The notes beneath the pieces are model-generated. The model worked only from the letters and a program-made list of their open reading frames with translations. It did not search any database and was not told the DNA's origin. This document shows, in pieces, positions 1 through 38,215 of a stretch of DNA of 38,215 nucleotides. The position numbers and the translations under genes were made by a program. This stretch comes from a virus, in IMG/VR virus record IMGVR_UViG_3300028115_000055, positions 1 to 38,215 of that record. One strand, 5' to 3'. How positions within the stretch are numbered: position 1 is the stretch's first letter; each line of letters begins with the position of its first letter.

Positions 1-102
1 AAGTTAAACTTACAGCAGAAGAAGAAGCAGCTAAAGAAGCAGAAATTGCACAAGCAAATATTGATAAACAAGCTAGAGAAGCTGCTAGAGTAGAAAAAGA
101 AA
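1..102 (+). repeat. 102-nt perfect direct repeat, left copy
   Basis: Bases 1-102 are identical to 37520-37621. The first mismatch is at base 103 (T versus C). Beyond it both copies continue as homologous but diverged coding sequence, and the genes downstream differ (a C1q-like fibre here, an IPT/TIG fibre at the right end). It therefore behaves as a paralogous gene duplication and not as a clean terminal redundancy. Confidence 0.9.
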
Positions 103-182
103 TTAAAAAAGCATCTGCTAAACAAAAACTTTTAGATTTAGGATTAACTGAAGAAGAAATTAAATTAACATTTGGATTATAA
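1..182 (+). CDS. Tail-fibre chaperone-like small protein, 5' truncated
   Basis: The first complete codon is at base 3 and the stop (TAA) is at 180-182. The visible 59 residues are highly charged and helical (Ala/Glu/Lys-rich, ending LLDLGLTEEEIKLTFGL). They align end to end with the complete 70-residue protein at 37489-37701, so about 11 N-terminal residues are missing because the window begins inside the gene. The first 102 nt are identical to 37520-37621; the copies then diverge. A C1q-like fibre gene follows after 2 bp. By position between fibre genes it may be a fibre assembly factor, but no named family is recognised with certainty. Confidence 0.75.
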   Translation, partial: VKLTAEEEAAKEAEIAQANIDKQAREAARVEKEIKKASAKQKLLDLGLTEEEIKLTFGL

Positions 183-184
183 TT

Positions 185-694
185 ATGGCAATAACAAAAA
201 TACAATCTGAAAGTCTTAACCTAAGCGACAACTACGATTTCACAGGAACTGTAACTGGTGCTGGTGGTGTTAATACACCAAATTTTTCTTATTATAAATC
301 TGGAAGTTCACAAGTAATTAGTAACGCTACAGTTACTAAAATTACTTATTTTAATGCACAGTCATACGATACTCATAGTGCTTTTTCTTCTGGTAGATTT
401 ACAGTTCCATCTGGTCAAGCAGGAAAATATTGTTTTTTTGTAACTATTTCATCTGACGCAACCTCTGTAAATACAACTAATTATTTTCAATTAGAATTTA
501 AAAAAAATGGAACTTTAACTCAAGGTACAAACAATATGTTAAGACCTGCTTATGCACAATTTCAAATATTTACTGTATCTGAATTAAGTGTTGGAGATTA
601 TATAGAGGTATTTATCTATCAAGATAGTGGAAGTAGTATTCAATTAGATGGTAATACAAGAACATTTTTTGCTGGATATAAATTAATAGAATAA
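185..694 (+). CDS. C1q/TNF-like jelly-roll fibre or receptor-binding protein
   Basis: This 169-residue protein begins MAITKIQSESL, a short leader typical of marine-phage fibre proteins. Residues about 55-169 show the C1q-like strand pattern: GRFTVPSGQAGKYCFFVTIS, then FQLEFKKNG, QFQIFTVSELSVGDYIEVFIYQ and a closing FFAGYKLIE. Such domains trimerise and occur in phage tail tips and fibres. It lies 2 bp after the truncated chaperone-like gene and 12 bp before another chaperone-like gene, so it is one unit of the fibre/chaperone array. The fold call rests on pattern only; the receptor is unknown. Confidence 0.72.
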   Translation: MAITKIQSESLNLSDNYDFTGTVTGAGGVNTPNFSYYKSGSSQVISNATVTKITYFNAQSYDTHSAFSSGRFTVPSGQAGKYCFFVTISSDATSVNTTNYFQLEFKKNGTLTQGTNNMLRPAYAQFQIFTVSELSVGDYIEVFIYQDSGSSIQLDGNTRTFFAGYKLIE

Positions 695-706
695 GGAGGT
701 AAAACT

Positions 707-1036
707 ATGGCACAACTAAGTAACAAAATAAAAGAATACTGCAAAGCTAATGGAGTTAGTGAAGTAGATTTTATGAATGATGTTAAGTTGCAAGACGACA
801 GTAATGGTCAAGGTGCGTATATAGCTGAGTGGAACTTAGATATTGCACAACCAACTGACGCACAACTAGCATCTTATGAAACTGCTGCAAATACTGCTGA
901 AAGTAATGCAACAGTCGATGCAACAAGAAGAAGCCAATATGGTTCTTGGGGAGATCAGTTAGATGAAATCTACCATGACATTGAAGCTTGGAAAACAAGA
1001 ATACAAACAATCAAGGATAATAATCCAAAAGGATAA
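707..1036 (+). CDS. Putative tail-fibre assembly chaperone (XkdW-like C-terminus)
   Basis: This 109-residue protein has the C-terminal pattern YGSWGDQLDEIYHDIEAWK followed by IQTIKDNNPK. That resembles the YPSIGDQLD...W...I..VK...PK tail shared by small phage proteins encoded beside fibre genes (XkdW-like, putative chaperones). A perfect Shine-Dalgarno, AAGGAGGT at 693-700, overlaps the stop of the upstream fibre gene and sits 6 nt before the ATG. It is among the strongest ribosome-binding sites in the window and suggests high translation. The chaperone role is inferred from motif and position. Confidence 0.65.
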   Translation: MAQLSNKIKEYCKANGVSEVDFMNDVKLQDDSNGQGAYIAEWNLDIAQPTDAQLASYETAANTAESNATVDATRRSQYGSWGDQLDEIYHDIEAWKTRIQTIKDNNPKG

Positions 1037-1039
1037 TTA

Positions 1040-1960
1040 ATGGCGTATATAGGTAGAGATACAGATAAAATAAGTAATGTAGAGGTACTGGATAACATTA
1101 CCTTTGATGGTAGTTCATCATACACATTACAAAAAGGTGGAAGCAATTTTACACCTAGTTCTGCGAATACATTATTAGTTAGTATTAATGGTGTAGTTCA
1201 AGCTGGAAACTTTACTGTATCTGGTTCAACAATAGATTTTGGAACAGCAGTTGCTGGAACATCTACTTGCGATTTTATTTTACATTATGGAATTGGATTA
1301 ATTACATCAGTTAGTGATGGCACAGTTACTACTGCTAAACTTGGCGATAGTGCAGTTACTAATGCTAAAGTAAATGCTTCAGCAGCTATAGATTATTCTA
1401 AATTAAACTTAACTGGAAATATTGCATTAGCAGATTTATCAGCAACAGGAACTAAAGATGCTACAACTTTTTTAAGAGGAGATAATACTTTTGCAGAAGC
1501 TGGTGGTGGAAAAGTTTTACAAGTAGTTTCAACTGAAAAATCAGATACATTTAGTTCTTCTGGAACTAGCTTTCAAGATATAACAGGATTGACAGCAACT
1601 ATAACTCCATCTTCAACTTCAAGTAAAATTTTAGTTTTGGTTAATATATCATCTGGTGCAGATAATGGATATAAATATGGATTTAGACTTTTAAGAAGTG
1701 GAACAGTTATTAACGAAGGAGATTCAGCTAGTAGTAGAAAATTAGTTTCAATAGGATTACATAGTGGTTCAAGTATTTCATTTGAAAGTAGTAGTATTGT
1801 TTATTTAGATAGTCCAAACACTACATCTTCAAGACAATATGATATACAAGGTTCTACTGAAGGTTCAAATTTTTATGTAAATAGAACTTATACTGATACT
1901 GATGCTGCTTCTCATATGAGAGCTACATCAAATATAACTTTAATAGAGATAGGTGCATAA
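1040..1960 (+). CDS. Modular tail fibre / receptor-binding protein
   Basis: 306 residues. The N-terminal part (about 1-95) has the MAYIGRDTDKISNVEVLDNITFDGS type of start, a virion-attachment-like region. Next comes a low-complexity stalk (TTAKLGDSAVTNAKV), then the block LSATGTKD plus TTFLRGDNTFAEAGGG at about residues 135-157. The variable C-terminal domain begins KVLQVVSTEKSD. That block recurs in the fibre at 36545-37480. The C-terminal domain resembles the whole of the next fibre-like gene (ATITPSSTSSKILVLV versus ATITPTSTSNKIIILV). It ends in a TAATG overlap with the next gene. Confidence 0.75.
   Translation: MAYIGRDTDKISNVEVLDNITFDGSSSYTLQKGGSNFTPSSANTLLVSINGVVQAGNFTVSGSTIDFGTAVAGTSTCDFILHYGIGLITSVSDGTVTTAKLGDSAVTNAKVNASAAIDYSKLNLTGNIALADLSATGTKDATTFLRGDNTFAEAGGGKVLQVVSTEKSDTFSSSGTSFQDITGLTATITPSSTSSKILVLVNISSGADNGYKYGFRLLRSGTVINEGDSASSRKLVSIGLHSGSSISFESSSIVYLDSPNTTSSRQYDIQGSTEGSNFYVNRTYTDTDAASHMRATSNITLIEIGA
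1481..1509 (+). repeat. 29-nt identical fibre-junction sequence, copy 1
   Basis: Bases 1481-1509 are identical to 36911-36939 and encode DNTFAEAGG. In both fibre genes this marks the boundary between the conserved stalk and an unrelated C-terminal domain, as expected of a recombination joint. Confidence 0.85.
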
Positions 1961-2253
1961 TGGCAGATTTACACAAAGCAATTAGAGCAATTCATAATTC
2001 AGTTGTATCTATAAATGGAGATACACAAGAAAATATTGTTGCAAAAGATAATGATGGAAATGAAGTAAGTATTAATTGGTCATCAGTTAATGCTTGGATA
2101 GACCCAGATACATACAAATATAATAGAGAACAAGAATATCCATCAATTCAAGAACAGTTAGATATGCAATACTGGGATAAGGTTAATGGAACAACAAATT
2201 GGCAAGACGCAATAGCTAAAGTTAAATCAGATAACCCAAAGGTAGATAGTTAA
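1960..2253 (+). CDS. Putative fibre assembly chaperone (XkdW-like tail)
   Basis: 97 residues. The C-terminal half, EYPSIQEQLDMQYWDKVNG and then TNWQDAIAKVKSDNPK, matches the pattern at the end of the 707-1036 protein. The N-terminal half (INGDTQENIVAKDNDGNEVSI) differs and may contact a specific client. It is linked by one-base TAATG overlaps to the fibre genes on both sides, implying translational coupling within the array. The role is inferred. Confidence 0.6.
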   Translation: MADLHKAIRAIHNSVVSINGDTQENIVAKDNDGNEVSINWSSVNAWIDPDTYKYNREQEYPSIQEQLDMQYWDKVNGTTNWQDAIAKVKSDNPKVDS

Positions 2254-2744
2254 TGGCAATAATAACTTTAAATAATAATTCTTTATCTAGTGTAACAGCA
2301 TTACCTGCTGGTGTAGGTGGTAAGGTTTTGCAAACTGTTACTAGCACAAATAATCAACAAATATCTACAACTTCAACATCTTTCGTTGCAACAAATTTAA
2401 AAGCTACAATCACTCCAACCTCAACTTCAAATAAAATTATTATACTTGTAAGTGGAACTGTGTATAACAATACAGTTGAAAAAAATACTTTAGTGACAGT
2501 ATATAGAGGTGGTGTTTCATCTGGAACAAATCTTGGTTCAGGTGGAAGTTTTAGTTCACTTTCAAGAGTTTATAGTGCTGGTGGAGAAATTGTAGTTCCT
2601 ACTGCTGTTACATTTGAAGATAATCCATCTACTACATCAGCTACACTTTTTGAAGTAGCAATAAAAATAGACCCAAGTGGTACAGGATATTTTGGTATTA
2701 ATAATGAAAAAACATCAATAGTTTTAATGGAGATAGCTGGATAA
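2253..2744 (+). CDS. Short fibre-tip protein homologous to the C-terminal domain of the 1040-1960 fibre
   Basis: 163 residues. After a 20-residue leader (MAIITLNNNSLSSVTALPAG) it is essentially one beta-rich domain starting GGKVLQTVTST and ending TSIVLMEIAG. It parallels the tip domain of the upstream fibre, which starts GGGKVLQVVST and ends SNITLIEIGA. This fibre therefore lacks the long stalk and encodes almost only the receptor-binding-like tip. One-base overlaps couple it to both neighbours. Confidence 0.65.
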   Translation: MAIITLNNNSLSSVTALPAGVGGKVLQTVTSTNNQQISTTSTSFVATNLKATITPTSTSNKIIILVSGTVYNNTVEKNTLVTVYRGGVSSGTNLGSGGSFSSLSRVYSAGGEIVVPTAVTFEDNPSTTSATLFEVAIKIDPSGTGYFGINNEKTSIVLMEIAG

Positions 2745-3079
2745 TGATTATAGAAGCAATATTAAAAATAAATCCTAACGCAGAAGTATCTGTAAGTGGT
2801 AATGATATTAATACAGTTCAATGGCACAATGGAACAACACCTATTTCTAAAGCTGACATACAAGCACAATTACCTATTGTAGAATTTGATATGGCTATGG
2901 AAGATTTAAGAGCCAAAAGAAATAAACTATTAGCAGATACAGATTACCTTGCGTTATCTGATAATACTATGAGTGCAGAGATGACAACTTACAGACAATC
3001 TTTAAGAGATATAACAAATGGTTTAACTACTGTTGCTGATGTTGAAGCTGTAGTTTTTCCTACTAAACCAGCTTCTTAA
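2744..3079 (+). CDS. Phage tail assembly chaperone-like protein (PF16778-like)
   Basis: 111 residues. Residues about 55-90 (LRAKRNKLLADTDYLALSDN, then YRQSLRDITNG) match the R..RN.LL..tD....D...YR..LRdi pattern of a phage tail assembly chaperone family found beside fibre genes. It is the last gene of the rightward virion operon in this window. Its 3' end overlaps by 17 bp the convergent metallophosphoesterase gene on the other strand, so no room remains for an independent terminator. Confidence 0.7.
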   Translation: MIIEAILKINPNAEVSVSGNDINTVQWHNGTTPISKADIQAQLPIVEFDMAMEDLRAKRNKLLADTDYLALSDNTMSAEMTTYRQSLRDITNGLTTVADVEAVVFPTKPAS

Positions 3080-3761
3080 TCCAATTACCTTTATCATCTA
3101 AGATCATAGGCATTAGTCTTGGAATACCATCTATAATCATTCCACAACCTATTATAAATCTAGTTTTAAAGTTTTTAGCATAAGCAAATGCCATTGATTT
3201 TTGATTAATAAGACAACCAACATTCATACCAAAGAATATATTATCTGGATTAGCCCAATAAGAGATAAGAAACTTAGTATGATAGTGGCCTTGTACACAA
3301 CTCATACCCATTGTTTGAGATACTTTTAATACATCTGCTGATCTACCATGAGTAAAAAAACATCTTGAACCATTAGATAATGTTAAAGTTAAATCATCAA
3401 TCCATTCCCATTTTTTAGTACCAAGAAAATCACCATAATCTTTTAGAAATTCTTTTGACATACCAAATTTTAATGCACGTCTATAAACAAGACTAGAATG
3501 GTTACTATCTACTTCTACCATTTTAGGAAATATATCTTCTAATTCTTTAATGTATTTTTTAGCTTCTTTTAATTCATGCCCTGCGCTAAATAAATCTGGA
3601 TTATGTTCATGCATAGAGATAGCATGAAAATCTAACAGATCACCTATATTAACAATCATGTCTGGTTTATATTCTTTTTTTATTTCTCTTAAAAATTCTA
3701 TGCTATCCTTGTGATGATAAGGAACGTGCATATCACTAATCACTAATATTCTTTTGTTCAT
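3063..3761 (-). CDS. Calcineurin-like metallophosphoesterase
   Basis: 232 residues from the chosen ATG. Metal-binding motifs appear in family order: SDMH (D10, H12), GDLLD (G40, D41), a SNHS block in the place of the usual GNHE, FTHG and GHYHT. The enzyme is expected to cleave phosphomono- or phosphodiester bonds with a dinuclear metal centre; the substrate is unknown. An in-frame ATG exists 7 codons upstream, but the chosen start has GGAG 4 nt before it. It overlaps the upstream 61-residue gene by 26 bp and the convergent chaperone gene by 17 bp. Confidence 0.82.
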   Translation of the reverse strand: MNKRILVISDMHVPYHHKDSIEFLREIKKEYKPDMIVNIGDLLDFHAISMHEHNPDLFSAGHELKEAKKYIKELEDIFPKMVEVDSNHSSLVYRRALKFGMSKEFLKDYGDFLGTKKWEWIDDLTLTLSNGSRCFFTHGRSADVLKVSQTMGMSCVQGHYHTKFLISYWANPDNIFFGMNVGCLINQKSMAFAYAKNFKTRFIIGCGMIIDGIPRLMPMILDDKGNWIKKLV

Positions 3762-3921
3762 ATAACTCCGCAGGAGAACCATCTATATGTTCTTCTAATT
3801 GTTTAAGTTGTTCTTTGGGATCAATATATTTAACAGTTCCATTTTCAATGTGAACATTATTAATTATTTCAGTAGGTTCATTTTTACCGTAATTAATAAT
3901 TACATCTTCTATGATTAACAT
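3736..3921 (-). CDS. Small acidic hypothetical protein
   Basis: 61 residues, acidic (LIIEDVIINYGKNEPTE start, then KEQLKQLEEHIDG), with no signal peptide, membrane segment or recognised domain. Its 3' end overlaps the metallophosphoesterase start by 26 bp, so the two are probably co-translated. There is no Shine-Dalgarno. A promoter-like TTGCAA-16-TATAAG ends 7 nt before the ATG, which would make the message leaderless. Confidence 0.6.
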   Translation of the reverse strand: MLIIEDVIINYGKNEPTEIINNVHIENGTVKYIDPKEQLKQLEEHIDGSPAELYEQKNISD

Positions 3922-3928
3922 AACTAAA

Positions 3929-3956
3929 CTTATAGTTTAATTTTTAATATTTGCAA
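3929..3956 (-). promoter_or_regulatory. Candidate leftward promoter, leaderless configuration
   Basis: Read leftward: TTGCAA (3956-3951), 16-nt spacer, TATAAG (3934-3929), then 7 nt to the ATG at 3921. The -35 lies within the end of the lysozyme gene. A small inverted repeat, TAAACT...AGTTTA (3925-3939), covers the -10. In such A+T-rich DNA a chance match is possible. Confidence 0.4.
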
Positions 3957-4375
3957 CTTCTCATTGTTGAGGAAAGTTCGTTAGCACGTTCTGGAGTTTG
4001 TTCGGCCCAGACACTATCAAGCATTTCATCTGCGGCTGTATCCCAATCTTCTTCTTTTACAGCTTTTAAAGTGTTTTTAAATTTAGATACACCTGTCATG
4101 CCTAATTGAAATACCATCTCAATTATGACACATTTGGCTTTGTAGTTCATAGCTTGATTACCTAGTAATCTTTCAGCACCAACTACAGCATTAGTAAAAT
4201 CTAATTCAAAATAATCGTTTAATAATTTTTGAGAGTATGTATGTCCTTCTACAAAAGGGTCATCTTCTTTAACCAAATGACCGTACCCAATTGTGGCAAA
4301 ACCTAGACTATCTTTATAAATAGTATTTCTAAATCCTTCATGTTCTTTGATACGGTCTTTTAGTTCTTCGTACAT
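3944..4375 (-). CDS. Endolysin: T4-type lysozyme (GH24)
   Basis: 143 residues. It hydrolyses the beta-1,4 bonds of peptidoglycan at lysis. The N-terminus KEHEGFRNTIYKDSLGFATI, followed by GYGHL, reproduces the T4 lysozyme E-x8-D-x5-T catalytic arrangement as E13, D22 and T28. No signal peptide or anchor is visible, so release should depend on a holin; a candidate lies two genes upstream at 4518-4898. The start codon overlaps the stop of the 44-residue upstream gene (TAATG). The length is close to that of minimal GH24 phage lysozymes. Confidence 0.92.
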   Translation of the reverse strand: MYEELKDRIKEHEGFRNTIYKDSLGFATIGYGHLVKEDDPFVEGHTYSQKLLNDYFELDFTNAVVGAERLLGNQAMNYKAKCVIIEMVFQLGMTGVSKFKNTLKAVKEEDWDTAADEMLDSVWAEQTPERANELSSTMRSCKY

Positions 4376-4509
4376 TATGATGATTTTTTCTTAAATCCAG
4401 ACTTCATGTTACTGTATGCTTTAGCAGTAATTGTACTTTTAGATTTTGGTCTAGATGTACCTGCTTTTTTTCTAGCATTGATGTTTGCGTATAAACTTTT
4501 TTTAGCCAT
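4375..4509 (-). CDS. Small basic MAKKSLYANIN-type phage protein
   Basis: 44 residues, very basic (MAKKSLYANINARKKAG, SRPKSKSTITAKAYSN, ending FKKKSS). Proteins starting this way recur in marine phages, usually without assigned function. A GGAG lies 5 nt before the ATG, and the stop overlaps the lysozyme ATG. It is too short for most gene finders, but the ribosome-binding site and coupling make it convincing. It may bind nucleic acid or the membrane surface; that is speculation. Confidence 0.75.
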   Translation of the reverse strand: MAKKSLYANINARKKAGTSRPKSKSTITAKAYSNMKSGFKKKSS

Positions 4510-4517
4510 TGTATCTC

Positions 4518-4898
4518 CTATTTTTTGTTTCTAAAGATTTGTGTACCTTTTATACCATATATTGAAGCAACGACAAGTATCCACAAATTTGTAAACCATG
4601 AAGGAAGCTGTGAGAACATATCAAAAAATAATTGAACCTTATCCATTGCTGTAGGATCATCCGATATCACGGCCCACGCAAGTACCAACACGGGCAAACT
4701 TAGAATTATAAGAACCGCCTCATCTTTCCAGTCTGATTGACGGGCCTCTAACAATTTGCCTTCGTATTGTTTTTCACCTTTTGCCATAGCTTCTGCATGA
4801 CGCATTTGAGCATCAGACATAAGCATTTTAGTTTGTTGTTTATTTTTGTAAATGTGAGTACCAGCTTTGAGTGCTAATGATATTGCATTTAACCACAT
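4518..4898 (-). CDS. Candidate holin, two membrane segments
   Basis: 126 residues. An amphipathic, charged N-terminal half (about 1-58) is followed by WKDEAVLIILSLPVLVLAW (membrane segment at about 60-79). A loop contains PSWFTN, and a second membrane segment, LWILVVASIYGI, lies at about 104-117, ending in a basic tail. The arrangement resembles 3TM/GTA-type holins (a conserved W-K-D-E before the first helix, W near the second). It lies upstream of the lysozyme in the same operon, which supports a role in releasing the endolysin. Confidence 0.62.
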   Translation of the reverse strand: MWLNAISLALKAGTHIYKNKQQTKMLMSDAQMRHAEAMAKGEKQYEGKLLEARQSDWKDEAVLIILSLPVLVLAWAVISDDPTAMDKVQLFFDMFSQLPSWFTNLWILVVASIYGIKGTQIFRNKK

Positions 4899-4901
4899 AA
4901 A

Positions 4902-5129
4902 TTATCCCCAGAATTTAAAAAATTTTCCTGTTCCTAATATAATAGCAACTAATGAACCAATTGCAAATATAGCTTTAATGCCACCTTTACCCATATTTAC
5001 TTGGGCTTTTAAATCTTCTATGTCTTTTGAGTTTTTTAATACTAATTCTTTTACTTCATCTAGTTTGAAAGCAATCATTTTGTGAGATGCAGATACAGGA
5101 GTTCTCTTTACTATTTTTTTTTTACGCAT
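4902..5129 (-). CDS. Small membrane protein with basic N-terminus and C-terminal helix (lysis-cassette candidate)
   Basis: 75 residues from the ATG at 5129, preferred because GAGGG lies about 5 nt upstream; a longer in-frame start at 5174 has none. Order: a basic stretch (MRKKKIVKRT), a coiled-coil-like helix (KLDEVKELVLKNSKDIEDLK), and one membrane helix (AIFAIGSLVAIILGTGKF). This resembles the plan of XhlA-type lysis accessory proteins, but no family is claimed. It overlaps the upstream gene by 8 bp. Confidence 0.6.
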   Translation of the reverse strand: MRKKKIVKRTPVSASHKMIAFKLDEVKELVLKNSKDIEDLKAQVNMGKGGIKAIFAIGSLVAIILGTGKFFKFWG

Positions 5130-5337
5130 TTGTACCCTCTTTGCACCAAAATCTAACGTGTAATTTATTTTCATTAATCATATTAAAATCTGTTTTTCCT
5201 AAATATTCAACACTTGCTGAATAACCATATATAGCACATTCTGCATAATTATTAAATAATTTTTGGTATTGAATTGGCTGTGTACATTCACCATTTATGC
5301 CAGAACACATCTGTAATATAAGTAAAAATTTAATCAT
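5122..5337 (-). CDS. Secreted cysteine-containing mini-protein
   Basis: 71 residues. A hydrophobic N-terminus (MIKFLLILQMCSGING) looks like a signal peptide. Four cysteines lie at 11, 18, 34 and 65, the last two in YAECAIYGY and RFWCKEG. No proper lipobox is present (LQMC). The layout closely parallels the 67-residue product of 8867-9070. It is probably periplasmic with disulfide bonds. Position in the lysis cluster suggests an envelope-directed role, but function is unknown. It overlaps both neighbours by 8 bp. Confidence 0.65.
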   Translation of the reverse strand: MIKFLLILQMCSGINGECTQPIQYQKLFNNYAECAIYGYSASVEYLGKTDFNMINENKLHVRFWCKEGTNA

Positions 5338-5518
5338 TAGCTAACCTATCCATATGATTATATATTCTACCTATCTGTTTATCTACAGACATTATTTCTT
5401 CAGTAAGCATACCTACATGAATTTGTAGTTCAACAATTGTAATTAATACATAAGTAGATAAACCCATTAAAATAGTTCCTAATAATGCTATCATTGCTGT
5501 ATTAGTTTTTCTATTCAT
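5330..5518 (-). CDS. Small single-pass membrane protein with coiled coil
   Basis: 62 residues. A basic N-terminus (MNRKTNT) precedes a membrane helix (AMIALLGTILMGLSTYVLITIV) and then a soluble helix with coiled-coil character (LTEEIMSVDKQIGRIYNHMD). The topology would place the coiled coil in the periplasm. This is reminiscent of an inner-membrane spanin subunit, although no partner outer-membrane lipoprotein is evident. The start overlaps the upstream stop as ATGA. Confidence 0.6.
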   Translation of the reverse strand: MNRKTNTAMIALLGTILMGLSTYVLITIVELQIHVGMLTEEIMSVDKQIGRIYNHMDRLAND

Positions 5519-5679
5519 TTAGCTATTTTACCTTTATTGATACCTTTTTTAATAACATAATCCCTTGTTCCATTAGCACCTATATTAACTTCTTTTTTTA
5601 GGTACTTTGTTAAATTCATTTCTTTAAGTTTTTTCTCTGTATGCTTTTTAAACTGTTCTAATACTTTTGTATCTCTCAT
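5515..5679 (-). CDS. Small basic hypothetical protein
   Basis: 54 residues, Lys-rich (VLEQFKKHTEKKLKEMNLTK, then YLKKEVNIGANG and YVIKKGINKGK). It is soluble, with no recognised domain. It was read directly from the sequence as one link in a chain of ATGA-overlapping small genes; its ATG lies in the stop of the 46-residue upstream gene and its TGA in the start of the next. The coupling supports reality more than the sequence does. Confidence 0.55.
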   Translation of the reverse strand: MRDTKVLEQFKKHTEKKLKEMNLTKYLKKEVNIGANGTRDYVIKKGINKGKIAK

Positions 5680-5816
5680 TTATTTTTTCTCTTTCTTCTT
5701 AATATTTTTACTCTTGATTGCCATAACCAAACAGAAAATCTAATTGAGTATGTTTCTAAAAATGAAAACAAAGTGTCCAGACCACCAAAAAATTTTAATA
5801 AAAACCTATCAATCAT
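5676..5816 (-). CDS. Tiny amphipathic, C-terminally basic protein
   Basis: 46 residues: aromatic and hydrophobic N-terminus (MIDRFLLKFFGGLDTLFSFL), a second amphipathic stretch (IRFSVWLWQSRV) and a strongly basic tail (KILRRKRKNK). It probably associates with a membrane. GGAGG lies 9 nt before the ATG inside the preceding tiny gene, and start and stop overlap the neighbours as ATGA. Function unknown; pinholin-like or lysis-modulating activity is only a possibility. Confidence 0.5.
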   Translation of the reverse strand: MIDRFLLKFFGGLDTLFSFLETYSIRFSVWLWQSRVKILRRKRKNK

Positions 5817-5887
5817 GTCGCTGGGCCTCCAAAAAAAGCCAATAAACACATAAGTATTATTAATATTGCTGTAAATCTGTAATCCAT
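5813..5887 (-). CDS. Micro-protein with one membrane helix
   Basis: A 24-residue ORF (MDYRFTAILIILMCLLAFFG, then GPAT), nearly all one hydrophobic helix. AGAAGG lies 2-3 nt before the ATG, and the TGA overlaps the start of the next gene (ATGA). It opens the run of small membrane genes that leads to holin and lysozyme. Its size makes it uncertain, but the coupling and ribosome-binding site argue for translation. Confidence 0.45.
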   Translation of the reverse strand: MDYRFTAILIILMCLLAFFGGPAT

Positions 5888-5924
5888 AACCTTCTATTTT
5901 ATCAGAATAAGAGGTTAATTGGTA

Positions 5925-6143
5925 TTATTTTTTCTTTTTGGAGTAATCCCTAGCCTTAATCATTTGAAGGTACTGTATGGCCTTCTCTATGTCTTGTAGG
6001 CCACCTTTTGAGCCGTGCCTACATATATATTTGATTGCCGCACCTTCTGCATATAGAAGTTTATTGGCATTAATAAATTTAGCAGGTTGGATAACCATTT
6101 TTTTGTAATGGTTACCCCCTACTTGTTTTTTATAAACACTCAT
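5925..6143 (-). CDS. DUF3310 family protein
   Basis: 72 residues from the ATG at 6143. The sequence VGGNHYKKMVIQPAKFINAN, then AEGAAIKYICRHGSKGGLQD and IEKAIQYLQ, is the DUF3310 signature: G.HY, a hydrophobic helix, KYI.R...KGG..D..KA..YL. The family is common in phages and has no established role, though it is often found near nucleotide or DNA metabolism genes. A longer reading from 6173 is possible, but the chosen ATG overlaps the upstream stop as TAATG. Confidence 0.85.
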   Translation of the reverse strand: MSVYKKQVGGNHYKKMVIQPAKFINANKLLYAEGAAIKYICRHGSKGGLQDIEKAIQYLQMIKARDYSKKKK

Positions 6144-7048
6144 TAGAATGATACATCCATGTAGTGAGAACAAAATTCATTGACACTACAATAATGCTGA
6201 CATCTAACGTCTTCACCTTTACGTTCTACAATAGCACAACCTTTACCTTCTACCATTTTTTCACCAACGATAAATTGTTTAGCTTGTTCTTTTGTAGGAA
6301 ATAAACGCCAAGCAGATTTTCTACCATCCTTCATAACAGCAAACTGATCTTCTTTACGCCATCTTTCTTTAGCTGTACACAAAGGTAGTTCCTTCATCTT
6401 CTCTGCGTCTTGGTGTAGTTTTATTCTAGCTTTAACATAATCTTCCTGTTGTTGATCTGACCACCTACGAATAGGTATCATTACAACTTGTTTTCTAGGA
6501 TAATTGTCTGATTGCATTACTCTTAATTTAGACCAATCTCGTAGTATAGCCATGATAGATAATGATTTAACTTTCAATTCTTTTTTATATCTAGTTAAAT
6601 CTTTTTGGTTTTTACGACATAGAAAATCAAGAACATTTAATTGTTGTTCCCATTCAACTTTACCATTTGTTAAAGCATCTAATGCTGACCAAGCTGAAGT
6701 AACTTTAAAATCTATAAGTTTACCGTCACCTGTAAGCAAATCAAAAGCACCAGATAATGTCCAACCGTTAGTGATGGTATCATCTTTATAGTACAATCTA
6801 CGTTCAGCTATATCACTAGCAACTTTTGCTCGTTCTATAATGTGGTGAACTGATTGGCCCAATAAAGAAAATATACGATCAGACACATCTTCTTTAATCA
6901 AATCATTATTTCTCATTTGCAAGACCCTAATTCTAGGGGGTGCAATCAAACGGGTAGTAGAGATGTCTGACCCACTACTATCATAGGGGTCATTCTTTAC
7001 AGCCCGTTCAATTACTTTTGGTAAGTTTGAGTTATTTGTGATAATCAT
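6143..7048 (-). CDS. PD-(D/E)XK nuclease with C-terminal Cys cluster (Cas4/RecB-like)
   Basis: 301 residues. Nuclease core: GQSVHHIIERA (H69, E72), LSGAFDLL (D103), LIDFKV (D113-x-K115) and a Q pair at 135-136, in the order of RecB/Cas4 family nucleases. Near the C-terminus, C283-x3-C287-x5-C293, with C271 upstream, resembles the iron-sulfur cluster ligands of Cas4 and AddB. It probably processes DNA ends in phage recombination or replication. It is coupled to the SSB-like gene upstream by a one-base overlap. No CRISPR genes are near. Confidence 0.82.
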   Translation of the reverse strand: MIITNNSNLPKVIERAVKNDPYDSSGSDISTTRLIAPPRIRVLQMRNNDLIKEDVSDRIFSLLGQSVHHIIERAKVASDIAERRLYYKDDTITNGWTLSGAFDLLTGDGKLIDFKVTSAWSALDALTNGKVEWEQQLNVLDFLCRKNQKDLTRYKKELKVKSLSIMAILRDWSKLRVMQSDNYPRKQVVMIPIRRWSDQQQEDYVKARIKLHQDAEKMKELPLCTAKERWRKEDQFAVMKDGRKSAWRLFPTKEQAKQFIVGEKMVEGKGCAIVERKGEDVRCQHYCSVNEFCSHYMDVSF

Positions 7049-7650
7049 TAAAATGGGATTGGGCTATCACCGACACTTGCACCATTACCTTCATCACCTT
7101 GATCTTGGTTCATGCCTTCCAACTCTTTTGATCTTAAAATAATGTTTCTAATACCTTCAGATAGATTATTAAAAACTTCTTTTTTACCATTTTGAAAATC
7201 CTCTAAACTAAACACTACTCCTTGAGTAATTTGTTCAGCAATTGGATCACCTTTTTTCATTGGCATTATAGATGATATTCTTGGTTTCCCATTCTTATCC
7301 ATAACATTCAATAAACAAGGTACACCAAGTAATTTAGAAATATCAAATGATTGTTTTTCTGCCTCACTAAATGCTCTACCTCTCCATGAAGTTAAATCAT
7401 TACCAAGATTAGATTTCTCATGTAATGATAACGTATAGAACTTACTGATTGTTAATGGTTGTCCTTCACTATTCAGTTCTTCTGGTGTTTCAAAGATAAT
7501 TAGAACTTGACGTTTCCAACTAACCTCACCGTTAAAATCTGATTTTTGTGTACCTAGATCAATAATCTTTACACATCTGGCTTTGTGAACGCCAACTGAT
7601 ACACTTGGATAACGTGGTGCATCTCCACTACCTGCTATTATACTTGTCAT
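7048..7650 (-). CDS. Single-stranded DNA-binding-like protein with acidic tail
   Basis: 200 residues. The core (PSVSVGVHKARCVKIIDLG, SWKRQVLIIFETPEE, GQPLTISKFYTLSL, LGVPCLLNVMDKNG) has the strand pattern of an OB-fold as in phage SSB-like proteins. The C-terminus is an acidic, flexible tail ending DSPIPF, close to the bacterial SSB tip D-D-I-P-F that recruits host replication proteins. It is first in the leftward operon, with a GGA ribosome site about 7 nt before ATG, and is co-transcribed with the nuclease. The SSB function is inferred from fold pattern and tail. Confidence 0.7.
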   Translation of the reverse strand: MTSIIAGSGDAPRYPSVSVGVHKARCVKIIDLGTQKSDFNGEVSWKRQVLIIFETPEELNSEGQPLTISKFYTLSLHEKSNLGNDLTSWRGRAFSEAEKQSFDISKLLGVPCLLNVMDKNGKPRISSIMPMKKGDPIAEQITQGVVFSLEDFQNGKKEVFNNLSEGIRNIILRSKELEGMNQDQGDEGNGASVGDSPIPF

Positions 7651-7691
7651 TTTGTTGTCCTTTTTTGTATATTTATTATTTAATTGATAGC

Positions 7692-7711
7692 GTTATTTCA
7701 TACGAATTAAC
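7692..7711. promoter_or_regulatory. Candidate operator: 20-bp imperfect palindrome
   Basis: GTTATTTCATACGAATTAAC reads GTTAATTCGTATGAAATAAC on the other strand; 16 of 20 positions are symmetric. It covers the -10 and most of the spacer of the leftward promoter, so a bound regulator would block it. Confidence 0.45.
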
Positions 7712-7720
7712 TAAAGTCAA
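7692..7720 (-). promoter_or_regulatory. Leftward promoter of the SSB/nuclease/lysis operon
   Basis: Read leftward: TTGACT (7720-7715), 17-nt spacer, AATAAC (7697-7692). The predicted start is near 7685, giving a leader of about 35 nt with a GGA site before the ATG at 7650. The -35 lies only 7 bp from the -35 of the rightward promoter. Confidence 0.55.
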
Positions 7721-7726
7721 AGATTA

Positions 7727-7742
7727 ATTGACATATGTTAAT
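7727..7742. promoter_or_regulatory. Candidate operator, palindrome site 1
   Basis: ATTGACATATGTTAAT is symmetric at 14 of 16 positions and contains the TTGACA -35 of the rightward promoter. It matches the palindromes at 15089-15104 and 15921-15936 (shared form ATTrACwTAwGTTAAT). The adjacent HTH gene at 7962 is a natural candidate for the binding protein. Confidence 0.5.
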
Positions 7743-7755
7743 AAAAATGTATAAC
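7728..7755 (+). promoter_or_regulatory. Strong rightward promoter, leaderless configuration
   Basis: Consensus TTGACA (7728-7733), 16-nt spacer, TATAAC (7750-7755). The ATG at 7763 is 7 nt past the -10, at or next to the expected transcription start, with no Shine-Dalgarno. The message for the first gene should be leaderless. Confidence 0.65.
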
Positions 7756-7762
7756 TTTTTGC

Positions 7763-7975
7763 ATGGCTACAATATTACCAGAACTAATAAATGAACTTGA
7801 AGCAAAAGCTAAACGATTAGAAAAAGATGTTGTGAATATAGATAAGTCATCTGTAATTCCTCAACACACTAACAAAGCTGAAGCTATATTATCAACCACA
7901 AAAGAACTAATAGAAACTGAAGAAACAATGAAGTATCTATTAAGATTAAAGAGTATGTATTATGACCAATCTTAA
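7763..7975 (+). CDS. Small helical protein, first gene of the replication operon
   Basis: 70 residues, all-helical and coiled-coil-like (LPELINELEAKAKRLEKDVV and later KELIETEETMKYLLRLKSM). No recognised domain. It begins at the predicted transcription start of the strong rightward promoter and overlaps the HTH gene by 14 bp. It would be among the first products made in infection. The position is that of an early regulator or anti-repressor, but nothing in the sequence proves such a role. Confidence 0.6.
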   Translation: MATILPELINELEAKAKRLEKDVVNIDKSSVIPQHTNKAEAILSTTKELIETEETMKYLLRLKSMYYDQS

Positions 7976-8171
7976 AATAGCAATGGAACGAAAAAAAGAA
8001 ATCGTTAATCAATACGGTGGTAAAAATTTAGCTAGAATGTTAGGTATTTCACATCCAGCAGTATCTAAATGGAAAGTAATACCACCATTTAGAGCATATC
8101 AAATTGCAAAACTTGGTGATTTTGATATAGAATACATTAGACCAGATTTACAAATTGCGCCTTTAAGGTAG
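7962..8171 (+). CDS. YdaS/Cro-like HTH regulator
   Basis: 69 residues. GGKNLARMLGISHPAVSKWK is a helix-turn-helix with the second, recognition helix SHPAVSKWK. It is followed by IPPFRAYQIAKLGDFDIEYI and RPDL, the typical end of YdaS/Cro-like proteins (IP..r...i......i..LRPDL). It should bind operators in the adjacent divergent promoter region; the palindromes at 7692-7711 and 7727-7742 are candidates. A DUF1376 (YdaU-like) gene lies just downstream, so the order recalls the ydaS-ydaU segment of the Rac prophage. Confidence 0.8.
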   Translation: MTNLKIAMERKKEIVNQYGGKNLARMLGISHPAVSKWKVIPPFRAYQIAKLGDFDIEYIRPDLQIAPLR

Positions 8172-8211
8172 GCGTAGCCCATCCACAATTTAGGGTAAAA
8201 ATATACCTTCT

Positions 8212-8263
8212 GTATGGGGCGGTTTTTTCTTTCTCTCTCTAAGTTTAGTTTTCCGCCTCATAC
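8212..8263 (+). terminator. Large hairpin after the regulator gene, terminator or attenuator candidate
   Basis: GTATGGGGCGG (8212-8222) pairs with CCGCCTCATAC (8253-8263) in 11 positions, one of them G-T, across a 30-nt loop. A T-run follows the left arm directly (8223-8228) and another (8271-8276) lies 7 nt after the right arm. An earlier CCCAT (8178-8182) could instead pair with ATGGG in the left arm, making two exclusive structures. It is not a textbook terminator because of loop size and T-run spacing. Confidence 0.4.
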
Positions 8264-8286
8264 CCCCTTATTTTTTAACAATTTTG

Positions 8287-8313
8287 TATAGCACCGCTAT
8301 AGCACCGCTATAG
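8287..8313. repeat. Iteron-like tandem 11-bp repeat
   Basis: TATAGCACCGC occurs twice head to tail (8287-8297, 8298-8308), followed by a partial third TATAG (8309-8313). Each unit contains the small inverted motif TAGC-ACC-GCTA. It lies in the gene-free stretch between the regulator and the replication genes, and a related half-site, AAGTGCT, follows at 8325-8331. Candidate replication-initiator binding sites or operators. Confidence 0.6.
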
Positions 8314-8357
8314 GTCTGCTAAAAAGTGCTATTGTTTTGCTAATGGCAAAAAATAGC

Positions 8358-8390
8358 CCTTCACCTTCACCTTCATCTTCACCTTCACCT
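8358..8390 (+). repeat. CCTTCA hexamer microsatellite
   Basis: Imperfect CCTTCA repeats, five units with one variant. In frame with the downstream gene they would encode a Ser-Pro run, but no ribosome site precedes that longer reading. The stretch is probably untranslated or a strand-slippage product in the region between origin and gene. Confidence 0.6.
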
Positions 8391-8474
8391 CCAACTGCAC
8401 ACAAGATACCCCTATTGACACCTATTTCTTTTTGGTTTAAAACAAAATTAACTAAACTCAAGGACAAAATTAAT

Positions 8475-8870
8475 ATGAGAAAATCAATAACAGACGAACA
8501 AGCACCTGCGTTTCAATTTTATGCAAGTGATTGGATAAGTGACCCAAATAGATTAAAACTATCTTTAGAAGAACAAGGTGCATATATTTTATTATTTTGC
8601 CATGCATGGAGAGGTTTTCATATACCTTTTGATAATGAAACAATTGCCAAAATGTGTGGGTGTAGATTACAAAAAATTGAAAAAATTTTACCTAAAATTA
8701 AACATCTATTTGAAGAAGTAAAAGGCAAAGATAATAAAAAATATTTAATATGTATCCAAGCTGAAGCTGAACGTAAGGAACAAATTAAAAATAGAAAAAA
8801 AAAAGTAGTAGCAGGTAAGTTAGGTGCTAAAATTAGATGGGGTGAAGAAAGTTTGGAGGAGAGCAAATGA
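8475..8870 (+). CDS. DUF1376 (YdaU-like) replication-associated protein
   Basis: 131 residues from the ATG at 8475, chosen because AAGGA lies about 10 nt upstream. An alternative ATG at 8337 or 8343 would add a Ser-Pro N-terminus without a ribosome site. Core: PAFQFYASDWISDPN, SLEEQGAYILLFCHAWR, then IAKMCGCRLQKIEKIL, the DUF1376 pattern of a winged-helix-like domain found in phage replication modules (YdaU; analogous in position to lambda O). The C-terminus is basic. It lies just after the iteron-like repeats and may bind them. The stop overlaps the next ATG. Confidence 0.8.
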   Translation: MRKSITDEQAPAFQFYASDWISDPNRLKLSLEEQGAYILLFCHAWRGFHIPFDNETIAKMCGCRLQKIEKILPKIKHLFEEVKGKDNKKYLICIQAEAERKEQIKNRKKKVVAGKLGAKIRWGEESLEESK

Positions 8871-9070
8871 CAAAAATAATATTTTTTATTTTAACTTGCG
8901 CTACCTGTAATCTAACTCAAATTTCTTTGTACAAAAGTCCAATGGAAGATTGTTTTGATTATGGCAATCATATTTTAGATCAATTAGAATACAAAGAAGG
9001 AACTGATGACATAAGAGCAGGTCATTACACTATACAAGGTTATTTAGTAATAGGTTATCGCTGTGAGTAG
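8867..9070 (+). CDS. Secreted cysteine-containing mini-protein, paralogue-like
   Basis: 67 residues. A hydrophobic N-terminus (MTKIIFFILTCATCN) looks like a signal peptide. Cysteines lie at 11, 14, 29 and 66; the last two, in MEDCFDYGN and IGYRCE, mirror the spacing of the 71-residue protein at 5122-5337. An excellent ribosome site (GGAGGAG, 5 nt before ATG) and an ATGA overlap with the upstream gene support translation. An exported protein inside a DNA-replication operon is unexpected; function unknown. Confidence 0.65.
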   Translation: MTKIIFFILTCATCNLTQISLYKSPMEDCFDYGNHILDQLEYKEGTDDIRAGHYTIQGYLVIGYRCE

Positions 9071-9881
9071 TTTTAATGAAAATTCTCATTACAGTATGTT
9101 TCTTGATTATTTTGGTAAACATCATTCATTCCAAACATTTGATGATAAGGGCCTAAACAAGAGATTAATAAAACAATTGCATGGAAGTATAAAAGTACAT
9201 TTTCACGAATTGGCTGATCTTAATAGTAAAGGTGCAGGTATATATTTTACAGTTAATGAAACTAATGGTCTTGGTCGTACAACTAAAAATATAGAAAAAA
9301 TTAGGGCTGTGTTTATAGATTTAGATGGTACACCATTACCAGATAGTTTTAATATTCCACCTAATCTAATTGTAAATACTTCGCCAAAAAAATACCATTG
9401 TTATTGGTTAGTCAAAGATATGCCGTTAGAAAGTTTTACTTTGTATCAACAAGCATTGGCATCTAAATTTAATTCTGACCCTGTTGTAAAAGATTTACCT
9501 AGAATTATGAGAGTTGCAGGTTTTTATCATCATAAAAAAAATCCTTATCCTGTAAAAATAATTCAATGTACAACTGATATGCCTTACACCATGAAGGAAA
9601 TCAAAGAAGGTTTAGAATTAAAAAGGCCAGAGCAAAAAACTATTAAGATGGATTATAAACCATCAACATACAAAGGCAAATACACAGGCACACTTCGTTA
9701 CGGTATCAATGCAGGTGAACGTCATGCACAATTAGTTAAAATATTAATAGCTATAAAAAAACGTGGTGAAAGTTATGATTACGCAAAAGGTGAAGCTATT
9801 GAATTTGCAAAATCATGTGTACCACCAGAAAATCTAAACGAAGTTATGTTTCAATTAAACGATATATGGAGAAGATATTAA
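9063..9881 (+). CDS. RepB-type DNA primase (archaeo-eukaryotic primase superfamily)
   Basis: 272 residues from GTG at 9063; an in-frame ATG at 9096 is an alternative start. Motif I is AVFIDLDGT (D86, D88). Motif II is TSPKKYHCYWLV, the S-x-K/H pattern near S107-H112. Motif III is PRIMRVAGFYHHKK (R147, R150). These match RepB-family phage and plasmid primases, which synthesise primers at the origin. It overlaps the previous gene by 8 bp and the helicase by one base. No DNA polymerase follows, so elongation presumably uses host polymerase. Confidence 0.8.
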   Translation: MSSFNENSHYSMFLDYFGKHHSFQTFDDKGLNKRLIKQLHGSIKVHFHELADLNSKGAGIYFTVNETNGLGRTTKNIEKIRAVFIDLDGTPLPDSFNIPPNLIVNTSPKKYHCYWLVKDMPLESFTLYQQALASKFNSDPVVKDLPRIMRVAGFYHHKKNPYPVKIIQCTTDMPYTMKEIKEGLELKRPEQKTIKMDYKPSTYKGKYTGTLRYGINAGERHAQLVKILIAIKKRGESYDYAKGEAIEFAKSCVPPENLNEVMFQLNDIWRRY

Positions 9882-11374
9882 TGAACCTATTGAGAGATTA
9901 TCAAAAAAAAGCAATTGAAGATATTAGACAACATTTTAGAGAAGGTAAAAAAAGAATATTATTAGTTGCCCCTACAGGTAGCGGTAAGACTGTTATTGCT
10001 TGTTCAATGATGGAAGGCTTAGTTAAAAATAATAGATTTGGAATGTTTGTGGCGCACAGACGTGAACTTGTTATGCAATGTAGTAGAAAACTTGCTGACT
10101 TTGATATTAAACATGGAGTTATAATGGCAGGTAAGTCTGGTAGTATTTATTCTGATGTTCAAGTTGCAAGTGTTCAAACATTTTCAGCTAGAAAAGACAA
10201 TGATGATTTTGTTAAACCACAAGCTGATGTAATTATATTGGATGAGGCCCACAGAAGTACATCTAAATCATTCCAAGATTTAATAAACACTTACCCAGAC
10301 GCATGGGTAATTGGTCTTACTGCAACACCATGCAGAAATGATGGGCGTGGTCTTGGTAATATTTATCAGGAATTAGTCAATTGTGGTACAATCAAAGAAT
10401 TAACTGCAAAAGGTTATTTAGTACCTAACAGAATAGTTGCCCCATCAATACCAGATTTACAAAACATTCGTATTATGGCAGGTGATTATGAAAAAAAAGC
10501 ATTAGACACTAGAATGAATACACCTAAATTAGTTGGTGATATTGTAAGTCATTGGATAAAGTATGGTGAGAACAGACCTACTGTTGTGTTTGGTACATCT
10601 ATTAAACATTCTAAATACATTGCAAATATATTTAAACAAAATGGAATTCCTGCGGGTCACATAGATGGTGAGATGCCAGAAATAGAACGTGAAAAAGTAT
10701 TACAAGATTTACAAGATGATAAAATAAAAGTTTTATCTAATTGTATGGTACTGACAGAGGGTTGGGATCAACCTAAAATCTCATGTGTAATTATAGCAAG
10801 GCCCACTAAATCTTATTCTATGTATTTACAGATGGTTGGTAGAGCATTACGACCTGCTGAAAATAAAAAAGATACATTGATCATAGATCATTCTGGATGT
10901 GTATATGAGCATGGGTTTCCAGAAGATGTACCTAATTGGGAATTGACCGTATCTAAAATAAAACAAAAAGAAAAAAAAGTTGTAGAACCAATTGAGAAAC
11001 AACCATTTACGTGTGTCCAATGTGATACAGTTTATAAACCTTCTAAAGAACAACCAGAGTGTCCTAATTGTTCATTTGTACCTACCAAAAAAGAACAAGC
11101 TATACTTATACAACAAGGTAGATTAGTAGAACTTCCTAAAATGAAAATTAAGACAGATGACAAACAAAAGTTTTATGCTGAATTGTTGTATTATGCTAAA
11201 CAAAAAGGTTTCAAAGAAGGTTGGGCTAGTCATACTTTTAAAAGAAAGTTTGGTCATTTTCCACATAGTAAAAAAGTATTTCCAATTGCTACATCAAAAG
11301 AAACAATGGGTTTTATTATTCATTGTAATATAGCAAGAGCAAAATCATACAACATGAAGGAGTTATCAATATGA
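9881..11374 (+). CDS. SF2 DEAH helicase
   Basis: 497 residues from the ATG at 9881 (TAATG overlap with the primase stop). Motif I is APTGSGKT (residues 30-37), motif II DEAH (121-124), motif III GLTATP, motif V LTEGWDQP and motif VI QMVGRALRP, all intact. Two CxxC pairs in the C-terminal third (CVQCDTVYKPSKEQPECPNC) form a likely zinc knuckle. It resembles ERCC3/RecG-like phage helicases that unwind or remodel branched DNA. With the adjacent primase it forms the replisome core of this phage. Confidence 0.92.
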   Translation: MNLLRDYQKKAIEDIRQHFREGKKRILLVAPTGSGKTVIACSMMEGLVKNNRFGMFVAHRRELVMQCSRKLADFDIKHGVIMAGKSGSIYSDVQVASVQTFSARKDNDDFVKPQADVIILDEAHRSTSKSFQDLINTYPDAWVIGLTATPCRNDGRGLGNIYQELVNCGTIKELTAKGYLVPNRIVAPSIPDLQNIRIMAGDYEKKALDTRMNTPKLVGDIVSHWIKYGENRPTVVFGTSIKHSKYIANIFKQNGIPAGHIDGEMPEIEREKVLQDLQDDKIKVLSNCMVLTEGWDQPKISCVIIARPTKSYSMYLQMVGRALRPAENKKDTLIIDHSGCVYEHGFPEDVPNWELTVSKIKQKEKKVVEPIEKQPFTCVQCDTVYKPSKEQPECPNCSFVPTKKEQAILIQQGRLVELPKMKIKTDDKQKFYAELLYYAKQKGFKEGWASHTFKRKFGHFPHSKKVFPIATSKETMGFIIHCNIARAKSYNMKELSI

Positions 11375-11733
11375 GTGAAGAAATAACAGAACAGCATATG
11401 CATAAATTACGAGAAATCGGTACGAACCATGCAAAAGCTAAGAAAAACCTAGAAAGATTACAACATGGCCGTAAAATATTATTGGCTGTGATTATGAAAG
11501 AAAAAATGATAAATTCCAATACAGGTAAATTGGATAGCGTTAATGCTCAAGAACGTGAAGCAAGATCAGATGATAGATATAAACAACACATTGATGAATT
11601 AGCTGATGCTGTTGGTGAAGAAGCTAAATGGAATTGGGAAAAGAAAATGATTGAAATTAATTTTGAAACATGGAAAACCAAAATGATTAATCAAATGAAA
11701 GAAGCAAAACATTATGGCCTCAAAAAAGATTAA
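11371..11733 (+). CDS. Conserved-looking phage hypothetical (helical)
   Basis: 120 residues, highly charged and helical. Its centre reads SVNAQEREARSDDRYKQHID and then ELADAVGEEAKW, a pattern I associate with small phage proteins of unknown role in replication regions. GGAG lies 9 nt before ATG; ATGA overlap with the helicase stop, and 20 bp overlap with the next gene. No catalytic motif is visible. A recombination or DNA-processing accessory role is only a contextual guess. Confidence 0.65.
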   Translation: MSEEITEQHMHKLREIGTNHAKAKKNLERLQHGRKILLAVIMKEKMINSNTGKLDSVNAQEREARSDDRYKQHIDELADAVGEEAKWNWEKKMIEINFETWKTKMINQMKEAKHYGLKKD

Positions 11734-12031
11734 ACGAAAAGACCCATATTACTACAAACTAGATAAATATGAATGTTGGTGGGAGGATCATGCGTCTTCA
11801 TGTGAATGGAAAGACATCAAAGAGGCCAGTAAAGATACTTGTGAAGTATGTTTTACTGAAGGGTATTTAATTAAAAAAACAAAATACAATCATATTTTTA
11901 CTATGTCATTCTCACACAATGAAGTTGGTGATGAAATGATTATTGCCAATAAAAATATACTTAAAATCAAAAAGATAGGTAGTAGAACTTTTTACAAAAA
12001 AGATTTTAATTACAATGAGTACAAAAACTAA
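11714..12031 (+). CDS. Small phage hypothetical with W/D/C pattern
   Basis: 105 residues. KYECWWEDHASSCEWKDIKE, then CEVCFTEGYLIKKT and YNHIFTMSFSHNEVGDEMII, give the pattern W.D...s..W.......C...GyLi that I recall from phage-encoded small proteins of unknown function. A CxxC is present but no paired second one, so a zinc site is not supported. It overlaps the genes on both sides (20 and 17 bp). Confidence 0.6.
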   Translation: MASKKIKRKDPYYYKLDKYECWWEDHASSCEWKDIKEASKDTCEVCFTEGYLIKKTKYNHIFTMSFSHNEVGDEMIIANKNILKIKKIGSRTFYKKDFNYNEYKN

Positions 12032-12311
12032 ACAAGAAAAAGACCACATGAATAAAGTTGCTGGTCTAGGTTGTTTGATCTGCAATAAAATGGGTTTTCC
12101 AGACAGCCCTGCTGAACTACATCACATAAAAAACCTTACAGGTATCGGGCGCAAAGCTAGTAATTTTGAAGTTATACCATTATGTCCAAGACATCACAGA
12201 CAAGGTAAAGACGCTTATCATTATAGTCCTAAATCTTTTACAAAAAAATGGGGAACTCAAAAAGAATTGTTGCAACAAACATTAACAATGGTAAAGTCTG
12301 TATATGAGTAA
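12015..12311 (+). CDS. Ref-type HNH nuclease (RecA-dependent nuclease family)
   Basis: 98 residues. The sequence HMNKVAGLGCLICNKMG, then ELHHIKNLTGIGRKASNFEV and IPLCPRHHRQG, is the HNH core of the Ref superfamily: CxxC, a central HH, N, and C..HH. Phage P1 Ref cleaves DNA targeted by RecA filaments, so here it may act in recombination or host-genome breakdown. At 98 residues it is close to the isolated nuclease domain and lacks the long N-terminal tail of P1 Ref. Confidence 0.82.
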   Translation: MSTKTKQEKDHMNKVAGLGCLICNKMGFPDSPAELHHIKNLTGIGRKASNFEVIPLCPRHHRQGKDAYHYSPKSFTKKWGTQKELLQQTLTMVKSVYE

Positions 12312-12330
12312 AATTAAAAAAGGAGAGGAA

Positions 12331-12702
12331 ATGATTAATAAACTATATGAAGTTTTAAACGAATATGATGCATCTAAAATTGATACCATGATGAATATTG
12401 ATGGCATTGATTGGATAAGTAAATTTGATAATGAAATGCAAAGACATGGTTTTAGTGTTGTAAAAGATGGTAAAATGTCTGTACGTATGACAGCTAAAGA
12501 AACTAAACTATTTATGGCTGTTAAATTTATGGGTATGCAACAAATCAAATTTTTACTTGATGCGTTGCAAAATGTTTTAAAATCTTATAGTAATGAAGTT
12601 ATCGTTAAAGACAAAGAAATTGAAACTTTAAAAAACATAATTGATGCTAAAGATAAAATAAATGGCGAAACAAAACTTCAAGGAATTTCATCCAAGACCT
12701 AA
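12331..12702 (+). CDS. Helical hypothetical protein
   Basis: 123 residues from the ATG at 12331, which has AAAGGAGAGG immediately upstream; a start 27 bp earlier lacks a site. The C-terminal half is a long helix (IKFLLDALQNVLKSYSNEVI and then KDKEIETLKNIIDAKDKING) with coiled-coil character. No known domain is recognised. The 3' end overlaps the 44-residue basic gene by 41 bp in another frame. Confidence 0.65.
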   Translation: MINKLYEVLNEYDASKIDTMMNIDGIDWISKFDNEMQRHGFSVVKDGKMSVRMTAKETKLFMAVKFMGMQQIKFLLDALQNVLKSYSNEVIVKDKEIETLKNIIDAKDKINGETKLQGISSKT

Positions 12703-12796
12703 ACCTAAAAAGAGAATACGTGTACATAAAAAAACGAAGTCCAAGTCTGAAAAGCGATCTTATAAAAAATACAACAGACAAGGCCGTAGGCCGTAA
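12662..12796 (+). CDS. Very basic 44-residue phage protein (overlapping gene)
   Basis: 44 residues, almost half Lys/Arg (MAKQNFKEFHPRPKPKKR, VHKKTKSKSEKRSYKK, ending QGRRP). Similar K/R/P-rich mini-proteins occur in marine phages. It uses a different frame from the end of the preceding gene. Its first 41 bp are double-coding. A direct nucleic-acid or ribosome contact is plausible from charge; function unknown. Confidence 0.6.
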   Translation: MAKQNFKEFHPRPKPKKRIRVHKKTKSKSEKRSYKKYNRQGRRP

Positions 12797-12812
12797 TTTA
12801 TTATTAGGTTAT

Positions 12813-12953
12813 ATGGTAAAACTTGATAGAGCAAAAAAAGAAAAAGCAAAATCAATCAAGATTAAGCATCAATGGAAATTAAAATATTTAAAATTATTGG
12901 ATAAGTATAAAAAATTAAAGGTGTCGTACAAAGAAATGTACGAACACCCTTAA
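12813..12953 (+). CDS. Small basic helical protein, end of the rightward early operon
   Basis: 46 residues from the ATG at 12813, which follows an AGG about 4 nt upstream. A GTG at 12720 in the same frame would lengthen it to 77 residues but would overlap the previous gene completely. Lys-rich helix (LDRAKKEKAKSIKIKHQWKL, then KLLDKYKKLKVSYKEM). Its last codons double as the stem of the leftward terminator at 12905-12948. Confidence 0.5.
   Translation: MVKLDRAKKEKAKSIKIKHQWKLKYLKLLDKYKKLKVSYKEMYEHP
12905..12948 (-). terminator. Rho-independent terminator for the leftward 15.07-12.97 kb operon
   Basis: GGTGTCGTAC (12920-12929) pairs with GTACGAACACC (12938-12948), ten pairs with one bulged A and an 8-nt loop. 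Read leftward the stem is followed by TTTAATTTTTTAT (12919 downward), a typical T-tract. No T-run follows in the rightward direction. It lies inside the last gene of the convergent rightward operon. Confidence 0.75.
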
Positions 12954-12965
12954 TTGTCATGTTAA

Positions 12966-13073
12966 TTAAATTAAAACGCCTAGTATAAATCCGCATACAA
13001 AACATAACCATTCACGTCTGTAATACAGTTCAAGGGCCTTCCAATCTTTTGGTGTTTTTCCTAAAAATTGCAT
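12966..13073 (-). CDS. 35-residue membrane micro-protein
   Basis: Sequence plan: MQFLGKTPKDWKALELYYRR, then EWLCFVCGFILGVLI. A soluble amphipathic N-terminus precedes one C-terminal membrane helix. A perfect GGAGG lies 7 nt before the ATG, and the start overlaps the upstream stop as TAATG. The YYRREW..F..GF.LG pattern is one I recall from small phage membrane proteins. It is the last gene of the leftward operon, directly before the terminator. Confidence 0.7.
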   Translation of the reverse strand: MQFLGKTPKDWKALELYYRREWLCFVCGFILGVLI

Positions 13074-13294
13074 TATTGTTCCTCCTTTATTATTTTTTTA
13101 AGTATATCCTTCCATGCCTTATTAGGCTTGTTAGTAGTCTTTGACCATCTTTTTAAATTCCAAATAGCCATTTTCATTAGATTAGCTGAAAATTGTAAAT
13201 CAGCAACCATACTTTGTTCTGGTGTTCTAGGTTTATCCATAAATTTAGTATGAACTTTACCTACAAACTCATCTATTTTATTCATCTCCTGCAT
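13073..13294 (-). CDS. Small basic hypothetical protein
   Basis: 73 residues from the ATG at 13294, which has AAGGG 6 nt upstream; an ATG 15 bp earlier is less well supported. Soluble and Lys/Trp-containing (LMKMAIWNLKRWSKTTNKPN, then KAWKDILKKIIKEEQ). No domain recognised. It overlaps the preceding gene by 17 bp and shares TAATG with the next. Confidence 0.6.
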   Translation of the reverse strand: MQEMNKIDEFVGKVHTKFMDKPRTPEQSMVADLQFSANLMKMAIWNLKRWSKTTNKPNKAWKDILKKIIKEEQ

Positions 13295-13463
13295 TTTTAT
13301 CCCTTTCATTTAAAATATTAGTTAAATTTGTAACTAACAATCTTAGATTTAATGTATCAAGCAACTTTGCATTTTTAATAGCAAGATCAAATTTATCTGC
13401 TTGATATTTCATGTTGTGGTTTTTTGAGTGTATTTCAAAATGTTCCTCTTTTTGTTCAGCCAT
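13278..13463 (-). CDS. Small hypothetical protein
   Basis: 61 residues, charged and helical (MAEQKEEHFEIHSKNHNMKY, later AKLLDTLNLRLLVTNLTNIL). GGGAG lies 8 nt before the ATG, and the start overlaps the upstream stop as TAATG. No membrane segment or recognised domain. Confidence 0.55.
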   Translation of the reverse strand: MAEQKEEHFEIHSKNHNMKYQADKFDLAIKNAKLLDTLNLRLLVTNLTNILNERDKNAGDE

Positions 13464-13621
13464 TATTTATCTCCCTTCATTGCATTGTTAAAAATTAAAT
13501 AACCCCCACCGCTTATGATGAGGCCGAAAACGACCTCAACATAAACAGCTAAAGTTATACCAACAAGAAACATTATTGCCCCCGTTGTAATTGTTAATCT
13601 ATGAACTGTTTTATTTGACAT
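13463..13621 (-). CDS. Small two-helix membrane protein
   Basis: 52 residues. A short basic N-terminus (MSNKTVHRL) precedes two hydrophobic stretches, ITTGAIMFLVGITLAVYV and VVFGLIISGGGYLIF, and a polar end. One-base TAATG overlaps link it to the genes on both sides. No family recognised; an inner-membrane protein by composition. Confidence 0.55.
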   Translation of the reverse strand: MSNKTVHRLTITTGAIMFLVGITLAVYVEVVFGLIISGGGYLIFNNAMKGDK

Positions 13622-14238
13622 TATGCCCACAACCTCCTTAAAATATTGTCTTTAACTTGTTCCATGTTTAAGACGTTATCAATAGCGGTTATAAAGCCAT
13701 TAGCTTTTCTGCCTTTTAACTTATTTTTAAGTTTAAACCTTACCCATGTGGTTTTAGTCTTATCCTCATTATCTTCATCAAACATCTGAAAGTATTTAAC
13801 TTGATCAAAAGGCAATTCATTGTTTTCACAATAATCATTTGATTTAAACTTTACAGCTAGAGGCTTATCGCTTTCAACCTCTGTGGGCTGTGGGTTTTTC
13901 TTCCACGCCCAACCGTCACGACTACACTCAAAGTCTTTTTTGATCATCTGACAGAAAGTTAATAAATGCCAAACAGCAAGATCATAAGGCAACTCCTTAG
14001 TTTTACAATAATGCAATGACAAATCTTGATTTTTATAAACAGCCTTTGTTCTAGCAAGACGTTTAAGATCAAAACTTTCACAGCCTTCATTATTACCATT
14101 AATAATAATTTCATCTTTGTAGATACCTACATTAAAATTATTACCAACGCTTTTTAGGTATTCTGCCTCATTCTTAACAGCACACCATTCATCTACGGTA
14201 AAATCCGAAGGTTGTTTCCAATAGTTAGTATATCCCAT
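13621..14238 (-). CDS. MGYTNYW-type conserved phage hypothetical
   Basis: 205 residues, the largest product of this operon. The N-terminus MGYTNYWKQPSDFTVDEW, then IIINGNNEGCESFDL, is a pattern I recognise from uncharacterised phage proteins. Mid-region: LPYDLAVWHLLTFCQMI and DGWAWKK. No catalytic motif stands out. GGAG lies about 8 nt before the ATG, inside a 23-nt leader that recurs upstream of the gene starting at 14414. Confidence 0.65.
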   Translation of the reverse strand: MGYTNYWKQPSDFTVDEWCAVKNEAEYLKSVGNNFNVGIYKDEIIINGNNEGCESFDLKRLARTKAVYKNQDLSLHYCKTKELPYDLAVWHLLTFCQMIKKDFECSRDGWAWKKNPQPTEVESDKPLAVKFKSNDYCENNELPFDQVKYFQMFDEDNEDKTKTTWVRFKLKNKLKGRKANGFITAIDNVLNMEQVKDNILRRLWA

Positions 14239-14252
14239 GTTATTTCTCCTTT

Positions 14253-14414
14253 TTAGTTATGAGTTGGTTTAAAACTTGAAAATAATATTACAAATCCGCT
14301 AACAAAAATTAATACACCCAACATCATGTGAGTTGAGTGTAATACGGTTGATATGCCTATCATTGATAATCCCATACCAATAAAAAACAATAATAATTTT
14401 AATGCTAGTTCCAT
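14253..14414 (-). CDS. Small two-helix membrane protein
   Basis: 53 residues with two membrane helices: LALKLLLFFIGMGLSMIGIS and then MMLGVLIFVSGFVILF. GGAG lies 8 nt before the ATG in the recurrent leader. The gene begins 1 nt after the stop of the 45-residue gene. No family recognised. Confidence 0.6.
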   Translation of the reverse strand: MELALKLLLFFIGMGLSMIGISTVLHSTHMMLGVLIFVSGFVILFSSFKPTHN

Positions 14415-14415
14415 A

Positions 14416-14553
14416 TTATTTCTCCTTTTTAGTTTGATTAATAAACTCTATTTTTTTAATACCTACTCCATTTTTATATGGAATAACTTTATATGGGATA
14501 GGGCTTTTCAGCCCTACCTCAATCGCTTGTTTAATATATTCTGACCAACCCAT
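14416..14553 (-). CDS. Small hypothetical protein
   Basis: 45 residues (MGWSEYIKQAIEVGLKSP, then IPYKVIPYKNGVGIKKIE). The ATG at 14553 is chosen: GGAGG lies 8 nt upstream and it overlaps the DUF3846 stop as TAATG. An ATG two codons earlier is too close to the ribosome site. Soluble, no known domain. Confidence 0.5.
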   Translation of the reverse strand: MGWSEYIKQAIEVGLKSPIPYKVIPYKNGVGIKKIEFINQTKKEK

Positions 14554-14888
14554 TACCATTCCCTCCTATTCTCTTGCTTGATATGAATAACATCACCTAC
14601 AATCACACCATTAAACAATTTATTATAAAGTTTGGTAGCTAGTTCGTTGATAGGTTTTCTTTTTAACTTAGCATCCTCATCAACTAACAAACAACCTTCA
14701 CCAATTTCATAAAGATCAATTAACTCAACATAACCGCCGACAGCTTTCTGGGCCTCCTCAAGCGTTGGCTCAACATCATAAACGGTCATAGTAGGTTTAT
14801 CGCTTTTAATCACAGTTACAGTTTCCCGCTTTAACTCATCAGATAAAACTTTAATAATGTGATCTGCACTAGGCATAGATTTAGTCAT
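14553..14888 (-). CDS. DUF3846 family protein
   Basis: 111 residues. PTLEEAQKAVGGYVELIDLY, then CLLVDEDAKLKRKPINELAT and KLYN...VIVGDVI, match the DUF3846 pattern: Q..VGG.ve.......l.vdEegk....p.N..At.l....iVGd. It is frequent in phages and of unknown function. It is linked by TAATG overlaps on both sides within the leftward operon. Confidence 0.82.
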   Translation of the reverse strand: MTKSMPSADHIIKVLSDELKRETVTVIKSDKPTMTVYDVEPTLEEAQKAVGGYVELIDLYEIGEGCLLVDEDAKLKRKPINELATKLYNKLFNGVIVGDVIHIKQENRREW

Positions 14889-15067
14889 TATACAACCCTC
14901 CCATTAAATACAGTTCTACGAACTTGGTTACCTTTTTTATTAACGTACAAAACTTGACACGCCTCATTAGGATAATCAGCTTTTAAACGCTTACAAACTT
15001 TCTTAAAACTCATAGCTTTAAGAACAGTATTGTTATTAGTTCCCGTTATTATGTACTCATATCTCAT
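14888..15067 (-). CDS. Small hypothetical protein, first gene of the leftward operon
   Basis: 59 residues, basic (MRYEYIITGTNNNTVLKAMS, FKKVCKRLKADYPNEACQ, ending NQVRRTVFNGRVV). It has a short alpha/beta pattern and no recognised family. GGAG lies about 10 nt before the ATG in a variant of the operon's recurrent leader. The stop overlaps the DUF3846 ATG (TAATG). Confidence 0.55.
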   Translation of the reverse strand: MRYEYIITGTNNNTVLKAMSFKKVCKRLKADYPNEACQVLYVNKKGNQVRRTVFNGRVV

Positions 15068-15088
15068 GTTATTTCTCTCCTTTTTTTA

Positions 15089-15104
15089 ATTAACATAAGT
15101 TAAG
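15089..15104. promoter_or_regulatory. Candidate operator, palindrome site 2
   Basis: ATTAACATAAGTTAAG is symmetric at 12 of 16 positions and differs from the perfect palindrome at 15921-15936 at two. It lies immediately downstream of the -10 of the leftward promoter, over its predicted start. Confidence 0.45.
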
Positions 15105-15134
15105 TATTTAGCATAAATAATTAAATACTGTCAA
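15105..15134 (-). promoter_or_regulatory. Leftward promoter of the small-gene operon
   Basis: Read leftward: TTGACA (15134-15129), 18-nt spacer, TAAATA (15110-15105). The predicted start is near 15098, within palindrome site 2, about 30 nt before the ATG at 15067. Confidence 0.55.
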
Positions 15135-15138
15135 GCTA

Positions 15139-15167
15139 TTGCATAAAAAAAAACTTTAGTTTATAAT
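15139..15167 (+). promoter_or_regulatory. Rightward promoter of the packaging operon, near-leaderless
   Basis: TTGCAT (15139-15144), 17-nt spacer, consensus TATAAT (15162-15167). The ATG of small terminase at 15177 lies 9 nt past the -10, with no Shine-Dalgarno, so the leader would be 0-4 nt. Confidence 0.6.
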
Positions 15168-15176
15168 GTTGCAAAT

Positions 15177-15605
15177 ATGTCACAAAACCTTACAGACAAA
15201 CAAAAATTGTTTATTGAATACTTTAGTCAAACAGGCAACGCAACACAGTCTTGCATCAAGGCGGGTTACTCCGAGAAGACTGCCGAGCAACAGGGCTATG
15301 AACTTAAAAACAAGTTAGCTACTCAAATAGATACAGCTACTAAAAAGCTACTTGGATCAGCCGTGCCAATTGCGGTGGATAAGTTACGTAAGCTAATAGA
15401 AAACGACAAAACTACGCCTTCAGTACAGCTTGGCGCTATTAACTCATTACTAGACAGAACAGGCTACCAAACTACGACAAAGATAGAAGATGTAACAGGT
15501 AAGAAGACAGACGAAGAACTAAGACAGGAACTAGACCATCTGCTAGGTACAATGAAGATTGTTAAACTTAGCGATAATGATGATGGGTCTGGCTCTTTAA
15601 ATTAG
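15177..15605 (+). CDS. terS: Terminase small subunit
   Basis: 142 residues. LTDKQKLFIEYFSQTGNATQ, then SCIKAGYSEKTAEQQGYELK, is the N-terminal DNA-binding HTH pattern of Terminase_2 small subunits. A helical middle (KLRKLIENDKTTPSVQLGAI) and an acidic end (SDNDDGSGS) follow. It recognises the packaging site and recruits large terminase. Codon use is visibly richer in G and C than in neighbours, continuing into the non-coding gap, which suggests a separately acquired segment. Unlike in many phages, 362 bp of non-coding sequence and a 68-residue gene separate it from large terminase. Confidence 0.88.
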   Translation: MSQNLTDKQKLFIEYFSQTGNATQSCIKAGYSEKTAEQQGYELKNKLATQIDTATKKLLGSAVPIAVDKLRKLIENDKTTPSVQLGAINSLLDRTGYQTTTKIEDVTGKKTDEELRQELDHLLGTMKIVKLSDNDDGSGSLN

Positions 15606-15920
15606 GCCATTACTCCTCCATATCTCCACACACATAAGCATAGTACCTATAGTACGGTATAACCCTCATCACTTCAATTACCTGCGTATTATGGCTAGAA
15701 GAAGGATGTCCACACACACACACGCACTCTCTCAGCTTTGGCTCATGTGATGCGGTCTAGCTATTAATCACCCCTCCTTTGTTCTCTTTACCCTACATAC
15801 ACACACAGACACGGGATAAACATGGTGAGTAACGCCCGTGATTTGACCCCCCACCCCCCAAAACGCTATTTGTGTCATTAATCAATGGATACCTCCGCAA
15901 ACTCATGGGGTATATTTAGT

Positions 15921-15936
15921 ATTAACTTAAGTTAAT
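15921..15936. promoter_or_regulatory. Candidate operator, palindrome site 3 (perfect)
   Basis: ATTAACTTAAGTTAAT is a perfect 16-bp palindrome. It covers the -35-like TTAACT of the promoter candidate upstream of the terL operon and matches sites at 7727-7742 and 15089-15104. Confidence 0.6.
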
Positions 15937-15950
15937 AGGTTGCATATATA
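15922..15950 (+). promoter_or_regulatory. Candidate promoter of the terL operon
   Basis: TTAACT (15922-15927), 17-nt spacer, TATATA (15945-15950). An alternative is TTGCAT (15940-15945), 17 nt, TATTAG (15963-15968). The gene at 15974 has no Shine-Dalgarno. The match is weak in A+T-rich DNA, but the overlap with the palindrome adds support. Confidence 0.4.
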
Positions 15951-15973
15951 AAAAATTTAAACTATTAGTGCTT

Positions 15974-16180
15974 ATGGTTAAACCTATTAAGGATTTACAA
16001 ACAATATTGCATTTTAAAAAAGGTAATTATGTGTATAGGTATGTTCTTGTTGATAGGTTTAAAAATACTGCTAAAGTACATCATGGTTTTGATAGTAAAC
16101 TAGAACGAACTGAAGCAGAATTGTTTGCATTAACAACGTCTAGAAAATTACGTAGAAAATATATATTAAAAAATGAGTGA
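15974..16180 (+). CDS. Small basic hypothetical before large terminase
   Basis: 68 residues from the ATG at 15974 (a GTG 6 bp earlier is possible). Basic with beta character (LHFKKGNYVYRYVLVDRFKN, then FALTTSRKLRRKYILKNE). No recognised family. It overlaps terL by 8 bp. It could be a regulator or packaging accessory, but nothing in the sequence decides this. Confidence 0.6.
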   Translation: MVKPIKDLQTILHFKKGNYVYRYVLVDRFKNTAKVHHGFDSKLERTEAELFALTTSRKLRRKYILKNE

Positions 16181-17594
16181 TGAAGCGTTAGCAAGAGCAG
16201 TAGAAATTGCTAAAGAATTAGAAAATAGAAAAGCTACTAATCGTATGAATGATTATGCACCATACGAATACCAAATAAAATTTCATAATACAATTGCTCA
16301 ACAGCGATTGCTTATGGCTGGTAATAGGATCGGTAAGTCCTTTTGTGGGGCTATGGAAATGGCATACCATGTGACGGGTTACTACCCAACGTGGTGGGAA
16401 GGTAAACGGTTTAACAGACCAATACGTGCTTGGGCTGGGGGAGTTTCTAACGAAACCACTAGGGATGTTTGCCAAAAAGAACTTATCGGCCAACCAGACG
16501 ATCCTGCCGCTAAAGGTACTGGTTCTATACCTAAAAAATACATAGTAGATACTATTAGAAAAGCAGGTGTACCTAATGCTTTAAACTCTGTAATTGTTAA
16601 ACATAAATCTGGCGGTAATTCTAGAATTGGTTTTAAATCTTATGATATGGGTAAAGAAAAATGGATGGGTGAAAGTGTAGATGTGATCTGGCTTGATGAA
16701 GAACCACCAACTCCAATTTATACTCAATCACTAACCCGTACAGCCGATAAAGGTGGTATTGTTTATATGACATTTACACCAGAAAGCGGTATGACAGAAA
16801 CAGTTGCACAATTTTTAAATAATTTACGTAAAGGCCAAGCATTAATAACAGCAGGTTGGGATGATGCGCCTCACATGACACCAGAAGTACGAGAACAAAT
16901 TTTATCTGCATTACCACCGCATGAAAGAAAAATGCGTGAACGTGGAATACCACAATTAGGTTCTGGATTAGTATTTCCTATAGCAGAAGAAGATGTAATA
17001 TGTGATGAAATACAAATACCAGATCATTGGCCCAAAATTTGTGGGCTGGATTTTGGTTGGGATCACCCAACAGCCGCAGTATGGGTTGCGTGGGATAGAG
17101 ATACAGATATAGCTTATGTTTATGATAGTTATGCTATGAGGCAAGAAGCAGTACCTATTCATGCATCAGCAATTAAAATGCGAGGCAGATATATTCCTGT
17201 AGTATGGCCTATGGATGGAAGACAAGCTGATAAAGGGTCTGGTAAAAGTTTAACACAACAATATCGTGAAGAAGGTGTTAATATGACTAGAGAACATTTT
17301 AGTAATCCACCTGCTAATGGACAAAAAGAAAATTCTGGAGGTAACTCTGTAGAAGCTGGTGTTCAAGAGATATATACTAGGTTTAAAACACAAAGGTTGA
17401 AAATATTTAAAAATCAAGGTAAACTGCTAGAAGAATTACGAATGTATCATAGAAAAGATGGTAAGATTGTACCAGCTAATGATGATGTAATATCTGCAAT
17501 GAGATATGCAGTTATGTCGTTAAGAAAAGCTAGAACAAAAACTTATGATCGTTTACAGATACAATCTGATTATGAGTTTAACATATTTAATTAA
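16173..17594 (+). CDS. terL: Terminase large subunit
   Basis: 473 residues. N-terminal ATPase: Walker A MAGNRIGKSFCG (residues 48-59) and Walker B VDVIWLDEEPP (D175, catalytic E176), then a motif III-like MTFTPESG. C-terminal RNase H-like nuclease: GLDFGWDHPTAAVW (D293), a middle acidic PMDGRQAD, and NDDVISAMRYA near residue 450. It drives ATP-dependent packaging into the prohead and cuts the concatemer. The length is typical of short-tailed phage large terminases. It is encoded upstream of portal, as usual. Confidence 0.95.
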   Translation: MSDEALARAVEIAKELENRKATNRMNDYAPYEYQIKFHNTIAQQRLLMAGNRIGKSFCGAMEMAYHVTGYYPTWWEGKRFNRPIRAWAGGVSNETTRDVCQKELIGQPDDPAAKGTGSIPKKYIVDTIRKAGVPNALNSVIVKHKSGGNSRIGFKSYDMGKEKWMGESVDVIWLDEEPPTPIYTQSLTRTADKGGIVYMTFTPESGMTETVAQFLNNLRKGQALITAGWDDAPHMTPEVREQILSALPPHERKMRERGIPQLGSGLVFPIAEEDVICDEIQIPDHWPKICGLDFGWDHPTAAVWVAWDRDTDIAYVYDSYAMRQEAVPIHASAIKMRGRYIPVVWPMDGRQADKGSGKSLTQQYREEGVNMTREHFSNPPANGQKENSGGNSVEAGVQEIYTRFKTQRLKIFKNQGKLLEELRMYHRKDGKIVPANDDVISAMRYAVMSLRKARTKTYDRLQIQSDYEFNIFN

Positions 17595-17602
17595 AAAATA
17601 AC

Positions 17603-18259
17603 ATGGTAGGAAAATCATATTCATCAAGTTCACCATTTTCATCTGGATATTCTGGTGCAAAAACTACATCATCAAAAAAATCTTCTTCATCTAAAACTAC
17701 AAGCACACCTAATCCACATACAAGTAGCGGATCATCTAAAACAAGTGTAGCAAGTTCTAGTCAAATAAAAGCAAGTGCAGAAAAAGTATCATTAGCAACT
17801 GGTAAATCTAAATTAGATAATTACCAAGTACCAAAAGCTGATACACCTTTTTTTTTATTAAATTTAGGTTTAAATATGGCGCAAGGTTTAAGACAAAAAT
17901 CATTTGAAATAAATAGATCATATTTTCAAAAAAATGTTGCGGGTAAATTAGGTTATCAAGATACTTTTGCAGATTACCAAAGATATATAACTGGTAGAGG
18001 TCAAGGAACATTAGATGCAATGGGAAGAACAATTGCAAAAGGAGATGGCGGTGGAAATCAAATGCAAACTCAAACTCCTCCAACTCAACCACCACAAACA
18101 ACAGTTCCAGAAACAGAAGAAGAAACTAAAAAGAAAAAAAGATCAGCATTAGGTATAGGTTACGGTGGTAGTCAAAGAACTATTTTAACATCTGTAATAG
18201 GTGATGAAACAGAAGCAAATGTTTCAAAAACTATTTTAGGTGGTGGTATAAAAGCATAG
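17603..18259 (+). CDS. Ser-rich virion-associated protein with ILTS...LGGG C-terminal motif
   Basis: 218 residues. A Ser/Thr/Lys low-complexity N-terminus (about 1-65) precedes a helical middle (PFFLLNLGLNMAQGLRQKSF and on) and a Pro/Thr/Gln linker. The C-terminal motif is RTILTSVIGDETEANVSKTI plus LGGG. The same motif ends the 70-residue protein at 18707-18919. Small proteins with a TILTSP.G...K.LLG-type ending are known between terminase and portal in podophages (T7 gp7.3 position), where they act in tail assembly or adsorption. The specific role here is not established. Confidence 0.6.
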   Translation: MVGKSYSSSSPFSSGYSGAKTTSSKKSSSSKTTSTPNPHTSSGSSKTSVASSSQIKASAEKVSLATGKSKLDNYQVPKADTPFFLLNLGLNMAQGLRQKSFEINRSYFQKNVAGKLGYQDTFADYQRYITGRGQGTLDAMGRTIAKGDGGGNQMQTQTPPTQPPQTTVPETEEETKKKKRSALGIGYGGSQRTILTSVIGDETEANVSKTILGGGIKA

Positions 18260-18702
18260 TGATTGTAGCAGTTATAGAAGAAGAATGGCGTAAAAAAATA
18301 TTTGATTACGTTGCACCAAAAGCACACATTAATACAGATTTAGATAATAAATATTCATTTATAGGTTTTGTTGAAAGAGATGTGTCTGGCAAAGATAATG
18401 TTATGGGTGGTGTATTATTTTCTGATTATGATGGTCATAACATTTTTATTCATGTAGCATTAGATACTCCTAAAGTTTGTCAAAGAAGATTTTTAAAAAT
18501 GGTATTTTTATACTGTTTTATTCAATTAAAATGTAGTAGAATAACGGCTTTGTGTCGTAACGAATACAAAAGAAATGAACGCTTGTTAAAAGGCGTTGGA
18601 TTTGTTAAAGAAGGTGTATGCAGACAAACCATGAAAATTGGTAATAAATTTGTAGATGCCGCAATTTACGGTATGTTAAAACAAGAATGTAAATGGATAT
18701 AA
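18259..18702 (+). CDS. GNAT-fold N-acetyltransferase-like protein
   Basis: 147 residues, starting at GTG within the upstream stop (TAGTG). NVMGGVLFSDYDGHNIFIHV provides the central strands, RRFLKMVFLYCFIQLKCSRI the helix, and CRNEYKRNERLLKGVGFVKE followed by GVCRQTMKIG the N-x-R-ll..lGF..EG..R end of RimJ/RimL-type acetyltransferases. Such genes are recurrent near the portal in podophages; the acceptor is unknown. The acetyl-CoA loop is divergent, so catalysis should be treated as unproven. Confidence 0.72.
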   Translation: MIVAVIEEEWRKKIFDYVAPKAHINTDLDNKYSFIGFVERDVSGKDNVMGGVLFSDYDGHNIFIHVALDTPKVCQRRFLKMVFLYCFIQLKCSRITALCRNEYKRNERLLKGVGFVKEGVCRQTMKIGNKFVDAAIYGMLKQECKWI

Positions 18703-18706
18703 TATT

Positions 18707-18919
18707 ATGGGAATGAAATCAGCACCACAAATGCCACCACCAATAGAACCAGAAGTAATTGATAAAACTGCTGAAGCAGAAGCAAAAGTAGCGGCAGAAA
18801 AAGAAAAAATGTTAGGCATGAAAAAAAAAGGTCAATATGGAACTATTTTAACTTCTGGTACAGGCGTTGAAGAAGAAGCTAATACAAGTAAAACAGTTTT
18901 AGGTGGCGGAACAAAATAA
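18707..18919 (+). CDS. Small virion-associated protein sharing the ILTS...LGGG motif
   Basis: 70 residues. A Pro-rich start (SAPQMPPPIEPEV) precedes an Ala/Glu/Lys helix (KTAEAEAKVAAEKEKMLGMK). The C-terminal motif, GTILTSGTGVEEEANTSKTV plus LGGGTK, parallels the end of the 218-residue protein two genes upstream, with the acetyltransferase gene between them. It ends 1 bp before the portal ATG. Confidence 0.65.
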   Translation: MGMKSAPQMPPPIEPEVIDKTAEAEAKVAAEKEKMLGMKKKGQYGTILTSGTGVEEEANTSKTVLGGGTK

Positions 18920-18920
18920 C

Positions 18921-20585
18921 ATGGCTTCATACGAGTATATAAAAAAACGTCTTGGCTCTATGGAAGAAAGTAGAGGCACATGGGAAACTCATTGGCAAGA
19001 AATTTTAGATTATGTCATGCCAAGAAAAGCAGACGTTATTACTTTAAGAACTAAAGGTGAAAAAAGAACCGAAGTATTGTATGATAGTACAGCAATAACT
19101 GCAAACAATTTATTAGCCGCTTCATTACAAGGAACACTTACATCTCCATCATTAGCATGGTTTTCAATTAAATTAAGAGATGAACAATTAAATCAAAACA
19201 GAGAAGTTGCTTTGTGGTTAGAAGATACTGCAAAAAGAATGTATGATACTTTTAACGAAACAAATTTTAATACTGAAGTACATGAATTATATCTTGATCT
19301 TTGCTCAATAGGTACTGGTGCAATTTTTGTTGAAGAAGGTAAAAGAGGTTTTGATACAGATGGTATTCATTTTAATTGTTTACACATTGCAGAATATTAC
19401 ATTCAAGAAAATATAAATGGTAAAGTTGATACACTTTACAGAAAATATAAATTAACAGCTAGACAAGCTGTTCAAGAATTTGGTGAAGAAAATTTAGGCG
19501 AAAAAGTTTTAAAAGCCGCTAGAGAAAAACCAGAAAAAAATTTTACATTTATTCATGCAGTAGAACCAACAGCAGATTACGAAAGAGCAATTGGTAAAAC
19601 TGCAACTAAACTACCATTCCATTCTTGTCATGTTTGTGAAGAAGATAAAATGGTTGTTAGAACAGGTGGATATAATGAGTTTCCATATTTAGTACCTAGA
19701 TGGTCTAAAGCAACTGGTGAAATTTTTGGAAGATCACCAAGTTATAATGCATTACCAGATATTAAAACTTTAAACAAAGCAGTTGAAATTGGATTAAAAG
19801 CATGGGCTAAAGCAATTGATCCACCATTACTTGTTCAAGATGATGGAGTAATTGGTAGAGTTAGAATGACACCTGCTGGAATAACTGTAGTTAGAAATGA
19901 CGGTGCTGTTAAACCATTACAAATTGGTTCTAACTGGCAAATAACTGACATGAAAGAAAATCAATTAAGAACTGCAATTAGACAAGCATACTATTCAGAT
20001 CAATTACAATTACAAGAAGGCCCACAAATGACAGCAACAGAAGTACAAGTTAGATACGAATTGATGCAAAGATTATTAGGGCCAACACTAGGTCGTTTCC
20101 AATCAGAATTTTTAAATCCATTAATTGAAAGAGTATTTGGAATTATGTTTAGAGCAGGTGTTTTAATGACTGCGCCAGATATAATTAGAGATACTACAAT
20201 TGATGTAGAATATGTTGGGCCATTAGCTAGATCACAAAGAATGGAAGAAGCAGTTGCAATTGAAAGATTATACCAATTAGCTATGAATATTGCGCAAGTT
20301 GATCCTGCTATTATGGATAACATAGATCACGATAACGCAATTAGAATGAGAGCAAAATTATTAGGTGTACCAAAAACTGTTATGAGAGGTACAGATCAAG
20401 TTGAAGAAATGAGAGCCGCACAAGCAGAAGCACAACAACAAGCGGCAATGGCACAACAAGCACAAGCACAAGCACAAGCTATGAATACACAAGCTGACGC
20501 AACTAAAAAATTAGCTGACCCTAATGTACAATCAGCAATGTCTGATATGGTAGATGATATGGGTATGGCTGATATGACGGGATAA
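18921..20585 (+). CDS. Portal / head-tail connector (T7 gp8-like)
   Basis: 554 residues. The start WETHWQEILDYVMPRKAD, then TAITANNLLAASLQGTLTSP and AWFSIKLRDE, and the middle GEIFGRSPSYNALPDIKTLN and MTATEVQVRYE match the podovirus head-to-tail connector family. It forms the dodecameric ring through which DNA is packaged and ejected. A long Gln/Ala helix near the C-terminus (about 500-535) is the usual barrel or crown extension. A GTG 18 bp earlier is in frame, but the ATG after the upstream stop is preferred. Confidence 0.93.
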   Translation: MASYEYIKKRLGSMEESRGTWETHWQEILDYVMPRKADVITLRTKGEKRTEVLYDSTAITANNLLAASLQGTLTSPSLAWFSIKLRDEQLNQNREVALWLEDTAKRMYDTFNETNFNTEVHELYLDLCSIGTGAIFVEEGKRGFDTDGIHFNCLHIAEYYIQENINGKVDTLYRKYKLTARQAVQEFGEENLGEKVLKAAREKPEKNFTFIHAVEPTADYERAIGKTATKLPFHSCHVCEEDKMVVRTGGYNEFPYLVPRWSKATGEIFGRSPSYNALPDIKTLNKAVEIGLKAWAKAIDPPLLVQDDGVIGRVRMTPAGITVVRNDGAVKPLQIGSNWQITDMKENQLRTAIRQAYYSDQLQLQEGPQMTATEVQVRYELMQRLLGPTLGRFQSEFLNPLIERVFGIMFRAGVLMTAPDIIRDTTIDVEYVGPLARSQRMEEAVAIERLYQLAMNIAQVDPAIMDNIDHDNAIRMRAKLLGVPKTVMRGTDQVEEMRAAQAEAQQQAAMAQQAQAQAQAMNTQADATKKLADPNVQSAMSDMVDDMGMADMTG

Positions 20586-20586
20586 T

Positions 20587-20808
20587 ATGGCAAAAGATCA
20601 AGACAATGATCTAAAACAATTAAAACAACAATACAAAATTACATTTTCATCTAAAGAAGGTGAAAAGGTATTAGCAGATTTAACGTCTGCTTATTATCAT
20701 AGGAGTTCATTTATAAAAAATGATCCCCATGAAACATCATACCGTGAAGGACAAAGATCGGTATTAATCAGAATAATCAATCTATTAAAGGAGAATAAAA
20801 ATGTCTGA
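20587..20808 (+). CDS. Bbp19-like small protein
   Basis: 73 residues. FSSKEGEKVLADLTSAYYHR, then SSFIKNDPHETSYREGQRSV and LIRIINLL, match the f.s..G..vL..L......s......t...eGqR.vi..I pattern of the Bbp19 family, encoded between portal and scaffold in many podophages. Its role is uncertain. The start follows the portal stop by 1 bp; the end overlaps the scaffold by 8 bp. Confidence 0.75.
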   Translation: MAKDQDNDLKQLKQQYKITFSSKEGEKVLADLTSAYYHRSSFIKNDPHETSYREGQRSVLIRIINLLKENKNV

Positions 20809-21646
20809 TGAACAAACGACCACAACTGACAATCCAGAAACAGTTATAGCTAATCAAATACAAGAAACAGCTAATACAGTTCTTGGATCAGAAAGTGATA
20901 ATCAAAACGATTGGAAATCATCACTATCTGAAGAAATAAAAAACGATCCAACACTTGCTAACTTTAAAGATGTTGAAGGTCTTGCTAAAACAGTAATACA
21001 TCAACAAAAAGTTTTAGGCAGTAGAGTACCTATTCCTAAAACAGATGAAGAAAAAGCAGAACTTTATAATAAACTAGGAAGACCAGAAGACCCTAGCAAA
21101 TATGAAATAAATGTACCAAATGAAATGGTTGATTATTTCAAAAAAGAAGATGTTGAACAATTTAAAAACGTGGCACATAAAATTGGTTTAAACAATGATC
21201 AAGTAAATGCTTTAATGGAATATCAAGTTCAATCTACGCAAAATACTTTAAACAATGAAGGTGCGGTTATGGCCCAACAAAAAGAACAAGCAGAAGAAGT
21301 GCTTAAAAAAGAATGGGGTTATGATTACGATAAAAATGTTAGAGCCGCAGATAGAGCATTAAATGTTTATGGAGATGATGAATTAAGAAATTTATTAACT
21401 CAAACATCTGCTGGTAATAATCCTGCTGTTTTAAAATTTTTAGCAACTATTGGTAAAGAAGTAACAGAAGATATGGCACAAAATACTACTAACAATAGAT
21501 TAGCCGTATCACCATTAGATGCTAAAGAAGAAATTAATAATATCATGGCTGATACAAGTCATGCTTATTTTGATCCATCACATCCAAACCATGAAATTGC
21601 TGTAGAAAAAATGCGTCAATTACATGAAAAAGTGTATGGTAAATAA
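20801..21646 (+). CDS. Capsid scaffolding-like protein
   Basis: 281 residues, acidic and helical. The N-terminus is a disordered Thr/Asn/Gln region; next come VEGLAKTVIHQQKVLGSRVP and then RPEDPSKYEI, a pattern frequent in podovirus scaffold proteins. A long helix (VMAQQKEQAEEVLKKEWGYD) precedes a C-terminal segment ending in charged helices (EIAVEKMRQLHEKVYGK). Position between portal and capsid gene supports a scaffold role. GGAG lies 8 nt before ATG. Confidence 0.82.
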   Translation: MSDEQTTTTDNPETVIANQIQETANTVLGSESDNQNDWKSSLSEEIKNDPTLANFKDVEGLAKTVIHQQKVLGSRVPIPKTDEEKAELYNKLGRPEDPSKYEINVPNEMVDYFKKEDVEQFKNVAHKIGLNNDQVNALMEYQVQSTQNTLNNEGAVMAQQKEQAEEVLKKEWGYDYDKNVRAADRALNVYGDDELRNLLTQTSAGNNPAVLKFLATIGKEVTEDMAQNTTNNRLAVSPLDAKEEINNIMADTSHAYFDPSHPNHEIAVEKMRQLHEKVYGK

Positions 21647-21660
21647 GTGACAATTGTGAT

Positions 21661-21780
21661 ATTATTACAACAGAAAGTTTGCCCGTAAGGACAACAAACT
21701 TACAAGTCATGTGGACTATAAAACCGTGTTGATTGTATCGTTATTACAATAAGGTTTCCCGTAAGGATAAAGACCGATTA
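21661..21780 (+). ncRNA. Capsid-gene leader RNA: two hairpins with one conserved loop
   Basis: Hairpin 1: AAGTTTG (21675-21681) pairs with CAAACTT (21695-21701) around the 13-nt loop CCCGTAAGGACAA. Hairpin 2: GGTTT (21753-21757) pairs with AGACC (21771-21775, one G-U) around CCCGTAAGGATAA. Both are preceded by TTATTACAA (21662-21670 and 21741-21749). The loop is conserved at 12 of 13 positions while the stems differ and still pair, which is the mark of selected RNA structure. No matching known riboswitch class is recognised. It precedes the most highly expressed gene. Confidence 0.55.
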
Positions 21781-21848
21781 ATTAGAATATGGTTTGATGC
21801 ATTAGTATTATACCCCCTATTCTTAACTTTTAAATAAGGACTAAAAAC

Positions 21849-22709
21849 ATGAGTACACAAATAACAACAGCTTTTGTAGAACAATACAAAAGTAATGTGT
21901 TTCATCTAGCGCAACAAAAAGGTTCTAGATTAAGAGGTGCGGTGAAATCTGAAACAGTAACAGGTACATCTCACTACTTTGAAAGAATTGGCGCTACTGC
22001 GGCACAAGTAAGAACAACTAGACACTCTAACACTCCTCAGATTGATACTCCTCACTCTAGAAGAAAAGTTACATTAGCTGACTACGACTGGGCTGATTTA
22101 ATTGATCAAGAAGATAAAGTTAGAATGTTAATTTCACCTCAATCTGAATATGCGAAAGCTGGTGCTTACGCTATGGGTAGAGCAATGGATGACGCTATTA
22201 TTGCGGCGGCTTCTGGAAATGCATTTGGTGGTGTAGCTGGTGCTACTACTATCGCATTACCTGCGTCACAACAAATCGCTGTAGGAACTTCATCTTTATC
22301 AGTTGCTAAACTAATTTCTGCTAAAGAAATTTTAGATGCATCTGACGTTGATCCAGATGAACAAAAATACTTAATTTGTTCAGCTAAAGAGATCACAGCT
22401 TTACTAGGTGAAGAAAAAATCACTTCTGCTGACTACAATAGTGTTAAAGCACTTGTTGCAGGTCAAGTAGATACTTTCATGGGCTTCAAGTTCATTAGAA
22501 CTGAAAGAATTGCTCAAGATGGTTCTGGTGATAACCTTGCTTTAGCTTTCACTCAATCAGCTATTGGTCTTGCTTTAGGTAGAGATATCCAAACAAGAAT
22601 ATCTGAAAGAGATGACAAAAACTACGCAACTCAAGTATTCCTATCTATGACGATTGGTGCTACTAGAGTTGAAGACGAAAAAGTTGTAGAAATCGCTTGT
22701 AACGTATAA
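21849..22709 (+). CDS. Major capsid protein
   Basis: 286 residues. The sequence FVEQYKSNVFHLAQQKGSRL, then ATAAQVRTTRHSNTPQIDTP, RRKVTLADYDWADLIDQEDK and VRMLISPQSEYAKAGAYAMG matches phage capsid families of HK97-like fold common in marine podophages. Codon use in this gene is somewhat richer in C-ending codons (AACACTCCTC, GCTGACTACGAC) than its neighbours, as in highly expressed genes. AAGGA lies 9 nt before ATG, after a structured 202-bp leader, and a terminator-like hairpin follows. Confidence 0.9.
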   Translation: MSTQITTAFVEQYKSNVFHLAQQKGSRLRGAVKSETVTGTSHYFERIGATAAQVRTTRHSNTPQIDTPHSRRKVTLADYDWADLIDQEDKVRMLISPQSEYAKAGAYAMGRAMDDAIIAAASGNAFGGVAGATTIALPASQQIAVGTSSLSVAKLISAKEILDASDVDPDEQKYLICSAKEITALLGEEKITSADYNSVKALVAGQVDTFMGFKFIRTERIAQDGSGDNLALAFTQSAIGLALGRDIQTRISERDDKNYATQVFLSMTIGATRVEDEKVVEIACNV

Positions 22710-22737
22710 TATACTTACAATCTCAACTTACCTTTAG

Positions 22738-22763
22738 AGGGCCATTGCAATATATGGCCCTTT
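22738..22763 (+). terminator. Intrinsic terminator after the capsid gene
   Basis: AGGGCCAT (22738-22745) and ATGGCCCT (22754-22761) form a perfect 8-bp stem with an 8-nt loop, then TTAATAT. The T-run is short, so partial termination is likely. This fits high capsid expression with reduced read-through to tail genes. Confidence 0.7.
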
Positions 22764-22782
22764 AATATATTAAAAGGATATT

Positions 22783-23355
22783 ATGGCTACAGAAGTTTCA
22801 ATTTGTTCAAATGCATTAAGAAGATTAGGTGATGACCCTATTACATCACTTACAGACGATACTGAAAGAGCCAGACTTTGTAATTCATTTTACCCAGATG
22901 CAAGAGATGCAGTTTTAAGATTACACACTTGGAACTTTGCGGCAACAAGAGCATCATTAGCAAAATTAGCAACAGCACCCGCTTATGGTTATGCTAATCA
23001 ATTTTCATTACCTTCAGATTGTTTAAGAGTATTAAGCATGGAAGAACCACATTTTATTTTTAAAGTAGAAAACGTAGCTACTCACGGTAGAGTATTATTA
23101 ACAGATGAAGGCACAGCAAACATTATGTATGTTGCTAGAATTACTAATCCTACTTTATTTGACAGTATGTTTGTTGATACATTAACTGCAAAATTGGCAA
23201 CAGATTTAGCATATCCAGTTACAAATTCTGTTCAATTACAAACCCAAATGCAGAAACTCTATGAATATAAACTTTCGGAAGCCCGTAGTGTTGATGGACA
23301 AGAAGGATTTATTGATGATCTTGTTTCTGACACATTTACAACTTTCCGAAGATAA
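22783..23355 (+). CDS. Tail tubular protein A (T7 gp11-like adaptor)
   Basis: 190 residues. The start EVSICSNALRRLGDDPITSL, then ARLCNSFYPDARDAVLRLHT and WNFAATRASL, is the gp11/tail tubular A signature: a helical adaptor ring joining portal to nozzle. A later FSLPSDCLRVLSM strand and a C-terminal helical part fit the family. AGGA lies about 6 nt before ATG. The stop overlaps the tubular B ATG (TAATG). Confidence 0.9.
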   Translation: MATEVSICSNALRRLGDDPITSLTDDTERARLCNSFYPDARDAVLRLHTWNFAATRASLAKLATAPAYGYANQFSLPSDCLRVLSMEEPHFIFKVENVATHGRVLLTDEGTANIMYVARITNPTLFDSMFVDTLTAKLATDLAYPVTNSVQLQTQMQKLYEYKLSEARSVDGQEGFIDDLVSDTFTTFRR

Positions 23356-25607
23356 TGGCTAGAGTACATCCTTTTCAAACTAATTTTACTGCTGGTGAAT
23401 TAACACCTAAACTTGCTGGTCAAGTTGATTTTAAAAAATACAATAATGGTGTTGAGATTATGGAAAACATGACAGTATTTCCACAAGGCGGCGCATCAAG
23501 AAGATATGGTACAAGATTTGTAAAAGAAGTAAAAGATAGTTCTAAAATAACTAGACTTATACCTTTTGAATTTAATATAGAACAATCTTATGTATTAGAA
23601 TTTGGAGATCAATATATTAGATTTTATAAAGACAATGGACAAATAACTTCTGGTGGATCAGCTTATGAAATAGCAACTCCATTTACAGAAAGTATGTTGT
23701 ATGAAATACAATTTACACAATCAGCAGATGTTATGTACATTGTACATGAAACATTAGAACCTAGAAAATTATCAAGAACAGGGCATACGTCTTGGACACT
23801 AACAACTGTAGAATTTCAAAATGGGCCATATTTAGATGCTAATGAAAGTAGTGTAACATTTACATCATCTGCAAGTGGTGTAGGTACAGGTAGAACATTA
23901 ACAGCATCAGCATCTACTTTTGTTTGTAGCCCAAATGAAACTGGTTTTCATACAGAAGATGTTGGAAGGTCTGTTAAATTAAATGATGGATGGGGTATTA
24001 TTACTGGTTATACATCACCAACAGTTGTTACATGGGAAATAAAACAAGACATTGGTTCTTCTTCAGCATCAACAGATTGGGCATTAGGTGCTTGGTCTGA
24101 ACATACAGGTTATCCTAAAACAGTTACATTTTTTGAACAACGATTAATATTTGGTGGAAGTACAGCATATCCACAAACTATATGGGCATCTGAAAGTGGT
24201 TTTTATGAGCATTTTCATGCAGGTGATGGTAGTCCAGCAGATAGTTTTATTTATACAATTGCCGCAAACAAAGTTAATACAATAAGATGGTTAGCACCCG
24301 CTAGAGATTTAATTGTTGGTACAGCAGGTGGTGAATTTAAAGTAGGAAGACCAACTGGTGAGCCTTTACAACCCGATAACGTACAAATTACACAACAAAC
24401 TACATATGGTGGTTATAATACACAACCTATACAAATTGGTAACGCTGTCTTGTTTGTACAAAGACAAAGAAAAAAAATTAGAGAATTAGCATACAGATTT
24501 GAAGATGATGCATATTTAGCACCAGACATGACATTACTTGCAGAACATATTACAGGTAATGGAGTTGTTGATGTTGATTATGCACAAGAACCACAAAGTA
24601 TTTATTGGGCTGTTAGACAAGATGGAGTATTATTAGGTTTAACTTATCAAAGAGAAGAAGATGTTGTTGCTTGGCATAGACATATTATTGGTGGTTCATT
24701 TAAACAAACATTTGATGCCGCATCTGATGTAACATCTAAAACAACTGATCCAAATTATAATGGTTACATTACAATAACAAATCATGGTTTTAACACAGGT
24801 GATAAAGTTTATTATGATGCAAATGGTGGAACTAAAATAGGTGGATTACAAGATAAAAATTATTATTATGTTATTGCAGTTGATGCTAACACAATTGAAT
24901 TTGCAGATAGTTATGAACAAGCAATAGATAGAACTGTTTTACAAATATCAGCAGGTGTTGGAACTCATAGTATATCTGCACCATCTAAAGTTAAATCTGT
25001 TTGTACTATTTCTGAAAATTTAGAAAATCAAACATGGGTTATTGTAGAAAGAAAAATAAATAACAACATAGTAAAATATGTAGAATATTTAGATGATAAA
25101 TTAAATATGGATAGTGCTTTATCTACAACTGTTAATGCTGACAGTACAACAATAACAGGATTAGATCATTTAGAAGGTGAAAGTGTACAAATACTTATAG
25201 GTGATGCAGTATTTCCAAATCAAACAGTATCAAGCGGATCAATTACTATTAGTTTACCTGCAAATACAGGTTATAAATCATTAGAAATTGGTCTTGGTTA
25301 TATCTCACAATTAAAAACTATGAGAGTAGAAGCTGGTGCATCTGCTGGTACTGCACAAGGTAGAAAAAAAAGATATAATGAAGTATTAGTAAGATTACAT
25401 AAAACTGTTGGTATTAATATAAATGGAGATCAATTACCATTTAGAACTTCATCTACACCAATGGGCCAAAATATTGCAGAATTTACTGGAGATAAAAGAG
25501 TAATTAATTTAGGATGGGATAGAGATGGACAAATTATTATAAAACAAGAACAACCTTTACCAATGACGGTATTGGGAATAACAGGAACATTAGTAACAAG
25601 TGATTAA
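23355..25607 (+). CDS. Tail tubular protein B (T7 gp12-like nozzle)
   Basis: 750 residues. The start PFQTNFTAGELTPKLAGQVD, then FKKYNNGVEIMENMTVFPQG and GASRRYGTRFVKEV, is typical of podovirus nozzle proteins. YPKTVTFFEQRLIFGGSTAY, then WASESGFYEHF, and TAGGEFKVGRPTGEPLQPDN are further family blocks. It forms the hexameric tail nozzle that controls DNA exit. Residues about 455-510 (NYNGYITITNHGFNTGDKVY) look like an inserted ubiquitin-activating-like or beta-rich carbohydrate-contact domain often seen in fibres. Confidence 0.9.
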   Translation: MARVHPFQTNFTAGELTPKLAGQVDFKKYNNGVEIMENMTVFPQGGASRRYGTRFVKEVKDSSKITRLIPFEFNIEQSYVLEFGDQYIRFYKDNGQITSGGSAYEIATPFTESMLYEIQFTQSADVMYIVHETLEPRKLSRTGHTSWTLTTVEFQNGPYLDANESSVTFTSSASGVGTGRTLTASASTFVCSPNETGFHTEDVGRSVKLNDGWGIITGYTSPTVVTWEIKQDIGSSSASTDWALGAWSEHTGYPKTVTFFEQRLIFGGSTAYPQTIWASESGFYEHFHAGDGSPADSFIYTIAANKVNTIRWLAPARDLIVGTAGGEFKVGRPTGEPLQPDNVQITQQTTYGGYNTQPIQIGNAVLFVQRQRKKIRELAYRFEDDAYLAPDMTLLAEHITGNGVVDVDYAQEPQSIYWAVRQDGVLLGLTYQREEDVVAWHRHIIGGSFKQTFDAASDVTSKTTDPNYNGYITITNHGFNTGDKVYYDANGGTKIGGLQDKNYYYVIAVDANTIEFADSYEQAIDRTVLQISAGVGTHSISAPSKVKSVCTISENLENQTWVIVERKINNNIVKYVEYLDDKLNMDSALSTTVNADSTTITGLDHLEGESVQILIGDAVFPNQTVSSGSITISLPANTGYKSLEIGLGYISQLKTMRVEAGASAGTAQGRKKRYNEVLVRLHKTVGININGDQLPFRTSSTPMGQNIAEFTGDKRVINLGWDRDGQIIIKQEQPLPMTVLGITGTLVTSD

Positions 25608-25617
25608 GGAGTAAAAT

Positions 25618-26058
25618 ATGGCATTTCAAATGATACCTTTTTTAATGGCGGCTAGTACAGCAGTTACCATTATGGGTCAAAGACAACAAATGAAACAAAT
25701 TAAAGCTAATGCGGCTTGGAATAAATATGAAAATGAATTGTCATTTCAATACGAAAAACAAAAAAAATTAAAAGAACAAGCAAAATTAATGTCTGCACAA
25801 AGAGCAAGAGTAGGTGCTAGTGGTGCGCAATTTTCTGGTTCACCTTTACTTATAGCTAATGCAGATTTTGAAGAATTTGAAAATGATATGTTTTTTTTAG
25901 AAAAAAGAGTTTTTGTTAGAAATGCGGCAATGGATGCAGAAACAACTGGATTGCTTACTGCACAAAAATATAAAATGGGTGAAACATTATTATCTGCTGG
26001 TATGACATATAAAACATATAAACAAGATCAAGCGGCGGCAGAAAAAGGTATTGGTTAA
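25618..26058 (+). CDS. Internal virion protein, T7 gp14-like
   Basis: 146 residues. A hydrophobic N-terminus (MIPFLMAASTAVTIMGQRQQ) precedes a long helix and the conserved block LMSAQRARVGASGAQFSGSP, then LLIANADFEEFENDM, as in small ejection proteins of podophages. It is expected to be ejected first and to form the outer-membrane end of the DNA channel. GGAG lies 7 nt before ATG; the stop overlaps the next ATG (TAATG). Confidence 0.78.
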   Translation: MAFQMIPFLMAASTAVTIMGQRQQMKQIKANAAWNKYENELSFQYEKQKKLKEQAKLMSAQRARVGASGAQFSGSPLLIANADFEEFENDMFFLEKRVFVRNAAMDAETTGLLTAQKYKMGETLLSAGMTYKTYKQDQAAAEKGIG

Positions 26059-26243
26059 TGGTTTATCTAGTAAAAGTTTGGGAAAATGATACAATGATAT
26101 TTGAAGGATACACAAAGAAAATACCAAAAGCAGGTGAAGATTTTAAGGCTTTTAAAACTACTAAAGATATGAATGGTGCAGTAAAAAGTCATAGTTTTAG
26201 CCCTGCTCAATATAGGATTACATATGAAGATACCAAGATATAG
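26058..26243 (+). CDS. Small hypothetical between ejection proteins
   Basis: 61 residues, beta-rich (MVYLVKVWENDTMIFEGYTK, then SFSPAQYRITYEDTKI). No family recognised. It is translationally coupled at both sides (1-base overlap upstream, 20-bp overlap downstream), so it probably belongs to the ejection or tail machinery. Confidence 0.6.
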   Translation: MVYLVKVWENDTMIFEGYTKKIPKAGEDFKAFKTTKDMNGAVKSHSFSPAQYRITYEDTKI

Positions 26244-28053
26244 AAGTGAAGGTGGTACTACTATTGATAGTGGTAGATCATTAACTACAGGAACTCAAAC
26301 AGGTAGTGCTGTAGCTAATCTTGGTGTAACTGCAATTAACAAAGTTACAGAATACGCTAACAGAAAAAACTCTATTGATGCTAAATTAAGAAGATTAGAT
26401 ATTAATACTAATAAAGATTTATCTACAGCTATGATGTATGGTAAAACTTCTGATTTTCAAAACTCATTACAAAATAGACAAGATTTTTTAACTCCAGATA
26501 ATTGGTTATTAGATTATGATAATAGCGCAAAACAATGGGAAAAAGAATTTAAATCTGGATTAGATGAGCAAACTTGGAAAGAATATCAGCCTTTATATTA
26601 TCAAAAATTTTTTGAAGCTAGAAATGATGTAGTTAAAGCAGTTAATAATCAAAAACTAAAAAATGCAGGTCATGCTTTTAATGAAGCAAATACTGCATAC
26701 AAATCATCTGTAGAACAAGCTACTTCATTATCACAAATAAAAGCACAATATGAATTATATACAGAATTACACTTAAAGAAAAATGTAGAAACTAATTTGT
26801 TTGATCAAAAAACTTTTAATGAAGTTAAAGAAACAACTAAAAATTGGACAAATGTAAAATACGGAATGTTACAAGCTACTAAAGATTTAATTATTATGTC
26901 ACCTAATGGTAGCCAAGAAGTTGATTGGAATAATGTAACATCAAGACTTAAAAACAAAAATTTTAAAATTGTTGATATTGAAGGTAAAGAATTAACTGTT
27001 GATGATGATTTAAGAAAAGAATTAATTAAACAAGCACAAGATGAATTTACAAATCAAAATTCATTACACACAAAACAAAAAGAAGAAAAAGATAAAACAA
27101 CTAAAACAGATTTTGTAAATAGAATTATTGGTTTAGAAACTGGTACTAAAGAAGGTCAAGAAAATGCTAAAAATTTTATGGCTGATTTAGAAAATTCAGA
27201 TTTAGAACCAAGCACAAAATTATCTATGAGAACTGCTTACAATGCCGCTTTAAATAATATGAAAAACGGTAAGAATAGTTGGAATAGTGTACAAGGTAAT
27301 CAAGCATTGGCAATGACTACTTATTTAATTGGTTCTGGTGCTATGGATACTGAAAAAGAAAGAGAAGTTATTTGGGATTTAATGGCTCAAGGATTGTTAG
27401 AACCTAAAACAGCAATGAGTTTATATAAACAAAGTGGTGAATTAACAAAAAGCAGAAATGCTTACAAAAAAGATATTACTACAAAAGCTACATCTATGTT
27501 GATGAAAGAAATAGGTGCTGATCAAGGTGTGTTAGGAATGTTAAATAGTTTAGAACAATTACCACCAGCAGAAAGAACACGTGCTTTATTAACCGCATTA
27601 GATAGTGGAAAAATGACACAAGAAGCATACAATGCTATGAACAATATGTACAGATTACTTGCTGAAGGTGAACGTAAAGGGTTTACATATGAAAATATGT
27701 TAGTCAATAGAAGACATCCAAATTATATTTTAAACGATTTAATTGAAACTTATAAAGGTACTATAAATGATGAAAGATTAAATGAATTACAAAATAAAAT
27801 TAAAGGTATTGTTGGCCCAACAGCTACAGACCAATCTTTTTACATTATGCCTACTGAATACTTTGTAGGTAAAACACCAAGTAATGCTAATCTTGTTATG
27901 CCTCCAAGAAATGAAGGTGAAGATGTTATTACTTATCTAAAACGTGCTAAAAAATTAATTAAAAGAACAGATGGGCTACCTAGTGTTATTACTGGAGAAA
28001 ATGTTGAAACATTAGATGTATCTGATCTGTTTATAATGCCAGACTTTGAATAA
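26224..28053 (+). CDS. Internal virion protein, T7 gp15-like
   Basis: 609 residues, largely helical and Asn/Lys-rich, starting MKIPRYRSEGGTTIDSGRSL. Middle: NWLLDYDNSAKQWEKEFKSG and then YYQKFFEARNDVVKAVN. The order gp14-like, gp15-like, gp16-like is that of T7-group phages, in which this protein lines the periplasmic ejection tunnel. Sequence resemblance to T7 gp15 itself is weak by eye, so the call rests on order, size and helical content. Confidence 0.65.
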   Translation: MKIPRYRSEGGTTIDSGRSLTTGTQTGSAVANLGVTAINKVTEYANRKNSIDAKLRRLDINTNKDLSTAMMYGKTSDFQNSLQNRQDFLTPDNWLLDYDNSAKQWEKEFKSGLDEQTWKEYQPLYYQKFFEARNDVVKAVNNQKLKNAGHAFNEANTAYKSSVEQATSLSQIKAQYELYTELHLKKNVETNLFDQKTFNEVKETTKNWTNVKYGMLQATKDLIIMSPNGSQEVDWNNVTSRLKNKNFKIVDIEGKELTVDDDLRKELIKQAQDEFTNQNSLHTKQKEEKDKTTKTDFVNRIIGLETGTKEGQENAKNFMADLENSDLEPSTKLSMRTAYNAALNNMKNGKNSWNSVQGNQALAMTTYLIGSGAMDTEKEREVIWDLMAQGLLEPKTAMSLYKQSGELTKSRNAYKKDITTKATSMLMKEIGADQGVLGMLNSLEQLPPAERTRALLTALDSGKMTQEAYNAMNNMYRLLAEGERKGFTYENMLVNRRHPNYILNDLIETYKGTINDERLNELQNKIKGIVGPTATDQSFYIMPTEYFVGKTPSNANLVMPPRNEGEDVITYLKRAKKLIKRTDGLPSVITGENVETLDVSDLFIMPDFE

Positions 28054-28055
28054 CT

Positions 28056-31000
28056 ATGAAAATAACAGCTTTACAATTATCACAAGCTGGGTTTGATACA
28101 GACACCATAAAATCGTATGTTGATACCCAAATACCTCTTTTAGAAAAAGCAGGATTTAATAAAAAAGAAATTTACAATAGTTACGGTATAGTACCTATTA
28201 AATCTAATTCATTATTAGATACTGATATGCAGGAAGACACAACTGCTATTACAGAAAATCAATTACCTTTAGGTAAAAAAACATCATTAATGAAATTACA
28301 AGATGAAGAAAATGCTAACACAATTAAATCTAACAAAACATCTGACGGTAAATACAATCTTAAAAACACTACATTTGATTTATTAAAGAATGAAGATCAA
28401 GCTAAAATTGTAAATAAAATAGATGAAGCATATAAATTATTTAAAGAAGATGATGATGGTAGAGTAGGATTTATAGATAATTGGATGGAAAAATACTATC
28501 CAAACATAGCATATGAAAAAGAAAAATTTAAAAGTGGTGTAGATTTAACTTTAGCAGAAAGTGCATTAAATGATGAACAAGTTAAATTATTAGAAAATGC
28601 ACAAGCTAAAGATGCTATTGCAGGTAACTTTGGTTTTAATCAAGAAACAGGTAGATATCTTTTTGATACAAATTTTGAACAAGCTGAAGATGAAAGAAAA
28701 GCTAATGAACCTGTTAATGTATTACATACAGCTTTTTCTACAGGTGCTAACTCAAAAACAATATTAGAATATGCTAAACAAAATTATGAATTTAATGATA
28801 TGCAAATTATGTATCTTAATGAGTTTATGTCATTTGTTTCAGCGTTAGAAAGTAATAATAGAAATATTTACAATGCAGATGGTAGTGCTGGTGGTTTATT
28901 TCAATTTAGAAAAAGTGGTTTTAGAACTGCTTTAAATAGATTTATAAACATAAACAGAAAAATAAATAAAGATTATGAATTACCTTATTGGGTAACAGAA
29001 GCATTTAAACATCAAGACCCTACAAGATTATCACCAGATGAACAAAAATCTTTAGCATTAGCTAACTTTTTAGAAATGCCTAAAAGTGAAAAATATAATC
29101 GTGCTGGTTCAGATCAATTAATTAAAGCAATTGCTAATGGTGATGTTGATGCAATGAAAAAATTATACATTGAATATCATCATGCTGATTATGAAAAAGT
29201 AGAAGATATAGAAGCAGGTGTAGGACAAGAATATAGACTTGTTGATAATCAAAAATTAAAAGAAAGAACTGACCAATATTTTGATAAATTTGGTACAGAT
29301 AAATATGATTATGAAACTGCACAATTAGCTTATTGGGGTAATGACAATATTGTAACTAAAGCATTAGAAAAATTACCTGCAAATATAGGTGATAAAGTTT
29401 TAAATGCTTTTGGTGGTAAAGGTTATTACAACGTATTTACAAATGGATACGAACAATCTGTTAATGGTATGTTAGACAGATATTATCAAGTATTTATTGA
29501 TGATCCTAATGCTGATCCTAAAGAAGCAATACAAAAAGTATTTATGTATCAAGAACAAAGATTTGATAAAGATATTGTTGCATCTGCTGTTACGTTAGTA
29601 AATGATTTACCATTTATGGCGGCAGGTTGTTTTGCGGCAGGTGGTACAGCTTTAGTTGGAAGTGCAGGTACAGCCGCACCTGCGTTACCTGTTATATGTG
29701 GTGCTGGTGGTTTTGCATTACCAGAAGTTATTAGATCAGCTTATATGAGAGCAATAGAAGATAATTTTGTAGGATCATTTCCAGAATTTTTAAGTCATTA
29801 CATGGATAAAAAAACAGCAATTGTTGCTGGTAAAACAGCAGTAATTGGTGGTGTTACATTTGGTGTTGGTGCAAAAGTTAAAGCATTAACAGGAAGTACA
29901 ACAGCTAGATTAGCTTCAGAAGTAAGTGTTATGACTACATTAGGTGCGGCATTAGAAGGCCATGTACCTACAATGAGAGATTTTGCTCATGCTACGGTCT
30001 TGGTTTTTGGAATACATGGGTCAATACGAGGTATGAAAATGTTTAAAGACATTTATACTGAATACGGCAGACACCCTAGAGATGTAATTAAAGACATGGA
30101 AAAAGACGTGACTGTTAGACATCAAATAGAAAATGGTCAAATGCCAACTCTTTACGAACAAGGTGCTAAAACAGTTGTAGAAGGATTAGAGAAACAAACT
30201 AACATTAAATTATTACCTCCACCAAAATTTAAAAACAATGAAATTGTTAATGTATCCACATCTTCTACAGAAGTTGGTAGGGTAATTGGCAAAGAAACAA
30301 TTGGTAATGAAAAAGTTGTTATAATTGAAAAAACAAATGGTGCTAAAATACCAGTATTAGAAAGTGAAGTTAGAAAAGCACCAAACAAACCTGTTGAAGT
30401 AAAAGTAGAAGGTGACAAAATTAATATAAATTTTGCTAAAGATACATCATTTGCTGAAAGAAAATCTAATGGTGAATTTAATGTTAATGTTGTTGAAGTT
30501 ACAAAAAATAAACAAAATATTTATACAGAAGGTACATTTAAAAGTAATGCTGACTTAGCTGTAAGAGATACAGGAAGCGCAATAAGAATAGTTACAAAAG
30601 ATGGTAAGACAATTGCTAATGAAACAATAACTATTCAATCTAAATTTTACCCAGAATTAGCAAAAAGATTTAAAGAAAACAAAGAACAAAAAACAGAATA
30701 CAATAACGCCAAAGAATTAATTACTAAAGAACGTAATGGTTTATCTTCAGTAGCTAAAAAAGTTGAAATTTTATTTGCATTAAAAGGCAATATTGAAAAA
30801 ATGATTTTAAGAGTTGGTAAAGACAATGTTGCTATACCAAGATCAGCATATGAACAATTAATTAAATTTACTGAAAAAGGTGAGGTTAAAACTGCTGAAA
30901 TAATGGGTAGTGAAGGAAGACAAGTTATAATGATGTTGCATCCAGAAACAGGTAAAATTTTAGCAACTATAAAAGGTGAAAAAATTAATGGTGAAATAGA

Positions 31001-34000
31001 TGCACAAGCTACAAATTATTTTGATAACTTTAAAGAAAAAGAAGGTGTATATTTTGATAGAGTAAACAGTAGTAAAGATGGTGATAACTGGGGAATACCT
31101 AGAGATATATTTACACAAGAAAAGAATTTACCAACAGACTACGCAAACAATTCTGCGGCATGGAAAGGTTTATTTAATTCAGCAAAAGGATTAGATATGA
31201 TTGATCTTGTAGAATTATACAAAGCATTTGTTAAAAAATCACCAGAACTAAATAACTTACCAACAGGTCTAAATGGTTACTTTCAATTTAAAGGCAAGAA
31301 ATCACCTAGAATAGTTATTAACGAAGCATTACAAAAAAACCCAGAACAATTTTTAATGACATTTGCACATGAGTTAGGGCATTTAATTGATTATTTGCCA
31401 AACGCTACTTTATCAAGAGGTAATATATTAGGTTCTATAGCGGCTTTAAAAGGATACATGAACAAATGGATTGATGGTAAAAATGAAGGTGCAAAACCAT
31501 TAAGTGCAAAAGAAATAGAAGCTATTAAATCAGCCGCAATCAAAGAAGCAAAAGCTAAAGAAAAAGAAACTAACGCAGAAATCAAACAATTAGAAATAAC
31601 TCCAGATACTATACTTAAAATATTTAATGATGCATCTGCTAGAGAAAAGATTAATCCAGATTTTTATAATGCATTTGTAAAACTACCTGCTGAAGTTAAA
31701 AAATTAGTAGTTAAAGATGCAATGAAAGGTTTAATGTCACAACACATGAAAGCTATTGCAGATAAGATTAATGGCAAACCTACTGATAGCAGATTAACTA
31801 ATGAAGCATACAAAATCTTTAAAGATAAATTTGAAAGAATAATCAAAGAAAGAGGATTAGTTAATAAAGAATGGATTACTACAGAACTTAAAAATTTATC
31901 TGCAAAATGGAAACCATTTGATAGAAGTGCTAGAGCAGATTACACAGCATATAGAGATGGCCCTAGAGAACTAATGGCAGATTTTATGATGGCGTTTATG
32001 CTACGACCACAATGGGTTAAAAACAATGCACCTAGAACATGGGAAATGTGGATGCATTATATGGATGCTAGACCAGAAGTAAGAGCAAACTGGGAAAGAA
32101 TACAAATAGATTTAAAATCTGGAACAGACAAAAGATTAGGTAAAGTAGTATCAGACATAGGTAATATGTTTAGAGAAACTAACGAAGCTACAATCAAACG
32201 AATAGAAAAAGATTACAAACCAGATTTAGCTGATGTTCTTGGTACTGAAGCAATTGATAACTTTTTTTGGATATATAGAAGATTTAGAGGAACTGGTAGT
32301 GATAGATGGCATAGTCCATTAGCAAAAGAATTAAACTGGTCAATTGAAAACTACAGATACCGTCATGCTAAATTAAAAAGATACACAGATGATATGATGC
32401 GTAAAGTTGTAAAACCAGCAGAAGAACTAGGATACAACAGTATTGATATTGGTACTATGTTATTTTTAAGAAACATAGCTGAAAGTTCACAAAGAAACAA
32501 ATTAGTTAATTCATTAGGTATTATGAAAGTAAATCCAGAATTAGCAAAAGTATTAGGTAATAGAACTGCAAAAGAAATATATGATTATTATGTAAAATTA
32601 CATCCACAACTATTTGAACTAACAAATGAGTTTTACAAAGTTAGACAAGAAATGGTTATTCCAGAATTAAAAGAAAGTGGAATGTATGACAAAGAATTAA
32701 TTGCTAAATTAGAAAACAACAAAGAATACGTTACATTTAACGTAAGAAAATATTTGTTAGAACGTATAGAAAAATACGGGCCAAACTCAAGTGCTACAAG
32801 ATTTTTAAAAGGGTCAAAAGGTACGTTTGATGACATTATGAATGTATTTAATGCAACACTTGAAAAAGATATGTTGTTAATGGTTGAAGCTAAAAGACAT
32901 AGAACAATGGCTTTAACTGTTAAATGGTTAAGAGAAAATAAAAATTGGATGGAAACATATGGAAAAAAATATGGCGCTTACGGTGCTAAAGTAAAAGATA
33001 GAGTTGTTTACAAACCTAAATTTATTGGAAAAGGTAAATTAGAAAAACCAGCTAAAGGCATGGAATTATTTAGTTACATGAAAGACGGTAAGATGCAACA
33101 TTGGCACGTTAATAAATTTGTAGCACAATCATTTAAAGAAAATCCAAACGGTACAATGATGATGTACAAAATTATGACAGGAACAGGTGATGTATTTAGA
33201 AAAATGTTTACTGAATATAATCCTGCTTTCTGGCCAATTAACTTAGCTAGAGATTTAAACAGATCAGTTAAATTATTACCTAATGCTAGATATATAGATA
33301 TTACTGGTAAAGGTAAAAATTCATTATTAAAATATTATTTTAAAGCAGTTAAACCTGCATACCAATCTATTTTTAAAGATGGTACTGAACTTACTAGATG
33401 GATGGAAAGTGAAGGTTTTTTAATTTCTATGAATGAAGGATATAGAGGACAAGCAGGTAGTAAAGCATTAATGAAGGGTCTTGATCCAGACACATATATG
33501 CTTGAAAGATTGCTTGGTGATATGCAAAAGAAAAAAGGATTTGATAAATTTTGGAATGATACATTTGGTCATTTATTTTCTACACTAGGTAACTTTGCTA
33601 GAATGTTTGAAAGAACACCTAAAATTGCAGGAACTATGTATTTAAAAGATGCAATTAAAAGAGGTGATTTAAAAATGAATGATAAAGAAATGATGTTAAG
33701 AATACAATCGGAAGTAGGATCACCAAACTTTTTAAGACAAGGTAGATTAAATGCATTTACTAATAATTTATATTTATACTCTAACGCATTTAAAGAAGGT
33801 TGGAGAGCAGATATAACTAGATTTAGAGAAGACCCTGCATCAGTTGGCGGTAAGTTTATAGCTTACAATGTAATGCCTAAAATTTTACAAAAAATGATGG
33901 AAGTAGGATTATTCGGTGCTTCGTTAGGTATGGTTTACAAATACGGTATATCTGATTGGGATAAAATAAATTACATTCCAATTGTTTTAGGTGAAACACA

Positions 34001-34814
34001 AGATGGAAGACCAGTATATTTAAGAATACCACAAGACGAAACATCTAGATTAATTAATGGATTTTTATACAAAGCAATGAGTATTGGTGATGATGGAAAA
34101 ACAGGTACATTTGAAACACCTGCTGATTTATTTGGTTATTTAGGATCATCTGGATTACCTTCTATGAACCCAGTATTTAGTTTATTTGGTGATGTTATTG
34201 GATGGATGAATGGTACTACTCCATATGATGATTTTAGAGGAACTACAGCAATTGATAAAACAACTGACAAAGCAGATGATGCTAGAAAAAACAAAGAGTT
34301 ATTAAAATGGTTCTTTAATACTTATTCTGGTCAAGGTTTATATAAATTTAAAAGCAATGATTACAAAGAAATATCATCAGAATTAGAAGAAATGCTTGAT
34401 ATGCCAGTAGTAGGTAGAATACTTAATAGATTTGTAAAAATTGGTAATAATCCAATAGTAGGATATATGGAAAATTCTGAAGGTGGATTACAACAATACG
34501 AAAAAGAAAATGCTCAAGTTACACTTGATTTTAAAGAAGCTATTGTAAATTTAACTACGGGTGAGCCATTAACCAATAAACATAAAATGGCATTATTAGC
34601 AAGAAGTGAAAGTTTAAAAACTAATAACTTATTAATTGACAGATTATCTCAAATGGCTGGTGGTACAGTATTGTTACAAGATTTCTTAACTGAAACAGAC
34701 AGTAAAAAACAAGCTATTATGGTTATGAAGTTAGTTGAGTTTATTGAAAAAACTGATAATACGTATCCTATTAACTTTATTAAAGAACAAAAATCTGATA
34801 AAATAGAAGAATAA
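28056..34814 (+). CDS. Giant ejection protein (T7 gp16-like) with transglycosylase and HELGH metalloprotease motifs
   Basis: 2252 residues, the largest gene. Residues about 255-345 look like a lytic transglycosylase: MSFVSALESNNRNIY (candidate catalytic E265), then GGLFQFRKSG from 279. A hydrophobic stretch near 515-560 (PFMAAGCFAAGGTALVGSAG) could cross a membrane. FAHELGHLIDY at about 1103-1113 is a zincin motif (H1105, E1106, H1109). The C-terminal quarter (NYIPIVLGETQDGRPVYLRI, PQDETSRL) resembles LPD38. By analogy it opens peptidoglycan and spans the envelope during DNA entry; T7 gp16 is 1318 residues and has no protease. Confidence 0.82.
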   Translation: MKITALQLSQAGFDTDTIKSYVDTQIPLLEKAGFNKKEIYNSYGIVPIKSNSLLDTDMQEDTTAITENQLPLGKKTSLMKLQDEENANTIKSNKTSDGKYNLKNTTFDLLKNEDQAKIVNKIDEAYKLFKEDDDGRVGFIDNWMEKYYPNIAYEKEKFKSGVDLTLAESALNDEQVKLLENAQAKDAIAGNFGFNQETGRYLFDTNFEQAEDERKANEPVNVLHTAFSTGANSKTILEYAKQNYEFNDMQIMYLNEFMSFVSALESNNRNIYNADGSAGGLFQFRKSGFRTALNRFININRKINKDYELPYWVTEAFKHQDPTRLSPDEQKSLALANFLEMPKSEKYNRAGSDQLIKAIANGDVDAMKKLYIEYHHADYEKVEDIEAGVGQEYRLVDNQKLKERTDQYFDKFGTDKYDYETAQLAYWGNDNIVTKALEKLPANIGDKVLNAFGGKGYYNVFTNGYEQSVNGMLDRYYQVFIDDPNADPKEAIQKVFMYQEQRFDKDIVASAVTLVNDLPFMAAGCFAAGGTALVGSAGTAAPALPVICGAGGFALPEVIRSAYMRAIEDNFVGSFPEFLSHYMDKKTAIVAGKTAVIGGVTFGVGAKVKALTGSTTARLASEVSVMTTLGAALEGHVPTMRDFAHATVLVFGIHGSIRGMKMFKDIYTEYGRHPRDVIKDMEKDVTVRHQIENGQMPTLYEQGAKTVVEGLEKQTNIKLLPPPKFKNNEIVNVSTSSTEVGRVIGKETIGNEKVVIIEKTNGAKIPVLESEVRKAPNKPVEVKVEGDKININFAKDTSFAERKSNGEFNVNVVEVTKNKQNIYTEGTFKSNADLAVRDTGSAIRIVTKDGKTIANETITIQSKFYPELAKRFKENKEQKTEYNNAKELITKERNGLSSVAKKVEILFALKGNIEKMILRVGKDNVAIPRSAYEQLIKFTEKGEVKTAEIMGSEGRQVIMMLHPETGKILATIKGEKINGEIDAQATNYFDNFKEKEGVYFDRVNSSKDGDNWGIPRDIFTQEKNLPTDYANNSAAWKGLFNSAKGLDMIDLVELYKAFVKKSPELNNLPTGLNGYFQFKGKKSPRIVINEALQKNPEQFLMTFAHELGHLIDYLPNATLSRGNILGSIAALKGYMNKWIDGKNEGAKPLSAKEIEAIKSAAIKEAKAKEKETNAEIKQLEITPDTILKIFNDASAREKINPDFYNAFVKLPAEVKKLVVKDAMKGLMSQHMKAIADKINGKPTDSRLTNEAYKIFKDKFERIIKERGLVNKEWITTELKNLSAKWKPFDRSARADYTAYRDGPRELMADFMMAFMLRPQWVKNNAPRTWEMWMHYMDARPEVRANWERIQIDLKSGTDKRLGKVVSDIGNMFRETNEATIKRIEKDYKPDLADVLGTEAIDNFFWIYRRFRGTGSDRWHSPLAKELNWSIENYRYRHAKLKRYTDDMMRKVVKPAEELGYNSIDIGTMLFLRNIAESSQRNKLVNSLGIMKVNPELAKVLGNRTAKEIYDYYVKLHPQLFELTNEFYKVRQEMVIPELKESGMYDKELIAKLENNKEYVTFNVRKYLLERIEKYGPNSSATRFLKGSKGTFDDIMNVFNATLEKDMLLMVEAKRHRTMALTVKWLRENKNWMETYGKKYGAYGAKVKDRVVYKPKFIGKGKLEKPAKGMELFSYMKDGKMQHWHVNKFVAQSFKENPNGTMMMYKIMTGTGDVFRKMFTEYNPAFWPINLARDLNRSVKLLPNARYIDITGKGKNSLLKYYFKAVKPAYQSIFKDGTELTRWMESEGFLISMNEGYRGQAGSKALMKGLDPDTYMLERLLGDMQKKKGFDKFWNDTFGHLFSTLGNFARMFERTPKIAGTMYLKDAIKRGDLKMNDKEMMLRIQSEVGSPNFLRQGRLNAFTNNLYLYSNAFKEGWRADITRFREDPASVGGKFIAYNVMPKILQKMMEVGLFGASLGMVYKYGISDWDKINYIPIVLGETQDGRPVYLRIPQDETSRLINGFLYKAMSIGDDGKTGTFETPADLFGYLGSSGLPSMNPVFSLFGDVIGWMNGTTPYDDFRGTTAIDKTTDKADDARKNKELLKWFFNTYSGQGLYKFKSNDYKEISSELEEMLDMPVVGRILNRFVKIGNNPIVGYMENSEGGLQQYEKENAQVTLDFKEAIVNLTTGEPLTNKHKMALLARSESLKTNNLLIDRLSQMAGGTVLLQDFLTETDSKKQAIMVMKLVEFIEKTDNTYPINFIKEQKSDKIEE

Positions 34815-34816
34815 TT

Positions 34817-36196
34817 ATGACAATTACTACTACTATTATAAAAAACAGTTATTCTGGAAATGGAAGTCAAACAGTATTTCCATACACATTTAAAATTAAT
34901 ACGGATGCTGATATACAGGTTCTTGTTAGATCATCATTAGGTACTGAAACATTAAAAACATTAAGTACAGATTACACAGTTAGCGGTGCAGGTGATGCAG
35001 GTGGTGGTAATGTAACTATGATTGTTGCACCTGCAACTGGTGAAACATTAGTTATTAGAAGATCAACTACACAAACTCAAGAATTAGACTTAGTAGAAAA
35101 TGACCCTTTTAGTGCAGAAACAGTAGAAGGTGCATTTGATAAATCAGTATCATTAGTACAAGAAATTCAAGAAGAAGCAGATAGATCAATTAAATTATCA
35201 AGAACAAACACTATGACATCAACTGAATTTACAGTTGGTGCTACAGAACGTGCTAACAAAGTTCTTGCATTTGATAGTACAGGTGAATTATCAGTTGCTC
35301 AAGAATTAGGGCAATTTCAAGGCAATTGGTCATCTGGTGAAACATATGCTCAAAGAGATATTATAAAAGATACATCTAATGGAAACATTTATATTTGTAT
35401 AACAGCACATACTTCAAGTGGCGCACAACCTATTAGTACAAATACTGATAGCGCAAAATGGTCATTATTAGTTGATGCAGAAAGTGCAACTTCATCTGCA
35501 ACTGCGGCGGCGGCAAGTGCAACTGCGGCGGCTACATCTGAAACAAATGCGGCTACATCCGCTACTGCGGCGGCAACTTCAGCTACCAATGCGGCAACGT
35601 CTGAAACTAACGCATCAACTTCAGAAACTAATGCGGCGGCTAGTGCAACAACAGCATCTACTGCGGCAACCAATGCTCAAACAAGCGAAACTAATGCGGC
35701 TACCAGCGAAACTAACGCCGCAACTAGCGCAACCAACGCATCAAATTCTGCTACATCTGCGGCCAGTTCAGCAACTACAGCTACCACAAAAGCTAGTGAG
35801 GCATCTACATCAGCTACAAACGCCGCAAGTTCAGCGTCATCAGCATCTACATCTGCGACTAACGCATCTAACTCTGCAACTGCCGCAAGTACATCTGCGA
35901 CTAACGCCGCTAACTCTGCTACTGCATCTGCAAGTTCAGCAACATCTGCGGCTACTTCTGCTACTGCGGCTGAAGCGGCATATGATAATTTTGATGATAG
36001 ATATTTAGGGCCAAAAGCTAGTGACCCTACATTAGACAATGACGGTGATGCTTTGTTAGATGGGGCATTGTATTTTAACACAACAACAAATGTTATTAAA
36101 TATTATGATGGATCAAGTTGGTCACCAGTTGAAGCAGTAGATACATCTAATTTAGCAACAAATGGGTTTAGCATTGCAATGGCGATAGCCCTGTAG
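34817..36196 (+). CDS. Primary tail fibre with gp17-like N-terminus and Ala/Ser/Thr heptad stalk
   Basis: 459 residues. Residues 1-150 (SYSGNGSQTVFPYTFKINTD, ENDPFSAETVEGAFDKSVSL) match the T7 gp17 N-terminal attachment domain. About 172-218 (GNWSSGETYAQRDIIKDTSN, then YICITAHTSS) resembles a ChiA/CBM5-12 carbohydrate-binding module. About 225-390 is a repeat stalk of SATNAAT/SETNAAT units. The end, DRYLGPKASDPTLDNDG and then GALYFNTTTNVIKYYDGSSW, is a common fibre C-terminal motif. It probably anchors the other fibre proteins, which lack a gp17 N-terminus. Confidence 0.88.
   Translation: MTITTTIIKNSYSGNGSQTVFPYTFKINTDADIQVLVRSSLGTETLKTLSTDYTVSGAGDAGGGNVTMIVAPATGETLVIRRSTTQTQELDLVENDPFSAETVEGAFDKSVSLVQEIQEEADRSIKLSRTNTMTSTEFTVGATERANKVLAFDSTGELSVAQELGQFQGNWSSGETYAQRDIIKDTSNGNIYICITAHTSSGAQPISTNTDSAKWSLLVDAESATSSATAAAASATAAATSETNAATSATAAATSATNAATSETNASTSETNAAASATTASTAATNAQTSETNAATSETNAATSATNASNSATSAASSATTATTKASEASTSATNAASSASSASTSATNASNSATAASTSATNAANSATASASSATSAATSATAAEAAYDNFDDRYLGPKASDPTLDNDGDALLDGALYFNTTTNVIKYYDGSSWSPVEAVDTSNLATNGFSIAMAIAL
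35485..35975 (+). repeat. Degenerate 21-bp coding repeats of the fibre stalk
   Basis: About twenty imperfect units encode seven-residue repeats such as SATNAAT and SETNAAT. GCG and GCC alanine codons make the tract far richer in G and C than the rest of the genome. The repetition opens long artefactual reading frames on the other strand and in another frame. Confidence 0.8.
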
Positions 36197-36210
36197 TATA
36201 AGGATAATAT

Positions 36211-36537
36211 ATGGCACAAAATTTTAGAAGATACACAAGCAATGATGTAGGAACATCAGCATCAACTTTATTTACTGCTGACAGTTATGATACTGTAGTT
36301 GGTATATCAGTTTCAAATGTAACAGCATCTGCTGTTGTAGCATCTGTATATATTAATGATGGTTCTAACGATATTTATTTAGTTAAAGACGCACCAATAC
36401 CAAGTGGTTCATCATTACAAGTATTAGATGGAGGAGCAAAGTTTGTTGTTCAATCTGGTGATGCTTTAAAAGTAATATCAGACACAGCTTCATCTTTAGA
36501 TGTTTGGGTATCAACTGTAGATGCAATAAGTACATAG
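36211..36537 (+). CDS. Small structural protein of the fibre region
   Basis: 108 residues, beta-rich: YTSNDVGTSASTLFTADSYD, TVVGISVSNVTASAVVASVY, then KDAPIPSGSSLQVLDGGAKF and VVQSGDALKVISDTASS. This is the pattern of small virion proteins next to phage fibre genes, probably one beta-sandwich. AGGAT lies 7 nt before ATG. Specific role unknown; adhesin or fibre-linker are both plausible. Confidence 0.65.
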   Translation: MAQNFRRYTSNDVGTSASTLFTADSYDTVVGISVSNVTASAVVASVYINDGSNDIYLVKDAPIPSGSSLQVLDGGAKFVVQSGDALKVISDTASSLDVWVSTVDAIST

Positions 36538-36544
36538 GAGATTA

Positions 36545-37480
36545 ATGCCGTTTATAGGAAATCAACCAGCATTAAGTTACACAAGTTTTGCTAAGCAAGA
36601 CTTCACTACAAGTGCGACTACATCTTACACATTAGATAATCCAGTTGCTAACGCAAATGAGTTAGCATTATTTATTAACTTTGTAAGACAAGAGCCTACA
36701 ACTGCTTATACTGCTAGTGGTACAAGTTTAACTTTAACAAGTGCAACATCTGCATCAGATGATATGTACTGTGTGTTTTTAGGTAAAGCTGTTCAAACAG
36801 TAAATCCTCCAAATGGTTCAGTAGGTGCTTCACAGATTGCTGATAGTTCAATCGCTTTAGGAAAGTTATCTGCTACTGGTACAAAAGACAGTACAACATT
36901 TCTAAGAGGCGATAATACTTTTGCAGAAGCTGGTGGTGGTGCTATGGAACTACTACATACTGCAACAGGATCAGATGTTTCTTCAATAGATATTAATGGA
37001 TATTTTACTTCTGATTATGACCATTATAAATTAATTTATTCAGTTTATGCTGCAACAAATAATACAGATACTATGGTTAGAATAATGCAAGGTGGTTCAG
37101 TAATTACTGCTTCAAATTATTGGTTTGCTGGAAATGCTTGGTATTATGATGGAACTTATAGTCAATCAAGTAATGCTGTTGGATTTAATACAAATTATAT
37201 TGGAATTGCATCAACCGATAATACAAGTAATTCTCAATATCCAACAACAGGAGAAATGCTTTTATCCAATCCATTAAGCACAAGTCAAAACACTACTATA
37301 ACAACAAATAGCATTGGATATAATTCTGGAGCTGGAGCTGGTCAGCCACCTACTGCAATAAGAACTTGGAATTACGCTGGTACATATATTTCAACAACAG
37401 CAACTTCTGGAATTTCTTTTGGATATATTGGTGGAAATATTAATGGAACAATTAGATTATATGGAATGAAAAATAGTTAG
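36545..37480 (+). CDS. Modular tail fibre / receptor-binding protein
   Basis: 311 residues. N-terminal segment MPFIGNQPALSYTSFAKQDF and on (1-95, beta-rich, cf. NELALFINFVRQEPTTAYTA), then the stalk ASQIADSSIALGK. The junction block is LSATGTKD plus TTFLRGDNTFAEAGGG. The C-terminal domain is distinct (AMELLHTATGSDVSSIDING and on, ending GNINGTIRLYGMKNS). The same junction block occurs in the fibre at 1040-1960 with a different tip. GGAG lies 5 nt before ATG. Confidence 0.78.
   Translation: MPFIGNQPALSYTSFAKQDFTTSATTSYTLDNPVANANELALFINFVRQEPTTAYTASGTSLTLTSATSASDDMYCVFLGKAVQTVNPPNGSVGASQIADSSIALGKLSATGTKDSTTFLRGDNTFAEAGGGAMELLHTATGSDVSSIDINGYFTSDYDHYKLIYSVYAATNNTDTMVRIMQGGSVITASNYWFAGNAWYYDGTYSQSSNAVGFNTNYIGIASTDNTSNSQYPTTGEMLLSNPLSTSQNTTITTNSIGYNSGAGAGQPPTAIRTWNYAGTYISTTATSGISFGYIGGNINGTIRLYGMKNS
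36911..36939 (+). repeat. 29-nt identical fibre-junction sequence, copy 2
   Basis: Identical to 1481-1509 and encodes DNTFAEAGG. It separates the shared stalk from the divergent tip domain of this fibre. Confidence 0.85.
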
Positions 37481-37488
37481 GATTTATT

Positions 37489-37701
37489 ATGACAATGTAC
37501 AAATTATTAAATGGTGAAAAAGTTAAACTTACAGCAGAAGAAGAAGCAGCTAAAGAAGCAGAAATTGCACAAGCAAATATTGATAAACAAGCTAGAGAAG
37601 CTGCTAGAGTAGAAAAAGAAACTAAAAAAGCATCTGGCAAACAAAAACTTTTAGACTTAGGATTAACAGAAGAAGAGGTAAAGGCATTAATAGGCATATA
37701 A
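37489..37701 (+). CDS. Tail-fibre chaperone-like small protein, complete copy
   Basis: 70 residues: a short N-terminal strand (MTMYKLLNGEKVKLT), a long charged helix (AEEEAAKEAEIAQANIDKQA, then REAARVEKETKK) and an end LLDLGLTEEEVKALIGI. It has the size and composition of small helical proteins coded after fibres in marine phages. It is the intact homologue of the gene cut by the left window edge, with 102 identical nt. It sits between two fibre genes; its chaperone role is inferred. Confidence 0.7.
   Translation: MTMYKLLNGEKVKLTAEEEAAKEAEIAQANIDKQAREAARVEKETKKASGKQKLLDLGLTEEEVKALIGI
37520..37621 (+). repeat. 102-nt perfect direct repeat, right copy
   Basis: Identical to bases 1-102 and lies inside the chaperone-like gene. 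The identity ends at 37622, and the last part of the gene has drifted (EEVKALIGI versus EEIKLTFGL). Confidence 0.9.
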
Positions 37702-37702
37702 T

Positions 37703-38215
37703 ATGAGCGAAGTAAAAGTAAATAAAATCAGTCCTAGAACAGGAACCACGTTCACAATAGGTGATGCCGGAGACACGGTTACTACTGCAGGAGACATTTC
37801 TGCATTAAACATTACAGCAACTAATTCTTTAACTGTAAATGGTGAATCAGTTACTTCAGCGAATCCAACTTTTACATCTATTTCACCTGATACTATTACT
37901 AACGATCAAACATCTATTACAATTACAGGAAGTAATTTTGTATCAATCCCTGTTGTTGAAGCAATCTCAACAACTGGAGTCATCACACCAGCAGACAGTG
38001 TAACATTTAATAACTCAACATCACTTACTTGTAATTTTACATTAACAACAGATGGAACTTATTATATTAGAATTGAAAACAATGACGGTCTAGCGGTTCG
38101 ATCATCAACTGCAGTATTAACAGTATCAGATGCACCTGTATGGACCACTGCAGCAGGTGATCTTGGTACTATTGCTGGAGATTTTTCCGGAACTGTTGCA
38201 ACCGTTGCAGCAACA
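37703..38215 (+). CDS. Fibre protein with IPT/TIG-like Ig domain, 3' truncated
   Basis: 171 residues before the window ends with no stop. The start MSEVKVNKISPRTGTTFTIG, then DAGDTVTTAGDISALNITAT, is a fibre N-terminus common in marine phages. PTFTSISPDTITNDQTSITI, then TGSNF, is an IPT/TIG-like immunoglobulin fold (about residues 58-145). APVWTTAAGDLGTIAGDFSG at about 147 begins an Ig-like putative repeat. It begins 1 bp after the chaperone-like gene. It is another unit of the fibre/chaperone array; length and tip domain are unknown. Confidence 0.75.
   Translation, partial: MSEVKVNKISPRTGTTFTIGDAGDTVTTAGDISALNITATNSLTVNGESVTSANPTFTSISPDTITNDQTSITITGSNFVSIPVVEAISTTGVITPADSVTFNNSTSLTCNFTLTTDGTYYIRIENNDGLAVRSSTAVLTVSDAPVWTTAAGDLGTIAGDFSGTVATVAAT

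Follow-up and report, generated by a model that had tools for sequence, protein, structure and literature searches.

The locus considered here raises the question of whether a short stretch of DNA, identical in two fibre genes of one phage and situated between a conserved stalk and unrelated tips, marks a site at which receptor-binding tips are exchanged by recombination. The DNA analyzed (the window) comprises 38,215 nt of the record IMGVR_UViG_3300028115_000055; it carries a tailed-phage gene set that includes the large terminase, the head-tail connector, the major head protein and a tail protein, and it also encodes an ORF of 2252 amino acids. We regard it as likely that the 29-nt joint common to two of its fibre genes is part of an exchange zone of about 90 nt that ends a cassette made up of a tip and the small gene behind it, and that recombination swaps such cassettes while the head of the fibre stays in place.

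An array of small fibre genes, most of them followed by a small gene, lies behind a tail-fibre gene (34817-36196; matches to PHROG tail fibre and tail protein families) on the plus strand, as do all other elements of the array. This array leaves the contig at its right end and resumes at its left. On the right side, fibre gene B (36545-37480; PHROG 18673) is composed of a head of type I, the joint and a family-3 tip; it is followed by a putative chaperone gene (37489-37701), which is assigned to tip B through the co-variation of tip family and small-gene N-terminus, and by an open ORF (37703-38215) that is cut by the contig end, has no PHROG match, and is named fibre gene E from its position only. 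On the left side stand a further copy of the small gene, truncated by the contig start (1-182, with its 3' tract at 105-182; repeat D1, 91%), fibre gene C (185-694; PHROG 11660, tail protein), whose N-terminus but not its tip is common to relatives, and an XkdW-type small gene (707-1036; PF09636, E 1.1e-17). Fibre gene A (1040-1960; PHROG 18673 and 6942, tail fibre) comes next, with a head of type II, a linker containing the joint and a tip with a predicted TNF-like lectin fold, and then its small gene, likewise a putative chaperone (1960-2253; PHROG 9114). Fibre gene D (2253-2744; PHROG 6942), whose tip is akin to that of A (52% identity over 44 amino acids, E 2e-9), is followed by a tail assembly chaperone gene (2744-3079; PF16778, E 9.9e-9), so that a small gene stands behind each of C, A and D. 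The original prediction had taken A and B for distant genes, an impression created by the cut of the contig: in two relatives, G009 (locus L214) and G011 (L216), the array is uncut, E is missing, and the starts of B and A lie about 1.7 kb apart within one array, which makes the two genes neighbours. Exchange cassettes may account for assemblies like this one breaking inside the fibre array.

The two copies of the joint (1481-1509 in A, 36911-36939 in B) are an exact match that cannot be extended on either side, and they code for DNTFAEAGG plus two bases of the following Gly codon. As had been predicted, the residues upstream (LSATGTKD-TTFLRG) are conserved with synonymous drift, since 9 of the 14 codons for identical amino acids differ synonymously, in comparison with none of the nine codons of the joint (Fisher p 0.0026); the tips downstream are indeed unrelated, belong to families 1 (A) and 3 (B), and yield no significant match to each other. 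The joint forms the 3' third of an 89-nt repeat (D2, 82%) in the linker between the N-terminal head and the tip. The two copies of this repeat (1421-1509 in A, 36851-36939 in B) are the putative 5' exchange zones of the two genes, and it is in these zones that the homologies seen among fibres with the same head and among fibres with the same tip overlap. All 16 differences between the repeats fall within the first 60 nt; if they were evenly spread, the chance of finding none in the last 29 nt would be 0.0008. For the A/B pair, nine identical codons have a probability of 0.0055, given identical residues and independent codon draws. Because this pair was a chosen one, these probabilities are only suggestive, and the identity of the two joints in the window is no proof that A and B exchanged with each other.

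How the tips behave among close relatives can be followed in G009 and G011. Large terminase and connector were compared against 28 IMG/VR records, in which matches were found for the terminase in three (one of them weak) and for the connector in 13. Close relatives within this set are limited to G009 and G011, and the connectors of the three genomes are 98% and their terminases 95-97% identical. The DNA of gene B in the two relatives matches window positions 34001-36936 at 93% and 85% (34001 being the first position of the compared stretch and not a border of homology) and then ceases to match inside the joint; the B tip is of family 3 in the window and of family 0 in G011. Gene A is 89-90% identical to its counterparts up to position 1305 or 1393, continues with a linker of variable length, and then regains 64-65 nt at 97-98% identity that end at 1503, within the joint, before unrelated tips (family 1 in the window, family 4 in both G009 and G011). 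The N-termini of fibres C and D are likewise retained, and their tips differ from those of both relatives. Fixed stalk-tip pairs with uniform divergence over the junction, the pattern that would have spoken against a swap of tips, are therefore not what these genomes exhibit: the relatives keep the stalk and switch the tip. The B joints of G009 and G011 differ synonymously from that of the window, and the latter equals the window's A joint, which fits a tip that may have arrived with its own joint. The frame of fibre B in L214 (reverse complement 5380-5778) is broken at the joint, through either an assembly error or a real frameshift. The LNGWSE tip of fibre A in L214 and L216 has a first part that is common to both genomes and then diverges, which hints at a further breakpoint inside this tip. 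In five other records (G004, G005, G008, G012 and G024; loci L098, L107, L118, L152 and L147), the connector is only 40-42% identical to that of the window, yet head B is 82-88% identical at the amino acid level; heads hence move between lineages as well, or they are unusually conserved.

The same mixing is seen in a wider set of fibres. They were chosen for their resemblance to A, to B or to the joint, with the best 80 of 120 and the best 80 of 211 relatives retained, so that the sampling of head types is not free of bias. After contexts with the same sequence around the joint had been merged, 141 distinct ones remained; 33 of these were dropped for lack of a full head or a 100-aa tip, and 108 were analyzed. 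Head types were set at 65% identity, a first clustering having lumped 105 of the 141 heads into one group. The 108 contexts exhibit 31 head-tip combinations. Among 446 pairs whose heads are at least 90% identical, the tips are at least 70% identical in six and less than 35% identical in 327; 13 pairs have tips at least 70% identical, and the heads of five of them are less than 45% identical. Near-identical tips were found on unrelated heads; tip B, for instance, occurs with 88% amino acid identity on an unrelated head in L083. The fibres thus have the properties of modular receptor-binding proteins, namely a conserved N-terminus with unrelated C-termini, and one tip on different heads. As to direct combinations of the two window genes, no family-3 (B) tip was found on 21 type II (A) heads, and a family-1 (A) tip is present on two of 35 type I (B) heads, 25 of which carry a tip of family 0. 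Some dependence between head and tip remains (Mantel r 0.21, reached by 0 of 999 permutations); their adjusted mutual information (AMI) is 0.183 over all 108 contexts (matched by 0 of 999 permutations), 0.026 without tip family 0, and 0.044 when restricted to fibres with a short downstream ORF. According to the IMG/VR labels, from which the origin of the contigs was taken, 34 pairs among 103 contexts come from the same metagenome; 12 of these pairs have the same head type, and nine of the 12 have different tip families, including two with head DNA that is 94% and 92% identical.

The borders of the exchanged DNA can be read from the positions at which homology begins and ends, counted here in nucleotides from the F of FLRG. 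Among 485 pairs in which the head DNA is the same but the tip families differ, homology is lost at +15 to +44 in 437 pairs, later in 28, and early or out of register in 20; a stricter scoring of 655 pairs places the end at +15 to +44 in 620, later in 12, before -6 in two, and early or out of register in 21. Of 47 pairs in which different heads carry tips of one family, homology starts 21-92 nt before the F in all but one, where it starts at -225. The ranges of head-side and tip-side homology overlap over about 90 nt, which is the size of the repeat in the window. At the other end, three pairs with heads only 19-32% identical have DNA that is 90-97% identical from -29, -29 and -48 to +800, +805 and +726, respectively; the stops of the downstream gene lie at +802, +802 and +728, and homology ends within 3 nt of the stop in each of these pairs, two of which have a locus in common. 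In a fourth tip-sharing pair (heads 44% identical), homology starts at -111 and continues to +820, which lies 18 nt beyond the stop at +802, and in a fifth, formed by tip B of the window and the unrelated-headed fibre of L083, the DNA is 93% identical until the contig of L083 ends. Three of these five pairs, the fourth among them, are combinations of L049, L070 and L089, loci that have one and the same tip. Since homology spans the tip through to the stop of the small gene, tip and small gene together form the swapped unit, which holds for at least two tips independent of each other. The predicted recombinational swap of tips is hence strongly supported as an exchange, but its site has to be redrawn: the zone measures about 90 nt rather than 29, and the gene behind the tip usually moves with it. 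Conserved motifs border the variable segments, as they do in the motif-bounded adhesin exchange of the T-even type.

What kind of gene travels with the tip, and what ends the cassette on its far side? In 99 fibres with a short downstream ORF, the tip family corresponds closely to the N-terminus of the small gene (AMI 0.875), in comparison with an AMI of 0.061 between head and small-gene N-terminus in the 75 fibres with a typed head; the short ORFs after family-3 tips all fall into one N-terminal cluster (17 of 17). The C-terminal end follows another pattern: a tag of the KQKLLDLGL type ends the small genes after tip families 1, 2, 3, 5, 6 and 8 (58 of 99). It is encoded by a conserved 3' tract (KKASGKQKLLDLGL...; 37624-37701 behind tip B), in which one 21-nt coding is common to most contexts. 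Between tip families (1091 pairs), the median extent of ungapped homology from the start of the tag is 2 nt on the upstream side and 78 nt on the downstream side, the latter being the position of the stop. Codon identity within the tract is for the most part well above expectation, as for Ala (0.98, expected 0.46), Ser (0.93, expected 0.29) and Gly (0.94, expected 0.44), with exceptions at some codons. Among the matches listed in a scan with the peptide of the tag and the loci already collected, the 21-nt coding is found in 81 of 115 contexts (0.45% expected), and there are 36 dissimilar N-termini among 108. This coding includes GGC, which accounts for 5% of the Gly codons in these fibres. With its tip-specific N-terminus and shared 3' tract, the small gene makes of itself and the tip a cassette with two ends that are conserved as DNA.

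The two small-gene copies of the window (1-182 and 37520-37701) differ at one of 104 N-terminal nucleotides and at 16 positions of the 78-nt tract, as if a tip cassette had recently been duplicated into the neighbouring position, with the crossover falling in the tract. The cassette is not built in the same manner throughout. Shared ends of other kinds occur on other small genes, among them that of A, which is without the KQKL tract and has another shared C-terminus instead (DNA 2137-2233) with an 89-91% match to the terminal part of another small gene in G009 and G011; tip family 0 is mostly without a small gene, and a long ORF follows it in 26 of 37 cases. The small genes are probably chaperones. 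Of those in the window, 2744-3079 matches PF16778 and 707-1036 matches XkdW; the genes 1960-2253 and 37489-37701 have no Pfam match, and the PHROG matches of the latter are marginal (E 0.04-0.08).

The tip of fibre A was assessed through an AF2 model (whole-model pLDDT 73.5), which consists of a folded head (residues ~12-83), a low-confidence stretch (86-153) that holds the joint, and a folded tip from residue 155 onwards with pLDDT values mostly above 80 and a dip at 221-250. The modelled tip is a jelly-roll that matches TNF-like lectins over its whole length (Z 13.0-14.3; with 9ib7, Z 14.3, rmsd 1.9 and 124 aligned residues; with 2wq4, Z 13.5); it is equally close to chlamydial Pgp3, and C1q and TNF proteins are less close. 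This likeness makes it plausible that such tips bind host glycans. The model of fibre B was unusable (mean pLDDT 44.8).

If, on a rival reading, the constraint acted on the protein only, the linker peptide would be needed as such, illegitimate swaps would occur anywhere, selection would keep the joins at the domain boundary, and the identity of the DNA would reflect codon bias. We hold this to be rather improbable, although the joint does lie in the low-confidence stretch of the A model, where joins may be tolerated; moreover, over codons -9 to +7 of fibres with different heads and tips the mean synonymous identity (0.62) is close to that expected from codon usage (0.59), with several joint codons at 1.2-1.8 times the expected value and a few below it, and the value of 0.0055 for the A/B pair is a modest one. 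The coding preferences weigh against it. DNTFAEAGG in any synonymous coding was found in 62 stretches of viral contigs, 48 of which have the same 26-nt coding, and after merging repeats the exact coding of the joint is present in 43 of 58 or 45 of 60 distinct contexts, as opposed to 2.4% expected from codon usage. Head type 0 is found on 24 of the 45 exact joints, and the coding is exact for 6 of 12 other typed heads and for 15 of 21 untyped heads. One coding likewise dominates the 3' tract, including the rare GGC, and the breaks of homology cluster at both tracts. Chance or plain codon bias as a full explanation was consequently dropped for the pooled codings, but not for the single A/B pair. 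A second adapter (ADTDEFLVSDAGTLKRIDYSLIKGGG and variants), unrelated to the first, links several head types to several tip families in 30 distinct contexts (L139, L145, L148 and L219 are examples among the fetched loci), so that there is more than one standard linker.

The tracts might also be kept alike by a constraint on RNA or expression (translation coupling, RNA structure or a promoter) with no role in exchange, a reading to which we give little credence. The 3' tract most often ends in the codons ATA GGA GTA, 62 of 67 tracts have an ATG 0-4 nt behind them, and AGGAG at the end of the tract, just before the next gene, is presumably ribosome-binding-like. This motif, however, is found in neither tract copy of the window, the last codons of which lie at 37690-37701 and 171-182, the most constrained codons of the tract (GCA TCT GGC) are located some 50-60 nt further upstream of AGGAG, and the breaks of homology at the tracts would be left unexplained. 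RNA folding of the four tract copies of the window is no better than that of shuffles (z -0.95 to 0.96), and promoter-like matches over 36500-38215 are fewer than the shuffle mean. Least probable of all, and in our view very improbable, is a site-specific or programmed switch at the joint by an invertase, an integrase-like capture of cassettes, or a diversity-generating retroelement. Such systems would resemble the locus in having two conserved DNA ends around a variable cassette, but the two ends are unlike each other in sequence and the tips differ as whole domains; no PHROG or Pfam match to an integrase, invertase or reverse transcriptase was obtained among the scanned ORFs of the window, a scan that left out some small ORFs and met an array broken by the contig.

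The pattern of the homologies shows exchange at both tracts, and homologous recombination is the best-fitting mechanism, with crossovers that we infer to lie within the tracts. During co-infection, recombination would take place in the linker zone of about 90 nt and in the 3' tract of the small gene, one tip-chaperone pair would be replaced by another, and the N-terminal head would stay. The crossover would proceed by homology inside the tracts, with the participation of a phage nuclease and host or phage recombination proteins. The window encodes a candidate enzyme, an exonuclease on the minus strand (6143-7048; PHROG 2139, E 1.8e-43, with no Pfam match), as well as a Ref-like nuclease; no annealing protein was recognized in the window. 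Crossovers of this type would fit relaxed phage recombination, which, according to the parts of De Paepe 2014 (PMC3945230) drawn on here, has been demonstrated for temperate coliphages, with no exchange seen between virulent and temperate phages.

Head A occurs with 91% amino acid identity in HTVC100P and head B with 82% in HTVC019P, the DNA of the joint or the 3' tract is present in several cultured pelagiphages, and HTVC204P has the joint, a tip and a tagged small gene in a row; the recorded host of both HTVC019P and HTVC035P is the Pelagibacter strain HTCC1062. With such cultured relatives, the window phage would be of the pelagiphage (SAR11) type, an assignment made through fibre genes, which move between phages. 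In HTVC100P (L220), the annotation places an endonuclease VII gene (3248-3652) in the interval from the tail fibre to the small fibre array. SAR11 bacteria rank with the most numerous cells of the ocean, and how their phages track changing host surfaces is a standing question that becomes directly testable with defined cassette ends. As a tentative proposal, which we consider possible but doubtful, there might be a community-wide system of tip-chaperone cassettes whose standard DNA ends, coding for the linker at the 5' side and for the chaperone tail at the 3' side, would allow their insertion into several anchor genes of one genome and into phages of different lineages; the DNA of the tracts would then stay similar owing to its function as a port of exchange. 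If this were true, a pool of tips would be common to lineages whose core genomes diverge. The junctions can be read by long reads or with primers on the tracts, which would give the tips, exchange rates and partners per water sample, and they offer a rule for annotation by which fibre genes, mostly labelled 'hypothetical protein', are cut into head, tip and small gene.

Tip swapping as such was already known; it is the paired DNA tracts around a tip-chaperone cassette that appear to be new, as no description of them was found in the literature searched, which included few subscription papers and no preprints. Phages and genes of this kind also figure in the metaviromic islands of pelagiphages (PMC3909814), where, in C1q-domain receptor-binding proteins, read recruitment is far higher for the N-terminal end than for the C1q domain and where XkdW and tail fibre assembly proteins are among the island genes; the word stem 'recombin' is absent from that paper, and its sections considered here contain neither junction tracts nor a tip-chaperone cassette. 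Long-read viromes have likewise brought to light a pelagiphage genomic island with tail fibre genes as borders (PMC6487183), in passages that add nothing on junctions. A survey of domain mosaicism (PMC10684548) counts tail fibres among the phage proteins with the strongest mosaicism and with exchange of recent date; it is a survey of protein profiles, and exchange tracts at the DNA level do not figure in the passages used. The tailspikes of Vi01-like phages (PMC3220722) are alike in having a short Gly-rich boundary motif after which the homology between tailspikes breaks, but they are enzymes of myoviruses, and a paired 3' tract does not appear in the passages on which we draw. A further likeness is offered by the Alteromonas module (PMC10579305), as far as the part of that paper considered here describes it: a tail fibre and its cognate chaperone are common to unrelated phages, and in fibre and chaperone there is an insertion with a conserved region on either side. 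Other proteins are involved, however, and the whole module is shared, whereas here the tips are combined with many heads. A parallel is found in the T-even adhesins, for which a study cited by title in PMC12529663 names conserved motifs as the sites at which specificity is swapped by recombination. From what that source conveys in the part used here, these motifs are glycine-rich and lie between hypervariable segments inside the adhesin gp38; in the fibres described here, by contrast, one tract lies in the linker between head and tip, its counterpart closes a separate small gene, and tip and small gene make up the unit.

Follow-up and report, generated by a model that had tools for sequence, protein, structure and literature searches.

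Does a palindrome that recurs at several promoter regions of one phage genome represent the operators of a single regulator, and what might such a regulator do at each of them? The question was raised by a virus record of 38,215 bases, which is analysed here over its whole length as the window, and in which one palindrome had been reported at 7727, 15089 and 15921. All three were confirmed at these coordinates; those at 7727 and 15921 match ATTRACWTAWGTTAAT exactly, and that at 15089 matches with one mismatch. The original prediction found no other good match, which had to be corrected since two further sites are present, one at 7706-7721, with a perfect inner core 21 bp from 7727, and one at 8447-8462, with one core mismatch and a position that is conserved in relatives. 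The window contains four perfect TTRAC-N4-GTYAA cores, all of them inside the three control regions that had been named.

Among annotated phages, the closest terL is that of Pelagibacter phage EXVC032P Baldr (79% identity), and the gene order of the window broadly agrees with the Baldr record. A leftward early operon includes an SSB-like gene, an exonuclease gene and a lysozyme gene, while a rightward operon includes p70, a Cro-like gene, a DUF1376 gene, a RepB-type primase and a helicase. Downstream are a leftward operon of small genes (the accessory operon), terS, and the late genes from terL on. The lysozyme gene (3944-4375) belongs to the leftward operon headed by the SSB-like gene, a position that implies an early promoter. 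Features of the early region are as follows.

6143-7048, minus strand: exonuclease gene (phrog_2139), following the SSB-like gene in the operon
7048-7650, minus strand: first gene of the leftward early operon, 200 aa, matching phrog_862, whose function is not known; 'SSB-like' is our own label for it
7706-7721, no strand: candidate operator O2, ATTAACTAAAGTCAAA, whose right half holds TTGACT on the minus strand, a -35-like hexamer of the leftward SSB-like/exonuclease operon
7727-7742, no strand: candidate operator O1, ATTGACATATGTTAAT, whose left half holds TTGACA, a predicted -35 of the rightward p70-cro operon
7728-7755, plus strand: predicted rightward early promoter, read from the sequence, with -35 TTGACA at 7728-7733 and -10 TATAAC at 7750-7755
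7763-7975, plus strand: p70, the 70-aa gene preceding cro, with a weak match to phrog_1667 (E 0.0013)
7962-8171, plus strand: cro, encoding a 69-aa helix-turn-helix (HTH) protein of the P22_Cro family (PF14549), the candidate binder for all operators

Because a loose consensus search (up to 3 mismatches) showed no excess over shuffled sequence, with 20 matches against a shuffle mean of 16.2 and at least 20 matches in 26 of 100 shuffles, the strict core was adopted. The chance level of the loose search speaks for a reading in which the palindromes are not operators but belong to promoters or recur by chance in AT-rich DNA, as does TTGAC, the -35 consensus, in the half-sites of O1 and O2. The inverted N4 arrangement, however, is specific: when spacings of 0-11 were compared in 15 related genomes or long contigs, N4 alone stood out, with 56 cores against 0-8. 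In addition, the accessory and late copies are conserved, though they are not the best-supported -35. That the sites are anything other than operators is therefore highly improbable, although the conservation of TTGAC at O1 and O2 might partly reflect that of a -35.

A matrix was built from the three sites at 7727, 15089 and 15921. At a score of at least 14, dinucleotide shuffles of the 15 genomes gave 0.09 matches per 38 kb against 3 in the window; these 3 are the training sites, and the independent test lies in the 14 other genomes. There, most top matches fall at orthologous places, the exceptions being G006:15480 (score 13.5), which lies elsewhere, G004, with no match of at least 12, and G007, with one. 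Two of three control pelagiphages also have one match of at least 12 each (HTVC011P, 13.8; HTVC019P, 16.9), so single strong matches do occur elsewhere.

Relatives were gathered by the SSB-like protein (44 loci), by TerL (80 of 145 kept) and by Cro (80 of 109 kept). The 56 perfect cores come from the 15 genomes or long contigs, 534.5 kb in all, and 52 of them fall in four control regions that make up 17.4 kb, or 3.3% of the sequence. Two others lie just outside the drawn stretches, at G005:206 (terS-terL stretch) and G013:28132 (accessory/terS region). A perfect core is found in the SSB-like/cro region of 15/15 genomes, in the accessory/terS region of 9/10 (10/10 with at most one mismatch), in the late region of 13/14, and within 350 bases past cro in 4/15 (12/15 with at most one mismatch). 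Counted over unique sequences, a perfect core is present in 54/61 SSB-like/cro, 42/48 pre-terS and 55/75 pre-terL regions, compared with 0, 0.2% and 0.5% in single-base shuffled copies of the same three regions. Some of the pre-terL regions without a perfect core were cut short, and a longer stretch shows the operator further up; in the terL relatives L112, L118, L124 and L125, the pre-terL stretch examined has no perfect core even when lengthened.

The last two stray cores, G006:32094 and G008:11024, appear upstream of other leftward genes. In L034, in L036 and at G006:32094, a leftward gene has apparently been inserted after cro with its own upstream copy of the operator, and it looks as if newcomers get wired into the regulon.

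The idea that one regulator acts across these control regions is thus supported by sequence comparison. The two outcomes that had been named as refuting it, a motif equally frequent in shuffled or coding sequence and a lack of conservation in relatives with the regulator, were both checked, and neither came out against it. The exact core is rare in shuffles and at other spacings, and in relatives that keep the regulator it is found at the same places, including 61/61 SSB-like/cro regions with at most one mismatch. On this basis, the set of sites is judged to be a conserved Cro-type regulon.

The candidate for the regulator is the 69-residue Cro. It matches P22_Cro (PF14549) with an E value of 1.1e-11 and 44.7 bits, above the curated cut-off of 30.2, and among solved structures the chain closest to it in sequence is that of P22 Cro (1RZS, E 0.0004). 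The AlphaFold model of Cro is of moderate confidence (mean pLDDT 74.9, compared with 45-50 for the other four models) and was left out of any fold search. Pfam scans covered 59 ORFs, selected by us from 151 ORFs of at least 40 aa, and Cro was the sole DNA-binding transcription regulator with a match among them. The cro gene is conserved in relatives, and the segment ISHPAVSKW, which we take to be the recognition helix, is invariant in 21 aligned Cro sequences. Among 49 distinct Cro sequences, this segment has one change in L011 (I to V) and one in L031, L032, L033 and L037 (V to I). This conservation fits the constancy of the operator half-sites. When the genome_contigs collection was scanned for Cro with two peptide patterns, 25 pattern matches were obtained and none was confirmed. 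In phages without this Cro (three pelagiphages and two Vibrio phages), there are 2 perfect cores in 192.5 kb, HTVC011P and HTVC019P being covered over 30 kb each, and relatives of this Cro were not found in the whole records of these five phages. Cro and the motif therefore occur together across the phages compared, as far as their sequences show, and Cro is very probably the binder of the operators.

Binding by some other protein, whether from the host (CtrA, for example) or encoded by the phage and not recognised as a regulator, appears improbable. CtrA, with the motif TTAA-N7-TTAA, binds and has been proposed to control some alphaproteobacterial phages (PMC9437464), and many small ORFs among the 59 scanned are without a Pfam match and could include an unknown DNA-binding protein. 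The CtrA motif, however, is not enriched: 50 copies were counted against 40-111 at the other spacings tested, 8 of 11 of which have more copies, and CtrA was rejected as the binder. Against this alternative also stand the rarity of the core in the three other pelagiphages (2 in 94.9 kb) and the standing of Cro as the only such regulator with a Pfam match.

If Cro is the binder, the position of each operator may indicate what binding does there. In the early region, unique SSB-like/cro regions contain three operators in 41/61 and two in 20/61 when cores with at most one mismatch are counted, and 83 of 102 distances between neighbours are 21-24 bp. A cluster of palindromic operators beside cro in a divergent early region, as in the family of P22 Cro, is found in 61/61 unique regions. 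A counterpart of O2 occupies the corresponding position in relatives, mostly at 21-24 bp from the adjacent operator. In a typical relative, the right core contains a -35-like TTGAC directed rightward and the middle core has a TTGAC of this kind on the opposite strand. Downstream of the right core, the -10 match is modest (mean 3.05 of 6 at a 17-bp spacer). The original prediction that the palindrome at 7727 overlaps the -35 of its promoter agrees with the predicted layout, as does the location of that at 15089 at the accessory promoter; that of 15921 is most likely off the -35.

The next two operators lie past cro and at the accessory operon.

8415-8443, plus strand: predicted second early promoter, with -35 TTGACA at 8415-8420, a 17-bp spacer and -10 TAAAAC at 8438-8443; a like layout is present in relatives
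8447-8462, no strand: candidate operator O4, ATTAACTAAACTCAAG, covering the predicted start site
15089-15104, no strand: candidate operator O5, ATTAACATAAGTTAAG, next to the -10 predicted for the leftward accessory operon
15139-15167, plus strand: predicted terS promoter, read from the sequence, with TTGCAT at 15139-15144, a 17-bp spacer and TATAAT at 15162-15167

The first base of O4 is 28 bp upstream of the ATG of the DUF1376 gene (8475). In relatives, the order is TTGAC, a -10-like hexamer and the operator, which starts 25-34 bp past the start of TTGAC (19 representatives). The -35 of this promoter matches the consensus at a mean of 5.7 of 6 in 19 representatives, a value biased upward because these representatives were selected for containing TTGAC. 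For the accessory operon, the predicted -35 is TTGACA at 15134-15129 on the minus strand. A TTGAC can be recognised in 15 of 19 representatives, and in these the -10 expected 17 bp past it overlaps or abuts the operator. O4 and O5 thus overlap or abut the -10 or +1 at variable offsets. The terS promoter is 35 bases beyond O5, a distance that varies in relatives. Since the early and accessory operators cover the predicted -35, -10 or +1, their geometry is that of a repressor, and repression at these promoters, given binding, is likely.

The layout at the late promoter is different.

15921-15936, no strand: candidate operator O6, the perfect palindrome ATTAACTTAAGTTAAT, just upstream of the predicted late promoter
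15940-15968, plus strand: predicted late promoter, with a weak -35 TTGCAT at 15940-15945, a 17-bp spacer and -10 TATTAG at 15963-15968

The palindrome at 15921 had been thought to overlap a -35-like element, and this part of the original prediction gave way to a better-supported -35, TTGCAT, which sits 3 bp downstream of the palindrome with its -10 17 bp on. The gap between operator and -35 was counted in 41 rows, with odd groups included, clustered to 22 representatives. It is 3 bp in 18 of the 22, with TTG in 16 and TAG in 2; one further representative has a 2-bp gap, and the layout is absent in three (L040, L045, L123). For the -10, 39 of 54 late rows were kept (those with a perfect core, L121 and L123 excluded) and clustered to 21. 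Of the 13 late rows that first lacked a perfect core, Baldr, L109, L110 and L119 have one in a separate comparison, and L064, L071, L083, L090 and L107 start at or near terL, so that the stretch is short or misplaced. Column conservation of the operator was set aside, the rows having been selected for a perfect core. In the hexamer 17 bases past the -35, T and A are each present in 17 of 21 representatives, and the observed match was reached by 0 of 2000 shuffles. A -35 inside the palindrome (TTAACT...TATATA) was rejected, the -10 match then being a mean of 2.67 of 6 compared with 3.33 at the kept offset; other offsets reach up to 3.14 in the same 21 representatives. Because the mean match alone is a modest signal, support for the -10 rests on the fixed T and A. 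The late -35 matches the consensus at a mean of 3.5 of 6 in the 19 representatives with the layout, which is weak beside the upward-biased 5.7 of 6 at the promoter past cro. A start-like codon, which coincides with the predicted start, lies 37-41 bases past the late operator in 36 of 37 rows, the exception being L045 (L039, L040, L121 and L123 were left out of this count). In the group of G005, L121, L123 and L126, the operator falls at the end of terS or shortly upstream of an ATG. Directly before the late operator, a conserved hairpin or terminator in the RNA was looked for in 19 sequences; the consensus fold energy was 0.0, and none is proposed.

A palindrome held at a fixed distance from a weak -35 suggests activation of the late promoter, for which, given binding, the chances are about even. 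The centre of the late operator is predicted at about -46.5. Activators usually bind at -41.5 or -42, roughly half a helical turn away, and contact with the polymerase is therefore not assured.

A different proposal is that Cro represses everywhere, the late promoter included, and that replication multiplies the operators (five here) and so titrates Cro away. P22 Cro, according to the P22 record, turns off early gene expression, and the presence of the same operator at early, accessory and late regions is what a common brake would have. In G004, G006, G007 and L102, a second, weaker operator-like site (TTGAAC-N4-GTTAAT) lies over the late -35, in G004 at 383 and 19 bp from the first, which suggests repression in these relatives. 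In the window and in most representatives, however, the palindrome is upstream of the late -35 and not over it, at a fixed distance. Such constancy would not be required of a pure brake, and it is not seen at O4 or O5, which counts against this proposal. It is distinctly possible rather than probable, and nearly as likely as a dual switch.

In the dual switch that we prefer, a single regulator, most likely the Cro encoded by the phage itself, has the palindromes as its operators, which together form an early-to-late switch; this chain as a whole comes only a little short of an even chance. The early promoters would fire first and yield Cro. Cro on O1 and O2 (with a third site in many relatives) and on O4 would then shut its own operon, and the same binding would silence both the second early promoter and the SSB-like/exonuclease operon that runs leftward, while Cro on O5 would silence the accessory operon. 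Just upstream of the weak late -35, it would most likely assist the host RNA polymerase in initiating transcription of the packaging and structural genes. The same operator would thus repress where it covers an early promoter and activate where it is 3 bp above the late -35. More tentatively, Cro may be a single master timer without a CI partner in an apparently virulent phage, the position of the operator deciding between repression and activation. No integrase, CI-type repressor or phage RNA polymerase was matched by Pfam in the 59 ORFs scanned, and the Baldr annotation includes neither a CI/c2 repressor nor an integrase; the partner repressor and integrase of a temperate CI/Cro switch were thus found in neither the Pfam matches nor that annotation. 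If this is true, the Cro gene would be acting alone, outside the CI/Cro lysogeny decision, and one 69-residue protein with the host polymerase would run the whole early-to-late programme of a pelagiphage group.

An operator cluster of the CI/Cro type is already known. P22 and lambda Cro share with the present case the Pfam family and about three palindromic operators with a 4-bp centre near cro, between divergent early promoters. The public record of P22 annotates three operators in O_R, all of them inside 66 bp. The half-sites of P22 O_R and O_L, AT-rich like those in the window, can be read as ATTnAAG around a 4-bp centre, resembling ATTRAC-N4 and one base longer. The window differs in the half-site itself (ATTRAC against ATTnAAG), in having no c2/CI-type repressor or integrase by Pfam, and in its extra operators after cro, at the accessory operon and at the late promoter.

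In phi29, p4 represses early promoters and activates a single poor late promoter (PMC3100819). The logic of one early protein with the host polymerase is shared with the present proposal, which here rests on geometry; p4, however, works with p6 in a multimeric complex, and the likeness proposed is one of logic. GIL01 gp6, a LexA-like protein, activates the late promoter P3 from a site overlapping the -35 (PMC6182141) and is likewise a small phage homologue of a repressor that turns on a late promoter. It belongs to another protein family, its phage is temperate and held by host LexA with gp7, and early repression is described as the work of LexA-gp7, not gp6 (PMC6182141). Alphaproteobacterial phages controlled by CtrA have TTAA-containing sites at their promoters (PMC9437464) and differ in spacing and half-site, the N7 spacing not being enriched here.

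In the titles and abstracts listed by full-text searches, no operator set or Cro regulon in pelagiphages was found, nor any account of early/late timing in phages of this type, and the word 'promoter' is absent from the main text of a pelagiphage genome survey (PMC9599517). A lone Cro whose operators extend, throughout a phage group, to accessory and late promoters is new as far as searched. Bacteria of the SAR11 group, the hosts of pelagiphages, rank among the most abundant in the ocean. What the analysis offers for gene timing in pelagiphages is a defined and conserved set of operators, together with a named protein as the candidate binder.

Two side observations were made. For the rightward early, terS and late promoters, transcription is predicted to begin on or within about 3 bases of an ATG (7763, 15177 and 15974, respectively); the early start adjoins its ATG, and the late start is the ATG of the gene preceding terL. 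Many relatives look alike at the early promoter in starting near the ATG. Since the predicted starts fall at ATGs, the early, terS and late mRNAs are likely to be leaderless or nearly so. Between terS and the gene before terL, about 315 bases (15606-15920) have no listed gene and contain CACACA runs and CCCCCCACCCCCC, both present in Baldr, and a stretch like TCCGCACAGCG recurs directly before the late operator in many relatives. The region at 15606-15920 is a candidate packaging site or upstream control element.

Follow-up and report, generated by a model that had tools for sequence, protein, structure and literature searches.

We found that the capsid gene of a phage record analysed over its whole length (38,215 bp, hereafter the window) is preceded, within its 5' untranslated leader, by an element of about 100 nt with the arrangement HP1-M1-(M2)-HP2. 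The conserved part of this element is an asymmetric internal loop, in which a 5' C faces AYAA on the 3' side, closed by CC:GG and set between covarying stems. We regard it as almost certain that the element is a conserved cis-acting leader RNA of the capsid gene.

Twin hairpins in the capsid leader

In the window, the terminase gene lies at 16173, the portal gene at 18903, a protease-like gene at 20801-21646 (upstream of the element), and two tail-tube genes at 22783 and 23355; the approximately 16 kb of genes past the element are all on one strand. Scans against phrogs revealed no RNA polymerase gene among the 40 ORFs of the window. Small tail-fibre-like genes are present at both window ends (707-3079 and 36211-37701), which suggests a genome that was circularly permuted or cut open, leaving the ends of the record inside one module. 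A late-region ORF of 2252 aa (28056-34814) had no PHROGs match and has a relative in Baldr at 36.5% identity.

The initial annotation had described two tandem leader hairpins with a constant loop on compensating stems. Both motif copies, CCCGTAAGGACAA (21682-21694) and CCCGTAAGGATAA (21758-21770), were recovered without further exact matches in the window, and both sit in hairpins (Table 1). The twin hairpins are thus real, while the tip GTAA varies in relatives and it is the internal loop that stays constant. The element also proved larger than the two hairpins, extending over about 21672-21776, plus M3, a clade-specific hairpin that, by eye, is restricted to near relatives with longer leaders. 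A further proposed common feature, TTATTACAA before each hairpin, was found in only 5 of 61 distinct leaders, confined to close relatives; its first copy overlaps the promoter -10 (TGaTATTAT), and the second is the 3' arm of the M2 hairpin.

The window contains exactly one such twin; when one strand of the window was shuffled 20 times, a single twin arose over all shuffles. In single-sequence folding, the leader was only slightly better than its shuffles (z = -0.98), so that thermodynamics alone would have missed the twin.

Table 1. Features of the capsid leader in the window
Feature	Position	Strand	Remarks
Extended -10 promoter TGnTATTAT	21657-21665	+	sequence match; transcription start predicted near 21672
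HP1	21675-21701	+	lower stem AAGTTTG/CAAACTT (21675-21681 with 21695-21701), C(21682)/ACAA(21691-21694), CC:GG clamp, GUAA tip
M1 hairpin AGTC/GACT	21705-21717	+	4/4 pairs changed on both sides, 81.1% of cells paired, helix partly misaligned by one column in alignment A2
M2 domain	21724-21754	+	CCG, hairpin 21732-21750 with CGU in loop, then AAGG
HP2	21753-21775	+	lower stem GGTTT/AGACC (21753-21757 with 21771-21775), C(21758)/AUAA(21767-21770), CC:GG clamp, GUAA tip
M3, AT-rich hairpin between HP2 and ribosome site	21784-21823	+	by eye
Shine-Dalgarno-like AAGGA of capsid gene	21836-21840	+	read from sequence
Major capsid protein gene, 286 aa	21849-22709	+	phrog_3437 major head protein, E 1.1e-94

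Covariation around a constant internal loop

To analyze the conservation of the element, we took the best 80 of at least 599 capsid homologues from viral contigs; two loci were too short, and 60 distinct leaders were obtained. Hairpins were recognized by script from a C, an upper stem closed by C-G, ANAA, and a lower stem of 3 bp. At least one hairpin was present in 59 of the 60 leaders and two with AYAA in 51. Within 200-nt leaders, 51 of 59 distinct sequences carried the twin, compared with 1 of 1180 shuffles.

The 57 distinct elements were reduced to 40 that are less than 95% alike, 39 of which (L082 was dropped by the script) were aligned by anchoring on the C and AYAA only. In this alignment, the single nucleotide of the internal loop is C in 38/39 rows of HP1 and 39/39 of HP2, and the four-nucleotide side is AYAA, once AGAA. 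A constant apical loop was ruled out, since the tip ranges widely in both sequence and length over the same rows. The lower stem of HP1 was paired in register in 169 of 195 cells (a fraction of at most 0.49 when slid) and had 63 double-change cells (at most 13 when slid); that of HP2 was paired in 192 of 195 cells (at most 0.67 when slid). One clamp pair is swapped to G-C in L069.

A second alignment, A2, holds 28 long-form elements under a hand-written structure, with 11 short forms and L090 left out. Here, 90.5% of cells were paired, 21 of 26 pairs had changes on both sides, and double-change cells numbered 113, compared with 36.5 in shuffles and no more than 22 after sliding. This test favours the unslid version because the structure was drawn from those same sequences. 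The anchored test of HP1 and HP2 is free of this bias. For the M2 helix, A2 gave double changes in 6/6 pairs, with 89.6% of cells paired. Short forms account for 11 of the 40 distinct elements; by eye, ten of them are without M2 and one (L096) is without M1 instead.

Permuted form and other loop classes

HTVC010P-type leaders, gathered by their own capsid, numbered 71 distinct sequences, including six outlying phages. They have the same internal loop, with HP1 circularly permuted: its order is outer stem-G, ANAA, inner stem (usually with a GNRA tip), C, and outer stem. Permuted HP1 was found in 66 leaders, standard HP2 in 56, and both in 54; after removal of the outliers, twins occurred in 52/64 leaders versus 7/1280 shuffles. 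The HP2 inner stem was paired in 314/325 cells, with 74 double changes against at most 15 when slid, and the HP1 outer stem in 256/260 cells, with 19 against at most 5. The remaining two stems gave weak tests: pairing of the HP1 inner stem stays at 0.95-0.96 when slid one way, and the HP2 outer stem has one double change. In HTVC010P itself, the permuted HP1 (5757) overlaps the 3' end of a small upstream gene (CDS 5622-5798).

Leaders of OM43 phages (MEP301-type) show the same layout with C facing CNNA. Under a strict script, both hairpins were recognized in 43 of 65 distinct leaders, and 16 of these 43 have the same tetranucleotide in both; looser anchors placed each hairpin in 63/65. The inner stem of HP1 was paired in 231/252 cells (96 double changes versus at most 26 slid) and that of HP2 in 287/315 (43 versus at most 20 slid). 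By eye, M2 of this type (loop CGUAA, then AAG) resembles the pelagiphage M2. Scanning the OM43 set for exact identity returned twins in 11/69, two of them with unrelated signatures, at a shuffle rate of 26/690 for scores of 13 or more; exact twins are few, as the NN positions are frequently not the same in HP1 and HP2. Taken together, covariation in three separate groups strongly supports selection at the level of RNA structure, in line with what the initial annotation had drawn from two copies.

We also scanned 31 leaders for identical-loop twins without regard to class. A U/GCAA twin was found in a Clostridia MAG contig (L383; 0/200 shuffles), and in a Phycisphaerae MAG contig (L381, 2800-3000) three A/CAAA hairpins precede the capsid gene (1/200 shuffles). 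U/GUAG twins occurred in L372 (2/200, where a one-base-shifted reading ranks equal first), L374 (4/200) and Alteromonas ZP6 (4/200), and a C/AUAC twin in Yersinia YeP5 (L117; 10/200). The match in L382 was held spurious. The other 24 of the 31 leaders gave no identical-loop twin, and these include known positives because exact identity misses C/ACAA paired with C/AUAA. With one mismatch allowed, Vibrio CKB-S2 showed C/AUAA in a permuted plus a standard hairpin (1/100 shuffles), and most other leaders were not significant. Leads at the level of inspection by eye are C/AUAC of Vibrio 1.182, the leaders L393, L380 and L382, and the U/GUAG twin of Vibrio K300 (scripted best score reached by 28/100 shuffles); a scripted twin in L392, reached by 18/100 shuffles, is likewise a lead. 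In L481, HP1 read by eye is C/AUAA and HP2 U/GCAA, hence unlike.

The loop classes are therefore C/ANAA, C/CNNA, U/GUAG, C/AUAC, A/CAAA and U/GCAA, and usually one class occupies both hairpins. In a tree of 60 capsid proteins, several deep branches of which are long and uncertain, loop class mostly follows capsid clade, and C/ANAA occupies at least three separated positions. Loop class is apparently not dictated by the host, because Vibrio phages show C/AUAA (by script) as well as U/GUAG and C/AUAC (by eye). A wobble pair plus a three-nucleotide bulge (C.A, U.G, A.C) as the common principle is only an idea; it fits several classes but not that of OM43, where C stands opposite C.

Association with the capsid gene

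Two gene-blind single-hairpin patterns, scanned over viral contigs, listed at least 132 loci (73 and 59). When these 132 listed loci were searched with covariance model R2, 37 gave no match and 95 matched at E up to 1, 89 of them with E < 1e-5. In all 89 strong matches, a capsid homologue starts about 24-78 nt downstream with the element facing the gene and no gene intervening, the homologue being present in four of them only as a short stretch at the contig end; these 89 are not independent finds, because many contigs recur from the capsid-homologue set. The six weaker matches had no capsid homologue downstream. The covariance search, on which the initial annotation had let its reading stand or fall, thus placed every strong match directly upstream of a capsid gene.

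Within a genome, the twin occurs once, before the capsid gene (three genomes, both strands). The element is present in Skadi (L109), and a freshwater capsid used as query returned one locus. R2 found nothing in 385 genomes of the class of G003, a search run under stricter filters and without a positive control, and gave one weak match in G001 (E 0.365), which had no match to the capsid set. No convincing twin was seen in HTVC028P (L106), Hodr (L116), Vibrio 1.257 (L482), E. coli vB_EcoM_APEC (L479), Dunaliella virus SI2 (L480), the alphaproteobacterial MAG contigs L375-L379 and L390, L391, L394, or the Akkermansia-type contigs L385-L389; single motif matches in L385-L388 were taken as chance.

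We noticed that the GenBank locus tags of Baldr (OQ414636, L104) and Hodr (OQ414635, L116/L490) are apparently swapped, each bearing the other's name. In addition, pelagiphage capsid leaders are present on L371 and L373, contigs assigned to a Verrucomicrobia MAG and an Ascidiaceihabitans genome, L373 being nearly identical to Skadi; both contigs probably come from phages and were binned, or amplified, together with other bacteria.

Predicted promoter and 5' end

In 35 of 46 distinct standard-type relatives, the motif TGnTAnnnT was found in the 45 nt preceding HP1, versus 332/2300 shuffles, mostly 12 nt before the 4-bp HP1 arm; among the 11 misses are a few in which the script took HP2 for HP1. 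OM43-type leaders have a -35/-10 pair in 27/58 versus 117/1160 shuffles, and in 24 of these 27 HP1 begins 4-6 nt past the -10. These matches strongly indicate that transcription starts at a host-type promoter right upstream of the element, with start sites predicted from sequence. The element RNA would therefore form the 5' end of the capsid/tail transcript.

Possible modes of action

We propose that both of the equivalent loops dock the same partner, either while the transcript is being made or once it is finished, and that docking would raise the output of the capsid operon. When window genes were compared by tblastn with six element-bearing phages, only the portal, capsid and two tail-tube genes matched in all six, and the protease-like gene in four. 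A shared dedicated phage RNA-binding regulator is unlikely for this reason, and a host factor or a core virion protein is consequently favoured as the partner.

Our leading guess is the elongation complex of the host RNA polymerase, which may pause and terminate less over the long late operon in phages without a polymerase of their own. Both Skadi (PMC10504331) and MEP301 (PMC8024684) are reported to lack an RNA polymerase of their own. The element would then work like, without being homologous to, the put RNA of HK022, a reading that we hold as possible though short of probable. The put RNA consists of two stem-loops with bulges, about 70 nt in all, lies just downstream of PL and binds polymerase (PMC9378689). 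It brings about protein-free antitermination and anti-pausing through the beta' zinc-binding domain. Like put, the element has two stem-loops close behind a host-polymerase promoter, here assigned by sequence match. Unlike put, which serves early operons and occurs twice per genome, it precedes the capsid gene, has M1/M2 between its hairpins and occurs once in each of the three genomes scanned. The several loop classes among Vibrio phages, partly read by eye, are odd for one conserved host partner, and the strict adjacency to the capsid gene is compatible with a capsid-specific role too. Homology to put was examined and rejected: a 1x4 twin scan of HK022, in which putL and putR were located, found no twin on the minus strand and, on the plus strand, two matches that are unrelated, and R2 had no match in HK022 28000-38000.

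There is also little visible to antiterminate, because terminator-like sites within 130 nt past the capsid gene were rare (1/60, 0/66 and 0/67) and those over the late region were not enriched (8 versus 6.5 expected), rho-dependent ones being invisible to such a scan. Immediately 3' of the capsid gene in the window is a GC-rich hairpin, AGGGCCAT...ATGGCCCT (22738-22761), with a weak T tract, which was not flagged by the terminator scan; the counterpart position in T7 is that of terminator Tphi.

The element may instead act on the mRNA, as a 5'-terminal folded cap that, with or without a host protein, protects the capsid message and/or aids its translation, which we consider hardly less plausible than the polymerase-directed reading. 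Its predicted 5'-terminal position and strict capsid adjacency are consistent with this, as is the T7 gene 10 leader, which likewise joins a dedicated promoter, a 5'-terminal hairpin and a Shine-Dalgarno sequence before the capsid gene, with TTAACTTTA ahead of the Shine-Dalgarno sequence in T7; in our case the 5'-terminal hairpin on a dedicated capsid transcript is assigned by position and promoter match. TTAACTT was found in 14/49 standard-type leaders versus 45/2450 shuffles, and in 7/43 of the HTVC010P type, whereas full TTAACTTTA occurred in only 2/49 (10/2450 shuffles) and 1/43. In the window, TTAACTTTT (21823-21831), just before the ribosome site, resembles TTAACTTTA. On the other hand, T7 has one plain hairpin behind a phage polymerase promoter and no twin internal loop, and a plain hairpin would be enough for 5' protection, leaving two matching permutable internal loops unexplained. 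Opening of the ribosome site by the leader was rejected, its predicted accessibility being no better than with shuffled leaders (0.42 vs 0.47, 0.47 vs 0.50, and 0.36 vs 0.45).

Coat proteins of RNA phages tune their own synthesis by binding an operator. By analogy, free capsid protein, or an assembly protease or scaffold, might bind the twin loops and tune its own synthesis, which we consider unlikely. The capsid gene always adjoins the element and is among the four genes common to the six comparison phages, and loop class largely follows capsid clade. Nevertheless, we know of no RNA-binding precedent for this capsid fold, Hodr has a capsid homologue with no element found, and the same class, C/ANAA, recurs in separated capsid clades. 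The MS2-type operator is a hairpin with paired GG/CC and unpaired A residues beside the start codon; here, twin permutable internal loops occur in a double-stranded DNA phage, and binding is putative.

We infer a ranking in which polymerase-directed action stands barely ahead of an mRNA-level role, followed by capsid autoregulation. This ranking follows from the scarcity of terminators, a ribosome site that is not opened and the lack of a shared dedicated regulator.

Inverted repeats can also act as DNA, and a cruciform, replication or packaging site is very improbable, given G-U pairs in one orientation (in A2, one M1 pair is GU 8 times and one HP2 pair is UG 6 times, for example) and an element that begins at the promoter and is oriented toward the gene in every strong match. 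Least probable of all is the ribosome decoy suggested initially. In the window, AAGGA is part of both hairpins as well as of the true ribosome site, but it occurs in either hairpin in only 20 of 40 distinct elements and in both in 4, the hairpin tip varies freely, and the GG is paired.

Comparison with other RNAs

Rfam 15 gave no match at gathering score in the window or in 20 diverse loci; between 21600 and 21900, the only two matches, to snoRNAs (E 1.3 and 1.9; limit 10), lie far below thresholds and were dismissed as chance. No published description was found in the literature searched, which covers few subscription-journal papers, so the initial judgement that this is not a described element agrees with both sources.

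Lambdoid nut/boxB sites are phage RNA hairpins that follow a promoter and differ in sequence class from phage to phage, boxB being a single hairpin that is read at its tip and needs phage N protein. In the present element, by contrast, the tip is free to vary, and the comparison of the six phages revealed no gene for a dedicated regulator that they share. A tandem riboswitch was rejected, since the strong matches precede the capsid gene in 89/89 cases, not metabolic or transport genes. Hammerhead and twister ribozymes keep their RNA core through circular permutation (PMC10085705). The present core is kept in a similar way; unlike theirs, it is a simple bulged helix with no Rfam ribozyme match, and no cleavage is suggested.

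Implications

We tentatively propose that these leaders represent an undescribed class of cis-acting phage RNA, in which two permutable 1x4 bulge modules of several loop classes would dock a common partner. The proposed class would extend across a podovirus capsid family, its carriers infecting SAR11, OM43, Vibrio, Alteromonas and unassigned hosts. That the loop classes are usually kept alike within a phage would be expected if RNA and protein co-evolve as lock and key to set capsid output. Possibly, the class antiterminates late genes without the help of a phage protein; if it is put-like, it would add to put a second and much broader family of RNAs that modify polymerase on their own.

In Skadi, no terminators, tRNA or ribonucleotide switches were reported (PMC10504331). 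HTVC010P-type phages are without their own polymerase, and how their late genes are driven is little known. A permutable RNA heading the capsid operon offers a concrete handle on late-gene control, with compensatory mutants supplied by nature. The carriers of the element are very common ocean viruses of bacteria, in which it may be a switch or booster for the most-needed viral protein.

Follow-up and report, generated by a model that had tools for sequence, protein, structure and literature searches.

The window analysed here, a single linear IMG/VR virus record of 38,215 bp taken at its full length, begins and ends among genes in which tail fibres alternate with small proteins, which raises the questions of what these small proteins (hereafter helpers) do, how each is matched to its fibre and how many such units the array holds.

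Gene order and unit number around the contig ends

Judged by homology, the window derives from a podovirus related to Pelagibacter phages, its contig being broken inside the host-recognition array. The tail and left-end regions match HTVC035P, HTVC100P, HTVC203P, Lederberg and Baldr, and the anchor gene at 36211 is followed by fibre and helper genes in the conserved order of a pelagiphage host-recognition array. The array ORFs all lie on the + strand and are closely packed, and every ORF named in an initial annotation of this DNA is present. The features are as follows.

34817..36196, +, main tail fibre in the T7 gp17 position: putative N-terminal attachment-type domain of about 117 aa, Ala/Ser/Thr-rich shaft, C-terminus ..NGFSIAMAIAL; PHROG tail protein matches over residues 1-117 and the shaft; homologues in HTVC isolates annotated 'putative tail fiber'
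36211..36537, +, conserved virion structural protein, the anchor gene opening the array: viral-contig relatives 87-99% identical; homologues in HTVC phages annotated 'putative virion structural protein'
36545..37480, +, fibre F36545: conserved adaptor (residues 1-90), LRGDNTFAEAGGG linker, variable tip with LYGMKNS end
36851..36939, +, adaptor/tip linker of F36545: 82% identical to window 1421-1509, a stretch of F1040; probable exchange seam
37457..37477, +, C-terminal signature LYGMKNS of F36545: predicts an NG..TAEEE N-module
37489..37701, +, putative chaperone c37489: N-module NGEKVKLTAEEE, LGLT C-module (KKASGKQKLLDLGLTEEEVKALIG)
37703..38215, +, IPT/TIG fibre cut by the contig end: Pfam TIG, E=1.5e-4; heads a TIG-LamG/SPRY-DUF7483 cassette
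1..182 (ORF 3-182), +, small protein or putative chaperone cut by the contig start: C-module variant EEIKLTFG
185..694, +, short C1q-fold fibre: conserved N-terminal anchor MAITKIQSESLNLSDNYDFTGTVTGAGG, GYKLIE end; from alignment and AF2/Foldseek C1q fold
674..691, +, C-terminal signature GYKLIE of the C1q fibre: predicts an XkdW-type N-module
707..1036, +, putative chaperone x707: XkdW N-module and GDQLDEIY..IKDNNPK C-module; Pfam XkdW, E=1.1e-17, and a profile match to the XkdW structure 2hg7, E=0.0012
1040..1960, +, fibre F1040: adaptor MAYIGRDT.., linker, tip; phrog_18673 tail fiber, 2e-24
1934-1957, +, tip end ITLIEIGA of F1040
1960..2253, +, putative chaperone x1960: N-module family N23, C-module EQLDMQYWD..VKSDNPK; phrog_9114, 1.5e-14
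2253..2744, +, short fibre F2253: anchor NNNSLSSVTALPAGV and tip; phrog_6942 tail fiber
2718-2741, +, tip end IVLMEIAG of F2253
2744..3079, +, putative chaperone APC2744: NPNAEV N-module and Phage_tail_APC C-module; Pfam PF16778, E=9.9e-9; PHROG tail fiber assembly, 6e-17; solved relative 2kz6, E=7e-12 with profile

In the isolates HTVC035P, HTVC100P and HTVC203P, the homologues of the right end and of the left end form one uninterrupted run of anchor protein, MPFIG-type fibre, C1q fibre, XkdW protein, fibre, small protein, short fibre, small protein, except that HTVC100P is missing the C1q fibre and has one additional fibre. An identical array order is found in two contigs whose record names point to single-cell genomes (L383 and L384). 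Since the homologues are contiguous in these isolates and contigs, we take the window ends to be neighbours across a broken circle, and the adjacency of 38215 and 1, which the initial annotation had presupposed, agrees with this gene order. The array is broken as well in related contigs of 38,710 bp (L038/L192) and 33,365 bp (L217/L341), both of which begin and end inside it; in the former, a C1q gene starts at one terminus and C1q genes lie at the opposite one. Breakage in this hypervariable island thus seems to be frequent in assemblies. Elsewhere in the window, positions 28056-34814 form a single ORF of 2252 aa, probably an internal virion protein, with a long-gene counterpart in Baldr and a much shorter one in HTVC035P, HTVC100P and Lederberg.

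Four fibre/helper pairs are certain, namely, F36545 with c37489, the C1q fibre with x707, F1040 with x1960 and F2253 with APC2744. The further unit implied by the earlier count of at least five fibres and five partners depends on how a repeat at the contig ends is read: positions 1-183 are 91% identical to 37520-37702, the first 102 nt (37520-37621) being identical, and beyond these 102 nt one copy runs into the C1q fibre and the other into the TIG fibre. The simplest reading, which we consider likely, is an assembly branch, in which F36545 and c37489 would be followed by the C1q fibre in one strain and by the TIG fibre in another; the contig start lies exactly 102 nt before the copies first differ, as would be expected of a branch in an assembly graph. 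Near-identical N-modules within one locus were met in a single one of 678 small-protein comparisons, and the TIG-LamG/SPRY-DUF7483 cassette, complete in HTVC024P and known from about 100 loci, was followed by no recognised chaperone in the loci seen. For these two reasons, the position-1 partner and c37489 are probably a single gene, represented at position 1 by the c37489 locus of another strain, and the TIG unit may have its source in a co-assembled strain, that is, in a different genome. No exact match to a 26-nt stretch of c37489 was obtained elsewhere in IMG/VR.

That one genome holds the fibre at 36545, the TIG cassette and all left-end units, with at least five units and two near-identical chaperones, is in keeping with the window being one contig and with a locus (L132) showing that a TIG cassette can come after genes of the C1q-x707 type; we nevertheless find it unlikely, given the rarity of near-identical N-modules per locus, the helper-less TIG cassettes and the position of the contig start. 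A left-end chaperone closing a fifth unit was likewise judged less likely than the strain branch. With the assembly branch preferred, the earlier count holds for four pairs, and the TIG fibre is more likely an alternative branch than a fifth unit in view of the 102-nt identical repeat. TIG-LamG/SPRY-DUF7483 cassettes without a helper (e.g., L091 and L369) are alternative content of the same island in other loci, and they also occur in tandem, two or three times (L094 and L161).

Modules of the fibres and helpers

The N-terminus of the fibre at 34817 matches PHROG tail-protein N-termini, and no match to the Pfam gp17 N-domain was obtained at E<=0.1. The description of the short fibres as tip-only has to be given up, as conserved N-terminal anchors are present in them; these anchors are common to many loci (185-270, MAITKIQSESLNLADNYDFTGTVTGAGG; 2253-2300, NNNSLSSVTALPAGV). 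In the case of F36545, the adaptor is shared by 91 distinct fibres with a median identity of 81% over 110 residues, and these fibres bear 67 tip families. Over residues 91-150, the site of the LRGDNTFAEAGGG linker, identity drops from more than 80% to about 20%. Tips have therefore been exchanged behind a conserved adaptor, and the swapping that the initial annotation had raised as a possibility is borne out.

The AF2 model of F36545 has an ordered beta adaptor (residues 14-80), a disordered stretch (83-118) and a weak, beta-rich tip, with a mean pLDDT of 63.5, and a fold search returned weak beta-sandwich or lectin-like matches only. As the C1q gene is in frame with x707, the read-through translation of the two was folded as a single chain. 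The C1q part of this model clearly adopts a C1q fold (Foldseek E about 1e-8), in which the fibre end forms the last jelly-roll strand, and the x707 part consists of a helix, a hairpin and further helices; with a single-chain pTM of 0.56, the model does not establish the mutual placement of the two parts. Spacing between the C1q fibre and the XkdW helper (window 692-706 and relatives) is usually 12 or 18 nt, in frame, and 53 of 86 distinct cases are in frame 0, which possibly reflects just inherited spacing. Some loci (L004, L370 and similar) encode fibres of 400-460 aa with a coiled-coil-like EARITxLENA end and without a helper, as if self-trimerising.

By sequence comparison, the helpers appear to belong to known fibre-chaperone families or to resemble them. 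The protein x707 falls in XkdW (PF09636; 64 bits, gathering score 24.6) and APC2744 in Phage_tail_APC (PF16778; 35.4 bits, gathering score 26.6). No match to PF09636 was found for x1960, which shares PHROG 9114 with x707, and neither c37489 nor x1960 reaches any Pfam family. The helpers have a two-module build, in which the N-module tracks the fibre end and the C-module does not. The last 25 residues of c37489, its C-module (KKASGKQKLLDLGLTEEEVKALIG), are near-invariant behind many unrelated N-termini, and three loci from other phage backgrounds (L317, L318 and L328) again have the c37489 N-module behind the F36545 tip. Among the filtered pairs, 52 N-module and 24 C-module families were distinguished, occurring in 73 combinations once close N families were merged; NPNAEV N-modules sit on seven C-modules, and the XkdW-type N-module is likewise present on others. 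The C-modules are swapped independently of the N-modules. Describing the helpers as small helical partners was apt for the C-module, helices being predicted in the C-terminal half of x707, but it passed over the variable N-module. The helper C-module was also considered as a recombination seam at the DNA level, a reading with modest support (synonymous identity, 0.73 versus 0.61).

Fibre ends and helper N-modules

The main set comprised 354 non-redundant pairs of a fibre and a small protein, the latter encoded by the gene immediately downstream of the tail fibre gene; given this number, the array is well beyond chance. The comparison was between the first 35 residues of each helper and the final 70 of the fibre before it; the helper N-module covaried with the upstream tip (Mantel r=0.57, 354 pairs that are not phylogenetically independent), compared with 0.29 for the N-terminus of its own fibre, 0.27 for the N-terminus of the next fibre and 0.05 for the next tip. 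When like tips were carried on unlike fibre N-termini, the N-module was shared in 77% of cases versus 9.6% expected. For example, in one locus (L317) a tip about 90% identical to that of F36545 is attached to another fibre N-terminus, and the helper that follows combines the same N-module with an APC C-module (Phage_tail_APC PF16778, 43.4 bits).

Six correspondences between fibre-end signature and N-module were recognised: (i) GYKII(E/T) with XkdW-N, (ii) ITxMEIxG with NPNAEV-N, (iii) LYGxK with NG..TAEEE-N, (iv) FIRLGDT with WYGW-N, (v) xSEL with MIDTV-N, and (vi) TILTFTGSGSYT with AHFAKLG-N. Signature similarity is retained across different C-modules (0.366 versus a null of 0.194) and is absent where the C-module is the same and the N-modules differ (0.197). 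Nearest-neighbour prediction from the last 12 fibre residues, neighbours with an alignable tip being excluded, gave the right N-module family in 231 of 291 cases, whereas the majority class would score 81 of 291 and label shuffling yielded 15-20%; the poorly predicted families include AITKETQ and AHFAKLG. A second set, made up mostly of isolated phages of podo-, sipho- and myovirus type, a few of which are also in the first set, gave 31 of 39 correct families with each fibre's own row left out, among them those of Mosig EXVC030M, Kolga EXVC016S and a cyanophage. With their own rows left out, three of the four window pairs were predicted exactly, and the fourth (x1960, N23) was assigned to the NPNAEV class, which bears the same signature. 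A scan with a single XkdW-type helper sequence gave four loci, two of which (with names of single-cell genomes) fit the rule; the same scan also picked up a Bacillus locus, where neither the XkdW gene nor the fibre upstream of it could be made out.

Does the helper read the fibre end itself? Cognate chaperones might instead recognise the whole tip fold, the fibre ends being merely the last strand of each fold family. The C1q fibre, whose end is the last jelly-roll strand, would suit this explanation, and like fibre ends could simply mark a common tip fold. Along the fibre, however, the signal is strongest within the last 12 residues and hardly exceeds background at -20 to -9, even among tips that cannot be aligned, which argues against recognition of the entire fold; a weaker second signal at -44 to -25 points the other way. 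Recognition of the whole fold is, in our view, a serious possibility but not the one that we favour.

Adjacency offers another explanation, in that a fibre end and a helper start that are nearly contiguous could be co-inherited without any interaction. Synonymous identity of the signature is raised in the WYGW (0.81) and MIDTV (0.86) families, so linkage may contribute there, but synonymous sites are close to saturation in the NPNAEV (0.66) and NG..TAEEE (0.60) families (0.61 expected), which makes recent linkage unlikely for these two. The equally close junction between the helper C-module and the N-terminus of the next fibre, moreover, covaries much less, and where two fibres precede one helper, the first, helper-less fibre has the helper's signature one gene farther off in 66% of cases (29% expected; maximum over 1000 shuffles, 46%). 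Linkage as the sole explanation is therefore improbable. Scarcely more credible is the idea that the small proteins are no chaperones but virion-retained, receptor-binding tip adhesins like T2 gp38, for while some fibre-assembly proteins do stay on their fibres (Mu Tfa; PMC9608196, PMC10579305), the LGLT C-module hardly varies behind N-modules that are unrelated to one another, contrary to what would be expected of a part that binds receptors, and the hypervariable element is the tip.

The reading that we prefer, and consider probable, is that of a host-recognition island of anchor-linker-tip fibres with Tfa-like chaperones, the N-module of which reads the signature at the fibre end. Several steps can be envisaged: (i) each fibre would consist of an anchor, a linker and a receptor-binding tip and would presumably be trimeric; (ii) each small gene would supply a Tfa-like assembly chaperone for the preceding fibre; (iii) the N-module would dock physically on the tip end, reading the signature in the last 8-12 residues or so; (iv) the helical C-module would oligomerise and start trimerisation of the fibre from its C-terminus; (v) fibres without a helper of their own, which tend to bear the signature of the next helper, may share that helper. 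As the N-module matches the fibre end and both the C-module and the fibre adaptor are generic, tip and N-module would be exchangeable as a unit, and recombination in the conserved sequence flanking both sides may be the route by which phages trade it. The fibres of the array may all be carried on one virion. The initial annotation had staked its proposal, a repertoire of fibre tips with cognate chaperones, on, among other things, a relation of the small proteins to known fibre chaperones and covariation with the upstream fibre; both are found, together with tip exchange, and this part of the interpretation is supported.

More broadly, the last 10 or so residues of marine phage fibres could constitute a portable docking code, in which at least five signatures each recruit one class of N-module, the classes being combined with several interchangeable C-modules, and which works across phages of podo-, sipho- and myovirus type; we give this generalisation even chances. 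Tip and helper would, in that event, be tradable as a matched unit. How chaperones choose their fibres and how tips are swapped without assembly failure is known mostly from single pairs. Here, across hundreds of natural pairs, partners are predictable from a dozen residues, helper-less fibres included. If a helper does pick its fibre by the end signature, phages could trade receptor-binding tips along with the right helper. The rule makes chaperone choice directly testable, can annotate many 'hypothetical' small genes of marine phages and may aid in judging whether contig ends in such islands belong together.

Comparison with known systems

Mu Tfa and Pam3 gp25 bind the fibre through a variable N-terminal domain, and their conserved helical C-terminus serves trimerisation (PMC9608196). 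The helpers resemble them in both gene position and build: in all four window pairs the helper gene lies directly downstream of the tail fibre gene, and a variable, fibre-specific N-module is joined to a conserved helical C-module. They differ in being 60-130 aa long, in their many combinations of N- and C-modules and in occurring several per phage. Since Pfam and PDB comparisons gave no sequence match of the helpers to Mu Tfa or Pam3 gp25, we say that they would work like Tfa and do not class them as members. Bacillus phages Sam46 and Sam112 encode an XkdW-like protein beside the receptor-binding fibre gene, and mutations in its C-terminal helix alter plaque type (PMC8190038), which fits a role in tail assembly.

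The HTVC010P-type pelagiphages HTVC035P, HTVC100P, HTVC203P and HTVC034P, as well as HTVC019P, share with the window the anchor gene, the types of fibre and the families of helper, arranged much alike; compared with these regions, the window has one helper pair more and different tips. Arrays of more than one or two pairs had been thought unusual, a view that is not supported: pelagiphage isolates have 1-3 assignable fibre/helper pairs each, and HMO-2011 and Melnitz show similar alternating gene runs, so the four pairs of the window stand at the high end of normal. Fibre modules with a cognate downstream chaperone, common to distantly related phages, are known from Alteromonas phages V22 and A5 (PMC7289586, PMC10579305); in contrast to the array in the window, each of these modules contains a single pair, and the chaperone is larger.

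Under-recruiting marine metaviromic islands have been reported to contain genes for tail fibres, C1q, XkdW and fibre assembly (PMC3909814), and for HTVC010P-like phages conservation of a hypervariable structural/lectin region is reported (PMC10504331); in the parts of these two reports that bear on such regions, fibre-helper pairing, modular helpers and an end signature are not described. A rule linking fibre end and chaperone was not found in the open-access literature. The kind of array described here is thus already known, and the apparent docking code, in which a fibre-end signature would specify the chaperone, is put forward as a new, candidate claim.
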